A DNA stretch of 64,000 bases from Nitrobacteraceae bacterium AZCC 2146 (GTDB taxonomy: Bacteria > Pseudomonadota > Alphaproteobacteria > Rhizobiales > Xanthobacteraceae), in assembly GCA_036924855.1 (NCBI GenBank), contig JBAGRP010000001.1:1426001-1490000 (forward strand), written 5' to 3'. A program made the position numbers and the translations under genes. Shown in pieces: positions 1-64,000 of the stretch. How positions within the stretch are numbered: position 1 is the stretch's first letter; every line of letters begins with the position of its first letter. The notes under the pieces are model-generated. The model made no database searches, had not been told where the DNA came from, and worked only from the letters and a program-made list of their open reading frames with translations.

Positions 1-92
1 CGCACATAGAGCTTGATCCCGGCGGTATCGCTGTCGATCATAAACTCGTCGACCGACATTTCTCTCTCAAGGACGTTCTTAGGCAAGGTCAC
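1..92 (-). CDS. Partial alpha/beta hydrolase-like protein (N-terminus only)
   Basis: Only the first 30 or so codons lie in the window; the gene runs leftward off the edge. A GTG start at 92-90 is preceded by GGAG six bases upstream (102-99). An internal ATG lies at 59-57, but the GTG has the better ribosome site. The visible residues after that ATG (MSVDEFMIDSDTAG, then IKLYVR) resemble the start of alpha/beta hydrolases, where this segment forms the first beta strand. No catalytic residue is visible, so the family call is tentative. It could be the last gene of the same leftward operon as the binding protein at 136-1353, with a 43-base gap. Confidence 0.5.
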   Translation of the reverse strand, partial: MTLPKNVLEREMSVDEFMIDSDTAGIKLYV

Positions 93-135
93 AGCGCACT
101 CCAATCGATTTTAACGCAACGAGAAATCCCGCAGG

Positions 136-1353
136 CTATGGCTTCTTGATCAGCGGACAGCGGCTTGCGGACAACGGTGCAAATGCTTCCGCACCCGCAA
201 TGTGACCGCGTTCGGTGTAATAATCCCACGGATACTTTGAATCTTTCGGCGATTTGACTTGGAACAGATACATGTCGTGGACCATGACCCCGTCCTCGCG
301 AACGATGCCACCTTTGGTCAAGGCATCGTTGACTTGCGTCTTGCGCATCTGGGCCATCACGGCAGTAGTATCATCGGTGTCGATGGCGTCGATGGCTTTG
401 AGATAATGCAGCACTGCCGAGTACATCGAGGCATTGACCATGTTCGGCATTTTCTTGACGCGCTCGTAGAAACGCTTCGCGAAAGCGCGCGTTTCATCAT
501 TCATGTCCCAATAGAACCCTTCGCTCAGGTACATATTCTGCCCGGATTGCAGTCCAAGGCCGTGAACGTCATTGATGACGGTCGCGAATCCGACGAGGCT
601 TTGACTGGCTGGCATGCCGAACTCGTTTGCTTGCTTAATGGCGTTGACAGTGTCCGTTCCCGCGCTTGCCAGTGCGATGACTTTGGAGCCCGACGCCTGA
701 GCCTGCAAAAGGAACGACGCGAAATCGGGCGTGTTGCTCGGATGCTTGACGGAGCCAAGAACCTTGCCGCCCGCTTGCTTGATGATCGCGGACGCATCGC
801 GCTCGGTAGACTGTCCGAAAGCGTAGTCGGCGGTCAGGAAGAACCAGCTATCCTTTCCATCGCGGATCATGGAGCGCACCACAGTGTTTGCCGTGGCAAA
901 CGTATCGTAGGTCCACTGCACGTTGGTATCCGTGCAATCCTCATTGCTGATGCGCGTCGAACCGGATCCCATCACGAAGGTGATCTTGTCTTTTGATTTT
1001 GCGAGCTTCATTACGGACAGCGCGACCGAACTGTTGACCAGATCGGCGATCAGATCGACGCCCTCCCTGTCGAACCACTCGCGCGCGATGGTCAGGCCGA
1101 TATCGGGTTTGTTCTGATGATCCGCGCTGATGATTTCAATTTTACGGCCTTTGACCGTGCCGCCGAAGTCCTCAACCGCCAAGCGGGCCGCCAGCACCGA
1201 ACCCGCGCCGGTGTTTTCGGAAAACTGACCTGCCATGTCGGTCAGAACGCCGATCTTGACCACATCTCCTGAAAATTTTTCATTCGCGCTGGCTACTGAG
1301 CCCGTAAGCAAAATCGCCGCAGCGCCAATAAGACAAAGAGAATTCCGTTTCAT
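136..1353 (-). CDS. ABC transporter substrate-binding protein, LivK/Peripla_BP_6 type
   Basis: Periplasmic solute receptor of 405 residues for a branched-chain-amino-acid-type (HAAT) ABC importer. The ATG at 1353 is chosen because it begins a clear signal peptide (MKRNSLCLIGAAAILLTG, cleavage near SVASA-NEK); the frame stays open upstream, but that stretch encodes nothing signal-like. The mature protein starts with VVKIGVLTDMAGQFSENTG, the usual first strand of type I periplasmic binding proteins, and continues through two lobes to about residue 390. No permease or ATPase gene is nearby, so it is an orphan receptor in this window. Family members bind amino acids, aromatic acids or amides; the ligand cannot be read here. 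It lies 31 bases downstream of the metallo-hydrolase gene and is probably co-transcribed with it. Confidence 0.88.
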   Translation of the reverse strand: MKRNSLCLIGAAAILLTGSVASANEKFSGDVVKIGVLTDMAGQFSENTGAGSVLAARLAVEDFGGTVKGRKIEIISADHQNKPDIGLTIAREWFDREGVDLIADLVNSSVALSVMKLAKSKDKITFVMGSGSTRISNEDCTDTNVQWTYDTFATANTVVRSMIRDGKDSWFFLTADYAFGQSTERDASAIIKQAGGKVLGSVKHPSNTPDFASFLLQAQASGSKVIALASAGTDTVNAIKQANEFGMPASQSLVGFATVINDVHGLGLQSGQNMYLSEGFYWDMNDETRAFAKRFYERVKKMPNMVNASMYSAVLHYLKAIDAIDTDDTTAVMAQMRKTQVNDALTKGGIVREDGVMVHDMYLFQVKSPKDSKYPWDYYTERGHIAGAEAFAPLSASRCPLIKKP

Positions 1354-1384
1354 GACCGCCCATCCAATCAATGTTGCTGCAAAC

Positions 1385-2284
1385 TCATACGCGTTCCAGC
1401 GTGCGCGGATTCCAGATGAATTCATCGCCCTTGCGTTCGACGTGTCCGGTAAAGCTGCCGGCGAAATGAGCCGGGAAAAGCTGCGAGCGATGTTCTGCAC
1501 AGTGCTCAAGAACCCATGCACGCGACTGCCGCGCCAGTGCCTGGTCTTCGCAAAAACAGCTGTTCCAGTGAGGGTAGTAAATTTGCAACGGCTGATGCAT
1601 GATATCGCCGCTGAATACACCTTCCTCGCCGCCAGACTCCAACCGGAAAGCGACGTGCCCAATACTGTGACCGGGCGTCGGCTCGACGAATAGTCCTGCG
1701 CCTATTTGCCCAAGACCATCAATCAATTCCATTTGGCCGGATTCGATGACCGGAAGAACGCTGTCTTCGTAGACGCCCGCGTTGAATCCTGATTGTCCGG
1801 CGGCGCCGGACCAATGCTGCTGTTCGGCTTTGGAAAAGACGTACTTGGCGTTGGGGAATGTGGGCACCCAGCGCCCGTTGTCGAGCCGCGTATTCCAGCC
1901 GCAATGGTCGGCATGAAGATGGGTGCAAAGCACATAGTCAACATCCTGCGGAGCCACACCCGCGGCCCGAAGCCGGTTCAGAAACGGCAGATCGAGCTGA
2001 TGAAAACGCGGCAATTGCGGCCGGTTCTTGTGATTGCCGGCGCAGCTGTCGATCAGGATGACATGATGCTTTGTCCGCACCACCCACGTGTGGATACTCG
2101 CGATAAACTTGCCCTGAGCCTCATCGAAGAAGTCCGGGACCATCCAGTTGCGATGCCGCTCAAGCACATCGGGCGTCCAGTCCGGAAACAGAAAATCCGG
2201 AGCGAATCCCGGACCGCATTGCTCCTCGACCCGCGTGACCGTAACGTCGCCAACTGCGTGGGTTTGCTTTGCAAAAAGGGCCAT
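1385..2284 (-). CDS. MBL-fold metallo-hydrolase
   Basis: Metallo-beta-lactamase-fold hydrolase of 299 residues. The metal-binding HxHxDH signature is at residues 122-127 (HLHADH, followed by CGWN). Later ligands are visible as the His in PTPGHSIGH and the Asp in FSGDIMHQP. This arrangement is typical of the lactonase/quorum-quenching-like and generic MBL-fold hydrolases of soil bacteria; the substrate is not inferable. No signal peptide is seen, so it is likely cytoplasmic. The gene is divergent from the LysR regulator at 2438 and lies just upstream of the orphan binding protein. A plausible arrangement is LysR-controlled uptake plus hydrolysis of one compound. Confidence 0.85.
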   Translation of the reverse strand: MALFAKQTHAVGDVTVTRVEEQCGPGFAPDFLFPDWTPDVLERHRNWMVPDFFDEAQGKFIASIHTWVVRTKHHVILIDSCAGNHKNRPQLPRFHQLDLPFLNRLRAAGVAPQDVDYVLCTHLHADHCGWNTRLDNGRWVPTFPNAKYVFSKAEQQHWSGAAGQSGFNAGVYEDSVLPVIESGQMELIDGLGQIGAGLFVEPTPGHSIGHVAFRLESGGEEGVFSGDIMHQPLQIYYPHWNSCFCEDQALARQSRAWVLEHCAEHRSQLFPAHFAGSFTGHVERKGDEFIWNPRTLERV

Positions 2285-2437
2285 CTAGACTGTGCCGCCT
2301 ATGTTTCAGTTAGCCCCGCAGGGCCCGCCCGGCCCGACCTTTCGGTCCGCCGGGTAGACATCTGCAAGGTTATCGCGCGGAGCTTGGGTCAGGCCGGGGG
2401 CTTTTTGAAATCGGCAAACGATATAGGTGGCATAACC

Positions 2438-3358
2438 ATGACCGAGTTCAGCGACATCGACCTCAATTTGCTGATTTCGCTCGATGCGTTGATCGACGAG
2501 GCCAACGTGACCCGCGCCGCGACCAGGCTGAACATCAGCCAGCCCGCGCTTTCCGCGAAGCTCACACGGCTGCGTCATATTTTCGGCGACCAGCTTCTCG
2601 TTCCATCCGAGACGGGGCGCGGCATGACGCCAACGGCGCGGGCACTAGCGATCAAAGAACCTCTGCATGTCATGCTCCGGGATCTTGAAGCCCTCGTTAA
2701 ACAGTCCGCCGCATTCGATCCGAAAACGGCGGTACGATCTTTTTCTATCGCGGCGAACGACAACGCCATCGTCATGCTTGGACTGGATTTTCTGAGTCGG
2801 ATGCAAAGGCTCGCCGGCCCCGGTATCCGCGTCGCCTTTCGCGGCCTCGCAATGGTGGATCAGACCACGGCTCTTCTTGAACGTGGTGAGATCGATCTGC
2901 TGATCGGAACCGAACGCAGCATCCCGCCGGGAATGAAGGCGTCGAAACTGTTCACGGACCGTTATGCAATGGCACAGCGGAAGAATCACCCGCGAGGGCC
3001 GCTGCCGCCGACAATCGATGAATATTGTGCTGCAGAACACGTACTCGTCTCATCGAGCGGCCAAAGCTTCCACGGCTTCGTCGACGACCGCTTGAAGGAA
3101 CTCGGGAAGAACCGGAAGGTCGTTCTTTCAGTTCACCAGTACAATCTGGCGCCGATCGTGGTCGCAGGCAGCGATTACATCTGCACCCTTCCCACACGAT
3201 TCTTGTCGCACTTCGTCGACCGGCTCGATCGTTTCGCCCTGCCGTTTGAGACACCAAGCTTTAGTCTGCTTGCGGCCTGGCATCCGCGAAGCCAGGCAGA
3301 CCCCGCCCATATCTGGTTGCGCCACCAACTATCGGCGGCGGCCGAGCACCACGAGTAG
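2438..3358 (+). CDS. LysR-family transcriptional regulator
   Basis: A 306-residue regulator. The start is placed at the ATG before TEFSDIDLNLL, the standard LysR N-terminus; the open frame extends much further upstream through the opposite-strand gene and is not credible there. The N-terminal winged helix-turn-helix (residues 5-65) contains the recognisable NVTRAATRLNISQPALSAKLTRLR helix region. The effector-binding domain follows from about residue 95 and resembles the NodD/SyrM branch more than the CysB branch. The gene is divergently transcribed from the MBL-fold hydrolase across 153 bases, so it most likely controls the hydrolase/binding-protein pair and itself. Confidence 0.88.
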   Translation: MTEFSDIDLNLLISLDALIDEANVTRAATRLNISQPALSAKLTRLRHIFGDQLLVPSETGRGMTPTARALAIKEPLHVMLRDLEALVKQSAAFDPKTAVRSFSIAANDNAIVMLGLDFLSRMQRLAGPGIRVAFRGLAMVDQTTALLERGEIDLLIGTERSIPPGMKASKLFTDRYAMAQRKNHPRGPLPPTIDEYCAAEHVLVSSSGQSFHGFVDDRLKELGKNRKVVLSVHQYNLAPIVVAGSDYICTLPTRFLSHFVDRLDRFALPFETPSFSLLAAWHPRSQADPAHIWLRHQLSAAAEHHE

Positions 3359-3569
3359 GCTCGGTGAGAATGCGTCCTAAGGACTAGCCCGCCGGGCAAT
3401 GACGTGGCGTGGGCGCCGGACAGCTGTTCGAGCTGGTTACGACGCCGGCCGGGACCCAACCTGCAAAACTTTTTTAACGCTGAATTGTTGGGCTCATTCG
3501 GAGAATTTCTGCACCTATTGTTGCTTGACTGTAGTAACGGGTGGCCTTGTCGCATGCCAATGACACCAG

Positions 3570-3852
3570 CTAGACTTTGGCCTCCGGCGTAATCGTTGGC
3601 TCCTTGCCCGGTCTGGGTCGGTCATCAAGCGCCATCAACGGCCCATCGGCCAGCGCCCGCTCGATGCAGCGTTGGACCGTCTGATGATGCACCCCCACCC
3701 GCTGTCCGACAAAAAAAGACGGCTTTTTGCGATAAGCTCGGAGCATCTGCGCACTCCGCACCCGGCTCGGTGCGAGACCGCGAGAGGGCCGTCAAACGCG
3801 CAACGTCCTCATCTGTCATCACCACTTCAAGTGCCTGCCGCCATGTTTTCAT
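3570..3852 (-). pseudogene. IS630-family transposase remnant (N-terminal part)
   Basis: The translated pieces match the beginning of an IS630-type transposase: MTDEDVARLTALSRSRTEP in one frame, then YRKKPSFF..GQRVGVHHQTVQ and DDRPRPGKEPTITPEAK in another. The frame changes near 3765, just after the RTEP segment, and the gene stops at 3570, before any of the DDE catalytic domain. It is therefore both frameshifted and truncated. It sits between the LysR gene and the porin and marks an old insertion. No matching right end or target-site duplication was identified. Confidence 0.75.
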
Positions 3853-3977
3853 GATGTCGCTCCTCGTTCAGCTCTTCTCAAACGAGGAATCCGCCAACAT
3901 ACTTCTGGTTCCATAGATGCCGGCTTCTCGACGCCGCTTTCATGGAATCGGTCGTCTAGACAGGTGCTGGGACAGAT

Positions 3978-4010
3978 TTGGCGGAGCGCGTATCCTTCGC
4001 GCTCCGCCAA
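3978..4010 (-). terminator. Hairpin downstream of the porin gene
   Basis: A perfect 13-base inverted repeat (TTGGCGGAGCGCG and its complement) separated by a 7-base loop, 46 bases beyond the porin stop codon. The stem is GC-rich and strong, but no T-run follows on either strand. It could be a terminator or a transcript-end stabilising hairpin rather than a classical intrinsic terminator. Confidence 0.45.
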
Positions 4011-4055
4011 CGATTTGATCAATGCGTGATCCGCAATCACGCCCAGTCACACATA

Positions 4056-5672
4056 TCAGTTGAAAGGAAAATACCTCATACTGAGCAGCACGGCGTCCTG
4101 CTTGGCCTTTGGCGCAAAGCCCGCGGCATCCTTGAAGGTTTCATTGCTGAGATGCATGTACTGGAATCCGGTTCGCACGAGGCCCGCTTCACCCTGATAG
4201 AGGCTGTACCAGGCACCCACAGTCAGCTCGCCCACAGCCTTGACGATCGCATTACACGTCGCACCATTTGTTACAACGCACGCCGCGTTGCTTGTACCGG
4301 TCGAAAAGTCGTTTGCAAACGTCCCTGTCGCCCCTGAAATGCTCTCGTATCCTGCAAAGCCATAGATATCGAGCCTGGGAGTGGCATGTCCGACCAGGCC
4401 AATTTGAGCCACGGTGCTCTTAAGAGGAACGAAGTCGCCGTTGGCACGGAAGGCCACGTCGCCGAGGTAAGCTGCGCTGTAACGGGCCGTGCCATTCCCG
4501 TAGATGACACTGCCTTGCAGATCCAGAAGCTTTGGAATGATTGGAAGAGAGGCGGCGGCACCGCCCCCCCCAGCGAACTTCGTATGCCCCTGACCCACGC
4601 TTGTGGCGGCCACATTCATGCGATCGTGAAGGAAGCGCGCGACCCCGAATAGCTCATAGTGCCCGAATGACGTATCCGAGGCCGCCTTTGCAACAATGTC
4701 AGGTGCGACGTCCGAACTGGTCGACGTACCGAGAACTGAGTTAGCGGTAAATGAAGCTGCCGCCGTCGCTGGAACGGTGCCGATTGATGTAAGCTGCGCG
4801 TTCTCAACTGACAGGGCGAAGAAGAAACGGTTGTCGAAGTCCTTGACGATTCGAAGGCTGGCCTGACGGATGTTGCCGGCAGTTCCCACCGTCTGTGAAA
4901 GATCGATGACCGGCGCTACTTTTTCCTTGCCCGGCGAAAGGCCGGAAGAAAGCGGAGTTATAAGCGAAAACTGCTGCCCCGCAAAGACGTGCCATCCCAC
5001 GTTGGGTCGCTCGTAGCCAACCCATGCCTGGCGCAGGCGTGGTACATAGCTGTTCGATGATACTTGGCTGGACGTCGTTCCAGTACCGACGAAGTCCCCT
5101 TCGACAAAGGCGCGAAGGATCGTATCCTCGATCCCCTCGCTACTGACACCGACCGACATGCGCGTACCGCGCGCGCTGGCGCGGACATCCTGTTCACGGG
5201 CGTTGAGTGCACCGTTTTGAATGGTGGGAGATGTAGACCCTCCGACGAACGGGAGCTTAGTGAATGCGGACGACAAGTCTGATTGCACCGCGGGACTACG
5301 ATAGACCCCGGCTCCTTCCACAAATCCGCCAAGCGTGATGGTTGTGCTGCCGATCGTCATTTGGCCTTTACCTGGAGAGGTCACCAGCGTCGTGCCCGGC
5401 TTCATCAGCGGAACCGCCGCTTTGGCGACAGGACTTTGTGCCAGTGCAGCTTGCCTTCTGCTGAGCGCATCCAGCCGTGCTTGGATCTGTCTGTTTTGCT
5501 CTTGAAGCCCTTGGATCTGCGCCCGTAGTTCCCGATCCGCCACATCATCGGCCTTCGCAGAACTTGAAAACATGGAAGCCAGAACAATCGCAAGAATGGA
5601 CGAGCCAAGGAAAAGAGATTTCCTACCAATTTGAGCGACACAACTGCGAACTCTGCTGCGGTACTTGATCAT
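4056..5672 (-). CDS. Outer-membrane porin, DcaP-like
   Basis: A 538-residue outer-membrane channel. The ATG at 5672 (MIKYRSRVRSC) is preferred over one 21 codons upstream because GGGGAAC lies about 9 bases before it. A signal peptide or anchor ends near SSSAKADDVA, and a short coiled coil follows (LRAQIQGLQEQNRQIQARLD), as in DcaP-type trimeric porins. The barrel begins with STTITLGGFVEGAGVYRS and contains many alternating strands such as LRQAWVGYE. The last residues (MRYFPFN) end in an aromatic-containing strand. It lies 80 bases downstream of the MHS transporter gene and closes the carboxylate cluster, so it probably admits the same substrate through the outer membrane. DcaP proteins are known for dicarboxylate uptake; the specific ligand here is inference. 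Confidence 0.8.
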   Translation of the reverse strand: MIKYRSRVRSCVAQIGRKSLFLGSSILAIVLASMFSSSAKADDVADRELRAQIQGLQEQNRQIQARLDALSRRQAALAQSPVAKAAVPLMKPGTTLVTSPGKGQMTIGSTTITLGGFVEGAGVYRSPAVQSDLSSAFTKLPFVGGSTSPTIQNGALNAREQDVRASARGTRMSVGVSSEGIEDTILRAFVEGDFVGTGTTSSQVSSNSYVPRLRQAWVGYERPNVGWHVFAGQQFSLITPLSSGLSPGKEKVAPVIDLSQTVGTAGNIRQASLRIVKDFDNRFFFALSVENAQLTSIGTVPATAAASFTANSVLGTSTSSDVAPDIVAKAASDTSFGHYELFGVARFLHDRMNVAATSVGQGHTKFAGGGGAAASLPIIPKLLDLQGSVIYGNGTARYSAAYLGDVAFRANGDFVPLKSTVAQIGLVGHATPRLDIYGFAGYESISGATGTFANDFSTGTSNAACVVTNGATCNAIVKAVGELTVGAWYSLYQGEAGLVRTGFQYMHLSNETFKDAAGFAPKAKQDAVLLSMRYFPFN

Positions 5673-5752
5673 GATGCTAGTTCCCCAGTAAAAAATGAGC
5701 ACACTCTCCCACGCGAAACGAACGTTTCGCGCCAAACGCAGAAAATTAATGA

Positions 5753-7145
5753 TTAGGACACCAGCCTTATGTCAGGCCCCGGCGAAGGAATCGACGATCG
5801 CAGTGGCGCCGATGTCTTCATTTCATCCGGAGCCGAAAACATGTCGACATCCATGTCCCTGTCTTTTGTTTCGGGACCGACGTAGAGCGCGACAATGGTG
5901 ACGCCGATCATGCAGACGAGCATGACAGCTACCGGCCAATAAGCGCCCCCTGCCCATCCGATGAGAGCTGAGCCCGCGAGTGGAGCAAGACCGCCGATAA
6001 TCGCGGTGATTTCTCTCGCTATCGCGAACCCAGTGTAACGAACGCGAGCATCGAACAACTCGGCGAAATACGATGCCTGCGGTGCAGACATCATTTCCTT
6101 GCCGACAGCGAGGCACAGAACTAGCATGACGACGATCATCCAGTCCGAGCCCCATTGCAGGATCTCGAAAAACGGGAAGACCATCAACAACGAGAATACC
6201 GCTCCCATAAGATAAACGGTACGTCGACCAAGTCTGTCCGAGAGAGCGCCATAGGCCGGCGTTGCAAAGACCGCGAGACCCGATGCGATTGCCACACCGA
6301 TCAGAAACAGCCCCTTATCCTTGTGCAATTGATTGACCGCGTAGGCCAGGACAGCCGTCTGGTAGACATAAGCGACACCGTTGTCGGCGAACCGGGCGCC
6401 AATGGCGATCCACAAACTTTTCTTGTGAGTCCGCATCACCTCTTTCAGCGGGCTCTTCGACGCTCCGCCTTCGCTTTTCAGCTTCGCGAATACTGGCGTT
6501 TCCATCACCCGCAGGCGAATGAAAAGACCGACGACAACTGCGACGATGCTGAAGAGAAACGGAATTCGCCAACCGTAGCTCAGAAAGGCGGCTGATGACA
6601 TTGAACGCTCGGCCAGCGCGAATGCGCCTGATGCCGCAAGGCCCCCCAGCGCCACACCGATCTGCGGCAGGCTCGAAAAGAATCCGCGACGTTTCTTCGG
6701 AGCGGTTTCGGCGCACATTAGAACGGCGCCGCCAAATTCGGCGCCTGCGCCAAATCCCTGAACTAACCGTAGAAGCACCAGCAAGACGGGGGCGGCCCAG
6801 CCAATCGCATGAGCATCCGGGACAAGGCCGATGAGCGTGGTGGCGGTGCCCATCAACAGCAACGTCATGATCAGGACATTCTTTCGGCCTATCCGATCGC
6901 CGAGAATGCCAAAAAAGATGCCGCCGTACGGTCGCACAATGAAGCCGACAGAAAATGTTGCGAATGACGCGAGCGTCCCACCGAACGTGCCGAGGCCGGG
7001 GAAAGAAAAGCGGACCGAAGATGAGAGCAGATGCCAATCCGTAGAGATAATAGTCGTACCACTCCAGCGCCGTTCCGATGACACTTGCAGCAGTTATCTT
7101 TCTAAGTTGCTTCGCCGTTTCCGTTTCGGAAAGGTCATTACTCAT
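5753..7145 (-). pseudogene. MHS-family MFS transporter, frameshifted
   Basis: Metabolite:H+ symporter of the MFS (ShiA/KgtP/ProP group) split over two frames. The first 48 or so residues ([20 protein letters not shown], then [11 protein letters not shown] and IFGPLFFP) are read from the ATG at 7145. The remaining 420 ([20 protein letters not shown] onward) are in another frame. The break is at about 6998-7008, in a GGGGAAAG tract, and is explained by one extra base. All twelve expected helices and the loop 2-3 motif [10 protein letters not shown] are otherwise present and undamaged. That suggests a very recent mutation or a sequencing error. It follows the LeuD-like gene by 146 bases and would carry the carboxylate substrate across the inner membrane. 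Confidence 0.82.
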
Positions 7146-7291
7146 GATAATCCTCCGTTGTCGAAATTTCTTTTCTTATTTTTGGGCGCAGGAACCCACG
7201 TTCCGAAAACTGCAGATGCAGTCGGCCAGGCAGCTCTTGGATTTTGGTAGTTCAGCCGTTCCGTCTACGACGAGAGACGGCGCAGCGATCG

Positions 7292-7804
7292 CTATTCCAG
7301 TGCAGCTTCGGTTACGGTCGATCTCGCGGCCACATAATTCATGAGCCCACCGTGCCCAAGAATGCTGAGCACAATAGGCGCTGGCACAATGCCTTGGAGA
7401 TACGTCTTACCTTGGTCGAACGAGAGGCGCCCGGCTTTGACATCGATCCAACCGTCACCGCCCTGCGCGGGATCTTCGATATCCGCCTTCAGGACCAGCA
7501 AAGGCAAACCGATGTTCACCGCGTTGCGATAGAAAATTCGTGAGAACGACTTTGCTACGACGCAGGCTAGTCCGAGTCCCTTCAGACCGAGTGGCGCATG
7601 CTCGCGCGACGACCCGCAACCAAAATTGCGGCCGCCCATCACAATGCTGCCGCGTGCAATACGCTGCGGCCAGCTCGGATCGACCCCCGATAACGCGTGC
7701 TGGCCAAGCTCCTCCGCCGTCCGTAAAGCCAGATAACGTGTCGGCATGATCTGGTCGGTGTCGACATCATCACCGAAAAACCAGGTTCGTCCCTGTTGCC
7801 ACAT
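7292..7804 (-). CDS. Aconitase/IPM isomerase-like small subunit (LeuD-like)
   Basis: Swivel-domain subunit of a two-part hydro-lyase, 170 residues. It opens with WFFGDDVDTDQIMPTRYL, the usual LeuD start, and carries the substrate-binding loop GCGSSREHAP. A further typical segment, AKSFSRIFYRNAVNIGLP, follows. The protein is shorter than E. coli LeuD (about 200) and matches the archaeal/dehydratase-type small subunits. The gene starts 14 bases after the stop of the large-subunit gene. Its neighbours are catabolic rather than leucine-biosynthetic, so it most likely partners the large subunit in hydrating or dehydrating a hydroxy-acid other than isopropylmalate. Confidence 0.88.
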   Translation of the reverse strand: MWQQGRTWFFGDDVDTDQIMPTRYLALRTAEELGQHALSGVDPSWPQRIARGSIVMGGRNFGCGSSREHAPLGLKGLGLACVVAKSFSRIFYRNAVNIGLPLLVLKADIEDPAQGGDGWIDVKAGRLSFDQGKTYLQGIVPAPIVLSILGHGGLMNYVAARSTVTEAALE

Positions 7805-7818
7805 ACCTCGCTCCCTTT

Positions 7819-9084
7819 TCAGAGATCGTCGGGGCTCGCGATGACGCCCTTAATGGCGCTCGCTGCCGCGATCACGGGGTTGCACAGATAGGTCTCGCTT
7901 TTCAAAGAGCCTTGCCGTCCCGGGAAGTTACGATTCGAGGTAGCGAGGCAAACCTCACCCTCGGCGAGAACGCCTGCTTGCGCTCCAATGCACGGACCGC
8001 AGGTCGGCATCGAGAAAGCAGCACCCGCTTCCAGAAATATTTGCGCAAGCCCCTCTTCCACCGCCTGCTTGTGGATCTGTGCCGTCGAAGGAATCACAAT
8101 GACCCGCAAGTTTTCCGCAACCTTGCGTCCCTTAAGGATCGCCGCGGCCTCGCGCAAATCATGCATCCACCCATTAGTGCAGGATCCGATATAGACCTGA
8201 TCGAGATGTTTACCCCTCACGTCGCGCCAGGACGTGGTATTGGAGGGCAGGAATGGCGCCGAGACGACTGGCTCCAATTCATCGATATTGATGATGATCT
8301 CCTCTGAAACCTCCGCGTTGGGATCACCGTGCACCAGTTCAAAAGAACGACTAGCTAGTTTTCTGACGTAAGCGAGTGTTTTCGCGTCGGGCTGACAGAT
8401 CGCATTCTGGCCGCCAGCCTCGATTGCCATATTGGACATTGAAAGCCGAGACTCTACCTCAAGGGCATCGATCGGCTCGCCAACGAATTCCATCGCCGCG
8501 TTGTCGGCACCGGCGACACCAATCTTCCCAATCGTGTGCAGGATCAAATCCTTTCCCGTCACCCATTTCTTGAGGTTTCCGACATACCGATAGCGAATGG
8601 TCCGCGGCACTTCGAGCCAGGTACGACCCGTGGCAAGGATCGCTGCAATGTCCGTCGACCCCATGCCCGTCGCGTAACAGCCAAGAGCCCCGGCCATGCA
8701 CGCATGGGAGTTGCCTCCAACAATCAACTCGCCCGGCAACGTCTTGCCAAGCTCGATGCCAAGCGAATTGTGAATCGCGGCGCTGCCCATCTCGTAGAGC
8801 TTGATGCCGTATTTCCGGCTGAGCTGGCGGATTAACTTGAGCACCTCCGCCGTTTCGATGCTCCGAGCCGGCGCGTTGACCATCGCGGTAATGAATACAC
8901 GATCGGTGTCGAACACCGCCTTGACCCCATGGCTCTCCAGGAGACCAAGGGTGATCGGCGAGCCGAGATCATCCGACCATGTCTGGTCGACCGCGACCTC
9001 GACGTAGTCGCCCGGCTTCACGCTGTCCCGCCCGGCATGCCGGGCAATAATCTTCTCGGTGATCGTCTGCGCCATCGTGGTCAT
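7819..9084 (-). CDS. Aconitase/IPM isomerase-like large subunit (LeuC-like), divergent active site
   Basis: Iron-sulfur hydro-lyase large subunit, 421 residues. The start at 9084 (MTTMAQTITEKI) overlaps the stop of the MmgE/PrpD gene as ATGA, which implies translational coupling; a second ATG lies at 9075. The three [4Fe-4S] cysteines are present at C302 (SCTNG), C362 and C365 (CGPCIG). By eye two conserved active-site elements are changed. The usual DHN.PT segment reads FITAMVNAPA near residues 64-73, and the usual GDSHT reads GNSHA at 124-128. The loop IHNSLGIELGKTLPG is conserved. The enzyme therefore looks like a distant dehydratase of the aconitase superfamily with a changed substrate or mechanism, not leucine biosynthesis. 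Confidence 0.85.
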   Translation of the reverse strand: MTTMAQTITEKIIARHAGRDSVKPGDYVEVAVDQTWSDDLGSPITLGLLESHGVKAVFDTDRVFITAMVNAPARSIETAEVLKLIRQLSRKYGIKLYEMGSAAIHNSLGIELGKTLPGELIVGGNSHACMAGALGCYATGMGSTDIAAILATGRTWLEVPRTIRYRYVGNLKKWVTGKDLILHTIGKIGVAGADNAAMEFVGEPIDALEVESRLSMSNMAIEAGGQNAICQPDAKTLAYVRKLASRSFELVHGDPNAEVSEEIIINIDELEPVVSAPFLPSNTTSWRDVRGKHLDQVYIGSCTNGWMHDLREAAAILKGRKVAENLRVIVIPSTAQIHKQAVEEGLAQIFLEAGAAFSMPTCGPCIGAQAGVLAEGEVCLATSNRNFPGRQGSLKSETYLCNPVIAAASAIKGVIASPDDL

Positions 9085-10505
9085 TCCGCCGCAACGCCGC
9101 GCACTGACACAGCCCCCATGCTCTCGATCTCGGGCAGCATGACGCGGGTATCTGCGATAGTCTCGAGAGACTTCAGGCGCGACACGAGACAGGTTGCATC
9201 GGATTGTGAAACGATAAGAGCGAGCAGATCTCTTGCCTTTTCCTCGATTCGCGATGCCGGCAGCGGATTGACCCATTCTCCCTGAGGCATGTCGGCAGTG
9301 CCCCTTACGCGATGGCCATCGCGTGTCTCGACTTCAACTTCGGCGGTCCACTTATCCGGAAAGCCCTCATTGAACTTCTTCTCCTCTACAACCTCCACCT
9401 TCTGCATCAGAGCCCGAATGGATGGATCGGCAAGCCGTTCTTCGGTGAAAGCCTCTAGCCCGACGCGCCGATGGATAATTGCGTTCGCCACCATGAAATG
9501 GGCGCTGAACTTTGCCTTGTAGGCGCTCGCAGGATTTGCGTCGTCAATGGTGAGTACGGAGTTGGTCGGCAACTTGACTACAACTCGCTTCACGTTGTCG
9601 GCAGTAAGGTTATTCTCGTTGGCGAGACGCAATGTCTGATCAATTGTAACATGACCATGTCGGCAACAGGCGTGAAGCTTGTAGCCGTTTTCGATGACCT
9701 TGAAATAGCTGCCGAGCCGATCGGTGATACGGTTCCAGTCCACTTCGTCGGAAAGCGTTGCCACAAAGCCGCGCTCGCCTTCGATGATATCGAGTGAGCC
9801 GTTAAAACCGTGAGAGGCCAGAGTAGCCGCCATCACACCATTCATGCAGGACTTGCCAGGATGCAGAACCTTGGTGTCATCGCCTTTCTTCAGGTATTGC
9901 CAAAGCCCAGCCGCCTGGCTACCTGCGTTACCGAGCGCCCATTGTGTCTGCTCGACGGATAGATTCATGAGCTTGGCGCAAGCTGCCGCCGCACCAAAGG
10001 TGCCAACAGTGCCGGTCGAGTGGAATTTTTCGTAGTGCGATGCAGCTATTGCCTCGCCGATACGGTACTGGACATCGAACCCGGCGACGAGAGCTTCAAT
10101 GAGCCGCATTCCGTCGACCCTCAATTTCTGTGCAACGGCAACGGCAGCACCGACCATCGCAACACCGCCATGGACAATCGACGGAAGATGGATGTCATCC
10201 AGTTCGATCGAGTGCGAAGCGGCGCCATTAGCAAATGCCGCCCAGGTCGCCGACGTCATTGAACCATCGTTAAACAGCGTCGCTTCCGGTTTCGCCTCTT
10301 CGGCGCGCGCCACCGCTGCGGAAGATGCTCCCTGCCGCGTCGTACGACTGCCGACGGATGCAACCGCCACCCAGTCGATTAGAGCTGTTTTTGCTGCAGC
10401 GATAACTTCCAGCGGGAGCTCGTCGTAATGAAGGTTTACCACGTATTCGGCGAGAAGCCTGGTGGCTTGCGGCGCGTTTGCCTGATCTTGCGCTGATATC
10501 GTCAT
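9081..10505 (-). CDS. MmgE/PrpD family protein
   Basis: A 474-residue member of the MmgE/PrpD fold (2-methylcitrate dehydratase, cis-aconitate decarboxylase, iminodisuccinate epimerase relatives). The ATG at 10505 (MTISAQDQAN) is chosen because GAGGAAC lies just upstream; a longer frame begins at 10562. Family segments are visible: SIELDDIHLPSIVHGG near residue 95, KVLHPGKSCMNG near 215, and a C-terminal lid domain. Within this family substrate cannot be assigned from motifs. It is the first enzyme gene after the GntR regulator and is coupled by overlap to the LeuC-like gene. The pair suggests dehydration or decarboxylation of a di- or tricarboxylate followed by hydration. Confidence 0.88.
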   Translation of the reverse strand: MTISAQDQANAPQATRLLAEYVVNLHYDELPLEVIAAAKTALIDWVAVASVGSRTTRQGASSAAVARAEEAKPEATLFNDGSMTSATWAAFANGAASHSIELDDIHLPSIVHGGVAMVGAAVAVAQKLRVDGMRLIEALVAGFDVQYRIGEAIAASHYEKFHSTGTVGTFGAAAACAKLMNLSVEQTQWALGNAGSQAAGLWQYLKKGDDTKVLHPGKSCMNGVMAATLASHGFNGSLDIIEGERGFVATLSDEVDWNRITDRLGSYFKVIENGYKLHACCRHGHVTIDQTLRLANENNLTADNVKRVVVKLPTNSVLTIDDANPASAYKAKFSAHFMVANAIIHRRVGLEAFTEERLADPSIRALMQKVEVVEEKKFNEGFPDKWTAEVEVETRDGHRVRGTADMPQGEWVNPLPASRIEEKARDLLALIVSQSDATCLVSRLKSLETIADTRVMLPEIESMGAVSVRGVAAE

Positions 10506-10619
10506 GACTCGTTCCTCAAAATTCGGACATGGAACCACGGTAGGAGAAATGCCTGAGTTCATCAGGCTCTACTCCGTCGAAAGGTTGCAGCCTTCGCGTT
10601 TCGTAGTTTCGTTTTTCGA

Positions 10620-11354
10620 TCAGCCCGTCTTGTCTGATCGATCAAGTTTCATTCGGTAAGCAAAGCGGTCAGCGGGATGAAGGCCGACAGTGGTCAAAAA
10701 CAGCCAACCACTAGCATCCCGGTAGCGTCTGAGAATTCGAAGAGCAGGAGCTCCCTCAGGAGCACCCAAAGCAACAGACTGCGCTTTCGAAACGATCGCA
10801 CCCTGCAACTCCTGCTCAATGCTGTCGGTGCGAATGCCGCTATGCTTCGACAAGAGATCACAAAGAGCAGTGGTTTCCTCGCCGAGATAGCGTCTGATCG
10901 ATGCCAATTCTTCGGCAACATACGCCACGTTGCAACATATTGGCCGGTCGACCTTGGCCGGATCAATACGTAGACTGCTGATTCGCAGCCAGCGCGAACC
11001 CGGCGCCGCCCCAAGCACATCCGCCATTGCCGTATCGGCAACAAAATCGTCGATGGAACCTACGACGCGACGCGTATCGCGCGCATAGTGGATCAGTTCC
11101 TCTGCTGTCAAAACCGACTGACCGAAGCCGGCGGGTGGGCGGGGCTCCAGCACAAGCGTGCCGGCTCCTCGACGGCGTTCGACGAGCCCCTCTCGCTCGA
11201 GCATGTTCAATGCAGCACGCACTGTCGCGCGGGATACGCCATGAACTTCAGCTAGTTCATGCTCACCCGGGAGAAAGCTCCCCGGACGATGCTTCCCTGA
11301 TGAAATCGCGCGGTGCAGATTGCGCGCGAGATCGGCATAAAGTGTGGCTTGCAC
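10620..11354 (-). CDS. GntR-family regulator (HutC/UTRA type)
   Basis: A 244-residue regulator reading leftward into the MmgE/PrpD operon. A GTG start at 11354 is preferred: AGGGA lies about 9 bases upstream. The longer reading from 11390 would overlap the operator-like repeats. The winged HTH (PGSFLPGEHELAEVHGVSRA, then RAALNMLEREGLVERRRGAGT) spans residues 25-75 and the UTRA ligand domain covers about 95-235. Such regulators usually repress a catabolic operon until a pathway intermediate binds. The gene ends 114 bases before the MmgE/PrpD start, so it may head the operon or share its promoter. Confidence 0.88.
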   Translation of the reverse strand: MQATLYADLARNLHRAISSGKHRPGSFLPGEHELAEVHGVSRATVRAALNMLEREGLVERRRGAGTLVLEPRPPAGFGQSVLTAEELIHYARDTRRVVGSIDDFVADTAMADVLGAAPGSRWLRISSLRIDPAKVDRPICCNVAYVAEELASIRRYLGEETTALCDLLSKHSGIRTDSIEQELQGAIVSKAQSVALGAPEGAPALRILRRYRDASGWLFLTTVGLHPADRFAYRMKLDRSDKTG

Positions 11355-11381
11355 GATGGCGGTCCCTATATTCGATCCACA

Positions 11382-11408
11382 TGTACGCACAACTTACATG
11401 TTCGTACA
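11382..11408. promoter_or_regulatory. Paired GntR operator-like palindromes
   Basis: Two 10-base imperfect palindromes of the form TGTnCGnACA occur in tandem: TGTACGCACA at 11382-11391 and TGTTCGTACA at 11399-11408, 17 bases apart. They lie 28-54 bases upstream of the preferred GntR start codon. HutC/FadR-type regulators bind short palindromes of this kind, so autoregulation of the GntR gene and its operon is the simplest reading. Confidence 0.5.
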
Positions 11409-11449
11409 AGTCAAAAAGTATCAGCGTCCAAGTCTTTTCGTCAGTTTTT

Positions 11450-11600
11450 CGGGCTATGTCCCCTAAAAGCTCTCAACTTTGGAAACGCCATGCGAGCCCT
11501 CGTCTCAGGATCATTCCAGTAGTCAGCGAAGACGTTTGCGCCACGGATCAGGAGTTCGCCGGTCTCGCGCCGTTGACGCGGTGCATCAACAGACGGGGCG
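11450..11600 (-). pseudogene. AMP-dependent acyl-CoA ligase fragment
   Basis: Reading leftward, an open stretch contains ETGELLIRGANVFADYWNDP, the characteristic hinge-proximal motif of acyl-CoA synthetases (GE-L--RG-NVF-GYWN-PE). Nothing recognisable of the ATP-binding or C-terminal domain lies on either side, and the flanking residues do not look like the family. It is a short remnant of a lost gene at the edge of a decaying zone. Confidence 0.5.
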
Positions 11601-11933
11601 TTCCCTGTAGATCGCCGAAATTCAATAGATTGCCGGGTAAGCACCGGTATTTTACTGCACGAGCTTAAGCTTCATTTTCCACTGCCTGAGAGACGAATAG
11701 TTATTGAAAGCCCCACACCGCCGGATGAGCGCAAATGAAACAACATCTCGATCGCTGGAGTGGCTTTGAGCCTCTCCCCCAAATCAATCACAGCAGTGCG
11801 AGCGCAGGTTGCCGCGGCATCGAATTTCAGGAAATCACTACGCCACAATTTGGTACATTCGATATGGGCGACCGCGGCGCGCCGCCTTCCATACCGGGCG
11901 ATCCCTTTGGCATTCCCGGGACCGCCTACCTGC

Positions 11934-12314
11934 CCTGCCCTGCCCGCAATGCGAGCCAAAAGATGGGGCCGCATCGTCAACATTTCTTCCGGCGCGGCGC
12001 GCGGTGCCGGCTCGATCGGCCCCCACTACAACGCATCGAAAGCCGGCATCGAAGGCCTCACCCGCGGCTACGCCGCGCGCCTGGTGAAGGAAGGGATCAC
12101 GGTCGCGCCGTCGCTGATCGAGACGGACGTGATGGGCCGTAAACAGGACCTAGTCGCACGAATTCCGCTGGGTCGGTTCGGCGCTTCAGAAGAGGTTGCC
12201 CAGGCGGTCATGTCACTCGTCGGCAATGGATACATGACGGGACAGACCATCGCACTCAGCGGGGGCGACCTTCAACTAGTCGGCATAGGCGACGTTGCGT
12301 CGCCCCCAGCGTGA
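11934..12314 (+). pseudogene. Short-chain dehydrogenase, C-terminal remnant
   Basis: From about 11934 the translation matches the second half of an SDR: KRWGRIVNISSGAARG (catalytic Ser region), YNASKAGIEGL (the YxxxK pair), PLGRFGASEEVAQAVMSL and MTGQTIALSGG near the end. The N-terminal Rossmann motif GxxxGxG is absent, and no start codon makes sense. The segment after GITV goes directly to APSLIETDV, two residues shorter than the usual VNAVAPSLI. The last 15 residues are also unlike the family. The gene is truncated and probably inactive. Confidence 0.7.
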
Positions 12315-12405
12315 ACCTCGAAGTTGGCGAACAACGCGCTCTGGCTCTGGTAGATGGCGATGCAGCCACTGTTGCAAATGTCCATCTCCGCGAGACTTCC
12401 GCAGA

Positions 12406-12564
12406 TCACACCGATAGTCCAGATGCCGCGTTCCAGCGGAAAACGCGAGCGCCGGGCCATCGCGGCCGCGCCTTACGGCGCATCGGTGTCCTTGAACCGG
12501 GTATCGCAGGCATATCCTGAGCAAGTGCTGGAAGAGCCCATGCTGCAAGACCAAGAGCGGTCAT
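12406..12564 (-). CDS. Small secreted protein, possibly frameshifted
   Basis: A 52-residue frame whose ATG overlaps the stop of the MFS gene (ATGA at 12564-12561), so it could be translated by coupling. It begins with a good signal peptide (MTALGLAAWALPALAQ, cut before DMPAIPG). The remainder is arginine-rich and low in information. A second frame directly downstream (62 residues, 12272-12460) encodes a cysteine-containing segment, GSLAEMDICNSGCIAIYQS. A frameshift may therefore have split a longer secreted protein. No family recognised. Confidence 0.35.
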   Translation of the reverse strand: MTALGLAAWALPALAQDMPAIPGSRTPMRRKARPRWPGARVFRWNAASGLSV

Positions 12565-13754
12565 TTCCTTTGACCGCGGGCGTAGCCTTGCAGGACAGCG
12601 GCGAGGATCGAGAGCCCCGCTCCAAAAAGGCTCACCGCGCCCCAACCGCCTTGGTTCCAGGCGACCGTTGCACCTGCTGATCCCAGCGAGCCGCCCACGA
12701 ACATTCCCGTCATGAAGATCGTGTTGAGTCGTCCGCGCGCTTCCGGATGGAGCGCAAAGACCACATGCTGGTTCGAAACCATCGCGCTCGTCACTCCAAA
12801 ATCCAGGATGACGACACCGACAACCAGCCCGATCAAGCCTCGCCAGATCCCAAATATGATCCACGATGCACATGCGATCGCCGAACCAACCAAAGCCACC
12901 AGCTGCGGCCCCCGACGATCTGCAAGTCGGCCGGCAACTGGAGCGGCGAAGATACCGACGGCGCCTACGACACCGAAGAGGCCCGCGACGTCTGCTCCAA
13001 GAGCAAAACGTGGCTCTTGGAGGTGGAGGGCAAGGATCGTCCAAAAAGCCGTGAAAGACGCAAACAGCGCGGCCTGCACGAGGGTGGCGGAACGAAGCGA
13101 CGGCTCGGTTTGCCACAGGTACGCTATGGATCTCAGTGCTTTGCTGTACGGCATCGCGACGTAGGGATGGTTGCGAGGAAGCACCATTGCCATGGCTGAG
13201 CCGGCGATGACGGCCAAGGGCGAGCCCACCCAGAACATCTCACGCCATCCCGCGTGCATCGCGACGAACCCGGCCAATGTCCGGCTGAACAACAGACCGC
13301 ATAGCAACCCGGACATGATCGTTCCGACGGTCTGGCCCCGTCGTTCCGGTGATGCCAGAGACGCTGCGAACGGAATGATTTGCTGCGCGACGGTCGAGGT
13401 CGCTCCGACCACCAGGGATGCAGCGACAAGTGTCCACGCGGTCGGCGCAACGGCCGCGAGGACAAGGGCAACCGCCAGTAAGCCGAATTGAAAAATGATG
13501 AGCCGCCGCCGATCCATGATGTCACCCAACGGAACGAGAAGGAATAGACCCGCTGCGTAGCCCATCTGGGTGGCGGTCGGGATCAGTTCCGTAGCCGGTT
13601 GGCCGGGGAATTCGGCGTGTATCACTCCGAGCATCGGTTGGTTGTAGTAGATGTTCGCCACGGCGACGCCGGTCGCCGCCGCCATCACGAAGGTAAGCGT
13701 GCGACCAAAGGGCTTTGGGCCCGCATCTACAAAGGGTGGAGCAAGCTCAGACAT
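12561..13754 (-). CDS. MFS transporter, YnfM/arabinose-efflux-like
   Basis: A 397-residue major facilitator with twelve predicted helices. It starts with a short polar tail and TLTFVMAAATGVAVANIYYNQPML; the YNQP motif is typical of the drug/sugar-efflux branch related to YnfM/AraJ. The loop between helices 2 and 3 reads VPLGDIMDRRRLI, and helix 5 has the PERRGQTVGTIMSG segment typical of antiporters. It is divergent from the LysR gene at 13857 with a 102-base spacer, a standard regulator/exporter pair. Export of a drug-like or metabolic compound is the family expectation; the substrate is unknown. Confidence 0.87.
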   Translation of the reverse strand: MSELAPPFVDAGPKPFGRTLTFVMAAATGVAVANIYYNQPMLGVIHAEFPGQPATELIPTATQMGYAAGLFLLVPLGDIMDRRRLIIFQFGLLAVALVLAAVAPTAWTLVAASLVVGATSTVAQQIIPFAASLASPERRGQTVGTIMSGLLCGLLFSRTLAGFVAMHAGWREMFWVGSPLAVIAGSAMAMVLPRNHPYVAMPYSKALRSIAYLWQTEPSLRSATLVQAALFASFTAFWTILALHLQEPRFALGADVAGLFGVVGAVGIFAAPVAGRLADRRGPQLVALVGSAIACASWIIFGIWRGLIGLVVGVVILDFGVTSAMVSNQHVVFALHPEARGRLNTIFMTGMFVGGSLGSAGATVAWNQGGWGAVSLFGAGLSILAAVLQGYARGQRK

Positions 13755-13856
13755 CGTAGAACCTCGCGAGATTTAATGGAGATCCAGATCTAGCTTTGCA
13801 TCGAATTTCGTTGTAGTAGTGCCATCCGAGAAGCCCTCATAACGGATTTTGATATA

Positions 13857-14759
13857 GTGGACACCGCCGCTGTCGCTGTTCTGGTTGATGCCGCCTTGGT
13901 GGGAAGCCTCGCGGGGGCCGCGCGCAGACTAGGTATCTCGCCGATGGTCGCAACGCGAAGACTGGCGGCCCTGGAGGAGAATCTCGGCGTGCGCCTGTTT
14001 CATCGGACGACGCGTTCGATGTCACTGACACCTGAAGGCGAAGCGTTTTTGCCCTATGCTCAGGCGCTGGTTGAGGGAGAGCTTGCCGCAAGGGCTAACC
14101 TTCGAGCGGCCAAAGAGGGCGTGTCTGGCACCCTCCGGGTCAACACGTCGACAGCCTTCGGAAGAAAGTTGATCACGCCCATCATTCCACGATTACTGGC
14201 GAGTCACCCGGCGTTAAGAATCGACCTCGAACTCAGCGACAGCGTCGTCGACATCACCGCCTCCGGAACGGACCTGGCGGTCCGCTTTGCGGAGCCCCGC
14301 GAAAACAGCATGGTCGCCCGATCCCTCGGCGTCAGTCCCCGCGTCCTGGTGGCGGCGCCAAGCTACATCGAGAAGCACGGTAAGCCCTCATCCGCCGCGG
14401 ACCTCAGGGAACACGCTTGTTTGTCGCTTGCCGGGGCAAGTCGCTGGCCATTTAAGATAGCCGGACGCGAGCGCCAGATCCCTATTAATACGCGCTTTTC
14501 GGCAAGCAGTGCCGATACCCTTCACGACGCTTGCGTCCACGGCGCCGGCATCACGCTACTTTCTCATTGGAACGTTCGGGACGATCTGCAAGACGGCACG
14601 CTTTTGCGAATAGAATTGCACGACGCAACCTCTGACGATCATACGATCTGGGCAGTCTATCCAACCGCGCGTCTGGTGCTGCCCAAGGTCAGGATGTTCA
14701 TCACGGAGCTCGAAATCCTCCTGGCCGACGCTAGTCACCCACAAACCGAACATGCGTGA
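13857..14759 (+). CDS. LysR-family transcriptional regulator
   Basis: A 300-residue regulator beginning at a GTG (GTGGACACCGCC). The HTH lies at residues 8-60 (LVGSLAGAARRLGISPMVAT, then RRLAALEENLGVRLFHRTTRS). The effector domain begins with SGTLRVNTSTAFGRKLITP and includes GTDLAVRFAEP and DACVHGAGITLLSHW. These are all hallmarks of the DsdC/PecT/aaeR-like LysR branch commonly found next to MFS exporters. It is divergent from the MFS gene at 13754 and presumably controls it. Confidence 0.88.
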   Translation: MDTAAVAVLVDAALVGSLAGAARRLGISPMVATRRLAALEENLGVRLFHRTTRSMSLTPEGEAFLPYAQALVEGELAARANLRAAKEGVSGTLRVNTSTAFGRKLITPIIPRLLASHPALRIDLELSDSVVDITASGTDLAVRFAEPRENSMVARSLGVSPRVLVAAPSYIEKHGKPSSAADLREHACLSLAGASRWPFKIAGRERQIPINTRFSASSADTLHDACVHGAGITLLSHWNVRDDLQDGTLLRIELHDATSDDHTIWAVYPTARLVLPKVRMFITELEILLADASHPQTEHA

Positions 14760-14848
14760 TGATGGCATCCAGGCAATGACGCCGGTAGTGCTCGATTTCC
14801 TCAGACGCCTTGAGCACCCACCGACCGGCCGCAGCAGGCGAACGTGAA

Positions 14849-15073
14849 TCAGGTCGCAGACCGTTTCTGGTAGAATTCGAGCGCGTAGAGTCTGAGTGCG
14901 GAAGACAGATTGCCTTGCTGCCGGTTCTTGTCGATCTCCCCAACAAGCTCCGACAGCGTCATGTTTCGCCCGGTAGCGATCTCCTTCATGGCGAACCAGA
15001 ACGGTTCTTCCATGCTGACACTCGTCTTGTGGCCATTCATCACGACCGACCGCTTTACAACGGGCGATTTCAT
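14849..15073 (-). CDS. Ribbon-helix-helix domain protein (RHH_4)
   Basis: A 74-residue small DNA-binding-fold protein with a strong ribosome site (AGGAG five bases before the ATG at 15073). The pattern KTSVSMEEPFWFAMKEIA, then MTLSELVGEID, NLSSALRLYALEFY is the RHH_4 family signature: beta strand, then two helices. Rhizobiales carry several such genes; targets are unknown and some copies are mislabelled as sulfotransferases. A second, broken copy of the same family lies immediately upstream at 15110-15358. Confidence 0.8.
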   Translation of the reverse strand: MKSPVVKRSVVMNGHKTSVSMEEPFWFAMKEIATGRNMTLSELVGEIDKNRQQGNLSSALRLYALEFYQKRSAT

Positions 15074-15109
15074 CGCAACTCCTGGTTTGCCTCGTCCCTA
15101 ATGGTATTT

Positions 15110-15358
15110 CTACATTTCGGGCACCCTATGCAGCGCTCCTTCCTCGACGCCGGCGGTGTCCCGAACGTCGAGCAGCGGAACTCCGAAATTTTTCCGGTAA
15201 TGCGCGAGAACGAAAACCCGGAGCACCGCGAAGAGGTCTTCCTTCCCCGCATCGCCGACCACTTGCGCCACCAGACGGTCGAGAGTGGTGCCGCGCGGGA
15301 TCGCCATCTACTCGATGCAATCCCAAAAATCATATTCAAGGCTCACGCATGCCTTGCG
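15110..15358 (-). pseudogene. Broken ribbon-helix-helix (RHH_4) gene
   Basis: In one frame the sequence reads RKACVSLEYDFWDCIE, an in-frame TAG, then MAIPRGTTLDRLVAQVVG and LFAVLRVFVLAHYR. This is an RHH_4 protein interrupted between strand and first helix. A residual ATG directly follows the stop, so a shortened product without the DNA-contacting strand is possible but unlikely to function. The C-terminal tail past HYRKNFGVPLLDVRDT is ordinary for the family. It is fused without a gap to the truncated LuxR-type gene to its right. Confidence 0.65.
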
Positions 15359-16051
15359 CCCGCGTCCCCCTTCGCTCGCGCAGCAATGCGCCTTCGTCGA
15401 GCATCGCGCGTGCAGGCTCATTGGCGAACACAATCCGGTCGTTCGTCCCCACCAGCAAGACGCCCGCTTCGACATTGTCGAGGGTTTCGGTCAGGACCGC
15501 CTGCGTCTTTTTACTCTGATCGACCAACCGGCCGATCGAGACCACGCGCTGAAAAAATGAGGCACGAGCAATTCCAGCCGGTGCCTTGCTGCGGCATAGG
15601 CGAGGCCGTGGCTCTCTGTCAGGCGAATACTGATCATCGAGGAGCTCGCCGCGCCCTTTTCCCAATTTGAGCTAACGGCATCGACGATTCCCTGCGGCTT
15701 GAGCCATTCGCTGTAGAAGCGGGACTTGTGCAATTCTGCGAACGACATCACGTCGGGTGACGTGTACACCACGCCAGCACCGAAGAAAGTGGCTGCCGGA
15801 AACAGCGGATTCATCGGCAGATATTTTCCGAAGTATAGCTGCGTATAGTGTGGATCCTCGTTGAACAAATGGAGCGCGGCGGATCGCTCAGCAGCGGCGG
15901 CGTGTCAAAATAACGCGGCCGAAGAGCCTCCCACGAACGCGCAGGAACGCTCCAGCGCGCGCGTCCACAAGGTCGGATCAAGCGCGGCTTCGTAGATGTC
16001 GCCGATCAGCTCCGAGAGCGTTGAGGCTTCAGAGTTCACGGCTTGACTCAC
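15359..16051 (-). pseudogene. LuxR-type regulator with PAS-like sensor, degraded
   Basis: Reading leftward from a GTG at 16051 the protein starts VSQAVNSEASTLSELIGDIY. It meets an in-frame TGA after CAFVGGSSAALF (near 15906), then continues in the same frame with LHLFNEDPHYTQLYFGKYLP through LLVPHF. A run of six A at 15552-15557 then shifts the frame. The following segment QRVVSIGRLVDQSKKTQAV and VEAGVLLVGTNDRIVFANEP is in the next frame. The gene breaks off at about 15359, before its DNA-binding domain. This is the N-terminal sensor layout of Bradyrhizobium helix-turn-helix regulators of the LuxR superfamily. With one stop, one frameshift and a deletion it is dead. Confidence 0.7.
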
Positions 16052-16263
16052 TTGGCGGCTCGAATCCGGCAACCAATTTCACAAGCTAGCCCTGCCCATT
16101 GGTGCCGGTCTTGCGGAACACATTGTGGAGATGGGTCTTTACGGTCGCCCGCGATATTCCAAGAGATCAGCCAATGCCCTGATGCCACTGACCTTCATGA
16201 CGGCATCGAGCACACGGACTTCGCTGGCCGTGAGCTTTTAGTGCTTTGCCAGCCTCTCCAGGC
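16029..16263 (-). pseudogene. LuxR-type DNA-binding domain remnant
   Basis: The leftward translation gives KLTASEVRVLDAVMKVSGIR and ALADLL, then after a frameshift GISRATVKTHLHNVFRKTGT, a stop codon, and LVKLVAGFEPPSE. That is the C-terminal GerE/LuxR helix-turn-helix of a second regulator, lying directly before the sensor-bearing copy and overlapping its start by 23 bases. It contains two stops and one frameshift. Together with the 15359-16051 gene it suggests an ancient tandem pair of paralogous regulators, both now decayed. Confidence 0.65.
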
Positions 16264-16392
16264 GGGCGGCCTCTCCCGCATCCGATTTCATCACCGGTGC
16301 GGAGATTCGAATAGACGGCGGAGCGGCGCTAGGCCAGCGAAGCTGAGCCAGCGTACTCAGTTTGAACGTGCGCTTTTAACCGTAGACTGGTG

Positions 16393-16770
16393 TTAAGGCA
16401 CTCTTCTCCAATTCGCCGACTTGCAAATCAGTCCACCGATGATGCAGCCCGAGGTGCTGAGGGTAGATCCTTCGACAGACATCTTGCCTGAATAGATCGA
16501 ACCGTTGTCAGGATTGGCGGCTTTACCGGTCCAGAAGTTAGCGCCGTCGGGCCGCATGTCGAAGAATAAACGCTGCCCGACTTTGGCTTTCGAATCCGAA
16601 CCGGACTTTAACCACACGATGTTTCCGCAGATGGCGTCGCCACACGGTTCAAACTTAACTCGTACGTTACCATTGTCGCGCAACCAGGTCCCGAAGACGT
16701 CGTCGGCGCGACCCGAACTCGTGGTCAGCAGCCATGCTGCCAAAGCCAGGCAGAAACGCATAGCGTTCAT
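16393..16770 (-). CDS. DUF2147 domain-containing secreted protein
   Basis: A 125-residue exported protein. The ATG at 16770 is preceded by GGAGA; a GTG one codon earlier is less likely. The signal peptide (MNAMRFCLALAAWLLTTSSG) is cleaved near GRA-DDV. The mature domain follows the DUF2147 pattern: DVFGTWLRDNGNVRVKFEPC, GDAICGNIVWLK, then FFDMRPDGANFWTGKA and a closing SGCIIGGLICKSANWRR. Four cysteines could form two disulfides. Function of the family is unknown; it is lipocalin-like and often found with envelope-stress genes. It is the last gene of the MipA operon, 25 bases after the lipoprotein gene. Confidence 0.82.
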   Translation of the reverse strand: MNAMRFCLALAAWLLTTSSGRADDVFGTWLRDNGNVRVKFEPCGDAICGNIVWLKSGSDSKAKVGQRLFFDMRPDGANFWTGKAANPDNGSIYSGKMSVEGSTLSTSGCIIGGLICKSANWRRVP

Positions 16771-16795
16771 CACTTTCTCCGTGTTTTGCTACCGA

Positions 16796-17560
16796 TCAAC
16801 GGACATCGGCGAGATGCATATCGCTCAGGGTTGTCGAAAGGCTGCGTACGATGACGTCCGTGATCGCTCTATGCAGGTTTTCATTTCGCACGGGTTCGCC
16901 GGTGCCGGGCGAGTAACTGTCGTCGACTTGCCTGGTGGGACCCGGGAGCTTGACCTCTACCGCATCGTCCAACGGCGCCGCGCTCCTTTTTTCAATCACA
17001 TCGAACGTCTTTCCGTCGAAAACTCTGATTTCGTAGAGTGCATGGATCTGGTTGTAAGATGCCAGCACTGTCCCGTAGGTGATGAAGCCTATCCCTTCAA
17101 CCTTTCGGGCACCGCGGCCGAAATTCGATTTTGCCTTGGTGATAACGATGTAGGCGTCGAGCCCTTGCGGGGACACTTCAGTCTGAACCAGCTTCTTGAA
17201 TGGATCGCCACGAACGAGATTGACGGGTGCAACCGGAGAATCCTTGACCGCCGCAAAGGCGGCTCGGTTGTAACGGATCGGCTGCACCTGAAAACGTCCG
17301 TTCAATGCCGTGGTTGCTTGCTGGACAATCAGGTCATCGAGTCCCCAGGCCCCGATCGGGAAGCTTTGACTGGGGTCGTTGTTCAGGCCGGTCAGCCCCG
17401 CCCTTGCGAAGCTCATCTCGTCGCCGACCGCCGAGATGATGCCGACGGTCTTGACCGCCTGCAGTTTCGTCTCGCCAGTTTGAAACATGGCACAGGCGCT
17501 GATGTTAAGGGCAACAAGAAGTATTGTCGCGAAGTTTAGGTGTCGATTCCTGCGATGCAT
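16796..17560 (-). CDS. Putative lipoprotein of unknown function
   Basis: A 254-residue exported protein with a lipobox-like site (ALNISAC, Cys 23) at the end of a hydrophobic N-terminus, so it is probably anchored to a membrane. I do not recognise a family. The mature sequence alternates predicted strands and helices (VGIISAVGDEMSFARAG, LDAYIVITKAKSNFGRGARK, IHALYEIRVFDGKTFDVIEK) and ends with a helical segment near IVRSLSTTLSDMHL. It lies 6 bases after the MipA/OmpV gene and 25 before the DUF2147 gene, so all three form one operon. Confidence 0.75.
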   Translation of the reverse strand: MHRRNRHLNFATILLVALNISACAMFQTGETKLQAVKTVGIISAVGDEMSFARAGLTGLNNDPSQSFPIGAWGLDDLIVQQATTALNGRFQVQPIRYNRAAFAAVKDSPVAPVNLVRGDPFKKLVQTEVSPQGLDAYIVITKAKSNFGRGARKVEGIGFITYGTVLASYNQIHALYEIRVFDGKTFDVIEKRSAAPLDDAVEVKLPGPTRQVDDSYSPGTGEPVRNENLHRAITDVIVRSLSTTLSDMHLADVR

Positions 17561-17566
17561 GGCGTT

Positions 17567-18466
17567 CTATCGAATTTTGAAGTCGAATGCATAGGAGGCG
17601 CCAATGCCGACCGTCGTTTGGTTCGGGGAACCCCGAAGCGTCACCAGCGGGCTGTTGGCCGCATCGCCGAGCAGCCGCTCGTACTCAACATAGGCGTGAG
17701 CTTCCCATTGCGGATTTATCCGATAGGACACTTGCGCGCCGGCACCGTAAGAGTGCGCGCCGCCCTTGGCGTTGAAGACCGGCAATCCTGACGCGATCGC
17801 CTGCACGGCATCGATGCCAAAATAGGGCGCAGTCGCGTTGGTGCTCTCCCAGGTGAAGCGTGGGCCGGCCGAGAGGGTGAGGCGCTGGATGACCGGGACG
17901 ATGACGTCCGCCGACAGATCGGCAACGACACCGTGATGGCCTCCAATGCCCTGGCGGAGTTCGCCGCGCGTGCGGAACCAGTCGACCGGATAGTATTCGA
18001 CGAAGCCGCCGAGCTCGACCGTGGTCTTGACGTCGCCGAGGCCATTGAGTTCGGAATAGTTGCTGGCCTTTCGCGACGACACGAACTTGGCGGCGGGGCC
18101 GGCCCGCAGGTTGCCGAAGTCGATCAGGGCGATGCTTGCGCTGTCGCGGGGCCCACGAAACTGCTCCGTGGAGCCGGCACGACGAATGGAAAAAATCGGG
18201 ACCGGGCTGAGCATGCTCCGTTTAGCACCCTCGAAATCCGGTTTGTAGTCGCCACCCACGCCGACCATGACGGTCCAGTTGCCAGAGACCGATGGCAGGA
18301 GGGGCAATTCAAAAGGCGGAGCTGGCAACGTGAACGCTGTTTGCGCGGATGCGGGATCGGGGAAGACCGCGATGGCGCCAAATGCGGCAAGCAACGGGGC
18401 CGAAAAGGCTCCGCGCACGGTCTTGACCGCAGAAGAGCGGAGAAAAGCCTGGACGACATGGTTCAT
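17567..18466 (-). CDS. MipA/OmpV family outer-membrane protein
   Basis: A 299-residue outer-membrane beta-barrel. A long signal peptide ends near PASAQTAFT. The barrel begins with GNWTVMVGVGGDYKPDFEG and shows family segments such as MLSPVPIFSIRRAG, LGGFVEYYPVDWFRTRGELR, GHHGVVADLSADVI and LSAGPRFTWES. The last strand (TVGIGASYAFDFKIR) closes in the usual aromatic-containing way. MipA/OmpV proteins scaffold murein enzymes or form adhesins and pores; many are induced by two-component systems. Copy A of the ATTGC repeat lies 73-94 bases upstream of the start codon, so this operon is a candidate target of TCS1. Confidence 0.88.
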   Translation of the reverse strand: MNHVVQAFLRSSAVKTVRGAFSAPLLAAFGAIAVFPDPASAQTAFTLPAPPFELPLLPSVSGNWTVMVGVGGDYKPDFEGAKRSMLSPVPIFSIRRAGSTEQFRGPRDSASIALIDFGNLRAGPAAKFVSSRKASNYSELNGLGDVKTTVELGGFVEYYPVDWFRTRGELRQGIGGHHGVVADLSADVIVPVIQRLTLSAGPRFTWESTNATAPYFGIDAVQAIASGLPVFNAKGGAHSYGAGAQVSYRINPQWEAHAYVEYERLLGDAANSPLVTLRGSPNQTTVGIGASYAFDFKIR

Positions 18467-18538
18467 GGAGGCCCCTGACCCACCCTGGCCTTTTCAGCAG
18501 GGTCGGCTCGTGTTGTTTCGATTGACTAGGTGACCCGC

Positions 18539-18560
18539 CAACATTGCCCCAAGATTGCTT
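18539..18560 (+). repeat. ATTGC-N6-ATTGC direct repeat, copy A (upstream of mipA-like gene)
   Basis: Two adjacent 11-base units, CAACATTGCCC and CAAGATTGCTT, agree at 8 of 11 positions. The 11-base period is that of OmpR/PhoB-type response-regulator operators. Two further copies are at 20420 and 20677. Read on the coding strand of the MipA/OmpV gene the box is GCAAT-N6-GCAAT. Confidence 0.65.
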
Positions 18561-18733
18561 CCGGCGAAGCAAACGTCATCTTTTGAGGTGGGAAGCTTCA
18601 GCAAAGCGGCGATTGAAGCCTTCGATCCGCCATAGTTTGCGGCGGTATGGCTTGGTCGCGCGGGGCAATATCGTATTTTGCGTAGACGCAATTGAAAGCG
18701 TATCTGCCGGATGGGCTTGTCGTGCGGCTTCCG

Positions 18734-20182
18734 CTACTTTCGCGCCTGCGCAATTAATTCTATTCCCGGCGGGGCTTTTGACCAGGAGTACTGGTGAGCA
18801 CCGAGGCTGTAGCCGCGGTTGAAGAGCGCAATCATATAGCGCTGATCGAACGGTTCGTCGCCGGCGTAACTGAAGTCTGCGGGAATACTGGCAAGATTGA
18901 AGTCGATGCCGTCATGTTTGGTGGCGGCATAGATGCGATACAAATCCCCAACTCCCTGATTTTTGATAAGAGTCGATATCGAACGCCGGGTTACCGAAAG
19001 AATTTCCTCATCGACCGATTTCCACTCCGGATCAACCTTTCCATTCCGGATCACATAAAGTCGCGGCCTCAATCCGTCCCCCGGTTTTCGATCGGATGGA
19101 AACAATGTAACCACCGAGGGGGCGAGGAAAACCTGCCGCGTAACTCCCCCGTCTACGTGCAATTCATCATAAACCTGCTGCCCGACGCGCACTTGGATTC
19201 GGACTGGCGGAAATAACCCAGGAAGCGTCGCCGATGCCAGCAGGATCTTGCGAAACAGTCCCTTGGCATCGCTACCAGGGGTCATCGCAATTCGTCCCAT
19301 ATCCCACATGACCGGCCTTTGAGCGTCGAGATTAGTCGTACCGATAAGCAAGATTCGACCCTTCATGCGCTCTCGTGCGATTTCCTCGAGAAGAGTGTCG
19401 TCGACATACTTATCGATCAGGCGGGATAGCGGCTTGTCGTCGGCCAAGGCGGAGCCCCCAATTATCCCCTTCACATTGTAGGTGAAGATGTCTTTTCGCC
19501 CGTATTTGGTAAAAAGCTCGCGCAATTGATTGTCATGTTCGCGCCCAAGGAAGGCGAAAGGAGCGATGAGTGCGCCTGAGCTCACACCCGTGACCAAGTC
19601 GAATGAAGGCCGAGTGCCGGCGTCGCTCCAACCGACCAGCAGTCCGGCGCCGAAAGCGCCGTCCTCGGCACCACCGGATATCGCGAGGAGGTTGGACGCA
19701 GACTGATGGCTTCTTGCTTCCAGTCCTAGTCGAGCTCCAGTTGTTGGCACCTCAATTCTGACGATCGCCTCGATATCTCGCGGCGACGCGTCACCCCAAA
19801 AGCGAATGTTGCGAAAGCCCTCCAATTCGATCTGACCGGTGTGCGTTTCGGGTAAGACATTGCGTGGAGGAAGCGTCGCGCAACCGGCGACTAAAACGAC
19901 CGTACAGCCGACACTTAGTCGGCTCAGCGTCTGCCTGAAATGACGCCAAGCACCACGCCACCGGTCAGGTCGTGAGGCGGCCGTTGCAGGCCGACTCCGC
20001 TCTGCGATCAGTCTCGCCCTGAATAGCGCGACGGATCGTCTCCGCGAAAAAATGCCAATGCTGCTGCCGACGTTGCGGTTACTGAAGGTCTGACCAAGGC
20101 GTCGCTCTACGACCCGCAATCGGTCCTCGACCTTAGTGCGAAAATCGTCGGCAAATGATCGCTGCTCATCGTATGTCATCAA
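18734..20182 (-). CDS. Patatin-like phospholipase, lipoprotein-type
   Basis: A predicted lipid acyl hydrolase of 482 residues. The patatin domain (about 165-440) has the oxyanion glycine loop ISGGAEDGAFGAGLL, the nucleophile elbow GVSSG (Ser in TGVSSGALIAPF) and the dyad Asp in the HVDGG motif. A hydrophobic stretch ending VLVAGCATLP around residue 102 looks like a lipobox. This suggests the native start lies near residue 75-85, but no ATG is available there and the first 80 residues are unlike a secretion signal. The start is therefore uncertain. It lies 267 bases upstream of the MipA operon and has ATTGC repeat copy B upstream. Confidence 0.82.
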   Translation of the reverse strand: MMTYDEQRSFADDFRTKVEDRLRVVERRLGQTFSNRNVGSSIGIFSRRRSVALFRARLIAERSRPATAASRPDRWRGAWRHFRQTLSRLSVGCTVVLVAGCATLPPRNVLPETHTGQIELEGFRNIRFWGDASPRDIEAIVRIEVPTTGARLGLEARSHQSASNLLAISGGAEDGAFGAGLLVGWSDAGTRPSFDLVTGVSSGALIAPFAFLGREHDNQLRELFTKYGRKDIFTYNVKGIIGGSALADDKPLSRLIDKYVDDTLLEEIARERMKGRILLIGTTNLDAQRPVMWDMGRIAMTPGSDAKGLFRKILLASATLPGLFPPVRIQVRVGQQVYDELHVDGGVTRQVFLAPSVVTLFPSDRKPGDGLRPRLYVIRNGKVDPEWKSVDEEILSVTRRSISTLIKNQGVGDLYRIYAATKHDGIDFNLASIPADFSYAGDEPFDQRYMIALFNRGYSLGAHQYSWSKAPPGIELIAQARK

Positions 20183-20419
20183 GAACGATTCATTCGAACG
20201 AGCGCGCGCTTATTTCCAGTCGCGCTTTGTGAGCGCTTCTTGTCGTCGCACTATCTTACTGCACCCGGAAGCTGAGACGGTTCAATGACGGAATTCAGGA
20301 ATCATCGCGGCGCCAAAGAGAGAGCGACTTTCAATTTTCCAAAGTTGCCGTGCCGCGCAATCCTCTAAGTGACTATTGGATAGATTGACTGGTGAAGTCG
20401 AAACGACAAGATGATCCAC

Positions 20420-20441
20420 CAAAATTGCCCCAAGATTGCTT
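20420..20441 (+). repeat. ATTGC-N6-ATTGC direct repeat, copy B
   Basis: CAAAATTGCCC followed directly by CAAGATTGCTT, the same 11-base tandem as copy A. Similarity extends on both sides (a flanking CC-CC on the left, a CCG-cG-gC stretch on the right), so the conserved block is nearer 45 bases. It lies 238-259 bases upstream of the patatin start. Confidence 0.65.
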
Positions 20442-20676
20442 CCGCGAGGCCGGACCGTCGCCTCTCGCGAGCCTCGAGAGGATTCCGTTTTATGAATTCG
20501 GGGCCTTCATACGGCGTGGAATAATGGTGCAGCCACCGCCGAATAGCGGTGACCGCACCACTCCAGAGTCTGTCGAGGGGACATCGACAGCGCTGGGATC
20601 ACGAGCAGTTGTGCTTCTGGACATTATTGGAAGGGATAGCTCTTGTGGTTTGATTGGAAATGGCAAGGTAATCCGC

Positions 20677-20698
20677 CAACATTGCCCCAAGATTGCAC
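20677..20698 (+). repeat. ATTGC-N6-ATTGC direct repeat, copy C (upstream of TCS1)
   Basis: CAACATTGCCC followed by CAAGATTGCAC. The flanks CCGGCGAAGCAAAC-GTCA match copy A almost base for base. It ends 186 bases before the response-regulator ATG, consistent with autoregulation of TCS1 or with a second site for the patatin promoter. Confidence 0.65.
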
Positions 20699-20884
20699 CC
20701 GGCGAAGCAAACCGTCACCTACCGTGAGCCCCAGAATGGGCGGTCCTTCGAGACTTGCCTTCGCGTAACAGATTGCCGTAAGGGGAAGCACCCGGGCCGG
20801 ATCGATGCGCCAAGTGCGACCAGCGGGCGATGCCGCGATCCGCATGATCCATCGACCAGCCACCAGCCATACCGAGGAAGACCG

Positions 20885-21565
20885 ATGCGCTCCCTTGTGA
20901 TCGAAGACGAACCACAGATCGGGGCCTATCTCGGCCGTTTGCTCGGGCAGTTCAATGGGATCGTCGATATCGTCGGATCCCTTTCGCATGCTCAGCAAGC
21001 GCTTGGCAATTTCAAGTACGATCTGGCGATCGTCGACCGGATGCTGCCCGATGGCGACGCGCTCGACGTCGTCGCGGCGCTGAGCCAATTGCCGGAAAGG
21101 CCTGCCATCATCATGCTGACCGCCAAGGACGCCAAGGAAGACGTGATCGATGGGCTGAACAGCGGAGCAGACGATTATCTGGGCAAGCCCTTTGAACCGC
21201 AGGAATTCATCGCCAGGGTGCGGGCTGTGCTGCGACGGCCCCGGCTCCTCGTTCCATCGGTCCTGGCGTTTGGAAACGTCGAACTAAACGTCGGCACCAA
21301 TGAGGCCACTGTGGCCGACAAGAAGGTCCTGCTGAGGCGGCGCGAAGCCTTGATCCTCGAAGCGCTGCTGATGCGGCGGGACCGCGTCATCGCGCGCGAC
21401 GCCCTGATCGAGGCGATCTACGGGTTCGATGACGAGATCGAGTCCAATACGCTCGAGGCGCAGGTGTCCCGGCTCCGCAAAAAGCTGGCCGAGCTTGGCG
21501 GCGACGTTGAGATCCGCAGCATGCGGGGCATCGGCTACATTCTCAGGATGGCGCAAACCCGATGA
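20885..21565 (+). CDS. OmpR-family response regulator (TCS1)
   Basis: A 226-residue transcription factor. The ATG at 20885 follows GAGGAAG and opens the standard receiver MRSLVIEDEPQIGAYL; the upstream frame is open but unrelated. The phosphoacceptor is Asp 51 (LAIVDRMLPDGD), the switch Thr is in MLTAKD and the conserved Lys in LGKPFEPQEF. The winged-helix output domain covers 125-222 (LLRRREALILEALLMRRDRV to MRGIGYILR). It resembles the QseB/TctD/PmrA group. It is coupled by ATGA overlap to its kinase, and a box of the right architecture lies upstream. Confidence 0.9.
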   Translation: MRSLVIEDEPQIGAYLGRLLGQFNGIVDIVGSLSHAQQALGNFKYDLAIVDRMLPDGDALDVVAALSQLPERPAIIMLTAKDAKEDVIDGLNSGADDYLGKPFEPQEFIARVRAVLRRPRLLVPSVLAFGNVELNVGTNEATVADKKVLLRRREALILEALLMRRDRVIARDALIEAIYGFDDEIESNTLEAQVSRLRKKLAELGGDVEIRSMRGIGYILRMAQTR

Positions 21566-22929
21566 AGTCGATCACCAGGACGCTGACGCTTTCGCTCAGC
21601 GTGGCTGCAACGGCAATCTTCCTCGTCTTGCTCAGTATCGTGATCTGGCTGGATGTGGCGCGCGAACGTGAGCAAACCTTTTGCCAGGCAGCCGCGGCTA
21701 TCCTCAACCGCGCCACGGTCGTCGATCCGAGCCATGGACTGACTATCCGTTCCACAGACAGTATCGGGGAGTTGAAATCCACCAGCCCAAACCTCTGGTA
21801 CGTCGTGTCCTACGACCGTCTGATGACCGAGTTCGGACGCGAACTCAGACCGGCCCTACCCTTCTCGCTCCCCTATACCGGGCCGATCGGTTTCTCGGTG
21901 CTCAATACGCTTGACCAGAAGAGCTCCTTCTGCCTGGCCGTGGTCCAAAGAGGTGCTTCCGAACTGGTTATGATGATCGGAGGTGCGCAAGTTGGGTTCG
22001 ACCAGATCGTAAGGTCGTTCGTCGTCCGCAACTTTTTCTCCGTTTTTCTGCTTGCCATCGCCCTCGCCTCGACCGTCGCGACCGGCGCGTTCCTGTCTGC
22101 GCGCTTCGTGGCCCGCAGCATCGAACGCGTCACCAGACTAGCGCTGGCAATCGAGCCGACGGCGCCGCAGGCGTCGATTTCGCTCGATGAGGTCCCGGTC
22201 GAGCTCAAGCCGTTGGCCACGGCGCTCAACCGCGCTTTCCATGAGATCGATGCCTATATCCAAAGGCAACGCCGGTTCCTTGGCAATGCGGCCCATCAGC
22301 TCCGAACCCCACTGACCCTGTTGCGCGCGAAGATCGAGGACGTGACCCAACCTGCCTTGAAGGTCGAGCTGGTGCGCGATGTTCGTCGCCTCTCGTCGCT
22401 GGTCTCAGCCATGCTTGACCTGGCGCGGATACAAAATCATGCGATCGAAAAGCGGCCCATTAATTTGGCGGCTGTGACGCGGGACGTCCTTGCGGATTTC
22501 AGCCCCTCCGCGCTGGACGCTGGAATCGAGCTCTCGCTGGAGCAGGTCGAGGAAGGCCCCCTCGTGGTGCAAGGCGTCGAAGCTGCGGTTCGGAGCGCCT
22601 TGGCTAACCTGGTCGGCAATGCATTGGTGCATGCGCATGGCGCCGGACGCGTCGTGGCCAACCTCGATCGCGGGAGCGTGTCTATCTGCGACGATGGGGC
22701 TGGAATCTCTCCAAGCTCCGAACGCATCGAGCTATTCCAAACGGGTAACCCTTCAAAAGAGGGGTCCGGACTCGGCCTATCTATCGTTCAGGAGATCATG
22801 GCAGCCCACGGAGGGACGCTGATCATCACATCGACTCCAGGACGCGGAACGATGGCCGCCCTCCGTTTTCCCGAGGCTTCTGATGCAACGCCCGACAAAT
22901 CCGGATCCGGCAACATTGAGGCAACGTAG
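21562..22929 (+). CDS. Sensor histidine kinase (TCS1)
   Basis: A 455-residue inner-membrane kinase. Helix 1 is at about 12-31 and helix 2 at 158-178. They bracket a periplasmic sensor of about 125 residues with two cysteines (C41, C124). A HAMP-like linker follows, then the H box GNAAHQLRTPL with His 245 (Gln replaces the usual Glu after the His). The ATPase domain shows the N box ALANLVGNAL, the G1 box DDGAGISP and the G2 box GSGLGLSIVQEI. This is the QseC/TctE layout. Its start overlaps the response-regulator stop. The ligand is unknown; the envelope genes nearby suggest a cell-surface signal. Confidence 0.9.
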   Translation: MKSITRTLTLSLSVAATAIFLVLLSIVIWLDVAREREQTFCQAAAAILNRATVVDPSHGLTIRSTDSIGELKSTSPNLWYVVSYDRLMTEFGRELRPALPFSLPYTGPIGFSVLNTLDQKSSFCLAVVQRGASELVMMIGGAQVGFDQIVRSFVVRNFFSVFLLAIALASTVATGAFLSARFVARSIERVTRLALAIEPTAPQASISLDEVPVELKPLATALNRAFHEIDAYIQRQRRFLGNAAHQLRTPLTLLRAKIEDVTQPALKVELVRDVRRLSSLVSAMLDLARIQNHAIEKRPINLAAVTRDVLADFSPSALDAGIELSLEQVEEGPLVVQGVEAAVRSALANLVGNALVHAHGAGRVVANLDRGSVSICDDGAGISPSSERIELFQTGNPSKEGSGLGLSIVQEIMAAHGGTLIITSTPGRGTMAALRFPEASDATPDKSGSGNIEAT

Positions 22930-23496
22930 TCGGAGCTCTCTACGGCAGCGCCATCGCGAGCAATGAAGATCGCGCCCGGTCGCCGTTGATAAAGACGACG
23001 CCGCGCGTAGCGTGTTCACCAAGCTCCCGCGGTAGAACCACATCTGATTTATCCGGCTGAATAGGCTTTTCAACCGGCTCTAAAGGACGATTTTTGCATA
23101 CCTGCACAATGTACGGTTCGATAGTCGCCAAGGCTCTCGCTGCCCGCGGGAGCATATCGACGTGAAGTCGCCCTAAGCAGATAACAAGTCAGACTGACCA
23201 AAGAACGGGTGAGGTCGATATCCACCGGACGCGATGGCGTACGCCATCCAACTGCCTGGTTAGTCGTGGGATTTGACAAGCCCCGTTTGAACGAAGGCCA
23301 GCGAAATGGCGCCCCCCTCTGTAGGGATAGCGCTACTGAATGCCCGAAGCCCTGCGGTCAGAAGACAGGCAATGCTGCGGCAATCTACCGACGACCTAAG
23401 TGCATCGTGCGATGGCCGGAAGCTGCGAAGGATCCAGTTTTGTCGCACGACCATTTTTCGCGCGCGGCGCGAAGGCACTGAGAAAGGCTCTCTGAC
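22930..23496. other. Region without a confident gene between TCS1 and the first COG4705 gene
   Basis: 567 bases. A leftward frame of 71 residues (22940-23155) has a reasonable composition but no good ribosome site or known family. A perfect 16-base palindrome, GATGGCGTACGCCATC, lies at 23233-23248 and could be an operator. The promoter of the gene at 23497 should be in the right-hand part. Single CTAAG pentamers occur, but no 11-base-spaced pair like those at 26710, 26796 and 37149. Confidence 0.4.
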
Positions 23497-24234
23497 ATGC
23501 AATTCAAGATTATCCCGACCATAGGGCCACGCTATTGGGTCAGTATGATGATCGCCAGCATCTGTGGAGCGAATCTGGGTGATTTCATACGCGACGGGCA
23601 CAAGTTGAGCGACATGGGCGGCCTTTTGATGCTTGCATTGATTTTCGCGGTCATTGTGCTGGCAAATCGATGGAGCAGGCGTGGAAATGAAGCTCTGTAT
23701 TGGTTGGCAATCCTCGTTGTTCGAGCCGCCGCGACCAACTTGGCCGACCTCGGAATCGGCCGCATTCATCTGGGCTACATCACGGTCTCGGCTTGCCTGG
23801 CCGCGCTCCTGGTTGCGATTCTAGCCTTGCGCCGCGCGTCATCCTTACAGCCGATGACATGCGAGCTCCCACGCACGAATGGCCTCTACTGGTTGGCCAT
23901 GCTGACAGCCGGAACGCTCGGCACTGTGCTCGGTGACGGCATAGGTCACATGATCCACCCGATCACGGTCGGAGTACCGATCTCCGCCATAATCGCGACC
24001 GGGGCCGTTGCCCTTATTCTCGCGCGGAAAACGCGCCTCGACACGGTATCCGCCGGGGCCGCAAGCTATTGGGCGGCGATCGTGGCGATCCGCACCTGGG
24101 GCACCAACTTCGGCGATATCGCGGCCTTCTTTCTGTCGCTTCCCCTTAGCACGATGCTTAGCGGTCTGCTGCTGGCAGGCACGCTGATTGTGTGGCGCGA
24201 GCCGAGCAATCCCATAATCCCGGCAGCCACCTAG
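23497..24234 (+). CDS. Four-repeat membrane protein, COG4705-like (copy 1, most divergent)
   Basis: A 245-residue integral membrane protein with about eight helices. It consists of four repeats of 50-60 residues, each opening with YW followed by about eight residues and a G/A-T-N-x-G/A-D motif: YWVSMMIASICGANLGD, YWLAILVVRAAATNLAD, YWLAMLTAGTLGTVLGD, YWAAIVAIRTWGTNFGD. The buried Asp recurs at the same place in every repeat. The related proteins at 24529 and 25863 share this plan, but here the order of sub-motifs is simplified and the N-terminal extension is missing. Function of the family is unknown. The repeated acidic residues in membrane helices suggest an ion or proton path, which is inference. 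Confidence 0.78.
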   Translation: MQFKIIPTIGPRYWVSMMIASICGANLGDFIRDGHKLSDMGGLLMLALIFAVIVLANRWSRRGNEALYWLAILVVRAAATNLADLGIGRIHLGYITVSACLAALLVAILALRRASSLQPMTCELPRTNGLYWLAMLTAGTLGTVLGDGIGHMIHPITVGVPISAIIATGAVALILARKTRLDTVSAGAASYWAAIVAIRTWGTNFGDIAAFFLSLPLSTMLSGLLLAGTLIVWREPSNPIIPAAT

Positions 24235-24528
24235 CCCGCCTCCTCGGTCGCACCGATAATCACGGCTCCGACCGCAGCCATCGACATCAGCATCGCAATC
24301 GAAAAAGGTGTGCTGGCCCGGGCGGCGGATATCGCTCTTCGTGCGGTCGTATCAGGCAGATTTCTACACCGCCGATGGTAGTGGGACGGATCATCATCAG
24401 GTCGTCCATCGACGCCCGAGGGGTCCCCCTGTAGCGCGCGCTACAGTCTGAAAATGGCGCTTTGATATGGCATTCGCGAAAATTTCGTAGCTTCCCAATG
24501 GTTTGCGAAGTCAGAATCCGAGACCTGG
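24235..24528. other. Convergent spacer with an 18-base perfect palindrome
   Basis: 294 bases between two converging membrane-protein genes. CTGTAGCGCGCGCTACAG at 24429-24446 is a perfect palindrome and could form a hairpin terminating transcription from either side or bind a dimeric protein. No T-run follows. No gene recognised. Confidence 0.4.
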
Positions 24529-25302
24529 TCACGCGGCATGCCGCCCCGAGCGTTGTGGGAGGAGCAAAATCAACAGGACCATCACCGCCGCCAGCGAGGC
24601 TGACGCCGTGTATCGGCTAAGCGCCAGCCCGCCATGGTCGAGCGGCTTGTCGAGGAAGTCGCCTACCGTGGCGCCAAGTGGCCGGGTGAGCACGAACGCG
24701 ATCCAAAACAGGACGGTACGCGAAACGTTCGTCCAGAAATACGCTGCGACAGTGACCGCAAGCCCGGCGGCAAAAACCAGCGCGCCTCCGGCATAACCGA
24801 GCCCCGTCGAATCGGCCATCCAGTCGCCGAGCGCGGTGCCCAAGGTCTGCGAAAATAGGATAGTGATCCAATAAAAGATCTGGGCTCGCTTCGAATTGAT
24901 CGACCCGATCGAAACCGTTCCTAGTGTACGAAACCAGATCAGCAGCGAAGCGATGAGCAGTGCGGCGAGAAGTGACGAGCCCCCAAGATAACCGATCCTG
25001 AGCGAGCGATCGACGAAATCAGCGAGCGTGGTTCCGACCGTTGTAGTTGCGACAATCACCGTCCAATACAGAAACGGATGAAAGCGCTTTGCGCTGATCT
25101 GCGTAGCTACGGCAGCGGCGAAGATCGTAGCGAAGATCGCCGTCCCGGCCAGGTAGCCGAGATTCATCGACATGGTCACGGCGTCGCCACCGGTCTCGCC
25201 GAGGGTCGTCGCAAGTATCTTGATAATCCAGAACCCCAAGGTGACTTCAGGAACCTTAGTGGTCTCCTGGGTGTGGACCGGCTCTTTGTGATATTGATGC
25301 AT
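24529..25302 (-). CDS. Four-repeat membrane protein, COG4705 (copy 2)
   Basis: A 257-residue integral membrane protein. Repeat openings are FWIIKILATTLGETGGD, YWTVIVATTTVGTTLAD, YWITILFSQTLGTALGD and FWIAFVLTRPLGATVGD, each followed by a Gly-rich turn (NLGYLAG, IGYLGGS, GLGYAGG, HGGLALS) and a second helix. The 20-residue N-terminus (HQYHKEPVHTQETTKVPEV) is polar and cytoplasmic or periplasmic. The organisation matches copy 3 closely: repeat 1 carries GETG-D, repeat 4 carries RPLGA. It follows the small periplasmic protein gene by 89 bases in a leftward operon that starts at 26645. Confidence 0.82.
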   Translation of the reverse strand: MHQYHKEPVHTQETTKVPEVTLGFWIIKILATTLGETGGDAVTMSMNLGYLAGTAIFATIFAAAVATQISAKRFHPFLYWTVIVATTTVGTTLADFVDRSLRIGYLGGSSLLAALLIASLLIWFRTLGTVSIGSINSKRAQIFYWITILFSQTLGTALGDWMADSTGLGYAGGALVFAAGLAVTVAAYFWTNVSRTVLFWIAFVLTRPLGATVGDFLDKPLDHGGLALSRYTASASLAAVMVLLILLLPQRSGRHAA

Positions 25303-25391
25303 GCTGCTTCACTTCCGTTGGACGGCGACGGCGGAGCACGTTGTCGCCGTCGGCCCTACCTGGCACATGTCAAAGGCAACGCCGCACATCG

Positions 25392-25793
25392 TCAGGATTT
25401 CTCCACTGAACCCATGACGGACAACAGTTCCGTGACGGCCTGCTTGCACTTTGCCGCATCCGGCGTGCTGGCGCGCAGCGCTTCGAGCGCACGGTCAATC
25501 GCCTTGTCGACAGTGTGCCAGTCGGCGGCGGCGCGTGGCTTCAGGGCGGCCTCCGCATCGTCCCACTGGGTCTCGAGGTCCTTGATGCGCGTTTTGGCGC
25601 CCGCCAGATCGCCCTTGTCGATCAGCGCGGAGACGTCGACGACGATGGCGCGGAACGGCGTCAAATCGCCGAGCTTCGACTTCGCCGCTTCGGCGAGCGG
25701 CACGAACGCGATGGGCGCATTTGTATGCAGGCGCGGCTCGCTCGCTGAAATCGCCAGAAGGCCGACGGTCAGCGCCAAAACTACTCGCTTCAT
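25392..25793 (-). CDS. Small periplasmic helical protein of unknown function
   Basis: A 133-residue exported protein. A signal peptide ([18 protein letters not shown]) is followed by a short linker ([14 protein letters not shown]) and a helical domain: [56 protein letters not shown], then [13 protein letters not shown]. This resembles a four-helix bundle of the cytochrome-b562 or metal-sensor type, though no heme ligand pair is obvious. It lies between two COG4705 genes in the same operon and could be their periplasmic partner. Similar genes are sometimes mislabelled as histidine kinases. Confidence 0.72.
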
Positions 25794-25862
25794 GGGTATT
25801 CTCCTCTTCGCTTGCCCGCACGCGATCGCCCGGGCTTTTGGGGTGGAAGCTCAAATTGGAAA

Positions 25863-26645
25863 TCATCGCGTCGGATCGGCGTTGCTCGCGCGCTCGCCTT
25901 CGAAGGTCACCCATGCGACGAGTGCGACGATCACAGTGAGAAACGCGAGGCTGGTGTAGATCGTGCCGAGACCCGCGCCGCCGTAGTTGCGGGACTGCGA
26001 AAGCAAGTCGCCCAGCGAAGCGCCGAGGGGGCGCGTGAGGATGTAGGCCAGCCAGAAAGTGAGAACCGGGTTTGCGCCGAGATAGTAGGCGAAAGCGATG
26101 AGCGCGATCAGCGCGGAGAACACGAGGACACCCAATTGGAAACCAAGGCCGAGGGCCTCGGTCGCCAGATCGCCTGCCGCTGTTCCGAGCGCGAAAGTGA
26201 ATAGAATCGCAGCCCAGTAAAAAAGCTCGCGCCGCGAGGTGACGATGGTGTGAATTGAAAGCGTCTGCTCAACGCCGTACCAGGCGGCGAAGATCGCGGC
26301 CAAGATACAGGCAAACGCTGCTGTACTCAGGTAGAGGCTGATCTCCAGTTTGTCGGTGAGCAAGTCGGTAATCTGCGTACCGACGACGCTGACCAGGACT
26401 ACCGTCAGCCAATAGATCCAGGGAACGTAGCTTCGTGCGCGCAGCTGAAGGGCCAGCGCGACCACGAGGAAACCGACCGTGATCGCGGCAGTCGTGCTTG
26501 CGCCGAGGCCGACATGCACGGCAAGATAATCGGCCCCGGTCTCGCCGACGGTGGTCGACAGGATTTTGATGAGCCAGAAGATCGCGGCGACTTCAGGGAC
26601 CTTATTAAGCAACAGTGCGAAGCTCGGGTTCGCGGTGACGGGCAC
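25863..26645 (-). CDS. Four-repeat membrane protein, COG4705 (copy 3)
   Basis: A 260-residue membrane protein. The GTG at 26645 is chosen because AAGGAG lies seven bases upstream; a longer frame to 26720 is not supported. Repeats open with FWLIKILSTTVGETGAD, YWLTVVLVSVVGTQITD, YWAAILFTFALGTAAGD and FWLAYILTRPLGASLGD. About eight helices are expected. It is the first gene of the leftward operon 26645-24529. A CTAAG-N6-CTAAG box lies 65-80 bases upstream of its start, so it is a likely direct target of the adjacent response regulator. Confidence 0.83.
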   Translation of the reverse strand: MPVTANPSFALLLNKVPEVAAIFWLIKILSTTVGETGADYLAVHVGLGASTTAAITVGFLVVALALQLRARSYVPWIYWLTVVLVSVVGTQITDLLTDKLEISLYLSTAAFACILAAIFAAWYGVEQTLSIHTIVTSRRELFYWAAILFTFALGTAAGDLATEALGLGFQLGVLVFSALIALIAFAYYLGANPVLTFWLAYILTRPLGASLGDLLSQSRNYGGAGLGTIYTSLAFLTVIVALVAWVTFEGERASNADPTR

Positions 26646-26709
26646 GTCGTATCTCCTTGAAGGAAATTGCGGGCAACTCGAAAGCGATGCCGGACCATGG
26701 CGACGCCAA

Positions 26710-26725
26710 CTTAGGCGCACCTTAG
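26710..26725 (-). promoter_or_regulatory. CTAAG-N6-CTAAG box upstream of COG4705 operon
   Basis: On the coding (minus) strand the site reads CTAAGGTGCGCCTAAG: two identical pentamers with an exact 11-base period, as in PmrA/BasR and other OmpR-type operators. It ends 65 bases before the GTG of the COG4705 gene at 26645. The same architecture recurs at 26796 and 37149. Confidence 0.68.
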
Positions 26726-26795
26726 AGGGAGAGTTTTTTGACGGGCCGCGACAATGTGTTGAGCCACGCGAAAGCGCCTGTTCATCGCTTCCGTT

Positions 26796-26811
26796 CTAAG
26801 TCTGCGCTAAG
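26796..26811 (+). promoter_or_regulatory. CTAAG-N6-CTAAG box upstream of TCS2
   Basis: On the coding strand of the response-regulator gene the site reads CTAAGTCTGCGCTAAG. It ends 129 bases before the ATG at 26941. It points away from the box at 26710, so the intergenic region carries one box per divergent operon. Confidence 0.66.
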
Positions 26812-26940
26812 TCGGGGAATGGAGAACCGATGACCTTTCCGGATCGGAACAACCACCGTGCATGACAAAACGGCAGCCTGGCGTAGGGTCGAAATGTGGA
26901 GGCGAACGTTGCCTTTGGCATCCCGGATGAGGGATCGAGC

Positions 26941-27603
26941 ATGCGGGTTCTGCTGATCGAGGACGACAAGATGGTAGGCGCAGCCGTCGAGCAGGCGCTC
27001 AGGGACGCGGCCTACGCAGTTGACTGGGTGACCGACGGCGAGACCGCTATCCATGCGGCAGAGAACGAGGCCTATGAGGTGGCATTGCTCGATCTTGGGC
27101 TGCCGGTGGCGGATGGTCGTGAGGTGCTGCGCCGGCTTCGCTCGCTTGGCCGGAAGCTTCCCGTGATCATTGTGACCGCGCGGGATGGCATCGACGACCG
27201 GATCGATGGCCTCGATCTTGGTGCGGACGATTATCTGGTAAAACCGTTCGAGATCCGCGAATTGCTGGCGCGCATGCGCGCAGTGCTTCGCCGCGAAGGC
27301 AGTGGTTCACCCGCCCTGCTTACCAATGGCAAGCTTCACCTTGATCCGGCAACACGGGAAGCCGGCTTCCTCGGGGAGACATCGCTGCTTACCGCCCGCG
27401 AGTTCGCCTTGCTTTCTGCGCTATTGACGCGGCCGGGTACGATCCTGTCGCGCAGTGAGCTCGAACGGCAAATCTACGGCTGGAATGAAGAAGTCGAGAG
27501 CAACGCGATCGAGTTTTTGATCCATATGATCCGAAAGAAGCTGGGCGCCATGGCCATCCGAAATGTGCGCGGCGTAGGGTGGATGGTGGATCGCCCGTCA
27601 TGA
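26941..27603 (+). CDS. OmpR-family response regulator, PmrA/QseB type (TCS2)
   Basis: A 220-residue regulator starting at the ATG of MRVLLIEDDKMVGAAVEQAL; a 15-codon longer frame has no better start. The phosphoacceptor is Asp 51 (ALLDLGLPVADG), the switch Thr lies in IVTARD, and the conserved Lys is in LVKPFEIREL. The winged helix spans about 125-218 (LLTAREFALLSALLTRPGTI to VRGVGWMVD). Within the OmpR family it fits the PmrA/QseB group, whose known boxes are CTTAA-type pentamers 11 bases apart. The three CTAAG boxes here fit that rule. It overlaps its kinase gene by ATGA. Confidence 0.92.
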   Translation: MRVLLIEDDKMVGAAVEQALRDAAYAVDWVTDGETAIHAAENEAYEVALLDLGLPVADGREVLRRLRSLGRKLPVIIVTARDGIDDRIDGLDLGADDYLVKPFEIRELLARMRAVLRREGSGSPALLTNGKLHLDPATREAGFLGETSLLTAREFALLSALLTRPGTILSRSELERQIYGWNEEVESNAIEFLIHMIRKKLGAMAIRNVRGVGWMVDRPS

Positions 27604-28937
27604 CAAAGTCCCTGCGCACGCGTCTCTTCGTCGGGTTGACCGCAGTCATCCTGTTGGCGGGCTGTGTTGGTGGCGTGTTTGCCTACATCTGGGCATTCGA
27701 TGAGGCGATCGAGATGCAGGATTCGATCCTGATACAGATCGGCAGCCTTGCGCAGAACGGCAGCATCAAGAGTGACCAATCACTTCACGGCGTTGATGCG
27801 GACGCAGAGGTCATGTTCATGGAATTGGGAACGGCTCCTCATGGCTCGGCCGAGGACCGTCAACTCTGGAGCTTCCAGGACGGCTTGCACGTGGCGTCGC
27901 GCAACGGTCGATCGATGCGGGTACTATTGCGAACGCGGCCCGATGGAAGTCGATTTGCCGTGGCGCAAGGCACGGCCATACGAGACGAGATAGCGAGCAA
28001 CATGGCGCTTCGTACGCTCCTCCCGATCGCCGCGCTCATTCCGTGCCTTCTGCTGGTTACGGCTTTGGTCATCGCGAGGTCGCTGCGTCCGATGGTGCGA
28101 CTGGCCGGCGATCTCGACGTCAGGCGTGCCGACGACATGACCCCGATTCCGTGGGCGGGTACACCCAGCGAGCTCCATCCGTTCATCGCGTCGATCAACG
28201 GGTTGCTGGAGCGAATGAGGCTGATGATGGATCAGCAACGGCGTTTCGTCGCCGATGCGGCGCACGAATTGCGGACTCCCATCACCGCACTCAGTCTGCA
28301 AGCAGAGAATCTTGATCCGGTTGACCTCCCTGAGGAAGCGCGCCAACGTCTGGTCGCGCTCAAGCAGGGCATGCGTCGCACCAAGCATCTGCTTGAACAA
28401 CTGCTCGCGCTGGCGCGACATGAGGTGGGCCCGTCCAGTAAAGCCGCAGTGGTGCCGTTGGACCGCATCGTGAAGGACCTGGTGGCCGACTTGCTGCCGG
28501 ACGCTGCTCGCAAGGGAATAGATCTTGGCTTCGAGCTTATCGAGCCGATCGCGACGAGGGGCGAACCTGTCGTGATCGCAACGATGATCAGGAACTTGAT
28601 TGACAATGCCGTGCGCTTCACTCCCCAGGGCGGCCGTGTCGATATCGGGGTCTATCGTGCGGGTGAACAGGCCATTCTACAAGTCGAGGACACGGGTCCG
28701 GGTATTTTGCCAAGCGATCTCAATCGCATATTCGAACCGTTCTTCCGCGGTAGCCGGCCAACGGAGGACGGAACAGGACTTGGCCTGTCGATCGTAAAGC
28801 GCATCGTCGACCGGCTCGGAGGTTCAGTTGTGCTGGAGAATGTTTCCGGTCCAGCTTCGACTGGCCTTCGAGCGACCGTCCGTTTCCCCGCATCAAATGC
28901 CGGTTTCGGGCCAGTCCGCATGGATGCCCCAGACTAG
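27600..28937 (+). CDS. Sensor histidine kinase, PmrB/QseC type (TCS2)
   Basis: A 445-residue membrane kinase. Helix 1 is at about 9-31 and helix 2 at 139-160, with a periplasmic domain of about 110 residues between them. A HAMP segment (SLRPMVRLAGDL) precedes the H box FVADAAHELRTPI with His 222. The catalytic domain shows the N box IRNLIDNAVRFTP, DTGPGI and GTGLGLSIVKRI. The length and short periplasmic domain match QseC/PmrB. In known members this domain senses metal ions, pH or cationic compounds. Here the signal is unknown. Confidence 0.92.
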   Translation: MTKSLRTRLFVGLTAVILLAGCVGGVFAYIWAFDEAIEMQDSILIQIGSLAQNGSIKSDQSLHGVDADAEVMFMELGTAPHGSAEDRQLWSFQDGLHVASRNGRSMRVLLRTRPDGSRFAVAQGTAIRDEIASNMALRTLLPIAALIPCLLLVTALVIARSLRPMVRLAGDLDVRRADDMTPIPWAGTPSELHPFIASINGLLERMRLMMDQQRRFVADAAHELRTPITALSLQAENLDPVDLPEEARQRLVALKQGMRRTKHLLEQLLALARHEVGPSSKAAVVPLDRIVKDLVADLLPDAARKGIDLGFELIEPIATRGEPVVIATMIRNLIDNAVRFTPQGGRVDIGVYRAGEQAILQVEDTGPGILPSDLNRIFEPFFRGSRPTEDGTGLGLSIVKRIVDRLGGSVVLENVSGPASTGLRATVRFPASNAGFGPVRMDAPD

Positions 28938-28968
28938 GTACCGGCGTCGAACTCTTGCAGCGAACCAA

Positions 28969-29175
28969 TCAGCGCTGGCCCGGTCTTGCCACGTTTGAAA
29001 GAAGGACGCCGAGACACCCAAACAGGAGGATGGCGCCCGCCGCCAATGGAACGTCCGGGATCAGCATTGCCACGATTCCGGCGAGTGCGACGATCGCAAT
29101 GATCGCAAGCGCAAGCGCGCCGTCGTCGACGAACAACCCAGCCAGCTCTCGCAACATGTTGGCCAGCGCGGTCAC
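28969..29175 (-). CDS. Small two-helix membrane protein
   Basis: A 68-residue protein read from a GTG that overlaps the stop of the COG4280-like gene (GTGA at 29175-29172), so it is translationally coupled to it. Two hydrophobic helices are evident (ALALAIIAIVALAGIVAMLI and AGAILLFGCLGVLLS) joined by PDVPL. It ends 31 bases from the convergent kinase gene. No family recognised; probably an accessory subunit of the upstream transporter-like protein. Confidence 0.55.
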   Translation of the reverse strand: MTALANMLRELAGLFVDDGALALAIIAIVALAGIVAMLIPDVPLAAGAILLFGCLGVLLSNVARPGQR

Positions 29176-29924
29176 GACAAAACCTCCGCCCGCGGGCGAC
29201 GCGCCAGGACAACCGCCGCGCCGCTGACAGCCAGAAACATTACCGCAAACGCGACGATCGCGAAATCCGCGCCAGGCCAGGCCACGCCGAGACCTTCACC
29301 GGTCCAAAACACGCCAAATGCCGACAGCATGATGCCGACAGCGAATTTGAGCGTGTTTTCCGGAACCCGCGCCAACGGCCGATGCACGATCAAGCCCACG
29401 GCAGCGACGAACAGACAGGCCGCAACGGCGCCTGCGCTCGCAGGAATGAGCATTCCGCGACCAGCACCGAGCGCAATCACGATGAACACGACCTCGAGTC
29501 CTTCGAGAAGGACCGCCTTGAAGGTCGTCAGCGCCGCGATCCAATCGAGCCGCGCCTCGTTGCGGCGGGCCTGCTCGCGCAATTCCGCCGTTTCGGTCGC
29601 AAAGGCCATCGCCTCGTCATGCAGCGGGATCACGCCGGCCGCACGTAGGATCGCCTTTCGCAGCCAGCGCATGCCGAACAGCAGCAGCAGGACTCCGATC
29701 ACGAACTGCAGGAGCCGCAGCGGAACATGGCCGAGCAAGGGTCCGAGCGCCACCACGATCAGGGCCAGTACCGCAAGGCCGGCGAGCGCGCCAAGACCCG
29801 CTGGACGCCAGCCGCGAACGGTGGCGACGGCCAGCACGATGGTCAGCGCTTCGACCGCCTCGACCAGCGAAGCCAGGAACGCGGCTGCCATTGCCGGCCA
29901 GATGAGTGCCAAACTACTTGTCAC
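29172..29924 (-). CDS. COG4280-like integral membrane protein
   Basis: A 250-residue protein with six or seven helices. Two intramembrane acidic motifs stand out: SLVEAVEALTIVLAV in helix 1 and VLLEGLEVVFIVIALG in the middle. The latter resembles the REGLE motif of FTR1 iron permeases, with Leu in place of Arg. A cytoplasmic or periplasmic loop (HDEAMAFATETAELREQAR) separates the halves, and the two halves may be a duplicated unit. I infer a cation-transport role. It follows the di-heme peroxidase gene by 60 bases and probably belongs to the same operon. Confidence 0.72.
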   Translation of the reverse strand: MTSSLALIWPAMAAAFLASLVEAVEALTIVLAVATVRGWRPAGLGALAGLAVLALIVVALGPLLGHVPLRLLQFVIGVLLLLFGMRWLRKAILRAAGVIPLHDEAMAFATETAELREQARRNEARLDWIAALTTFKAVLLEGLEVVFIVIALGAGRGMLIPASAGAVAACLFVAAVGLIVHRPLARVPENTLKFAVGIMLSAFGVFWTGEGLGVAWPGADFAIVAFAVMFLAVSGAAVVLARRPRAEVLS

Positions 29925-29983
29925 ACGATGCCTCCGCGAGCCCGCATTTTCTGTTGTATGTATATTGAACGTGCAGCATCGAT

Positions 29984-31486
29984 TTACTGCCGATTGAGAG
30001 GTGCATCGCCGTCCGTCAGGGTCTGCATAAAGCTCACGAGCGCGTCCTCCTCTGCGTCAGACAGGCCGAGGTGCCCAACCTTGCTCGTGTTCATGTTGTC
30101 GGTCGACTCCGGCGCAGGCCAGCATGTCGTACCTTCGCCGGGATCGTGCGGTTTGCAGCGCGACAGCACGTCGCGCGTGTTGTAGAAATGTACGATCTGC
30201 TTCAGGCTCGTGAAGTATCCGTTGTGCCCGTAGGCCTTCACGAAGGCGGGATATGGGCGCTTGTCCACGTTGCGCAGTGTCGGCACCTGAATTCGCGCCT
30301 GATTGTCTGGCGCCAATTTCAGCCATCGTTGATCCACCGCGGAGGGTTGGCTGAGTAGATGTCCGTTGCTGAGAAAAGTACCGACACCGCCATCGACGAA
30401 TGACGATCCTAGCGGATTGGCGACATAGCCCAGCGCGTCGGGCCGATTTTCCCCATAATAAGGAAGCCTCGGGTTGGCGGGAGTGCCGATATTGCTGGCG
30501 GTGAAGTCGGTAAACAGCGGATCCTCGCCAGGTCCGCCGTCACGGTGACATTCGTTGCATCGCGCCTGACCGCGGAACAGATCGTATCCCTGTTGCTCCT
30601 GCGTCGTGAACTGTGCCTTGTTGGCGCGCACCGCATCGAATTTCGAGGTGAACGCCGTGACCTCAGCCGAGGCCTCGTAGCCGGCGATGGATTGCGCCAT
30701 CTGATCGAAGGTGGTGCCGACCCGCCCGCGATCAACCGGGCTAAGATGAACCGGCAAGAGATCGCCGGCGGTCGCCGGCCCGGGCCGCTCGCAAACCCGC
30801 TCCACGTTATCAGGCCACGCGATCGCGAAGGCTTGCGGTCCCCATACACCTTCAAAGAGGGCGCGATAGGGCCGCTGCGAAGCGCGGTAGATCGCGCAGG
30901 CCACGTCAGGTAGGCCCATTTCCACCGGGTTGGTAGGCGGTCCTTCGGCCTGTTCCGCGGCCGGGTTGCCCAGCCGGCGGCCGGTCGCACGCATGTCCCA
31001 GAAATTGCCCCCGACGAGATCGCCCTGCGCGGAATTGTAATGCAGAACCGGCGAAAGCGGCGCGTAGGCATGCGACTGCGGCTTGCGATTGCTAAAGCGG
31101 GTTCGCACCGATCCGGGATAGGAGCCAGTGGTCCGGTTCAGCTCCGACACCGGGCCCGTAAAGCCGGTCTCAGGCATATGGCAGAACGCACAGGCTTCGT
31201 TGCGGTTTACCGAGAGTTGCTTGTCGTACAGCATCAACTTGCCCAGCAACTCGACTTGCTGGACCTGATTATCCGGCGGCCCGGCAAGCCGCTCGATCGC
31301 CGCTGCCTCGATGCGGTCGATCTCGGCCTCGAGTTGGGCAATCTCTTGCTGCGCCCGAGGCGAGAGCGGTGCGTTGCTCTCCTCCGCGCCCAGCGCGTTT
31401 GCGCCCATGGAGGTGAGGATTATGATCGCTGCAAACGACAACACCGCGCGCGGCCTCCTGCGCGCGGCTGGATCACTAAATCGCAT
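29984..31486 (-). CDS. Di-heme cytochrome c peroxidase-family protein
   Basis: A 500-residue periplasmic electron-transfer protein. After an N-terminal signal (AVLSFAAIIILTSMGANALG) come an amphipathic helix and two CxxCH heme c sites: CAFCH near residue 110 and CNECH near 310. The first precedes the MPETGFTGP segment and the second the DGGPGEDPLFTDF segment, as in the CcpA/MauG superfamily. It is longer than classical cytochrome c peroxidases (about 330), with insertions between the heme domains. Its start lies within the last bases of the OpgC-like gene (11-base overlap), so the two are co-expressed. Substrate may be peroxide or a protein partner. Confidence 0.87.
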   Translation of the reverse strand: MRFSDPAARRRPRAVLSFAAIIILTSMGANALGAEESNAPLSPRAQQEIAQLEAEIDRIEAAAIERLAGPPDNQVQQVELLGKLMLYDKQLSVNRNEACAFCHMPETGFTGPVSELNRTTGSYPGSVRTRFSNRKPQSHAYAPLSPVLHYNSAQGDLVGGNFWDMRATGRRLGNPAAEQAEGPPTNPVEMGLPDVACAIYRASQRPYRALFEGVWGPQAFAIAWPDNVERVCERPGPATAGDLLPVHLSPVDRGRVGTTFDQMAQSIAGYEASAEVTAFTSKFDAVRANKAQFTTQEQQGYDLFRGQARCNECHRDGGPGEDPLFTDFTASNIGTPANPRLPYYGENRPDALGYVANPLGSSFVDGGVGTFLSNGHLLSQPSAVDQRWLKLAPDNQARIQVPTLRNVDKRPYPAFVKAYGHNGYFTSLKQIVHFYNTRDVLSRCKPHDPGEGTTCWPAPESTDNMNTSKVGHLGLSDAEEDALVSFMQTLTDGDAPLNRQ

Positions 31487-32693
31487 GGCGGACCCCTTTG
31501 CTGGAACCGGCGTTTTGGTTCGCGACTGGTTCGCTGCGTTCCAGCTTCAATAACGGCGGCAAATGCGCTGCAAGAACGGCTCGATCTTGCTGTCTGAACC
31601 ACGTCAAATAGCATGCGCTTGCGGTCATGAGAAATATTCCGATAGCGCCCACGAAGATTTGAACCCAAAGCGAATTCAGGCTCAGTTCGATCGCGGCATG
31701 GGCACAAAATGACAGGACGATGCCAAGGCAAAAGACTGGTAGCGAGTTCCGGCCACACTGGATTAGCGGTGCCAGCGCGCGCCATTGCAGAATAGGCGAA
31801 TCCACCGGCAGGAGCCGCGTGACGACAACAGCGAGAGCAATGAGATGCACCACCCGGTAGGGCGCGAGATTGGTCTTATCGTTGGGATCGAACGGCTCCA
31901 GCATCCAATGTGGAATCAAACCGACGAGGTCTGGTGCGCGAATGGCTATCGTCACAACGAAAGCAAAGATGATGTAGGCGATCGCCAGCCAGAATGCCGC
32001 CCTGGTTCGAATGATCGATTGAATGGCTTTGGCGCCGCCCAAGGCGATCCAGGCCCCCAGGAAAAACAGCAGCTGCCAGGTGAACGGATTAAAATACCAA
32101 AGGCCGGATGGAGAGGCCGGAAGATTCCAGCCAAAATGCCTTGTGGCAAAATACAGGACCAGCGAGCCAACCAGTGTCAGCGTCGGTTTGCGAACCATGA
32201 GCCACAAGGCCGGAGCGAATGCTCCCAACAGCAGAATATAGAGAGGAAGCACGTCCAGATTGACGGGTTTGTATCTCAGAGCCAGCGTCTGGCTAAGTTG
32301 CCAGAGCGGCTTGCTGATGAAAACAGCGACGTTGAACTGGTTCAGGTCATCCGGATCGTGAAACTCGCGCGAGACGCAGGCAATAACCGCGATATAGATG
32401 ACGACCACGATGATGTGAGCGGCATATAGCGTGAAAGCGCGTTTTGCTAACCTCAGCGCGGCCGCCATGTAGCCCCGCTCAATCATTACTCTTCCGAATA
32501 CAAACGCGGCCGTATAGCCGGATACGAACACAAATAAGTCGGCGGCATCGCTAAAGCCGTAATTCTTGCTTGTGATCCAGCTCAACACTTCGTCCGGAAT
32601 GTGGTCGAGAAAAATCGCCCAATTCGCCAGGCCGCGAAACAGGTCCAGCCTGACGTCTCGTCCGGCGAGAGGAAGATTTGCGCAAACCCGCAT
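31476..32693 (-). CDS. OpgC-like integral membrane acyltransferase
   Basis: A 405-residue membrane protein with about ten helices. It begins RDVRLDLFRGLANWAIFLDH, the usual OpgC N-terminus, and contains SDAADLFVFVSGYTAAFVFG, WLMVRKPTLTLVGS and the central NPFTWQLLFFLGAW. OpgC proteins transfer succinyl or acetyl groups onto periplasmic glucans. Rhizobial relatives may modify other envelope glycans. The gene starts 13 bases after the RND adaptor stop and overlaps the di-heme peroxidase gene, so it sits in the middle of the long leftward operon. Confidence 0.85.
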   Translation of the reverse strand: MRVCANLPLAGRDVRLDLFRGLANWAIFLDHIPDEVLSWITSKNYGFSDAADLFVFVSGYTAAFVFGRVMIERGYMAAALRLAKRAFTLYAAHIIVVVIYIAVIACVSREFHDPDDLNQFNVAVFISKPLWQLSQTLALRYKPVNLDVLPLYILLLGAFAPALWLMVRKPTLTLVGSLVLYFATRHFGWNLPASPSGLWYFNPFTWQLLFFLGAWIALGGAKAIQSIIRTRAAFWLAIAYIIFAFVVTIAIRAPDLVGLIPHWMLEPFDPNDKTNLAPYRVVHLIALAVVVTRLLPVDSPILQWRALAPLIQCGRNSLPVFCLGIVLSFCAHAAIELSLNSLWVQIFVGAIGIFLMTASACYLTWFRQQDRAVLAAHLPPLLKLERSEPVANQNAGSSKGVRHAI

Positions 32694-32706
32694 GGAGCGC
32701 GCCCTA

Positions 32707-33897
32707 CTACTGCGACGTTTTCGAAGCAGATGCGGTTGCGGTAACGGGCGGCGTCGCGGCTGCTACGCGGACCGTGTCGCCTGTTGTCAATGTTTCCGGG
32801 GGACTATTGATAATCCGATCGGACGGTGTCAGGCCGGCAACGACCTCCACACTGTCACCGAGATCGCGGCCCAGTTGCACGCTCTTCAGGACGACCTTGT
32901 TATTGCTGTCGAGCACCGCGACCTGCGTGCCCTGATTGCCGGTTACCAGCGCAGTCGAAGGAACCTTCACCAAATTCGCGTCAGTCGGAATTTCGAAGTG
33001 CACATTGCAGTAGCTGCCGCCAAAGAATTTTCCGGCTGCATTGTCGGCCTGAAGCTCGACCTGCATGCTGTGCGAACTCGCATTGATCGACTTGGAAATA
33101 TGAGAGAGCGTCGCGTCGAATTGCACACCGGGGTATTGCGGCAATTCGAAAGTCGCTTTCATTCCTGGAGCAAGCCCTGCGGTGAACGATTGCGGCACCT
33201 GCACATAGATGCGTACGCGATGCAGGTCCGATACCTCGAATAACGGCTGACCGGAACCGCCCGAGTTGATCAGCATTCCGAGCTCCACACTTCGGGCCGT
33301 TACGACGCCGTCAAAAGGAGCCACTAGCGTCTTGAACGATTGCATGGCCTCGAGCTGCCGCACGTTGGCTACATTCGCGTCGACCACAGCTTCTTTCGCC
33401 TTGGCGTCGGCTGATGTCTGATCTGCAAGCTGCTGGGCAACGATCTGCTTTTGCAGCAGGACGTTGTTCCGGTCGGCGGTCAGCAATGCGATTTGATGAT
33501 TGGCCCTTACACTCGCCAAAGTTGCCTTCGCCTGGCCCAACTGCTGATCGAGATCGGGAGCATCGATGGTGGCCAGCACCTGCCCAGCCTTGACGGGCGA
33601 TCCGATGTCGTGGTCCCAGCTCTTCACGTAACCATTCACGCGCGCGAAGATCGCCGCGCGGTTGAAGGGTTGGATATTGCCTGGCAGCGTCAGCGTCTGG
33701 TGCGGGCTGCCGGGGATGGGCTGAGCGAGGGCAACGGTCGGGATGGCCTGCGCGCTCGTCCATTGCACGACTTCCTGCTTGCTCTGCGCGCGGTTCATGA
33801 AACCATAACCGACCACGACGCTCGCAAGGAGAACCGCGGCGGTGGCGGCCGTCAGGAGGCTTCGCCGACTTGGAGCTTTAATGTCTTCCGAGGGCAT
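32707..33897 (-). CDS. RND efflux periplasmic adaptor (MFP) subunit
   Basis: A 396-residue membrane-fusion protein. A single N-terminal helix (RRSLLTAATAAVLLASVVVG) anchors it. The biotinyl-lipoyl half motifs are QPFNRAAIFARVNGYVKSWD on one side and APFDGVVTARSVELGMLINS on the other. They flank a coiled-coil hairpin rich in Ala/Gln (residues about 115-185). The beta-barrel and membrane-proximal domains follow to residue 370. It connects the inner-membrane RND pump to an outer-membrane channel; no TolC-like gene is in the window. It lies 17 bases after the RND permease gene. Confidence 0.9.
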   Translation of the reverse strand: MPSEDIKAPSRRSLLTAATAAVLLASVVVGYGFMNRAQSKQEVVQWTSAQAIPTVALAQPIPGSPHQTLTLPGNIQPFNRAAIFARVNGYVKSWDHDIGSPVKAGQVLATIDAPDLDQQLGQAKATLASVRANHQIALLTADRNNVLLQKQIVAQQLADQTSADAKAKEAVVDANVANVRQLEAMQSFKTLVAPFDGVVTARSVELGMLINSGGSGQPLFEVSDLHRVRIYVQVPQSFTAGLAPGMKATFELPQYPGVQFDATLSHISKSINASSHSMQVELQADNAAGKFFGGSYCNVHFEIPTDANLVKVPSTALVTGNQGTQVAVLDSNNKVVLKSVQLGRDLGDSVEVVAGLTPSDRIINSPPETLTTGDTVRVAAATPPVTATASASKTSQ

Positions 33898-33914
33898 TTT
33901 GTTTGGTTCTCCGC

Positions 33915-36900
33915 TTAATGCGATGATGTGGTTACGGCGTCCGCCTGATTTGTGGTGTCAGGCTGCCAGGCGTGCACCAGGCTGAAGATGGTGGGCACCA
34001 AAAACAGGGTGGCGCAGGTGGCGAAGATCAGCCCGCCGATCACGGCGCGTCCCAGTGGTTGGTTCTGTCCGGCCTCGACCGCCATCGGCAGCATGCCGAT
34101 GACCATGGCGAGCGCCGTCATCAGCACCGGGCGAAACCGCGAGCCGCCCGCTTCGAACGCGGCTTCCATGGCACCGACGCCCGCCGCCATCCGTTCACGG
34201 GCAAAGCTGATCACCAGAATGCTGTTGGCGGTTGCCACACCCATGCACATGATGGCGCCGGTGAGCGCCGGAACGGAAAGTGTCGTGCCGGTCCCGAACA
34301 GGATCCAGACGATGCCCGCCAAGGCCGTCGGCAGCGCCATGACGATGACGAAGGGATCGATCCAGGATTGGAAGTTGATGACGATCAAGAGGTAGATCAG
34401 CACGATCGCTGCCGCGAGACCGACGAAGAGCTGCTGATAGGCGCTTGTCATCGTGCTGACCTGGCCACGCAGCGCGACACTCGCACCCTTGGGCAGATCC
34501 TTTGCCGTGTCGCGGATCGCCTTTTGAATGTCAGCAGCGAGCGCACCTAGGTCCCTCCCCTGCGGCGTCGCAAAAATATCGATCACAGGCTGAACGTTGT
34601 AGTGCGACACGACGGCGTTGCTGTTGCTACGCTGGACCTGCGCCAGCCCGCCAAGCAGCTGGGTATTGGCGGCAGCCGCTGATGTCACCGGAATGTTTTG
34701 CAGACCGGTCATGGTATTGATATCGCGCTGCGGGGTCTGAACCGAGACCGCGTAGGAAACGCCGTTGGCCGGGTTCAGCCAATAGGTCGGGGCAGATTGC
34801 GAGCTACCCGACAGTGTCGTCAGCATGGCGGTGGCGACGTCCTTTTCGGTGAGGCCCGCAAGCGAGGTGAGCGAGCGGTCGACATTGACGTCAAGCGTCG
34901 GCTGCTGAAACGCCTGCTGGATGCGCGCATCGGCAATGCCCGGGATTGCCCTGATTTTTGTCAGCAATGAATTTGCATACTTCCGATTTGCGGCAAGGTC
35001 CCTGCCCGCAACCTGCAAGTCGATCGGCGCGGGCACACCGAAATTCAGGACTTGGCTGACGATATCGGCTGGCAGAAAGGCGAAGCTCGTGCCGGGGAAC
35101 TGCTGCGGCAGCCTCTCGCGCATGGTCTTGATGTAATCGTCGGTCGGCGCGTGATTAGGCTTGAGGCTGATCAGGATGTCGGCGTCGCCGACGCCGATGG
35201 TGCCGGAGTTGTTATAGGCCATGTTGATGCCGCTGACCGTGAGTCCGATATTGCTCACGATGCCGTCGAGTTCGCCTGACGGAATGATGCCGTGAATGGC
35301 GGTCCCGACCTGGTCGGTCAGGCTGGTCGTTTCCTCGATCCGCGTTCCCGTCGGCGTCCGGGTATGAAGTTTTATCTGGCCGGCGTCCACGGTCGGGAAG
35401 AAGTCCTGGCCGAGATAGGGCGCAAGGCCGAATGACAAAATGCTGAAGACCAGAAATCCGGCGATCACCTTGACCCGGTTGCGCAGGCACAACTGCAGCA
35501 GGCCCTGATACCCGTTGCGGATGTTCTCGAACACATGTTCGAAGCCGCGCTGAAAGCCCGCAAGCGGATTGCGGCTGACCTTGGGCTGACAGCCCTCATC
35601 GGCCGTGACATGGACGTGTTGATTGCGCAGGAAATAGTTTGCCAGCGTCGGCACCAGGGTACGCGACAGCACATAGGAGGCCGCAAGCGCGAGCATCACC
35701 GCTTCGGCGAGCGGACGAAACAGGTAGCCGGCGACGCCGCCAAGCCCGAACATCGGCACGAAGGCGATGCAAATGCAGAGCAGCGACACGGTCGCCGGCA
35801 CCACGATCTGCTGCGCGCCGTCGAGAATGGCGGGCTCGATCTCCTTGCCCTGCTCAAGATGCCAGTTGATGTTCTCAATGGTGACGGTGGCGTCGTCGAC
35901 GAGAATTCCGACCGCGAGCGCCAGGCCGCCGAGCGTCATGACATTGATGGTCTCGCCCAGCAGCGAAAGGCCGGTCAACGCGGCCAATATAGCCAACGGG
36001 ATGGAGAGCGTGATGATGAGGGTCGAGCGCCAGCTGCCGAGGAACAGCAGGATCATCGCCCCGGTCAGCGCTGCCGCGATCACGCCTTCCCTGATGACGC
36101 TGGACACCGCATCGGTCACGAAAACGGATTGATCGCCCACCGCGGTCAGTTTCAGGCTGCCCGGAAGCGTCTGCGATACCGAAGGCAGCAGGCTCTTAAC
36201 GCCGTTGATGATGTCGAGCGTCGAACTCGCGCCCGCCTTCATGATGGTCAGCAGCACGGCGCTTACACCGTTGACGTGAACGGCGTTGGTTTGCGGCGGG
36301 CTGCCGTCATGTACATAAGCCACGTCACGCATATAGATGACGGTGCCGTTGACGGTCTTGATCGGAAGATCGTTGAAGGCTTCGACCGCTTTCGGCGAGT
36401 CGTTCAGGTTGACGGTATACTCGTATGTGCCAATTTTCTGGGTTCCGACCGGCGTGATCAGGTTCTGCAGCGAAAGCGCGTTGATGACGTCGTTGGCGGA
36501 AACGCCGTATTGATGCAGCGCCTGCTGATTGAGGTCGGCCTGCACCTGGCGCACCTTGCCACCGAACGGAAGCGGCAGCGCGGCACCTGGAACCGGAGCC
36601 AGCGCTGGGCGGATGAAATTCAGCGCCGAGTCGAATATCTGGGTTTCCGACATCTGGTCGCTTGAAAGCGCGAGCTGCAGAATGGGAACGCTCGAGGCAT
36701 TAAAACTCAGGATCAGTGGCGGGGTGATGCCCGGCGGCATCTGCTTCAGCACCGTCTGCGACATGCCGTTGACCTGCGCCAGCGCGGCATTGATGTTCAC
36801 GGTCGGCTGAAAGAAGATCTTGATGATCCCGTAGTTCACGATCGACTGGGACTCGATATGCTCGATGTCGTTGACGCTGTTGGGTAGCGACCGCTCGTAG

Positions 36901-37100
36901 AACGTGACGATGCGGCCGGCCATATCGTCGGCAGGCAGACCGGTGTAGCTGAAAACCACGCTGATGACGGGAATGTTGATGTTCGGGAAGATGTCGGTCG
37001 GCGTCCGCAGCGCCGACGCTGTGCCGAAGATCAGGATCAGCACCGCCATGACGACGAACGTATACGGCCGCCGCAAGGCGAGCCGAACGATTCCAATCAT
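33915..37100 (-). CDS. RND efflux permease (HAE1-like)
   Basis: A 1061-residue inner-membrane pump. The ATG at 37100 is preceded by GGAG six bases upstream; a TTG four codons before it is less likely. It has the RND layout: helix 1 (RPYTFVVMAVLILIFGTA), a large periplasmic loop, helices 2-6 with the charged core motif GGLALAVGILVDDATVTIEN in helix 4 (paired Asp), a second large loop, and helices 8-12. The VDD pair is typical of HAE1 multidrug pumps rather than of heavy-metal CusA types. It is the first gene of the long leftward operon and has a CTAAG-N6-CTAAG box 49-64 bases upstream. Confidence 0.92.
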   Translation of the reverse strand: MIGIVRLALRRPYTFVVMAVLILIFGTASALRTPTDIFPNINIPVISVVFSYTGLPADDMAGRIVTFYERSLPNSVNDIEHIESQSIVNYGIIKIFFQPTVNINAALAQVNGMSQTVLKQMPPGITPPLILSFNASSVPILQLALSSDQMSETQIFDSALNFIRPALAPVPGAALPLPFGGKVRQVQADLNQQALHQYGVSANDVINALSLQNLITPVGTQKIGTYEYTVNLNDSPKAVEAFNDLPIKTVNGTVIYMRDVAYVHDGSPPQTNAVHVNGVSAVLLTIMKAGASSTLDIINGVKSLLPSVSQTLPGSLKLTAVGDQSVFVTDAVSSVIREGVIAAALTGAMILLFLGSWRSTLIITLSIPLAILAALTGLSLLGETINVMTLGGLALAVGILVDDATVTIENINWHLEQGKEIEPAILDGAQQIVVPATVSLLCICIAFVPMFGLGGVAGYLFRPLAEAVMLALAASYVLSRTLVPTLANYFLRNQHVHVTADEGCQPKVSRNPLAGFQRGFEHVFENIRNGYQGLLQLCLRNRVKVIAGFLVFSILSFGLAPYLGQDFFPTVDAGQIKLHTRTPTGTRIEETTSLTDQVGTAIHGIIPSGELDGIVSNIGLTVSGINMAYNNSGTIGVGDADILISLKPNHAPTDDYIKTMRERLPQQFPGTSFAFLPADIVSQVLNFGVPAPIDLQVAGRDLAANRKYANSLLTKIRAIPGIADARIQQAFQQPTLDVNVDRSLTSLAGLTEKDVATAMLTTLSGSSQSAPTYWLNPANGVSYAVSVQTPQRDINTMTGLQNIPVTSAAAANTQLLGGLAQVQRSNSNAVVSHYNVQPVIDIFATPQGRDLGALAADIQKAIRDTAKDLPKGASVALRGQVSTMTSAYQQLFVGLAAAIVLIYLLIVINFQSWIDPFVIVMALPTALAGIVWILFGTGTTLSVPALTGAIMCMGVATANSILVISFARERMAAGVGAMEAAFEAGGSRFRPVLMTALAMVIGMLPMAVEAGQNQPLGRAVIGGLIFATCATLFLVPTIFSLVHAWQPDTTNQADAVTTSSH

Positions 37101-37148
37101 AGCGCTCTCCAATGTGAGACGATGTTGCCGTCGCCATAGCCGCCAACC

Positions 37149-37164
37149 CTTAGGGCCGCCTTAG
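37149..37164 (-). promoter_or_regulatory. CTAAG-N6-CTAAG box upstream of RND operon
   Basis: On the coding (minus) strand the site reads CTAAGGCGGCCCTAAG, followed by GGTTGGCGG. The COG4705 box at 26710 is likewise followed by TTGGCG. Pentamers are identical and spaced 11 bases, like the boxes flanking TCS2 some 10 kb away. It ends 49 bases before the permease ATG. A LysR gene starts 122 bases to the right, so that regulator could also act here. Confidence 0.68.
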
Positions 37165-37285
37165 CGCGCCGGTGCCCATGCCATTGCTCGGCTGAGGCGC
37201 ACTGTTCCAACCGACAATCCCGAATCTAGGGTTGAGTTTCGCATTCGTAAAATGCATTCTCTTTATCCCCACATGTTCATTCTGA

Positions 37286-38236
37286 ATGATGGGATGGAGT
37301 ACCAATCGCTTGACCAAACCGGCTCCCAGACTGGGTGCGATCGACCTGAACCTGTTGGTGGTGTTCGACGCCATTATGAGGGACAGATCCGTCACGCGGG
37401 CAGGACTCCGACTGGGCCTCAGCCAGCCTGCGATGAGCCATGCCCTGACCCGATTGCGTCACATGCTGAAAGACGAGCTGTTTGTCCGCAGCCCAAACGG
37501 AATGGTGCCGACGCCGCGGGCCGAGGAACTCGCCACGCCGATCAGGATTGCACTCGACGGGCTGCAACAATCGCTGGAACCCATGAAGTTCGACCCGTCA
37601 ATGGCGACGGCAACGTTCCGCATTGCCGTCGACAATTATGCGGCGATCGTTCTGGTTGCTCCGATTGCGGCACACGTTGCCAGGACTGCTCCCGGGGTGA
37701 GGCTGGATTTTCGGCCGAGCGGCACGTTAGACGTGCTCGAACGGCTTGATCGAAGCGAGCTGCATTTGGCGATGGGTCCTATAGGCGTCCAGGGCGAGCG
37801 GTTCTCCCGGCGGCGGTTGCTGCAGGATCAATTCGTCGTAGTGCATCGCAAGGGGCATCCGGCCGCGAAAACGAAGGAGTTCTCGACCGAGAAGCTGGCA
37901 ACGCTGCCGCAACTGGAAATCTCGTCCGCTCAGTTCGGGCCCGATTTTGCCGAGACCGGCCCTGAAAGATCAAAGCTCGGCCCAAGAGCGGCGATGCGTG
38001 CGCCATTCTTGTCAGCGGCGCCGATTCTGGCGACATCGGACCTGGTATCGGTGCTTCCGCTCAACGTCGCCAAAAGCATGACAAGGTCCCACCAGCTTGT
38101 TTACCGCCGACTGTCACGTTCGCCGAAGCCGATCGACGCCGCCATGATTTGGCTGCGGCGGCTGGACAACCAGCCGGCACATGCGTGGCTGCGTGATGTC
38201 ATCGGTCGCGTGACCGGTGACTTGCAGGACACCTGA
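37286..38236 (+). CDS. LysR-family transcriptional regulator (NodD-like branch)
   Basis: A 316-residue regulator. The N-terminal part reads LGAIDLNLLVVFDAIMRDRS, then VTRAGLRLGLSQPAMSHALT (HTH at about 20-75). The effector domain starts ATATFRIAVDNYAAIVLVAP and includes LHLAMGPIGVQGERF. This is the NodD/LinR-like branch. The first ATG (37286) overlaps a 13-base palindrome, TCATTCTGAATGA; a TTG 24 bases further with GGAG upstream is an alternative start. Divergent from the RND operon, it is the obvious local regulator for that pump, in addition to TCS2. Confidence 0.87.
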   Translation: MMGWSTNRLTKPAPRLGAIDLNLLVVFDAIMRDRSVTRAGLRLGLSQPAMSHALTRLRHMLKDELFVRSPNGMVPTPRAEELATPIRIALDGLQQSLEPMKFDPSMATATFRIAVDNYAAIVLVAPIAAHVARTAPGVRLDFRPSGTLDVLERLDRSELHLAMGPIGVQGERFSRRRLLQDQFVVVHRKGHPAAKTKEFSTEKLATLPQLEISSAQFGPDFAETGPERSKLGPRAAMRAPFLSAAPILATSDLVSVLPLNVAKSMTRSHQLVYRRLSRSPKPIDAAMIWLRRLDNQPAHAWLRDVIGRVTGDLQDT

Positions 38237-38999
38237 GGGCGGACAACTCTCAATACGGCGCCTATTTCGTCACCAAGGCGAATGTCCGCTTTGCGCGGCG
38301 GTCGTTCCATAACCGCTCATCATGCGAATTCGCGAGCCAGCCTCAGCAAAGATCGACTTCAGCAATTGCCGGCTTGCCGCTACATCACTGGCATTCGGGC
38401 ATACTATGCAACCCAACTGCCATAGAGCGGCATCGGCATGGGGAAGTGCGCGTGCTCAAGGAAGTGATCGGGCAATGTGCCGACGGCACCCTGCCCGCAT
38501 TTCGTTTGATCGAAACGCTGTTCGGGGAAACCGCGGTCTCGGATGAGAAAGTACGAGCTGGCCGATTTCTACGCTGGGCTAGGCGTCGGTCATCCACTGC
38601 GACCGAGGGTGCCTCAACCGTCTACAAGAAAACGAATGGGAAGCAATTCTGTCTTCCCGTCGGCGGTCGGAATGAAGAGATCGTCCAGGCCATAAAATGG
38701 ATATTCCATCGCCCAAAACGGATTGGAATTTGCGCCAAAGAACTGATGGTGCATCTCCGTTCCCTATTGGGCGCCTGAAGGATGTGAACCGCTGCAACGG
38801 CGCTGATGAGGTTGCCCAAGCTCACTTGCGAGGAATGCGTTCACGGGGTTTACCGAGCGTCCACGCTCAGCAACTCCAGTCTTGAAACGAGCGTCCGAAC
38901 TCGCATACACTCAATTCATTCCTTGGGGACAGGCAGACTCCCCGTCAGACCTCTCAGTCCAAGCTCTGCGCGACACACGATCCTTCGTGGAGAAGGCGC
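38237..38999. other. Region with one weak rightward frame
   Basis: 763 bases between the LysR and Cj0069-type genes. A rightward frame, with possible GTG start at 38446 and end at 38778, would encode 110 residues beginning VRVLKEVIGQCADGTLPAFR and ending with IGICAKELMVHLRSLLG. I do not recognise it and see no firm ribosome site. It may be a degraded gene. The ribosome site and promoter for the gene at 39000 lie at the right end. Confidence 0.3.
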
Positions 39000-40076
39000 G
39001 TGGACACCGAACGACAACTTCCTCTCCATCAGACTGTCGCAATCCTCTCGCGCGGCAACGCTTCCGCACGCCGGGATACGACGCCGCAAAACAGCCGCTT
39101 CGTCCGCGTCTTCGAGGCGCTCGCTGCCGTCGGCATCGAGGCACAACCAGCCATCTACGATGAAACTTTCGCCGATGCGGTCCGCAACCAATTGCTTGGG
39201 GTGGCCGGCGTCCTCGTCTGGGTCGATCCGATACACCAGGGCAAAACGCGGGTGGCGCTCGATGAGCTGCTGCGAGAGGTTGCAGCGCTACGCCAATGGG
39301 TGAGCGCCCATCCCGATGTCATCCTGAAGATGGGCGTCAAGGAGGTGCTTTACCGAACGCGCCACTTGGGCTGGGGCGCCGATACGCATCGCTACGACAG
39401 TGCAGCTGCCTTCCTAGCGGAATTCCCTTCGCGCTTGCGGGCCGGAGGCCCACGCGTGCTCAAACAAAATCGCGGGAATGGAGGCCAAGGTGTCTGGAAA
39501 GTGGAGGCCTTGCCGGAAGCGGCGACCGTTCGGGTGCTCCACGCGCAGCGCGGAAGCCTGCCCGAGGACATACCGCTCGATGACTTCATCGGCCGATGCG
39601 AGCCATATTTCGGATGGGGCGGCTGCATCATCGATCAGGCGTTCCAGCCGCGTCTCCCCGATGGGATGATCCGTTGCTACATGAGCGGACCGAAAGTCGC
39701 GGGCTTTGGGCACCAACTGGTCAACGCCCTGATCCCGCCGCCGTCGGCAGGTCCGGATTCTCCGGAAGCTCAATCCGGTCCACGCATCATGCACGGCCCA
39801 GAAGCCCCGCAGTTCCAGGCGCTGCGAAGGTTGATGGAGGAAGAGTGGACGCCACAGATGATGGAAACACTGGATATCGATGAGATGTCCCTGCCGGTAA
39901 TCTGGGACGCGGATTTTCTCTTCGGCCCGCGCGACGCGACCGGTGCTGACACCTACGTCCTTTGCGAAATCAACGCGAGCTCCTGCTTCGCGATCCCCGA
40001 TCAGGCACCCGCGGCGATCGCACTGACCGTCAAGGATCGGCTTCTGCAAAACGTAGGTGTGGGATCCGGTCGATAA
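39000..40076 (+). CDS. Cj0069-family ATP-grasp-like protein
   Basis: A 358-residue cytoplasmic protein starting at a GTG with GGAG seven bases upstream. Typical family segments are HPDVILKMGVKEVLYRTRHL, PRVLKQNRGNGGQGVWKVE and DADFLFGPR..TYVLCEINAS. They correspond to the nucleotide-binding lysine strand, the glycine-rich flexible loop and the metal-binding Glu/Asn of ATP-grasp enzymes. The substrate and product are unknown. In related genomes such genes often accompany an MFS transporter; here an MFS gene follows but is broken. Confidence 0.8.
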   Translation: MDTERQLPLHQTVAILSRGNASARRDTTPQNSRFVRVFEALAAVGIEAQPAIYDETFADAVRNQLLGVAGVLVWVDPIHQGKTRVALDELLREVAALRQWVSAHPDVILKMGVKEVLYRTRHLGWGADTHRYDSAAAFLAEFPSRLRAGGPRVLKQNRGNGGQGVWKVEALPEAATVRVLHAQRGSLPEDIPLDDFIGRCEPYFGWGGCIIDQAFQPRLPDGMIRCYMSGPKVAGFGHQLVNALIPPPSAGPDSPEAQSGPRIMHGPEAPQFQALRRLMEEEWTPQMMETLDIDEMSLPVIWDADFLFGPRDATGADTYVLCEINASSCFAIPDQAPAAIALTVKDRLLQNVGVGSGR

Positions 40077-40258
40077 GAGCGCAGGAAGTTGTCGCAGCAT
40101 TGGCACAGCGTCACCCTGCCCCGCAGAGGTCCTTGGCGGGGAGAGTCTCTTGGACCATCGCCCCTCCGAGAGCCCCGCGGTAATCGTAAAGCGTTTAAAA
40201 CTTCGCAACGGAGGGCTTTGGGGCGTCAACAGTGTGACAAAATGCCTTCGCGCTGCCA

Positions 40259-41480
40259 TTGCGGTATCCCGGCGACAAGGCCGGTGCCGTGCTCGGGACG
40301 GCACTTGCCATCAAGATGATCGTCTATGTCGGCGTGGCTCCCATCGTCGGCGGTTTAGCCAATCTGCTGCCGCGTCGTGCCTTCTTGGTTTCGATGGACC
40401 TCACGCGCGCCGCCGTGGCGCTGGCGCTACCGTTCGTCGACCAGGCCTGGCAGGTGTACTTGCTGATCTTCGTGCTGCAGTCGGCCTCCGCGGCGTTCAC
40501 GCCAACCTTCCAGGCAACCATTCCGGACGTGCTTCCGGACGAGGCGCCCAGTACACCCGTGCGCTGTCCCTGTCCCGGCTGGCCTACGACATGGAGAGCC
40601 TTGTCAGCCCGATCCTGGCGACGGCGCTACTGACCGTCATCACCTTCAACCTTTTGTTCGTCGGGACTGTGATCGGTTTCTTCTGTTCGGCCGCCCTGGT
40701 GCTGTCCGTGACCATTCCTCAGCCGCAGGCGTCGGAGCGCAAGCGCGGGATCTACGACAACACCACGCGCGGGATCCGCATCTCCTTGCGACGCCTCGGC
40801 TGCGTGGCCTGCTGGCGCTCAACCTCTCCGTTGCCGCAGCGGGTGCGATGGTAATCGTCAACACCGTGGTGCTGGTCGGCGGGATGCTGCAGGGATCGGA
40901 CACCGACGTGGCCATCGCTCTGGCGTGTTTTGGTGGCGGGTCGATGATGGCAGCACTTTTGCTGCCAAGATTGCTGGATCGCGTGCCGGATCGCCCGGTC
41001 ATGCTCTCGGCGGCAGGGCTGCCCGCGGCGGCACTTCTCTGCTTCGCCCTGTTGGTGTCCACATCTGTGACCAAGGAGTGGGTCTGGCCCGGCTTACTGT
41101 CGACGTGGGCGGTGCTTGGCGTCGCCTACTCGGCCGTCATGACCCCATCCGGACGTTTGCTGCGACGCTCGGCACATGCAGCCGACCGTCCGGCGGTCTT
41201 TGCCGCTCAGTTCGCCCTTTCGCACGCTTGCTGGCTTTTGACTTATCCACTTGCTGGCCGGCTTGGCTCGACGGCGGGATTGGTGCCGACGTTGCTGGTG
41301 CTTAGCGCGATCACGTTCTCTGGCGTCCTGCTCGCTCGCACGGTGTGGCCTGTGTCGGACGACGATGTAGTTCCGCATCGCCATCCTGATCTGCCGTCGG
41401 ACCATCCTCACGTCCATGGCGAGCATGCGGGACACGCGCACGCGTTTGTGATCGACGATCTACATCACCGATGGCCTTAA
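40259..41480 (+). pseudogene. MFS transporter, multiply frameshifted and N-terminally truncated
   Basis: A major facilitator readable only by switching frames. The piece RYPGDKAGAVLGTALAIKMI to TIPDVLPDE (to about 40545) is followed in another frame by YTRALSLSRLAYDMESLVSP to YDNTTRGIRISL (to about 40790). A third piece, MVIVNTVVLVGGMLQGSDTD, runs to the end at 41480. At least two single-base indels (near 40550 and 40790) are needed, and the first 45 or so residues of a normal MFS are missing. The C-terminal tail is rich in His (HPHVHGEHAGHAHAF), unusual for MFS and possibly metal-binding. The gene is inactive as written. Confidence 0.78.
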
Positions 41481-41605
41481 TCACTCGGGGGCGCACCGCT
41501 TGACAGGGCGCGGCGGTTCAGGTTGAGATCACCCCATGGGGATCGCGATCTCCCCACGAGGCGACAGCTAAAGTATCGCGTCCCGTTCACAACGAGGGCG
41601 CAGCT

Positions 41606-42424
41606 ATGTCGTCATACACCTCCATTTCCGTTGATAAACTTTCAAGGCTGATCGGCACCGCCAACACGCCGGCGTTAATCGACGTTCGGACGGACGAAGA
41701 TTTCGCCGCCGATCCCCGCATCATCCCCGGGGCCCTGCGCCGTCCACACGAAACCGCTGCAGATTGGGCAAAATCCTTTGCAGGCCGGTCCGCAATCGTC
41801 ATCTGCCGCAAGGGTCAGAAGCTCAGCGAGGGCGTTGCTGCGTGGCTCCGCATCGAAGGTGTGGCCGCGGAAACCCTCGACGGCGGCTTCGAAGCCTGGA
41901 AGGCGGCGAAGCTGCAGTTGGTGCCCGTCGCCAAGCTGCCGCCGAGGGATGCGCTAGGCCGTACCGTCTGGGTCACCCGATCACGTCCAAAGATCGATCG
42001 CATTGCCTGCCCGTGGCTGATACGGCGCTTCATCGATCCGGATGCGGTGTTCCTGTTTGTCTCCCCGTCGGAAGTCGAAGCCGTCGGCGAGCGGTTCGGC
42101 GCAGTTCCCTTCGACATCGAGAACGTGTTCTGGAGCCACCGTGGCGAACGCTGCACTTTCGACGTGATGATCGACGAGTTCGGGCTTTCGACGCCGCCGC
42201 TCGAGCGCCTGGCGACGATGGTGCGTGCGGCCGACACGGGACGGCCCGAACTGTCTCCGGAAGCCCCCGGCCTCATGGCCGCCTCGCTGGGGCTTTCCCG
42301 CATGTTCGACGACGACCTCATGCAACTGGACGCCGGGATGCTGGTCTACGACGCCTTCTATCGATGGTGCCGCGATGCGACGGGCGAAACCCACAACTGG
42401 CCGACCAGCAAGGGACAATCCTGA
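41606..42424 (+). CDS. chrB: Rhodanese-ChrB fusion chromate resistance protein
   Basis: A 272-residue two-domain protein. Residues 8-105 are a rhodanese domain with the active-site loop CRKGQKLS (catalytic Cys in VICRKG). Residues 120-268 match the C-terminal ChrB domain: KIDRIACPWLIRRFIDPDAV, FSHRGERC-like segment FWSHRGERCTFDVMIDEFGL, and LDAGMLVYDAFYRWCRD. ChrB proteins act as chromate-responsive regulators or accessory factors of ChrA. The rhodanese half suggests a sulfur or reduction step. It overlaps chrA by one base (TGATG). A palindromic GATCGCGATC 56-65 bases upstream could be its control site. Confidence 0.88.
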   Translation: MSSYTSISVDKLSRLIGTANTPALIDVRTDEDFAADPRIIPGALRRPHETAADWAKSFAGRSAIVICRKGQKLSEGVAAWLRIEGVAAETLDGGFEAWKAAKLQLVPVAKLPPRDALGRTVWVTRSRPKIDRIACPWLIRRFIDPDAVFLFVSPSEVEAVGERFGAVPFDIENVFWSHRGERCTFDVMIDEFGLSTPPLERLATMVRAADTGRPELSPEAPGLMAASLGLSRMFDDDLMQLDAGMLVYDAFYRWCRDATGETHNWPTSKGQS

Positions 42425-43821
42425 TGACCGACGTTCCCGCTGATCGAGCGATCGCTTCCGGCGGACTTTCTCACGGCATCAGCTTCGGAGAGGCATTCCG
42501 CGTCTGGCTGAAGATCGCGCTGCTCAGCTTCGGTGGCCCCGCCGGGCAGATCGCGGTCATGCACCGCATCCTGGTCGAAGAAAAGAACTGGATCTCGGAA
42601 AGCCGTTTCCTGCACGCGCTGAACTACTGCATGCTGTTGCCCGGGCCGGAGGCACAGCAGCTTGCGACCTATATCGGATGGCTCCTACATCGCACCGTCG
42701 GCGGCATCGTGGCGGGGTGTCTGTTCATCTTGCCGGGCGTCGTCAGCATCATGGCGCTAAGCTACGTCTACGCGGCTTACGGCAACGTCGGCTTCGTCGG
42801 GGCGCTGTTCTATGGGCTCAAAGCCGCGGTTCTCGCGATCGTCGTTCAGGCTGTCGTCCGCGTCGGCAAGCGGGCGCTGCGCAACAACGTGATGCGGGCG
42901 CTGGCAGCGGCGGCCTTCGTCGCAATTTTCTTCTTCAACGTGCCCTTCCCGCTGATCATTCTGGCCGCCGGCTTGATCGGGTATCTGGGCGCGCGGGCGG
43001 GACGTCCGGAGTTCGCGGCCGGTGGTGGCCACGGCGGCTCTAAATCAACAGCCGTCGTCGACAGTGTGATGGGCGACGAGTTGCCCGACCATGTGCGGCC
43101 TAGCGTCGGACGCGCGCTACGCGTGAGCGCTGTCTGGCTTCTATTGTGGCTCGTCCCGGTGTTCACCTTGCTTGCCGTCTACAGCGAGGCCAACGTTTTC
43201 AGCCAGATCGCCGTGTTCTTCAGCAAGATGGCAATGGTGACGTTCGGGGGCGCCTATGCGGTGCTGGCCTACGTGGCGCAGCAAGCCGTCGAACACTATC
43301 ACTGGGTGCAGCCTCGCGAGATGCTGGACGGTCTCGGCATGGCGGAGACCACGCCCGGACCCCTCGTCATGGTGCTGCAGTTCGTGGGCTTCATGGCCGC
43401 ATTTCGCGATCCCGGCTCGCTGTCGCCGATGGTGGCCGGAACGCTCGGCGGCCTTCTGGCGACCTGGGTCACCTTCACACCCTGCTTCCTCTGGATTTTC
43501 CTCGGCGCGCCCTTCATCGAGGTCATGAAGGGCAATAAGGCGCTCGCAGGCGCGCTGTCGGCGATCACGGCGGCGGTGGTTGGCGTCATCCTCAATCTGT
43601 CAATCTGGTTCGCCATTCATACGGTCTTCCGTGAGGTCCTGCCGGTCCGAAGCTTCGGCCTGTCGTTCGAGATGCCGGTCCTGGCCAGCGTCGATCCCGC
43701 AGCGCTTATCCTATCCTTGGTGGCGGCGACCGCGATCTTCCGTTTCAATATTGGAATGCTCACGGTGCTCGCTGGCGCATGCGTTGCCGGGCTTCTGGTC
43801 CACGCAGCGGGGGCGATCTAA
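42424..43821 (+). CDS. chrA: Chromate transporter ChrA
   Basis: A 465-residue long-chain ChrA with two homologous CHR domains. The first has LLSFGGPAGQIAVM and LNYCMLLPGPEAQQLATYIG; the second has VTFGGAYAVLAYVAQQAVEH and GLGMAETTPGPLVMVLQFVG. The PGP and FGG motifs are the conserved core of the CHR family, which exports chromate from the cytoplasm with proton coupling. About ten to twelve helices are expected. The gene is coupled to chrB upstream and to a small secreted protein gene downstream (TAATG). Confidence 0.93.
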   Translation: MTDVPADRAIASGGLSHGISFGEAFRVWLKIALLSFGGPAGQIAVMHRILVEEKNWISESRFLHALNYCMLLPGPEAQQLATYIGWLLHRTVGGIVAGCLFILPGVVSIMALSYVYAAYGNVGFVGALFYGLKAAVLAIVVQAVVRVGKRALRNNVMRALAAAAFVAIFFFNVPFPLIILAAGLIGYLGARAGRPEFAAGGGHGGSKSTAVVDSVMGDELPDHVRPSVGRALRVSAVWLLLWLVPVFTLLAVYSEANVFSQIAVFFSKMAMVTFGGAYAVLAYVAQQAVEHYHWVQPREMLDGLGMAETTPGPLVMVLQFVGFMAAFRDPGSLSPMVAGTLGGLLATWVTFTPCFLWIFLGAPFIEVMKGNKALAGALSAITAAVVGVILNLSIWFAIHTVFREVLPVRSFGLSFEMPVLASVDPAALILSLVAATAIFRFNIGMLTVLAGACVAGLLVHAAGAI

Positions 43822-44222
43822 TGTCGGCGGCCGACCGGGTGGCGTGCGCCTGCGCCTTGATGCTTCTGATCTTCGCGGCATCGTCGAGCGCCAAGGCAGA
43901 TACGTTTCGCAAGCTGACCGGCGGGCAGATCGCCTCAAAGCTCGGCGGTATGGAGTTCACGGACGACGTTCATTGGCGCGAAGTCTACGAACGAGGCGGC
44001 GCCCTGCGAAGCTACGACATGGGCAAAACCCGTATCGGCAAGTGGCGGGTCGCAGCGGACCGGGTGTGCGTTGATCGCGAAGGGACCGGCTCCGAAGATT
44101 GCTACCAGCTTTGGATCGAAGGCAATCGCGTGGAGATGCGGCGCGAGGCGGACGAGCGCGATCCGGCGCCGGGCATCCTTCGCAAGCCCACCGACCCGGT
44201 CAAGCCGAGGTCGGAAAACTGA
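43821..44222 (+). CDS. Small secreted protein in the chromate operon
   Basis: A 133-residue exported protein whose ATG overlaps the chrA stop. A signal peptide (CACALMLLIFAASSSAKA) precedes a mature domain reading FRKLTGGQIASKLGGMEFTD, then WREVYERGGALRSYDMGKTR, IGKWRVAADRVCVDREGTGS and EDCYQLW. The pattern of a conserved W, G-K-W and two cysteines suggests a small disulfide-linked beta protein. No family name comes to mind. Coupling to chrA implies a role in chromate or metal tolerance. Confidence 0.72.
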   Translation: MSAADRVACACALMLLIFAASSSAKADTFRKLTGGQIASKLGGMEFTDDVHWREVYERGGALRSYDMGKTRIGKWRVAADRVCVDREGTGSEDCYQLWIEGNRVEMRREADERDPAPGILRKPTDPVKPRSEN

Positions 44223-44259
44223 ACTGCAAAAAGGCTGGCGGGCACCAGAGGAGAGCCAC

Positions 44260-45150
44260 ATGAAACGATTCGCGACGAGCTTGTTGCTGACATCCATCCT
44301 GAGCGTCCCCGGCTTGGCGCGGGGGGCGGACATCGATTGGGGCAAAGTTGATGCGGCCTTGGGCAAGACCGCCACCGTGTCCGGAGGGGTGCACCGCTAC
44401 GGTCTGCCTCGATCGGATCTCAAGGTCACTCTGGAAGGCGTGACGATCAAACCGGCTCTGGCCCTGGGCGGCTGGGTAGCGTTCGCTCCGATGCACGGTG
44501 AGGCGATGGTGATGGGAGATCTCGTCCTCCTTGAGACCGAAATCACGCCGGTGATGACCAAGCTGCTCGATGCCGGCCTGGAAATCACAGCCCTCCATAA
44601 TCACATCCTTCGGGCCACGCCTTCAACGTTCTACATGCACGTCGGCGGTCACGGCGATCCAGCCAAAATGGCCGAAATCATTCATGCTGCCCTGTCCACC
44701 TCAAGCAAAACCCCGTTCGATCCGCCGCCTGCGTCGCCAGCGCCTCAGGCACCGATCGAACTGGATACCGGAAAATTAGACGAAACCCTCGGCGTCAAGG
44801 GCGTCGCGAACGGCGGGGTCTATCAATTCAACATCCCGCGACGTGATCCCATCGTCGAAGACGGAATGACGGTGAACGCAGCGCTCGGCGGGGCCAATGC
44901 GATCAACTTCCAGCCCACCGGCGGCGGCAAGGCCGCCATTACCGGCGACTTCCTGGTCACCGGCGGCGAGGTCAATCCTCTCATCCGTGCGCTGCGCGCC
45001 GGCGATATCGAGGTGACGGCGATCCATAGCCACATGCTGGACGAGAATCCGCGGCTCTTCTTTATTCATTTCTGGGCCAACGATGACGCTCAAAAACTAG
45101 CACGAAACGTCCGCACAGCACTCGAAAAAACGGCAATAGCAAAGAACTGA
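44260..45150 (+). CDS. Tandem DUF1259 (LppY/LpqO-like) secreted protein
   Basis: A 296-residue exported protein with a strong ribosome site (GAGGAGAG) and signal peptide (MKRFATSLLLTSILSVPGLA). It contains two copies of the same domain, about 22-145 and 163-290. Matching segments are ITALHNHILRATPSTFYMHV in the first and VTAIHSHMLDENPRLFFIHF in the second. An HxH motif sits at equivalent places (HNH, HSH), followed by a third His in each (FYMHV, FFIHF). These could bind a metal in the periplasm. Pro-rich residues link the halves. It lies 38 bases after the small secreted protein gene. Confidence 0.85.
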   Translation: MKRFATSLLLTSILSVPGLARGADIDWGKVDAALGKTATVSGGVHRYGLPRSDLKVTLEGVTIKPALALGGWVAFAPMHGEAMVMGDLVLLETEITPVMTKLLDAGLEITALHNHILRATPSTFYMHVGGHGDPAKMAEIIHAALSTSSKTPFDPPPASPAPQAPIELDTGKLDETLGVKGVANGGVYQFNIPRRDPIVEDGMTVNAALGGANAINFQPTGGGKAAITGDFLVTGGEVNPLIRALRAGDIEVTAIHSHMLDENPRLFFIHFWANDDAQKLARNVRTALEKTAIAKN

Positions 45151-45212
45151 GCCGGTGTCCGATGCGTCTGTGCAGCCGAACGCCAATTCCCCCGGTATTC
45201 AAGGAGAACGTC

Positions 45213-45512
45213 ATGAAGATCGCGACCAAGATCTCTGCCTTCACCATCTTGTCGACCGTTGCACTAACAACGGCAGCAACAGCCCAGCAGGCGCAGGAAG
45301 GCTCGATTGCAAATATCGATGAGCCGAAAGGCACGATCACCATTCTCCTGGCCCCTTCCGGAACGGTCGGTGCAAATGGTGCAAATTCGACACAAGACTT
45401 CCGATTGCAGGACGGATTGATGTTCAACGCGCTTCGCTACGGGGACAAGGTGACCTTCACCACCGCGATCTTGAACGGCGCGAAAACGATCACCAGCCTC
45501 AAAAAGGAGTGA
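45213..45512 (+). CDS. CusF-like periplasmic copper-binding protein
   Basis: A 99-residue small periplasmic protein with ribosome site AAGGAGAACG. After the signal peptide (to about AATAQ) the mature part reads GSIANIDEPKGTITILLAPS, then FRLQDGLMFNALRYGDKVTF. This matches the OB-like CusF fold, whose Met residues bind Cu(I) or Ag(I). Only one Met of the usual pair is obvious, so the copper assignment is tentative. It ends the metal module, and a hairpin at 45611 may terminate the transcript. Confidence 0.72.
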   Translation: MKIATKISAFTILSTVALTTAATAQQAQEGSIANIDEPKGTITILLAPSGTVGANGANSTQDFRLQDGLMFNALRYGDKVTFTTAILNGAKTITSLKKE

Positions 45513-45610
45513 GACCGATAAAAAAAATGTATTGCTTCCTCGGACAGCTTTAATCGTCGAACCGATCAACGATCGCGGGCGTCATCGGGTGCGCGACGTT
45601 GGAGATTTTC

Positions 45611-45645
45611 GCGATACACGTACTGGACGTCAGGACGTGTATCGC
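45611..45645. terminator. Hairpin between convergent CusF-like and DUF1127 genes
   Basis: A perfect 11-base inverted repeat (GCGATACACGT and its complement) with a 13-base loop. It sits 98 bases after the CusF-like stop and 15 bases after the DUF1127 stop on the other strand, so it could end both transcripts. No U-run is visible on either side. Confidence 0.5.
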
Positions 45646-45660
45646 CAATCGCGAATGCCG

Positions 45661-45927
45661 TTATCGGTGGACGTGCCACACTGTTAGGCGCGTCCGACAG
45701 GACCTGAGGGAATCTTCTCCGGCATCCTGCCTCGATAGACCGATGTCAGCGAGCAGATGGTCATTGAGGTCGAGCAGTTCTGGACGGGAGCTCCGTCGCT
45801 CAAAATACCGAGGAAATTCCGTCAAACATCCAGAGATGGGCTGCCAAGACGGCTCCAGGCGTTGGAGCAACGTCGTTATGAGTTTCGAATGATTTATCGA
45901 TGCAGAAGTCGCGTTGGCGCAAGACAT
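45661..45927 (-). CDS. DUF1127 domain protein
   Basis: An 88-residue protein ending in the DUF1127/YjiS motif: LLDLNDHLLADIGLSRQDA (L-x-L-x-D--L-DIGL-R). Alphaproteobacteria carry many such small arginine-rich proteins; some influence phosphate metabolism and RNA turnover. The N-terminal half (MSCANATSASINHSK, then LLQRLEPSWQP) is longer than in the shortest members. It stands alone, convergent with the metal module. Confidence 0.72.
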   Translation of the reverse strand: MSCANATSASINHSKLITTLLQRLEPSWQPISGCLTEFPRYFERRSSRPELLDLNDHLLADIGLSRQDAGEDSLRSCRTRLTVWHVHR

Positions 45928-46453
45928 GTTCCAACTCCGAACTGGAGAGAAACAACGCTTGGCCTCGAGGGCTCATCGGGTGGTTGTCGACGGCCCGAGA
46001 AAAAACCCTATCACTCCGGATAAGGTTTCTCAAGCAACGCATTAATGGGACCAGTCGCGGCTTATTCTGCAAGCGCGTTAATGCGACCACGCGGGCGCAG
46101 TCGTCGAATTGGCCTGACCTGCCCCTGCCCGTCAACGGGAACGCAGGCAAAGGGAAAAATTCTGGAAATCGTCTCCATCTGCTGTTCCGCTTTCTCGCGA
46201 TCGGAAGACATTTGACAAACCTTCGCTGCAGGATGACGGTGCTACTTCCACCTCGGTTGCGATGGTGACAGTGATCGAAGATTCGAATCTGCTGAGGTCC
46301 ACGTGGGCGCAATCGAGCCTTTGGTTGCCGCGAGCCGTTTGGGCGGGCCGTTTAATTAATCACGTCATCCTCGCAACGTGCAGGACTAGCGGTTAATTTA
46401 TGCCGGGTCGGGGTTGTGCCCGACGACATAGCTTGCAGAAGGTCAGCCCCAAA
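45928..46453. other. Region without a confident gene
   Basis: 526 bases. Open frames on both strands are short and unlike known proteins. It presumably holds the promoter of the DUF1127 gene at its left end and of the small membrane protein at its right end. Confidence 0.3.
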
Positions 46454-46684
46454 ATGAAGAAGTCTATCGTGAAGTCTCTTAGCGCAGCCGGAGGGCTCAC
46501 AGCTCTCGTCTCTGGGTATTTTTGGTACCTTTCGGCAAATCTGCAAGTCGACATAGCAAAACAGCTCGTCGACCGTGACGTAGTCGAGAAGCTCAGTTTG
46601 TTGTCCGCCCAAGAAAACCTCTGGGCAGGCAGTCTCGCTGCTTTCTCCGGCGTCTGCATTGCCACTGCTCTGATGTTCGATTGA
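46454..46684 (+). CDS. Small membrane protein of unknown function
   Basis: A 76-residue protein starting MKKSIVKSLSAAGGLTALVS. Two hydrophobic segments are present, one near the N-terminus (AAGGLTALVSGYFWYLS) and one at the end (LAAFSGVCIATALMF). They flank a charged stretch (VDIAKQLVDRDVVEKLSLLS). The ribosome site is weak (GAAGG, 11 bases upstream). I do not recognise it. Confidence 0.45.
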   Translation: MKKSIVKSLSAAGGLTALVSGYFWYLSANLQVDIAKQLVDRDVVEKLSLLSAQENLWAGSLAAFSGVCIATALMFD

Positions 46685-46948
46685 GCCTTCCCTGACCTAG
46701 GATCGTGACGACAAACAGAGGTTTGTGCCGATAAAAAGCTGGGCGTGAAACTGGGATGCGAACGTGCGCTCGTCTCACCGATTCAAGCGTTTGGCAAAGT
46801 CTTCAAACGTCAGGCTCTTCGGTTCCAACGAGATCATTAAAAGATGGAGCTGGCTTGTGCGACATCCCATCTGAGTGAATCGTAAGGGATCCCCAAATCA
46901 TTGTGGATCTAATTCAGACTCCCTGCCGGTGCTTGAGATCCGGCAGGG

Positions 46949-47260
46949 ATGTCGAAGGTGCTGTCGCTGGATTGGCGGGAACGGGTGCTGGGATGTCGGA
47001 ATGGCAGGCGGCTTCGCGGTTTGGCGTGAGCGCTGCCAGCGCCAGCCGCTGGCGGACGCTGAAACGCAAACAGGGTAACGCGAAACCAGGTCCGCTCGGG
47101 GGCGACTGGCGCTCGAAACGCATCGAGGCGTACGCCGAGGTGATCCTGGCGCTTGTGGACGAAACCCGAGACATGACCTTGGAGTAGCTGCGCACCGCCC
47201 TGGCCGCCCCGAAGACATACGCCGGTTGCCCCGAGAACAGGTCCTTATCTCGGTCGATTC
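46949..47260 (+). pseudogene. IS630-family transposase remnant (second type)
   Basis: Starts MSKVLSLDWRERVL, then shifts frame to WQAASRFGVSAASASRWRTL, the N-terminal HTH of IS630-type transposases, and LGGDWRSKRIEAYAEVILAL followed by DETRDMTLE. An in-frame stop and loss of similarity follow near 47190-47260, so the DDE domain is missing. A 9-base inverted repeat (CCCTGCCGG / CCGGCAGGG, 46921-46948) lies immediately upstream and may be part of an element end. Sequence differs from the remnant at 3570, so it is a different element. Confidence 0.7.
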
Positions 47261-47380
47261 ATAGCTCGCGAAGTCCTGAGATCCAGCGGCTATTCAAATC
47301 GCGGACACACAACACCCGATTTTTGCGATTGGTTGAGAGACCAATTCCGAAACGGGCTGCATAGTGCCACTGAGGCAGTC

Positions 47381-48355
47381 TTACCTCTCGGACAGCAGCA
47401 TCGAAGCGGCGATTTCATCGGTTATCAGGACATGGCAGAGCCCCGCGGCTAGCGCCCCCCGTATAATCGGCACCTTGTGGGCGCCGCCTGCGGCGAGAAC
47501 AAGCTCGGGCACCTTGCGAAGCTCTTCGATCGGCGGATTAATCGTGCGCGCCGCAATTGGATGATCTAAGGGCTTTCCCCGGACATCCAGATAGTGTCCG
47601 CAGATGTCGCCTACGGCTCCGGCCTCGCGAAGCGACCGCCAAAGGTCCCGAGAGATGACCTCGTATTCGAGGGCCTTGGACTGCTCGGAGAGATCCGTGG
47701 CACTGAGCAAAGCCATATCGACCTCGCTCACCATTCGCAGAACGGTCCCGATCGGCTCGCTGTTGACGAGCGCGTCGCGAAGCGCAGCTGTTTCAGCAAG
47801 CATGGGCGCCGTAACGTAGAAGCAAGTCGCATCCAGGGCGCGGGCGAACATCGCGGCATTGTCATAAGGATTGATGCGCGTGCTTCGGGCAAGCCCGCCG
47901 CAGAGCAGGACGACCGTGTTGCGGCTGTCCTGACGCCGCAGCGTGTTCTGTGCAGCAGCATTGATCGTACCGCCCCAGGTGATGCCGAGACTGGCGCCTT
48001 CTGCAAGATAGGTGGAGACATATTGTCCCGCCGCAGCGCCAACCACCGTGCGGACATCGGTTTTGGGATCGGGTGACGGCACGACGATCGCCCGGCGCAG
48101 GCCGAAACTCTCGACGAGGCGGCTTTCCAATGCAACGCCGGGGCTGACGGGGCCATTGATGGTGATCTGAACGAAACCGTTCGTCCGCGCATCGCTGAGG
48201 ATGCGGTTTACGCGCTTGCGCGTGAGGCCGAGCCGCTGGGCGACCTCCTCCTGGGTCTGTCCTTCCTTGAAATAATGCCAGCAAACCCGCGCCATCAGCG
48301 CTGAATCCGCGTCTGGTGGTCCGCCATAATCGGATTCGTTCGTCTCCATACGCAT
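47381..48355 (-). CDS. SorC/DeoR-type sugar-binding transcriptional regulator
   Basis: A 324-residue regulator. The HTH is at about residues 22-62 (WHYFKEGQTQEEVAQRLGLT, then RKRVNRILSDARTNG). The SorC effector domain follows (residues 70-320) with RRAIVVPSPDPKTDVRTVVG, GASLGITWGGTINAAAQ, VVLLCGGLARSTRINPYDNA and GDICGHYLDVRGKPLDHPIA. It resembles isomerase-like sugar-phosphate sensors. It is divergent from the ABC importer operon at 48513 across 157 bases, so its ligand is probably a phosphorylated sugar or polyol derived from the imported compound. Confidence 0.9.
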   Translation of the reverse strand: MRMETNESDYGGPPDADSALMARVCWHYFKEGQTQEEVAQRLGLTRKRVNRILSDARTNGFVQITINGPVSPGVALESRLVESFGLRRAIVVPSPDPKTDVRTVVGAAAGQYVSTYLAEGASLGITWGGTINAAAQNTLRRQDSRNTVVLLCGGLARSTRINPYDNAAMFARALDATCFYVTAPMLAETAALRDALVNSEPIGTVLRMVSEVDMALLSATDLSEQSKALEYEVISRDLWRSLREAGAVGDICGHYLDVRGKPLDHPIAARTINPPIEELRKVPELVLAAGGAHKVPIIRGALAAGLCHVLITDEIAASMLLSER

Positions 48356-48384
48356 CTTTCAGTTTGCACCTTCTGCGACACAGC

Positions 48385-48490
48385 ACTCGCATTTGCCGCG
48401 AGTCAGTTCGCCGCCTTTGCCCGTCATACACACGAGTGCTCCGACGTCATAAAGGTGTCGCGGAACAAATGTACCCCATCGGCACAAATG
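48385..48490. promoter_or_regulatory. Candidate SorC operator elements
   Basis: Between the SorC gene and the ABC operon lie an inverted repeat ACTCGC-N7-GCGAGT (48385-48403), a partner CGAGTGC at 48433-48439, and a direct repeat ACAAATG at 48465 and 48484. The latter is spaced 19 bases and close to the ABC start. These are candidate binding sites seen only by eye. Confidence 0.35.
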
Positions 48491-48512
48491 ATCTAACGGC
48501 GGGATATGCTGG

Positions 48513-49676
48513 ATGGCAAGCGTTGTTATCGACCAGATCTGCAAGCGCTTCGGAAAGACCGATGTTCTGCGTGGCGTAAGCCTCGACGTGCCTGACGGTG
48601 CGTTCGTGGCGCTGCTCGGCCCTTCCGGCTGCGGCAAGACCACGCTGCTGCGCATCATCGCGGGGTTGGAAGCACAAGACAGCGGCAGCGTCAGCATAGG
48701 CGGCCAGGTGGTCGATCAGCTGCGGCCGCGCGCCCGCAACATCGCCATGGTGTTCCAATCCTATGCGCTCTATCCCTACATGACCGTCGCGCAGAATATA
48801 GGTCTGCCGCTCAGCATGCGGCGGTTGAGTCCGCCCCAGCGCCTGCCGCTCATCGGCCCCTTGTTGCCGAGCACGCGCGCAATCCGGCGGGCGATCGACG
48901 AAGACGTACGCAACACGGCGGCGGGGCTCGATCTGACCGGCCTGTTGAAGCGGCGGCCCGCCCAGCTCTCCGGCGGACAGCGTCAGCGCACCGCGCTCGC
49001 GCGCGCCATGGTACGCAATCCCGACGTGTTCCTGATGGACGAGCCGTTGTCGAATCTGGATGCGCAATTGCGCGCGGATGCGCGCGGCGAGATCACCGCG
49101 CTGCATCGACGCCTCGGCGCCACGATCATCTACGTGACCCACGATCAGACCGAAGCGATGACGATGGCCGATCATGTCGTCGTCATGCGGGGCGGCCATA
49201 TCCTCCAGGCAGCCGCGCCACAAAAGATCTATGACGACCCTGCCAGTCTCGCGGTAGCGCGCTTCATCGGCACGGTCAGGCTGAACGAATTCCAGGGCGA
49301 GTTGCAGCGGGACTGCGAACTGCATATCGGCTCGCTCGTCGTGCGCATCAGCGCACCGAGCGCCTCCAATGGGCCGGTGCTCGTCGGTGTCCGGGCCGAA
49401 GACATGCGCATCGTCCCGGCCAAGCACGGCCTCCCGGCTCGCGTCCGCCGGCTCGAGCGGCACGGATCGGACACGATGCTGCATGTCGATGTGGAAGGCC
49501 AGGCCATGTCCGCCATCCTGCGGCTGGCGCCGCACGAGGCTGACCACTACGCGCCGGGCGCCCCGCTGCATATCGCCCCCTCACCCGCACGGATGATGCT
49601 GTTCAACGCGGATGGCGCGCGGATCGCCGCAGAGATCGCGGACATCGCCGCCGCGCCGACTCTGGTGCGCGCATGA
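48513..49676 (+). CDS. ABC transporter ATP-binding protein (UgpC/MalK type)
   Basis: A 387-residue ATPase. Walker A is GPSGCGKTT (about 35-43), the Q loop is MVFQSYALYPY, the signature is LSGGQRQRTALARA and Walker B is VFLMDEPLSNLD. After the Q-loop helix there is a short insertion (LSPPQRLPLIGPLLPSTRAI) compared with MalK. The C-terminal TOBE domains (about 240-375) are present, as in the CUT1 importers for sugars and glycerol-3-phosphate. The ATG overlaps nothing, but the stop overlaps the first permease start (ATGA). Confidence 0.92.
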   Translation: MASVVIDQICKRFGKTDVLRGVSLDVPDGAFVALLGPSGCGKTTLLRIIAGLEAQDSGSVSIGGQVVDQLRPRARNIAMVFQSYALYPYMTVAQNIGLPLSMRRLSPPQRLPLIGPLLPSTRAIRRAIDEDVRNTAAGLDLTGLLKRRPAQLSGGQRQRTALARAMVRNPDVFLMDEPLSNLDAQLRADARGEITALHRRLGATIIYVTHDQTEAMTMADHVVVMRGGHILQAAAPQKIYDDPASLAVARFIGTVRLNEFQGELQRDCELHIGSLVVRISAPSASNGPVLVGVRAEDMRIVPAKHGLPARVRRLERHGSDTMLHVDVEGQAMSAILRLAPHEADHYAPGAPLHIAPSPARMMLFNADGARIAAEIADIAAAPTLVRA

Positions 49677-50563
49677 GCTCTCACGCCGGCGCCCGGGCAG
49701 AGGCGATCGCGGCCTGGACGCTCGCACTGCCCGCGATGATCCTGAAATGGCTGCTGCTGATCGGCCCGGCGCTCGCGGTTATTCTGCTGTCCTTCACCGA
49801 CTGGACGTTCGGTGCGCCCGAAGTCAATTGGGCCGGCACCGACAACTACGTAGCGATGCTGTCCGATCGAGTTTTTTGGACCAGCCTGCGTAACACGGCG
49901 ATCTATGTCGGCGTCAGCGTGCCCGTCACGGTGGGCCTCGGCCTCGGCGTCGCCTTGCTGATCGAGAGCGGAACGTCCGGCCGAAGCATCTATCGCGCCA
50001 TCTATTTCATGCCGGTCGCCAGTACGTTGCTGGCCATGGCCCTGGTCTGGGACTTCATGTTCCATCCCTCGGTCGGGCCGATCAACCAGATGCTGCGCAT
50101 GGTCGGGCTGCCGACGACCGACTGGCTGAAGAATCCCGACACCGCGCTGCTCTCTCTGGCGGCGATCGGCGTTTGGCAGAATCTCGGACTGGCGATGGTG
50201 CTGTTTCTGGCCGGCATCAAGGGCATTCCACAGGAACTCTACGAGGCGCTTTCGGTCGATGGCGCCGAAAGCGGCTGGGAGCGTTTCTGGCGCGTCACCT
50301 GGCCGATGCTGGGCCCCGCGCTGGTCTTCGTCGTGGCCATCACCGCCATTCGCAGCTTCCAGGTTTTCGACACGGTCGCTGTCATCACCAAGGGCGGCCC
50401 GAACAAGGCGACCGAGGTCCTGCTCTACACGATGTATCAGGAGGGATTTGCCTTTCTGAGATCTGCTTACGCCGCCGCGCTGACGGTCGTTTTCCTGGCG
50501 CTGACCGTAACAATGACCTTGTTGCAGACATGGCTCCTCGATAGGCGGGCGCACTATGCTTAA
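49673..50563 (+). CDS. ABC transporter permease (UgpA/MalF type)
   Basis: A 296-residue inner-membrane subunit with six helices. The EAA loop is ELYEALSVDGAESGWERFWR, with the conserved G three residues after the VDGA. The N-terminus is short, as in UgpA rather than MalF. It is coupled to the ATPase gene upstream and overlaps the second permease gene by 8 bases. Confidence 0.92.
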   Translation: MSSHAGARAEAIAAWTLALPAMILKWLLLIGPALAVILLSFTDWTFGAPEVNWAGTDNYVAMLSDRVFWTSLRNTAIYVGVSVPVTVGLGLGVALLIESGTSGRSIYRAIYFMPVASTLLAMALVWDFMFHPSVGPINQMLRMVGLPTTDWLKNPDTALLSLAAIGVWQNLGLAMVLFLAGIKGIPQELYEALSVDGAESGWERFWRVTWPMLGPALVFVVAITAIRSFQVFDTVAVITKGGPNKATEVLLYTMYQEGFAFLRSAYAAALTVVFLALTVTMTLLQTWLLDRRAHYA

Positions 50564-51371
50564 AGCTTTCATCCGCCACGTATTACTGCTGATCGGCGCA
50601 GTTGCCATGCTGGCTCCGTTTGTCGTGATGATCTCGATTAGCCTGAAGCCGGCCAACGAGATCTTCGCGCCGCATTTCCAGTTCCTGCCGACGCATTGGG
50701 CGGCAATCAGCAACTATCACGAGGCGTTCACCCGCATTCCGCTCGCGCGCTTCATGCTGAACGGACTCATCGTCACCGCCGCGATCTTCTTCTTCCAGGC
50801 GCTGTTCGCCTTGCCGGCCGCTTATGCGCTGGCAAAACTACGCTGGCGCGGCCGCGACACGAGCTTCGCCCTGGTCCTGCTGGCGCTGCTGATCCCGCCG
50901 CAGGTTCCGGCGATCCCGCTCTATATCGGCCTTTGGCAACTTAATCTACTCGACACCTATGCAGCCCTGATCATTCCAAGCATGATCAGCGTGTTCGGCA
51001 TTTTCCTGATGCGGCAATTCTTCCGCACCGTACCGAGCGACCTGATCCATGCCGCCAGGATCGACGGGCTATCGGAATTCTCCATCGTCTGGCGGATCAT
51101 GCTGCCATCCGCCATTCCGGCGCTGTCGGCCTTCGGCGTGCTGTCGTTCATCACTCACTGGAACGACTATTTCTGGCCGCGCATCGCCCTGCAGCACGAT
51201 TATCTGGCAACGCCCCCGCTCGGAATCTCGTTCTTCGCCAGCATCGAAGCCGGCTCCAATTTCGGCCCGTTGATGGCCGCGGCCTGCGTCTGCACGGTGC
51301 CCCTCACCATCGCCTTCCTCCTCGCCCAACGGACGTTCATCCAAGGCGTCACAATGACCGGCGTGAAATAG
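50556..51371 (+). CDS. ABC transporter permease (UgpE/MalG type)
   Basis: A 271-residue six-helix permease. It starts MLKAFIRHVLLLIGAVAMLA and has the MalG-like segment ISISLKPANEIF. The EAA loop reads DLIHAARIDGLSEFSIVWRI, followed by LPSAIPALSAFGVLSFITHW. It pairs with the permease at 49673 to form the membrane channel. Confidence 0.92.
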   Translation: MLKAFIRHVLLLIGAVAMLAPFVVMISISLKPANEIFAPHFQFLPTHWAAISNYHEAFTRIPLARFMLNGLIVTAAIFFFQALFALPAAYALAKLRWRGRDTSFALVLLALLIPPQVPAIPLYIGLWQLNLLDTYAALIIPSMISVFGIFLMRQFFRTVPSDLIHAARIDGLSEFSIVWRIMLPSAIPALSAFGVLSFITHWNDYFWPRIALQHDYLATPPLGISFFASIEAGSNFGPLMAAACVCTVPLTIAFLLAQRTFIQGVTMTGVK

Positions 51372-51401
51372 CCGAACCGCTCAACCGACACGGAGACAGT
51401 T

Positions 51402-52685
51402 ATGAAGCTCACTCGCCGCTCCTTTCTGGCGACGACCACCGCCAGCCTCGTCATGCCCGCGATCGCCCGCGCCCAGGGCGCGCCCGTCGACCTGTCGATC
51501 CAGTTCGTCTCGCCGGGCGTCAACAAGGATCTGTTCGCGGAAATCTCGCGGCAGTTCATGGCGAAGCATCAGAACGTCAACATCGTCGTGCGGGCGCCCG
51601 AGGAAGAATATGAGGGCCTGCTGCAGAACAATCTGCGCGCCGCGATCACGCGCAGCCTGCCGGACATCGCCTTTCACGGGCTCAACCGGCAGCGCACCCT
51701 GCTCGAGCGTGACATCCCCGTTGATCTCGCTCCCTTCCTGAAAGCGGACGCCGAGACAGATTCGCTGGGCTATTCGGACAACCTGCTCAGCCTCGGCCGG
51801 ATCGGCGGCAAGCAGATCGGCATCGGCTTCGAACTATCGACGCCGGTCTTCTATTACAACCTCGACCTCGTGCGCAAAGCCGGGGGCGATCCCGATGCTC
51901 TGCCCAAAACCTGGGATGAACTCATCAAGCTCGCAGCCGCGATCAATGCGCTGGGCGGCGATGTCCGCGGGCTGTTCTTCGACTGGACGATCACCGGCAA
52001 CTGGTCCTGGCAATCGCTGGTGTTGAGCCATGGCGGCACGATGACGACGCCCGATGAAAGCCGCGTCGCGTTCGGCGATGCGCCCGGTCGTGCCGCGATC
52101 GCCGTGCTGCGCAGCATGGTCGATGACGGGAGGATGCCAAATCTGCGCCCCGAGACGGCGAGGAGCGATTTCATCACCGGCAGGCTCGGCATCATCATGC
52201 AATCAACCGCGCAACTCGGCCGCTACAATCGCGAGATCGGCGGCCGTTTCCCGCTGAAATGCGGTCGCTTCCCACTGGCCAGTTCGAGTGCTCGGCTGCC
52301 TGCCGGCGGCAATGCCGCCATGATGTTCACCCGTGACGCCGCCAGGCAGAAGCTCGCCTGGGAATTCATCAAGCTGGCCACGGGGCCGGTCGGCGCCACG
52401 CTGATGGTGAACGCCACCGGCTATTTTCCGGGCACCACGATTCCCGCGACGCGCGAGGACATGCTGGCGAAATTCTATCGCGACAATCCCAACCATCTCG
52501 TTGGCGTCAGCCAGCAGGATGTCATCACCGGCTGGTACGCCTTCCCCGGACAGAACGCCCTGAAGATCACCGACGTAATCAACGACGGGCTGCAAACTGT
52601 GGTCAGCCGCGAGCGGACCGCCGAGGCGGCAATGGATGCCATCGTGACAGACGTGCAGTCGCTGCTGCCGCGTCAGCGGAGCTGA
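51402..52685 (+). CDS. Extracellular solute-binding protein, family 1, Tat-exported
   Basis: A 427-residue periplasmic receptor for the adjoining importer. The leader has a twin-arginine motif (TRRSFLATTTA) and ends near AIARAQGAP, so it is probably exported folded by the Tat system. Family 1 hallmarks include VDLSIQFVSPGVNKDLFAEI at the start, KQIGIGFELSTPVFYYNLDL, LPKTWDELIKLAAAINAL and a C-terminal AWEFIKLATGPVGATLMVNA. The closest types by layout are glycerol-3-phosphate and sugar receptors. Ribosome site CGGAGACAG precedes the ATG. Confidence 0.9.
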   Translation: MKLTRRSFLATTTASLVMPAIARAQGAPVDLSIQFVSPGVNKDLFAEISRQFMAKHQNVNIVVRAPEEEYEGLLQNNLRAAITRSLPDIAFHGLNRQRTLLERDIPVDLAPFLKADAETDSLGYSDNLLSLGRIGGKQIGIGFELSTPVFYYNLDLVRKAGGDPDALPKTWDELIKLAAAINALGGDVRGLFFDWTITGNWSWQSLVLSHGGTMTTPDESRVAFGDAPGRAAIAVLRSMVDDGRMPNLRPETARSDFITGRLGIIMQSTAQLGRYNREIGGRFPLKCGRFPLASSSARLPAGGNAAMMFTRDAARQKLAWEFIKLATGPVGATLMVNATGYFPGTTIPATREDMLAKFYRDNPNHLVGVSQQDVITGWYAFPGQNALKITDVINDGLQTVVSRERTAEAAMDAIVTDVQSLLPRQRS

Positions 52686-52689
52686 GCCC

Positions 52690-53601
52690 ATGACAACGCA
52701 TATCGCCCTGATCTCGGACATCCATCTTTCGCGTCAGCGGCCCTATTTCCATGTGAACTGGGAAATCCTGCTCGAAGAGCTGGCGGCGGTCGCGCCCGAA
52801 CTGGTGCTGGTCGCCGGCGACCTGTCGCTTGACGGGCCGCACCACTCCGACGACCTCGCATTCGCCCGCGCCCAGCTCGACCGGATGCCATGCCCATGGC
52901 TCGCCGTGCCGGGCAACCACGATGTCGGCAACAACCTGCCCGATGTTCGGGGCGAGACCACGGTGACGGGCGAGCGCGTGGCCACGTTCCGCAACCTGAT
53001 CGGCCCGGATTTCTGGCTCCACGATGTTCCAGGCTGGCGGATCATCGGCCTGGACAGCCTGATCTGCGGCTCCGGTCTCGCGGCCGAGCAAGAACAGGCT
53101 GTCTTTCTGCGACAGGCGCTCGATACGACGGGCGGACGAAAAGTGGCGCTGATGTATCACAAGCCCTTCTGTCTCGACCGTCCTGACGAGACGGCGCCAT
53201 CGCAGAGCTTCTGGTATCCTCAGAGCCGGGCGTTGCTCGGCGAGCACTTGAGCGAAGGGAGCCTGCATCTGCTCCTGTCGGGGCATCTCCACGAGAGCCG
53301 CGACCGCCTCATCGGCACAGCACGGCATATCTGGGCGCCCGGCGTCGCCTTCGTCTCAGATATGACGTGCGAGCATCAGGCGAACCGCGGCGGCCGCCGC
53401 CGCGTCGGCTGGATGGAGGTCCGGCTCGGAGATGAGGTGGTGGTCGCGCTGCACGAGCCGCTGGCGATGATGAACACCGACATCGGCAATTGGCTGACCA
53501 CTGGCATTGGTCACTATGCCGTATTCGCAGGTCAGCGCCCTTATCTCGGCCTGGCTCCGGCCCCGGCATTCGAAGATGGCGAGAGCACCGGCGCACGATG
53601 A
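52690..53601 (+). CDS. Calcineurin-like metallophosphoesterase
   Basis: A 303-residue phosphoesterase with the full metal-binding set: SDIHLS near residue 9, AGDLSLDG, GNHDVG, YHKPF and GHLHES. This is the class III cyclic nucleotide/glycerophosphodiester phosphodiesterase arrangement (CpdA/GpdQ-like). It is the last gene of the ABC operon, four bases after the binding-protein stop. The pairing suggests that a phosphodiester or phosphorylated compound is imported and then cleaved in the cytoplasm; no signal peptide is seen. Confidence 0.9.
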   Translation: MTTHIALISDIHLSRQRPYFHVNWEILLEELAAVAPELVLVAGDLSLDGPHHSDDLAFARAQLDRMPCPWLAVPGNHDVGNNLPDVRGETTVTGERVATFRNLIGPDFWLHDVPGWRIIGLDSLICGSGLAAEQEQAVFLRQALDTTGGRKVALMYHKPFCLDRPDETAPSQSFWYPQSRALLGEHLSEGSLHLLLSGHLHESRDRLIGTARHIWAPGVAFVSDMTCEHQANRGGRRRVGWMEVRLGDEVVVALHEPLAMMNTDIGNWLTTGIGHYAVFAGQRPYLGLAPAPAFEDGESTGAR

Positions 53602-54225
53602 TCCCTTGGTGAAGGCATGGTGGAAGCCGGCAAACACCTGGGAATACCCCCTCGTAGCCGGATAGTTCTGCGCGTGAGGGAGTGCGATCGGTGGCCGTGG
53701 TGATAACGTCATTTCGCTAGCCCGCCGCCGGGGAAGTTGACTAAGTTCGAAAGTCGCGAGCCGATAGCTTAGGGTTCATTGGAGCAAACGCCACGAAACC
53801 AATGAAGGTCATCGATGGATGCGAGACACCCTGGTCTCTGTACTTCACGGACATTGAATCGGCATCGCACATGGAAATGTCACCATTTGTGAAGAAGCGT
53901 TGTCAGGACGCGATCTTTCACCACTCGAAACTTTCGCACTGAGGTCTTAGTATGCGCCTAGCGACTGCGCCGATGCCGCGACACTTGGCGGGATACATGA
54001 ACAACTTGTCTTGCCTTGGAAACGGAGCATTCTTTTCGGGCTGCAGTCCAACACACATGCTCTGCTTAGTTTCGCTCGAATCCCCCGCAAGAATTCTACT
54101 TGCAGATTCCGTCGATCTTCGAAAGTCGGTTTGCATCGGATTCGTGCCAGTTTCGGATATTTCCCTGCTCGGTCCGCTACTCAATTTTCCGGCTTAGTGC
54201 ATCTTCAATTGCGAAAGCAATGTAT
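53602..54225. other. Region without a confident gene
   Basis: 624 bases between the ABC operon and the leftward SDR gene. A short rightward frame at 53803-53943 (46 residues, starting MKVIDGCETPWSLYF) and another at 53952-54197 (81 residues) have no clear ribosome site or recognised family. The stretch is AT-richer than its neighbours, which fits old or transferred DNA. Confidence 0.35.
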
Positions 54226-55068
54226 TCAGCCCGCTGCTCCGAGCGACGATCCACCATCGATCGGGATCTCAGCACCAGTGATAAACCCCGAAGCTGGTGA
54301 CGCCAGAAACAACGCTAAGCCCTTTATTTCTTTCGACTCCGCTACCCTGCCTAGCGGTATCCTTTTGGCCATCGCGTTGCCAACCACGTCTGTCTTCAGG
54401 CGGCCGCCGCCGATATTGGTCGCGAACGCGCCCGGTGCGATCGCGTTCACCGTGATGTTATAGCGCGCGAGCTCGAGCGCCGCCTGTCGAACGAGATGGG
54501 CGGCGCCGGCCTTCGCGGGCATGTACGGAGTACCTACCCAACATTGATTGCGAAACGACGCAACGGAAGTTGTAATGATGATGCGCCCCTTCCGTCGGAT
54601 TTTCATATGAGCTGCCGCGCTCTGAATGGTGAGAAAAACGGAGCCTAGATTTACGGCGACGACCTGGTCCCATAAAGCGTCGGAGATCGCGTCAATTTCT
54701 CCGTCGGGATTACGGATTCCATCAAGTCCGAGAAAGCCGGGCCCGGCACCGATACCCGCGTTTCCGAACGCAATGTCGAGGACGCCAAAGTGGTCGACGA
54801 CAGAGTCAACTGCAGCTCGAAACGCGCCGCGGTCGCTTACGTCGACCTGTCTGGCGATGCATTGCGATGACAACGGACCAAGTCGGTCCATTGCTTGCTG
54901 AAGGCCATTCTGGTCGATATCCAATAAAGCCACCCTAGCACCATTTTCTACCAGTACTTCGGCTATAGCGAGGCCGAGACCGCTGGCCGCGCCCGTTACC
55001 AACGCCACCTGCCCTGCGATGTCGAATAGGTTCTCCATATCCATCCACTCCAGGTCCAGCCAGCTCAT
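54226..55068 (-). CDS. Short-chain dehydrogenase/reductase
   Basis: A 280-residue SDR. The cofactor loop is GAASGLGLA at about 26-34, the central NAGIGAG follows, and the catalytic Ser and YxxxK are in TTSVASFRN and YMPAKAGAA. A final GAEIPIDGGSSL is typical. The start overlaps the stop of the neighbouring SDR gene (ATGA), which supports the longer N-terminus; an internal Met nearer the Rossmann motif is the alternative. It probably oxidises a hydroxyl intermediate of the catabolic pathway encoded upstream. Confidence 0.88.
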   Translation of the reverse strand: MSWLDLEWMDMENLFDIAGQVALVTGAASGLGLAIAEVLVENGARVALLDIDQNGLQQAMDRLGPLSSQCIARQVDVSDRGAFRAAVDSVVDHFGVLDIAFGNAGIGAGPGFLGLDGIRNPDGEIDAISDALWDQVVAVNLGSVFLTIQSAAAHMKIRRKGRIIITTSVASFRNQCWVGTPYMPAKAGAAHLVRQAALELARYNITVNAIAPGAFATNIGGGRLKTDVVGNAMAKRIPLGRVAESKEIKGLALFLASPASGFITGAEIPIDGGSSLGAAG

Positions 55069-55868
55069 CCGGCTGTCAGTCCGCCGTCGACGACAAGTTC
55101 GGCTCCGACCATGTACGAAGAATCGGGTCCCGCAAGAAAGCTCACGACACTTGCTATTTCTTCCGGCTTTCCCATTCGGCCGATCGGGTATCGCTCCAAC
55201 ATTCGAGCGCGGACCGTCTCAATGTCTTGTCCTGAACCCGGCGCTAACCGACTTTCAAAAAGCGGCGCGGTCAGGTTCGTATTGATAAGACCCGGGTAGA
55301 CGGAGTTGACCCTGATCCCATATCCGCGTCGGGCGAAGTCAACGGCAATAGCCTTTGAAAACAGGCGTAAGCCGCCCTTGCTCGCCGAGTACGCGGGCAT
55401 CCCGGGCGATCCCATCAGGGCAGATACGGAAGCTATATTGATGATTGATCCGCCGGACGAGCTGCGCCTGGCGCTCTCACGCATCGCGTCTAGCGACTCT
55501 TTGATGCCAAGAAATGCACCATTCAAGTTGACGTTTATGTCGGTATTCCATTCATCGATCGAGACCGTTTCGAGAGGCTTGATGTTCGCAACACCAGCAT
55601 TGTTCACTAGAATGTCGAGGCTGCCTGCGGTGCGGAGCGATTCCGCAACGACTGACCGCCACTCCAACTGCTTTGTGACGTCGAGACGCAGCGCGAGTCC
55701 GCCTTTCCCGCTATTTTTGATCTGGTCGGCGACACGCGTTGCGTTGTCATAGTCGATGTCGGCGACGATGATGAACGCTCCGTCCCTGGAAAGGCGGCTG
55801 CAGATAGCCGATCCAATTCCTCCGCCCGCGCCCGTTACCAGAGCAACGCATCCATTCAAATCAAGCAT
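55065..55868 (-). CDS. Short-chain dehydrogenase/reductase
   Basis: A 267-residue SDR with GAGGGIGSA at the cofactor loop, VNNAGVANI in the centre, the catalytic Ser in IASVSALMG and YSASKGG for the Tyr/Lys pair. It ends VGAELVVDGGLTAG. Translation is coupled to the second SDR. A 16-base dyad (TTGACTG-CA-CAGTCAA) lies about 42 bases upstream. Two SDRs in tandem suggest successive oxidation steps or stereospecific pairs. Confidence 0.88.
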   Translation of the reverse strand: MLDLNGCVALVTGAGGGIGSAICSRLSRDGAFIIVADIDYDNATRVADQIKNSGKGGLALRLDVTKQLEWRSVVAESLRTAGSLDILVNNAGVANIKPLETVSIDEWNTDINVNLNGAFLGIKESLDAMRESARRSSSGGSIINIASVSALMGSPGMPAYSASKGGLRLFSKAIAVDFARRGYGIRVNSVYPGLINTNLTAPLFESRLAPGSGQDIETVRARMLERYPIGRMGKPEEIASVVSFLAGPDSSYMVGAELVVDGGLTAG

Positions 55869-55909
55869 TTTCTTTTCCTGGCGATCTCTTTATGTGGATG
55901 ACTATTTCG

Positions 55910-55925
55910 TTGACTGCACAGTCAA
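55910..55925. promoter_or_regulatory. Palindromic operator-like site upstream of SDR pair
   Basis: TTGACTGCACAGTCAA has perfect 7-base arms around a central CA. It lies between the binding-protein stop and the SDR start, a typical place for a TetR- or GntR-type operator. No cognate regulator is assigned. Confidence 0.4.
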
Positions 55926-55961
55926 TGGCAGAGGCTCACGGGCTGGCGCTAGTCGGGCAAC

Positions 55962-57179
55962 TTATTTCCCATCAATAACGGATCCGAACGGCTCGAACCG
56001 TTGACCGTTGAATCGGACAAGTTGAAGTTGGTCGATCGGCGAATAATCGGTTGGGCTCGTTTTGATCTTGATGCCCGGCAGATAGACGTTGATCTCCATG
56101 TCGAGACTGCTCATCTGCTTCATGATGTTGTCACGTGTGAGATTGTCACCACACTTCTTCAACACCTCCGCGAACGCCTTCGCGGCTCCGTAGCCAAAGA
56201 CGGTCGTGCCGTTCTCCTGATCTCCTTCAGGGTAGTATTTGGTCATGAAGGCGCGAAACTCCTTGATGCCCTCATCGTTCTTCCACTGTGAATCTGCAGG
56301 ATCCTTTAGATATACCGCGCTGATGATATCCTTGGACGCTTCCACGCCGGCAGCCGTCATCGTCGTAGACGTTGATGCCGATGCATTTCCAAGAAACTGC
56401 ACCGGTCTCCATCCCAGTTCCGCAATCTTCTTAATTGCCTGGGCCGCGAATTTCGGTGTCGATAAGTTAATGAAGATATCGACGTTGGCTGTTTTGATCT
56501 GAACAACTTGCGAGTCGACCGAGGGTGTAGTCACTTCATAAGGTAATTCCAAAGCGATCTTCTTCGAAGCTTCCGGACCGAAAGCATCTCGAAGGCCTGC
56601 GAGATAGTCTTTTCCGGAATCGTCATTCTGGTAAAGAATCCCAATCTTCTTGTCGGGATACTTCTGCAAAATGTATCTTGCGTAGATTCGGGCTTCACTC
56701 TTGTAGCCAGGCCACCAAGCCATGCTCCAAGGGAAATGCTCAGGATCGTCGAATCTTGCCGCACCGCTGGATATGAAGAGGTGCGGCACCTTCTTTAGAT
56801 TGGCATACTTCTGAATGGCTGAGTTCCCCGCCGTCCCGACGACGTTGAACAGTACGAACACCTCGTCGGACTCAATGAGTTTGCGTGCCTGCTCGACTGT
56901 CTTGGGAGGACTAAAGCCGTCGTCATAGGAGATGAAATTGATCTGACGCCCGTTGATCCCGCCATTGTCGTTGATCATCTTGAAATATGCGGCTTCAGTC
57001 TTCCCGATAGCAGCATAGGCCGATGCTGGCCCGCTATAGGGCATCACATTGCCGATCTTGATTTCCGTGTCGCTCACTCCAGTATCGTACTTCTTTTGGG
57101 CGGCTGCGACATTGCTGCCAAGCGCAACGAACAGCGCAGCCATCGCAAGATGCCTCCGCACGCGGGCAAGATCCCTCAT
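55962..57179 (-). CDS. ABC transporter substrate-binding protein, LivK/Peripla_BP_6 type
   Basis: A 405-residue periplasmic receptor. The signal peptide ends near NVAAAQKKYD. The first strand reads TEIKIGNVMPYSGPASAYAA, with later segments INGRQINFISYDDGFSPPKT and KIGILYQNDDSGKDYLAGLR. Among such receptors it belongs to the hydrophobic-compound or aromatic-acid type. No cognate permease or ATPase is in the window. It is embedded in the flavin-monooxygenase cluster and presumably captures the substrate of that pathway. Confidence 0.9.
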   Translation of the reverse strand: MRDLARVRRHLAMAALFVALGSNVAAAQKKYDTGVSDTEIKIGNVMPYSGPASAYAAIGKTEAAYFKMINDNGGINGRQINFISYDDGFSPPKTVEQARKLIESDEVFVLFNVVGTAGNSAIQKYANLKKVPHLFISSGAARFDDPEHFPWSMAWWPGYKSEARIYARYILQKYPDKKIGILYQNDDSGKDYLAGLRDAFGPEASKKIALELPYEVTTPSVDSQVVQIKTANVDIFINLSTPKFAAQAIKKIAELGWRPVQFLGNASASTSTTMTAAGVEASKDIISAVYLKDPADSQWKNDEGIKEFRAFMTKYYPEGDQENGTTVFGYGAAKAFAEVLKKCGDNLTRDNIMKQMSSLDMEINVYLPGIKIKTSPTDYSPIDQLQLVRFNGQRFEPFGSVIDGK

Positions 57180-57230
57180 GTGTGTCTCCTCCCTATTGCT
57201 TTTTTATAGTTCGCGCTCTCGGTATTCTGG

Positions 57231-58031
57231 CTAACTCGCGGCCTTTCTGAGCAACTCTCCGGGTTCGCCGAAAAATGACTCCAGGCGATCGACCGCGCTG
57301 GGGGCTTCGAAGAACAGCAGGTGTCCGCATCCTTCGAACGTTCCGATTTCGCTGTTCGGTAGGCACGACGCCCAGGCCTTGGATTGCTCGACAGGGATGA
57401 CGCGATCCTTGTCACCCCAAAAGATGAGCGTCGGCGCGTGGATTCGTCGCAACCACCGCGCAAGCTTGGGATCATAATTTCGATCCCAGATAATGCGCGC
57501 GAGCGACGTCATTTCGCGGTAGCGAGCCACTTTCATATCGTTCGTCAGATTGACGGCTGGAATCCGCGCGAGGGCTTCGGGCGAGGAGACGATGTAGGAA
57601 GGCACCTGCTCCGCACGAATCGAAAACAGATCGGCCGTCGGATGTTCCGGGACCCTAAGTCCCGCTGGACAGGCCAATGCCAAACGCCGAACTCGGTGGC
57701 CGTTCATGATCGCGAACAGGCTTGCGATCCATCCGCCGAGTGAGTGCCCTATAAGGTCAAACGGTTGATCGAGATTCATCTGATCGAACAAGGCGGAGTA
57801 GTGAACCACGTAATCCAGGATCGAGTTTACGGCGCCGTCATCCTCGGATGCACCAAAGCCCGGATGAATCGGAATTATGAGCCTCCGATTATTGGACAAT
57901 GGAAGAAGCTCCTTAAAGCCACTGGTGGTTCCCGCGCCGTGGAAATAAACGAGAGGATCCCCCTTGCCCGCTTCCAGAACCTGAACGCGAATGCCGTCGA
58001 CGACGATGTCCCGAATGTCAAAGCTGTTCAT
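57231..58031 (-). CDS. Alpha/beta hydrolase
   Basis: A 266-residue serine hydrolase. The oxyanion motif is HGAG (31-34), the nucleophile elbow GHSLGG has Ser 97, and the acid and His are visible in WGDKDRVIP and GCGHLLFFE. The fold matches carbon-carbon bond and ester hydrolases (MhpC/epoxide hydrolase group). It starts 12 bases after the monooxygenase stop, so it likely acts on the monooxygenase product. Confidence 0.9.
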   Translation of the reverse strand: MNSFDIRDIVVDGIRVQVLEAGKGDPLVYFHGAGTTSGFKELLPLSNNRRLIIPIHPGFGASEDDGAVNSILDYVVHYSALFDQMNLDQPFDLIGHSLGGWIASLFAIMNGHRVRRLALACPAGLRVPEHPTADLFSIRAEQVPSYIVSSPEALARIPAVNLTNDMKVARYREMTSLARIIWDRNYDPKLARWLRRIHAPTLIFWGDKDRVIPVEQSKAWASCLPNSEIGTFEGCGHLLFFEAPSAVDRLESFFGEPGELLRKAAS

Positions 58032-58043
58032 TGGTGGCTCCCG

Positions 58044-59213
58044 CTATTCCGCCGCGATTTGAAATGAGGACGACGTGAGTTTCCTGACGCGCGGAATCAC
58101 CTCCTCGGCGAACAGAGTGATGTTCTTCACGGCTTTCCAGTGCGGCATGTCGCCAACATGCAGATGCATGATGATCTTGCTGCTCTGGGCCTGCTCACAC
58201 CAGAACGCGATACGTTCCGCGACCTGGTCGGGAGTTCCAAGCACTGTCCGATACACATTGGTCAGCATCTCCCACGTCATCTCGGAATCTTGAACGGGTC
58301 CCGACTCCAACCTCTTTCGCAATCGATCGACTGGCATGTAACCGGGCGGGGAATTGAAATGAGCGTCGGTTTTCAAGAGATTCTTGAAGTAGAAGAGGAT
58401 GTGATCACGTCCTTCCTCGATTGCCTTCTCCTCGGTTTCGGCAACGAACGCCATCGCGGAAATGATGATCGAGTCCGAGTCGGGCTTGTGCCCAGCGCGG
58501 GTTGCCGTTGCGCGATAGCTTTCAAAGGATTTTAGTTGCGACGCGATAGGAGTGAAAACCTGCGAGTAGCCGTACCCCTTCTCCGCCGCATAGGTGAGAG
58601 TTTCTTCGGTACCGGAGCCAACAACATAGATTTTCGGATGCGGCTTCTGGTACGGGAGAGGAAATGTATTGAGATACTTGTACTGATAGAACTCGCCATC
58701 GTAACGAGTCGGGCCAGGCTGGGTCCAGGCCTGCATCAGAATATCCATTCCTTCGCGGAAACGTTCCCTTGCGAAGCTCGGATTGACCGGATTAACCCAA
58801 TACTCCATGCCCGTGCCAAGAGGAAACGCGCACTCGAGACGCCCCCCGGACATCACATCAAGCATTGCATATTCTTCTGCGAGCCGGTGCGGGTAGGTCA
58901 AACCGATTGGGGTTCCGAAGACGCAGATCTTCGCCTTTTCCGTGAGAACCGCCAGAGCACCGGCGATGATCGAACAGGATGGCATCAGACTGTAGAAGGT
59001 CGAATGATGCTCATTCACGACAAGGCCATCATAGCCGAGCTTGTCCCCCAGCACGAGCTCGTCGATATATTCCTTGTAGAGCTTATGCCCCTTTTTCGGA
59101 TCGAAGTGAGTGTTGGGAATGTCAACCCACTGTCCTTGGGGACGATCTGGCACGATGTCCGGATAAGGCATGAAGTGCATTAAATAGAACTGCAATGGAT
59201 TCATTGCGGACAT
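58044..59213 (-). CDS. LLM-class flavin-dependent monooxygenase
   Basis: A 389-residue luciferase-like TIM-barrel enzyme. The ATG at 59213 (MSAMNPLQFYLMHF) follows AGGGAGG at five bases; the longer frame is unsupported. Typical segments are YDGLVVNEHHSTFYSLMPSC, ICVFGTPIGLTYPHRLAEEY and GRLECAFPLGTGMEYW, then PKIYVVGSGTEETLTYAAEK. Members use reduced FMN supplied by a separate reductase, and such a gene is present at 60066. A MarR-type palindrome lies 63-74 bases upstream. Confidence 0.9.
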   Translation of the reverse strand: MSAMNPLQFYLMHFMPYPDIVPDRPQGQWVDIPNTHFDPKKGHKLYKEYIDELVLGDKLGYDGLVVNEHHSTFYSLMPSCSIIAGALAVLTEKAKICVFGTPIGLTYPHRLAEEYAMLDVMSGGRLECAFPLGTGMEYWVNPVNPSFARERFREGMDILMQAWTQPGPTRYDGEFYQYKYLNTFPLPYQKPHPKIYVVGSGTEETLTYAAEKGYGYSQVFTPIASQLKSFESYRATATRAGHKPDSDSIIISAMAFVAETEEKAIEEGRDHILFYFKNLLKTDAHFNSPPGYMPVDRLRKRLESGPVQDSEMTWEMLTNVYRTVLGTPDQVAERIAFWCEQAQSSKIIMHLHVGDMPHWKAVKNITLFAEEVIPRVRKLTSSSFQIAAE

Positions 59214-59275
59214 CGCCACCTCCCTGGTTTTAGGCGCCTTGAGGCGCTCACTTGTGCCAAGCTTTTCTGCAAGAC

Positions 59276-59287
59276 ATAGCATACTAT
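59276..59287. promoter_or_regulatory. MarR operator-like palindrome upstream of monooxygenase
   Basis: ATAGCATACTAT, within a longer dyad ACATAG-CATA-CTATGT. It differs by one base from ATAGCATGCTAT at 60732. MarR proteins bind short palindromes of this kind. Confidence 0.58.
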
Positions 59288-59375
59288 GTTTACGCACCAA
59301 AAAAGGTCAAGCGAAAACCTTACGGTCGTCGCCCGTCAATAATTCCTTTTGCTGAGGTAACCCGTGATCCTACGG

Positions 59376-59861
59376 CTATTTTTGTCCGTAGCGTTCAACG
59401 TTGAGATTCTGAATCATGATCGCAGCCAGACGAAAGAACTGGGCGACCTCTTCAGAACTGAGACCCTTGGTCGCCAGTGCTTCGACTTCGCGGGCCTTTA
59501 CTGACATGAGTTGGCTCAGCTTCCTGCCCTTCGCGGTCAGCTTGACGTGGGTTCGGCGCCCGTGATCGGGGTCTGGCGTTCGCTGAATGAGCCCGTCTCT
59601 TTCCATACGCCGAAGAGTGAGAGCCATCGTTGGTTGTTCAATGCCTATCAATCGGCACAGTTCACCTTGAGTCGACTCCGATAACTGCATCAGCCACGCG
59701 ATGACCGGGTTTGCTGCAGGTAGCCCGCCATACGGCGCCGTGCGCTTCGACAAGCTCCACGTGATGTTTCGGCCCAACGTATTGACCGCAAGGCCGAGAA
59801 TTTTGCGATCATCCAATGACGGAGTTTCGGCTGGAACATCAGCGACTTCTGCTTTCGTCAT
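59376..59861 (-). CDS. MarR-family transcriptional regulator
   Basis: A 161-residue regulator. The ATG at 59861 (MTKAEVADVPAETP) with GGAAT upstream is preferred over a start 21 codons earlier. The winged helix covers about 60-125, with STQGELCRLIGIEQPTMALT and LRRMERDGLIQRTPDPDHGR as the recognition helix and wing; the wing contains DHGRRTHVKLT. It sits between the two flavin genes and probably represses both. Phenolic or aromatic ligands are common in the family. Confidence 0.9.
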   Translation of the reverse strand: MTKAEVADVPAETPSLDDRKILGLAVNTLGRNITWSLSKRTAPYGGLPAANPVIAWLMQLSESTQGELCRLIGIEQPTMALTLRRMERDGLIQRTPDPDHGRRTHVKLTAKGRKLSQLMSVKAREVEALATKGLSSEEVAQFFRLAAIMIQNLNVERYGQK

Positions 59862-60065
59862 CTTGATTCCGAGGTTCGGCGCAGCGAGATGCCTTGGCGC
59901 GATCGAAGATTGTTTACAGACCAATCCCGCTTACGCAAGCCACTCCGCGCAGCCTTACCCGGCTTGGAAACATGCAGGTTCCGAAATATTCTAGCTTGAA
60001 GGGTCCCTCAGCACCGCATGCGGAGAGTATATGGGCGCCCCAAAGCGACTTTAACTGCCCCAGCC

Positions 60066-60677
60066 TCAGACGAGAACGGCATCGCGCCGGGAATCAGTCG
60101 TCAAGGAAATTGTCCTGCTTGACAGCATGACAGCAAACTCCAGCACCTGTCGGGACAGAATATTCAGCTGGGTTTCGACGCGAGGAGAAAGGCATTTACC
60201 GTCAGCGTCGAAAACTTTCTCGGTGGTAATAATTGTCACGCCGAGCGGCGTTGGCCAGCCGCGCAGCGCATGCACTACGGATCGCAAAGCGTTGAGGGTC
60301 GTGACGGCCCCTTGCTCGCCCGCTGCAGTTACAAGGCAACCCACCGGCCGGCCTTCCAGATAGGGTCTCTTATTGCCTCTCAATTCTTCCGTATAGTCGA
60401 GCGCATTCTTCACCAGCCCCGAAATCCCGCCGTGATAACCGGGCGTTCCCAGAATAATTCCGTCCGCTCGGCCCAGTTCGGTGGCAATTCGACTTGCCTT
60501 CAGCGTCGGTGTCCCGCTGCCCGGAACGTAGGGCGGGAGGTCGATATCGCTTCCGCACAACAGAAGCGTATCGGCTCCTTGTGCCGCAATCGTCCCTAGA
60601 ACCAGAGACAGCGCACTTTCGGTCGACGAGCCCGCGCGCATCGTTCCGCCGAGCCCCACAATGTAGGGTCTTGTCAT
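60066..60677 (-). CDS. NADPH-dependent FMN reductase
   Basis: A 203-residue flavodoxin-like reductase (SsuE/MsuE type). The ATG at 60677 (MTRPYIVGLGGTMRAGSSTE) is preferred. Conserved segments are GGTMRAGSSTESAL for phosphate binding, ADGIILGTPGYHGGISGLVK for the flavin ring and KNALDYTEELRGNKRPYLEG. It supplies FMNH2 to the LLM monooxygenase nearby, making a two-component monooxygenase. A MarR-type palindrome lies 55-66 bases upstream. Confidence 0.9.
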   Translation of the reverse strand: MTRPYIVGLGGTMRAGSSTESALSLVLGTIAAQGADTLLLCGSDIDLPPYVPGSGTPTLKASRIATELGRADGIILGTPGYHGGISGLVKNALDYTEELRGNKRPYLEGRPVGCLVTAAGEQGAVTTLNALRSVVHALRGWPTPLGVTIITTEKVFDADGKCLSPRVETQLNILSRQVLEFAVMLSSRTISLTTDSRRDAVLV

Positions 60678-60731
60678 CGCTAATTCCCCCCATGGGTCGA
60701 ATCCAGCCGTCACCTCGGCTTTGACTATATC

Positions 60732-60743
60732 ATAGCATGCTAT
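60732..60743. promoter_or_regulatory. MarR operator-like palindrome upstream of FMN reductase
   Basis: ATAGCATGCTAT, a perfect 12-base palindrome. It matches the site at 59276 at 11 of 12 positions. The two sites lie in front of the two halves of one predicted two-component monooxygenase. Confidence 0.62.
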
Positions 60744-60889
60744 TATTATTACGCAAGTACTCGGTCAACTTGCCGAACCCGCGGCTTGGAGCACAACGAA
60801 ATGGCGGCACACCGGCGGTGGCACGTGATGCGCTTCGCGCTTCCCGCGACCGTCGAGAGTTCTGGATAAATCGAGTGAGGAATATCGAG

Positions 60890-61276
60890 ATGATAACACC
60901 TTCTGCGCCCGCAACGCGCATGCGCCTGGCGTCCGCCATCACAGCCTTGAATGTTTTGGTTGCGAGCGGGTTTTCGATCGCTGGACTTTTCAGGCCTGAG
61001 TACGTTCTGCCGGTTGGGTTTGTTCAAACACAGGCATCGTTCATTTTTGCTATGTACGCTGCCGCTCGAACGCTCCCGCTTGCCGTGATGGCGTTGGCAG
61101 CGATCTATCAACGCTCATCGTCAAGCCTAAAAGTTCTGGGTCTTCTCGCCGGCTTCATACAATTTGCTGATGGGGCGGTCGGCCTCTATCAACATGACAT
61201 CGGAAAAACCATCGGGCCGCTGGTTATTGGCGCATTGCAAATGTATGCGGTCTCGATTCTGCGGAAGGATCGCTGA
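60890..61276 (+). CDS. Small four-helix membrane protein
   Basis: A 128-residue membrane protein. The ATG at 60890 is preceded by GAGG nine bases upstream. Helices are evident at SAITALNVLVASGFSIAGLF, FIFAMYAAARTLPLAVMALA, LGLLAGFIQFADGAVGL and GPLVIGALQMYAVSIL. The plan is that of DUF4267/DoxX-like small membrane proteins, but I cannot name the family. It is divergent from the FMN reductase and may share its operator. Confidence 0.65.
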   Translation: MITPSAPATRMRLASAITALNVLVASGFSIAGLFRPEYVLPVGFVQTQASFIFAMYAAARTLPLAVMALAAIYQRSSSSLKVLGLLAGFIQFADGAVGLYQHDIGKTIGPLVIGALQMYAVSILRKDR

Positions 61277-61724
61277 GAACGAATCACGCCTTGTCCAAAG
61301 GAGTCCACCACCCATCGAATGCTTCGTTTGACTGAGAGATCCCACCAACTGAGGTCACCCAATCTCTGGCGCTGTCGCCGTTTATACAAATAATAGGAAA
61401 CTTTGGATCGACCTCCCTCCCAGCCGGACATCTGATCTCAACCAAGGTTAGCGATCCGCAACATGGCTGGCGCGCGCTGTCGGAAGTAGTCCGCCATGTC
61501 CAGAGCGAGTCTTTCCTGGAACGCCTCTCGTCCGCCTCAAACAAGGGTTTGAGAATGGCTTCGATATCGCGTTTTTACTTGCGGCTCTTGCAAGGGTATT
61601 GACGTCTGGATCGAAGGGCTTTATTAATGAGTGCGTAGGCGGTTTTTATATGCTGCCGGGCTGCCCGCGTGAGGGGGCGATCCGAACTCACGCCGTCTTT
61701 GCCGCGCAACTTGGATAGAAAACG
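61277..61724. other. Region with weak leftward frame and TetR promoter
   Basis: 448 bases. A leftward 86-residue frame (61284-61544) has plausible coding character (LVEIRCPAGREVDPKFPIIC) but no known family or ribosome site. The TetR promoter and the operator-like sequence at 61621-61650 are at the right end. Confidence 0.35.
61621..61650. promoter_or_regulatory. TetR operator-like sequence, copy 1
   Basis: The stretch TTAATGAGTGCGTAGGCGG followed by TTTTTATA aligns with 62334-62360 at about 20 of 27 positions. It lies 75-104 bases upstream of the TetR ATG. A repressor site used both for itself and for the following SDR gene is the simplest reading. Confidence 0.45.
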
Positions 61725-62303
61725 ATGGCCCGGCAGAGAGACGAGGAGAAGCGACGGGCAATCCTGCAAGCAGCGGCGAGCGTCATTGCCGAACAGGGGC
61801 TCGGCGCGCCAACCGCTAAAATTGCCCAGGTGGCCGGCGTCGCCGACGGAACGCTTTTTGTATACTTCTCCACGAAGGCCGATCTGTTCAACCAGCTCTA
61901 TCTCGCCATCAAGGAGGAACTGATCACCGCCGTACTGGACGCCTTCCCCGCCAAGGGCAACCTGAAAGCAAGGCTCTTTCATATATGGAGGGAACGCACA
62001 AACTGGGGAGTTGCCCAGCCGGCAAAACGCCGAGCCTTGGCCCAACTCTCCGTGTCCGATTTGGTAACGGAGGATAGCCGCAAGGCTGGCGTGGATAGTG
62101 CTGCGGAGGTTCTCGCCGTCATCTCCAGTGCAAGTGCGCGCGGCCCACTCAAGACGGCGCCGGCATCTTTCATCGGCGCGCTGTTCGAGGCCATGGCAGC
62201 AACAACGATGGATTTCATGGCGAGCGAGCCAGATCGGGCACAGTTCTATTGTTCGATGGGTTTCGCCGCGGCTTGGAGCAGTTTGACCGGTAAATCGGAA
62301 TAG
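61725..62303 (+). CDS. TetR-family transcriptional regulator
   Basis: A 192-residue repressor. The HTH reads RRAILQAAASVIAEQGLGAP, then TAKIAQVAGVADGTLFVYFS and TKADLFNQLYLAIK (residues 10-60), a clear TetR domain. The ligand-binding C-terminus has no special motif. It is followed after 68 bases by an SDR gene, and operator-like sequences lie before both. Confidence 0.9.
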   Translation: MARQRDEEKRRAILQAAASVIAEQGLGAPTAKIAQVAGVADGTLFVYFSTKADLFNQLYLAIKEELITAVLDAFPAKGNLKARLFHIWRERTNWGVAQPAKRRALAQLSVSDLVTEDSRKAGVDSAAEVLAVISSASARGPLKTAPASFIGALFEAMAATTMDFMASEPDRAQFYCSMGFAAAWSSLTGKSE

Positions 62304-62330
62304 TCCGGCCCGGCAGCCCCTAGGTTGCCA

Positions 62331-62360
62331 TATTAAATGAGCGCCTGGGCAGTTAATATA
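62331..62360. promoter_or_regulatory. TetR operator-like sequence, copy 2
   Basis: TATTAAATG and CAGTTAATA form a 9-base inverted repeat with one mismatch around a 10-base centre. It lies 12-41 bases upstream of the SDR start and resembles the sequence at 61621. Confidence 0.48.
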
Positions 62361-62371
62361 GGAAAGAGTAC

Positions 62372-63232
62372 ATGTCTAGAATTTGGCTGGTAACAGGAAG
62401 TGGAAACGGACTGGGTCATGACATCGCCGATGCCGCACTGGCAGCGGGCAACCGAGTGCTCGCGACCGCGCGCGATACTAGCCAGTTAGCTGGCCTCGTG
62501 AAGAAATATGGCGATCAGGTCCACACGGCGCGGCTCGACGTGACGGATGAAGCACAAGCACAAGCCGCCGTCCAAACTGCAGTCTCTGTCTTTGGGGGGC
62601 TCGACGTTCTGGTCAACAACGCCGGCTATGGCGATATACGCCCCTTCGAGGAGATCAGTTCAACCGACTTCAAAAAATTGGTCGACACCGTGTTCTACGG
62701 CGTCGTGAATCTGACGCGGGCCGTCCTGCCCCTGATGCGCAAGCAGCGCAGCGGAACCATTATTCAAATATCCTCGGTGGGCGGACGTATTGCAACGCCA
62801 GGAAGCGCCGCCTATCACGCGGCGAAGTGGGCGGTCGGCGGCTTCACCGAGAGCTTGGCGCAGGAGACCGCGCCCTTCGGCGTTAAGGTGGCGGCCTTGG
62901 AGCCTGCGGGAATCCGGACAAATTGGGGCACACGCGCCACCCAGGATCGGCCGCCCATGCTTGCGGATTACGAGCCCTCGGTGGGTGCTGCTATCAAGTC
63001 TATGGCGGGACTTTGGGGGAACGAGCCGATCGACCCCGCCCGAATTGCGCAGGTCGCCTTGCGGATCGCTGATGCAGAGGCGGTGCCACCACATGTTCTG
63101 ATCGGCAGCAGCGCGCTCAAATACTACGCTGATGTCGAAGGTGCACGCGCGAGCGATGCTGAACGCTGGCGAGAAATCAGCGTTTCAGCCGATTTCGGTG
63201 CAGCTCCGGTACCTGTTGCGCCCGCGCGTTAA
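62372..63232 (+). CDS. SDR family NAD(P)-dependent oxidoreductase
   Basis: A 286-residue SDR. The Rossmann motif is GSGNGLGHD (9-17), NNAG is in VLVNNAGYGDIRPFEEIS, the Ser in QISSVGGRIATPG and the Tyr/Lys pair in YHAAKWAVGG. The C-terminus is extended as in the classical-like SDRs used for retinol or steroid-like substrates. It is controlled with the TetR gene upstream. A hairpin follows the stop by 13 bases. Confidence 0.9.
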   Translation: MSRIWLVTGSGNGLGHDIADAALAAGNRVLATARDTSQLAGLVKKYGDQVHTARLDVTDEAQAQAAVQTAVSVFGGLDVLVNNAGYGDIRPFEEISSTDFKKLVDTVFYGVVNLTRAVLPLMRKQRSGTIIQISSVGGRIATPGSAAYHAAKWAVGGFTESLAQETAPFGVKVAALEPAGIRTNWGTRATQDRPPMLADYEPSVGAAIKSMAGLWGNEPIDPARIAQVALRIADAEAVPPHVLIGSSALKYYADVEGARASDAERWREISVSADFGAAPVPVAPAR

Positions 63233-63244
63233 GCGGGGGCAGCA

Positions 63245-63280
63245 CGTCCGTTTCTCGCGATTTTCATCCGAGAACGGACG
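63245..63280 (+). terminator. Hairpin after the SDR gene
   Basis: CGTCCGTTTCTCG and CGAGAACGGACG pair as a 12-base stem with one bulged T and an 11-base loop. It begins 13 bases after the SDR stop. The U-tract is poor, so it may be a terminator or a stabilising hairpin. Confidence 0.5.
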
Positions 63281-63350
63281 GTCTGCTTTCGGCGGGGTTT
63301 GTTGCAAAAATCGGCTGCAACGGATTGGGCGCTTAGGCTCGTCGCCCGCC

Positions 63351-63600
63351 TCAACCGGCCGCAGCGAAATCGGTGAACGCTTCGAGCGCGTCCGGATCGG
63401 TCATCGAATCCCGGCTGGCGACGCTCTCCGGCGGGCGGCCTTCGAGGATCTTCCGGACGGGGATCTCCATCTTCTTGCCCGACAACGTATAGGGAATCGC
63501 GGGCACCTCATGGATCTCGTCCGGAACGTGGCGCGGGCCGCAGACCCGCCGCAGAGCGTCCTTGAAGCGCTACGTGCGCACGCCGCCTCGCCGCACATGA
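63351..63600 (-). pseudogene. aacS: Acetoacetyl-CoA synthetase C-terminal remnant
   Basis: The leftward frame ends RHVPDEIHEVPAIPYTLSGK, KMEIPVRKILEGRPPESVAS, RDSMTDPDALEAFTDFAAAG. This is the C-terminal signature of acetoacetyl-CoA synthetase, including the catalytic Lys in TLSGKK. Upstream there is a stop codon close by (RT-stop-RFKDALRR), and the large N-terminal domain is absent. On the opposite strand a short frame ends YAAATKDLIASRVIHILDEA near 63668, another possible gene scrap. The region is a junction of remnants. Confidence 0.75.
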
Positions 63601-63794
63601 CGGCTTATGCCGCCGCGACGAAGGACCTGATCGCCAGCCGCGTCATCCACATCCTCGACGAGGCGTGAGTCATGGGCACTTATCGTCGGTGGACGACGAC
63701 CAGCGCTTCTGATTCAGAGGGGGATAATGCAGGTCGCGCGGCACCTCTCTGTGGACTTCAATTGAAATGAAGCGATAGCGCTATGCGGACTCTA

Positions 63795-64000
63795 TCAAAG
63801 ACCGGTATCGACACTGCTTGCGCTCGTTGCATATCGACGCCCTAGCAGAGCGACGAGCAATCCCGCCAGCAACATCGGAATGGCAGCGATATAGAGGATG
63901 TGTTGCGCGCTCAGCTGGTAAGCCAACAAGGCACCGATTAGCAGCGGACCGCCGATGCCGCCCAACCGACCGATACCAAGCGCCCAGCCAACCCCAGTCG
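63795..64000 (-). CDS. MFS transporter, AAHS-like (C-terminal part, runs off the window)
   Basis: The last 68 codons of a major facilitator reading leftward: TGVGWALGIGRLGGIGGPLL, then two helices (LIGALLAYQLSAQHILYIAA and IPMLLAGLLVALLGRRYA) and a short tail ending DTGL. The GVGWALGIGRLGGI-GP motif is typical of the aromatic acid:H+ symporter group. The start lies beyond the window. Confidence 0.72.
   Translation of the reverse strand, partial: TGVGWALGIGRLGGIGGPLLIGALLAYQLSAQHILYIAAIPMLLAGLLVALLGRRYATSASSVDTGL

Follow-up and report, generated by a model that had tools for sequence, protein, structure and literature searches.

A conserved CTAAG-N6-CTAAG operator-like element with activator-like promoter geometry in a relative of the Tn6048 mmf cassette

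In Pseudomonas aeruginosa, the response regulator BqsR is reported to bind TTAAG(N)6TTAAG, to require the 6-bp spacer and to act as an activator; replacing the first T of its operator by C cuts expression nearly 10-fold, and 432 candidate sites are given at up to two mutations (PMC4682146). In K. pneumoniae, the half-sites of the pbgP box are CTTAAT and CCTAAG (PMC3973317). The mmf cassette of Tn6048, hosted by Cupriavidus metallidurans, whose strain CH34 has three copies of the transposon, and by Variovorax pHB44/pBS64, is carried on a Tn5053-type transposon and is described as strongly induced by zinc and lead, its function being stated there as unknown (PMC12029693). The induction by zinc and lead is reported for Tn6048 only, whose genes are described as highly induced by metals. 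For Frankia, it has been suggested that DUF347 may be a transporter related to lead (PMC4531530); the domain in PMC8999054 and PMC8069873 is DUF3470, not DUF347. No published operator for mmf was found among the matches listed in the open-licence literature.

The window analyzed here is a stretch of 64,000 nucleotides from the chromosome of Nitrobacteraceae bacterium AZCC 2146 (contig JBAGRP010000001.1, positions 1,426,001 to 1,490,000). A first-pass annotation had pointed to three exact pairs of CTAAG with an 11-base period, each reading on the coding strand of the gene downstream of it, and exactly these CTAAG-N6-CTAAG boxes were recovered, with the architecture of PmrA/BqsR-type operators, much as the annotation's comparison with PmrA/OmpR-type operators had it. 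In the numbering used here, position 16 is the base directly after the box, position 27 the candidate conserved A, and positions 26-31 the candidate hexamer. Comparisons drew on 36 fetched stretches together with named plasmid and genome loci, with genes called by a simple codon model. The features of the window are:

24529..25302, minus strand: DUF347 (COG4705) membrane protein b, Pfam PF03988 in 4 stretches, relative of mmfC2
25392..25793, minus strand: 133-aa protein between the DUF347 genes, no Pfam match, relative of mmfD
25863..26645, minus strand: DUF347 (COG4705) membrane protein a, Pfam PF03988 in 4 stretches, relative of mmfC1
26694..26699, minus strand: candidate -10 element CATGGT, 10 bp after box 1, including the conserved A of position 27
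26710..26725, minus strand: box 1, CTAAGGTGCGCCTAAG, exact match, 64 bp to the ATG at 26645 of the DUF347 operon; T at 26709, A at 26698
26796..26811, plus strand: box 2, CTAAGTCTGCGCTAAG, exact match, 129 bp to the ATG at 26941 of the regulator-kinase operon; T at 26812, A at 26823
26822..26827, plus strand: candidate -10 element GAGAAC after box 2, in the same geometry as at box 1
26941..27603, plus strand: OmpR/PhoB-type response regulator (Pfam), MmfR-like, predicted reader of the box, which tracks this gene
27600..28937, plus strand: sensor histidine kinase (Pfam), MmfS-like, with ExxE just after the first membrane helix (alignment)
28969..29175, minus strand: 68-aa protein at the end of the RND operon, no Pfam match
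29172..29891, minus strand: membrane protein resembling OFeT/GDT1 cation transporters; of its Pfam matches, OFeT_1 is above cut-off and GDT1 below
29984..31444, minus strand: di-haem cytochrome c peroxidase/MauG family protein, Pfam CCP_MauG
31476..32693, minus strand: OpgC-type acyltransferase, Pfam OpgC_C
32707..33897, minus strand: RND membrane-fusion protein, Pfam HlyD_D23
33915..37100, minus strand: RND efflux permease opening the third operon, Pfam ACR_tran
37133..37138, minus strand: candidate -10 element TATGGC after box 3, in the same geometry as at box 1
37149..37164, minus strand: box 3, CTAAGGCGGCCCTAAG, exact match, 48 bp to the start at 37100 of the RND operon; G at position 16, A at position 27

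Spacing and strand suggest that the three gene groups are operons. The four-repeat nature proposed for the COG4705 proteins is borne out by PF03988 in both. In the third group, the CCP_MauG protein has three NCBIfam matches, all below cut-off, while the plasmid locus L005 holds relatives of the OFeT/GDT1-like protein (annotated there as TMEM165/GDT1) and of the 68-aa protein (72% over 58 residues). The regulator at 26941 has the receiver domain and Trans_reg_C winged helix (Pfam) of an OmpR/PhoB response regulator, and its best solved-structure match is BasR/PmrA. Assignment to the PmrA equivalog was rejected (NF007928, the best NCBIfam match, 212 bits against a cut-off of 330), as was assignment to the QseB equivalog (NF007663, 207.2 bits against 345). 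The box is a tandem direct one, the half-site arrangement of OmpR/PhoB-type regulators; it is linked to the regulator gene, and binding is predicted.

The first-pass annotation knew of no described system of this composition; however, the core of DUF347, hypothetical, DUF347, regulator and kinase genes matches the mmf cassette of Tn6048. In both, two DUF347 genes flank an mmfD-like gene and are joined by an MmfR/MmfS-like pair. A Delftia plasmid locus (L009), where PepSY, UppP, DUF347, hypothetical, DUF347, regulator, kinase and EamA genes lie beside Tni genes, has the gene order and near-lengths given for the mmf cassette (PMC4914505). Identity of the window proteins to this Tn6048-like copy is 67% for DUF347a, 72% for DUF347b, 60% for the regulator, 38% for the kinase, and 66% over 93 residues for the 133-aa protein. 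By tblastn, neither PepSY (mmfA) nor UppP (mmfB) was found in the window, and the module is therefore classed as related to mmf and not as mmf proper. It also differs in being chromosomal, divergent in two operons, and accompanied by an RND/OpgC/di-haem operon. Among 80 distant regulator loci (up to 10 kb on each side, many shorter), tblastn found DUF347 only in L011, L014, and L021, all of which are on the CTAAG branch of the regulator tree described below. We read the module as an alphaproteobacterial relative of the cassette in Tn6048.

Linkage of the box to the regulator was followed in a family set of 296 genomes, where a close regulator relative was a match at E<=1e-80, a threshold fixed once the genus search was complete and ahead of the family search. 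A box lay on the same contig within 3.1 kb in 23/23 genomes with such a relative, and anywhere in 54/273 genomes without one, mostly as one or two sites, which upholds the claimed tie to the adjacent OmpR-type regulator. All 23 regulator genomes are among the 77/296 with a box (Fisher p=2e-15), although many linked loci are related, so that linkage and box counts are not independent. Counted by regulator gene, the box is within 460 bp for 21/26 and within 3.1 kb on the same contig for 26/26; for the other five (G056, G107, G178, one of two in G258, and G220) it lies at 1.7-3.1 kb. In the genus set (18 genomes), it adjoins the regulator in all four genomes with at least 76% identity (G000, G004, G005, and G013), and no box was found in eight genomes whose best regulator relative is at most 53% identical; six have no regulator match at 1e-50, with one stray box each in G008 and G010. 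Some loci differ from this pattern. No box within two mismatches was found in the 4.6 kb examined of L010, where the regulator is 67% identical, nor any within one mismatch in the Methylobacterium plasmid module L299, and in L011 the sole near-match is a two-mismatch site (base 5 changed in both halves, with T16/A27) about 100-130 bp before a PepSY gene. Overall, the box is conserved in related genomes beside relatives of the regulator and of the DUF347 operon, and these comparisons support a predicted operator-like element tied to both.

The bases around the box carry further information. The 32 regulator loci hold 66 boxes, 61 of them with distinct context once identical contexts are counted a single time. 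In these 61, T is found at position 16 in 55 and A at position 27 in 55; besides the pentamers, T16, and A27, no position from -20 to +64 exceeds 64% of one letter. By target, A27 is present before 23/24 DUF347 genes, 15/15 regulator genes, 5/5 PepSY genes, 2/2 RND genes, and 8/11 other genes, and in 2/4 linked boxes without a gene within 300 bp. In contrast, 20 unlinked boxes from genomes without the regulator have T16 in 2/20 and A27 in 5/20, and nine boxes that stand alone in regulator-carrying genomes have T16 in 3/9 and A27 in 2/9. T16 and A27 are thus features that were not used to find the linked boxes and that are seldom seen in unlinked ones. If positions 26-31 are read as a -10 hexamer with the conserved A as its second base, the box would end 10 bp upstream of it and cover about -38 to -23. 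The sites of PhoB- and PhoP-type regulators have much the same promoter placement. The geometry of box, T16, and A27 suggests an activator site at a promoter.

The same placement could be expected if the regulator were a repressor and the box covered the promoter, since a box from about -38 to -23 puts its second half-site between -35 and -10. The downstream pentamer of BqsR is reported to overlap -35, whereas here it would lie between -35 and -10; the two geometries are therefore not identical, which counts slightly against the activator reading and slightly in favor of repression. However, the constant spacing between box and -10 points to contact with RNA polymerase. PhoB- and PhoP-type promoters show such a fixed distance together with polymerase contact. 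Tn6048 genes are reported to be highly induced by metals, though derepression could also give induction, and BqsR, which reads the same type of pentamer pair, is described as an activator (PMC4682146). Repression at these sites is accordingly regarded as improbable, and activation remains the preferred reading.

Imperfect copies of the box add to this picture. A scan of 33 loci (the 32 regulator loci and Delftia L009) returned 32 sites with exactly one pentamer mismatch, 20 of which have both T16 and A27. Twelve distinct sites among these 20 precede a gene, several of them a regulator or DUF347 gene that had seemed to be without a box. The change is at base 3 in one of the twelve, at base 4 in two, and at base 5 in nine, with none at C1 or T2. 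One-mismatch boxes with T16 and A27 precede mmfA and mmfC1 in C. metallidurans CH34 (L296), Variovorax pHB44 (L297), and a Burkholderia plasmid (L298), and L009 has two one-mismatch boxes with A27 in the same places; these copies are closely alike and were counted as one observation. Exact boxes also occur away from the regulator. In G013, contig 75 (L180) has three, outside the count of 66 because no regulator is encoded there; the regulator is on two other contigs. A27 is present in all three and is joined by T16 in two; the remaining box lies in front of an OMF-MFP-RND operon with the same protein clusters as a box-linked operon in L181.

How far such sites could arise by chance depends on their composition. 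Because the TAA of CTAAG and the TAG of CTTAG bring stop codons into two of the three reading frames of either strand, any such box is depleted in genes and genome. The whole genome (one contig, 7,640,769 bases) holds four exact boxes against five matches to the reversed control pattern, and rarity alone is thus not striking; at up to one mismatch there are 41 sites, compared with 313 for the control. Position within the genome is more telling. Three of the four exact boxes lie within 10.5 kb in the window, and the fourth looks like noise; the probability that a given stretch of 64 kb receives at least three of four is 2.3e-6. Within the window, five matches at up to one mismatch compare with a shuffle mean of 0.76, and 0/100 shuffles reach five. 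The extended pattern CTAAGN6CTAAGTN10A has two sites in the genome at 0 mismatches, one at 1, and 61 at 2, against 255 in all for the reversed control, and its best three sites are the three window boxes, box 3 ranking third. The suggestion that CTAAG pairs are chance repeats, gathered between genes owing to the stop codons they contain, has in its favor the near-equal frequency of the reversed control and the position of 28/29 unlinked boxes outside ORF calls. The latter also means that the absence of linked boxes from ORFs (0/66 inside, compared with 1/29 unlinked) is no evidence of function, and depletion in genes is largely a stop-codon effect. However, chance repeats do not account for the linkage to the regulator or the one-mismatch forms at the same promoters, and they are contradicted by the T16/A27 contrast with unlinked boxes under the same stop-codon constraint. 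We consider this explanation highly improbable.

The regulon proposed in the first-pass annotation holds across genomes for the regulator and DUF347 operons, but the link to the RND operon is sporadic. Among RND relatives of at least 79% identity, a box precedes the window copy, the G005 copy, and the copy at the contig 41 end in G027, where the 16-mer is identical to box 3. It is altered in the copy on G027 contig 13, and both box and hexamer are altered at this genome's second RND copy, which has an internal stop. No box was found before the readable starts of the relatives in G268, G013, and G143, or with the RND genes of G014 (86%, partial match) and plasmid locus L005; the matches in G012 are 5′-truncated only and were left out of the box comparison. 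G027 has the RND box and no regulator at E<=1e-80. As the box is absent or altered in most relatives, the RND operon is best described as a sporadic member of the regulon.

A stricter interpretation is that the box serves the regulator and DUF347 operons only, the RND box being recent or fortuitous and of little effect, and the divergent LysR-type regulator at 37286 mainly running the RND operon. The lack of an intact box in the second copy of this genome, G268, G013, G143, G014, and L005 is consistent with this, as is the LysR-RND intergenic stretch common to L005 and the second copy, both without box. We nevertheless think it rather unlikely, because the RND boxes of G005 and G027 keep A27 (with the start at 56 bp and 42 bp, compared with 48 here), the contig-end copy in G027 retains the whole 16-mer, and box 3 is the third-best extended-pattern site of this genome. 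In addition, unrelated-looking OMF-MFP-RND operons are boxed in G013 (L181 and L180).

The nature of the signal can be approached through the kinase at 27600, in which the ExxE just after the first membrane helix, in the periplasmic segment as in BqsS-type Fe2+ sensors, is EAIE. By eye, an alignment from which window_20 was dropped shows ExxE at this place in 27/35 kinases; the eight without it include four near-identical rows. (The window holds a second two-component pair, to which kinase window_20 belongs.) In BqsS, E48 of an ExxE-type sequence is reported to bind Fe2+, and E45 and N49 to be needed for signaling (PMC12666569), so that the window kinase may likewise sense a metal. The zinc and lead induction of Tn6048 concerns another species, with a kinase about 37-38% identical to the window kinase. 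Alternatively, the signal could be cationic envelope stress or antimicrobial peptides, in a PmrAB-like manner, with DUF347, PAP2/UppP, DedA-like, OpgC, and PMT_2 proteins remodeling the envelope. Box-linked genes in other loci do include those for PepSY, PAP2, VTT/DedA, and PMT_2 proteins, and PmrA is the best, though below cut-off, NCBIfam match of the regulator; the reported induction of Tn6048 by zinc and lead and the retention in most kinases of an ExxE that in BqsS is part of Fe2+ sensing speak against it. A purely envelope-stress signal seems doubtful, although the two ideas overlap.

On the strength of the boxes, the way they track this group of regulators, the conserved T16 and A27, and the homology to mmf, we judge it probable that the box is the operator of the regulator at 26941. 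The kinase would be activated, probably by a metal-cation signal in the envelope, and the phosphorylated regulator would bind both CTAAG half-sites as a head-to-tail dimer. The box would stand in for the -35 element together with part of the spacer, 10 bp upstream of the -10 element, so that binding would recruit RNA polymerase. This would turn on the regulator's own operon with the kinase, the divergent DUF347-hyp-DUF347 operon and, in this lineage, the RND/OpgC/di-haem/GDT1-like operon.

Sister regulators appear to read a different first base. Near the 80 distant regulators (40-67% identity), TTAAG is enriched as a repeat at period 11 (22 counts, compared with 1.5 at other periods, both strands counted; 13 loci); CTAAG is found in three loci and CTGAC in a different group. 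Certain G+C-rich words are elevated as well. In an unrooted tree of 116 regulators, 35 CTAAG-labeled rows, the label denoting a box nearby and not proof of reading, form one branch (100/96) with six unlabeled rows; the 13 TTAAG rows need two changes, and the CTAAG branch is beside TTAAG-linked rows. L008 was relabeled CTAAG by hand, its CTAAG boxes lying outside the scanned stretch, and L178_2 was removed from the tree. A27 occurs in 15/28 TTAAG sites, counting both strands of palindromes. In the DNA-binding part of the protein, residues 192, 193, and 214 are among the sharpest differences between CTAAG and TTAAG rows: F28 Y3 V3 of 34 vs. V13 Y1 of 14 at residue 192, L31 F2 M1 vs. H7 Y5 F1 L1 at residue 193, and W34 vs. 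Y13 W1 at residue 214. The odd TTAAG row in this comparison is L008, with CTAAG boxes elsewhere in its locus. In K. pneumoniae PmrA, whose numbering agrees with that of the regulator by alignment, N188 and N196 are reported to read bases, and T187, V192, and H195 to touch them (PMC4660055). Because residues 192, 193, and 214 follow the tree branch, this is a correlation with box type, not proof. A tentative scenario, to which we give less than even weight, is that one change of operator specificity, T to C at the start of both half-sites, turned TTAAG into CTAAG and gave rise to a PmrA/BqsR-type clade of its own. It would insulate a metal-stress module that moves horizontally, with its DUF347 proteins and MmfR/MmfS, from the TTAAG regulators already resident. 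This change would go with residues 192-193 being mostly F-L and not V-H/Y and residue 214, in the wing, W and not Y, and the DUF347 proteins at the core of the module would form a novel class of cation transporters.

A defined operator would make the mmf regulon readable from sequence in many genomes and give a direct test of its signal, and it matters for a cassette that moves on a transposon and is strongly induced by zinc and lead (PMC12029693). The gene composition is less novel than had been claimed; of most use are the candidate operator, the tie to mmf, and the T-to-C difference confined to one branch. Set against BqsR, for which C at the first base is costly (PMC4682146), this difference provides a natural example in which the operators of sister regulators may be insulated from each other. 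Compared with PmrA, whose box (CTTAAG-N5-type) has the same 11-bp period, the regulator differs at recognition-helix residues 192-193. The BqsR/CarR operator of P. aeruginosa is the same 6-bp-spaced, strand-oriented pentamer pair at activated promoters, as the window boxes would also be, but has T at the first base where these have C, and 432 candidate sites compared with three good ones here. The conserved operator-like element, with its activator-like geometry, therefore appears to be a variant of PmrA/BqsR-type control in an mmf-related module.

Exact copies of the CTAAG-N6-CTAAG box also occur in a single island with no regulator nearby (locus L180, G013:C75), which holds three of them. 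Two of the three have both T16, the T directly after the box, and A27, the A 12 bases past the end of the box, within the candidate -10 hexamer; the third has A27 alone and is followed downstream by an OMF-MFP-RND efflux operon. This island is likely a distant part of the regulon.

Exact boxes also lie ~264 bp upstream of genes from one cluster, whose L191 member encodes a caspase-type Peptidase_C14 domain:
L187:3092, exact box
L191:12242, exact box
L184:16876, exact box

L184, L187, L191 and L199 are near-identical islands, each with a regulator copy in which VxGD replaces EDD at the N-terminal acidic residues and which adjoins a second, ordinary-looking regulator.

Two features concern the RND gene and its upstream region:
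G000:C1:145220-148402 (L293, same genome, outside the window), second RND gene copy, 94% identical
window 37165-37285, and likewise ahead of RND relatives, intergenic stretch containing CAACCCTAGATTC...GATTGTCG, located between the LysR and RND genes

The second copy contains one internal TAG, and neither the box nor the -10-like hexamer survives in its upstream region. The intergenic stretch is common to the window, the plasmid locus L005 and the second copy, the latter two being without the box; it is a candidate LysR-type site.

The window holds a second regulator-kinase pair (20885-22929), near which there is no exact CTAAG box. Near other regulators of the family, CTGAC pairs number 13 at period 11 versus 2.25 at other periods (L040, L042, L046, L065, L069, L070, L077, L083 and L087), and these period-11 pairs may perhaps represent another operator type.
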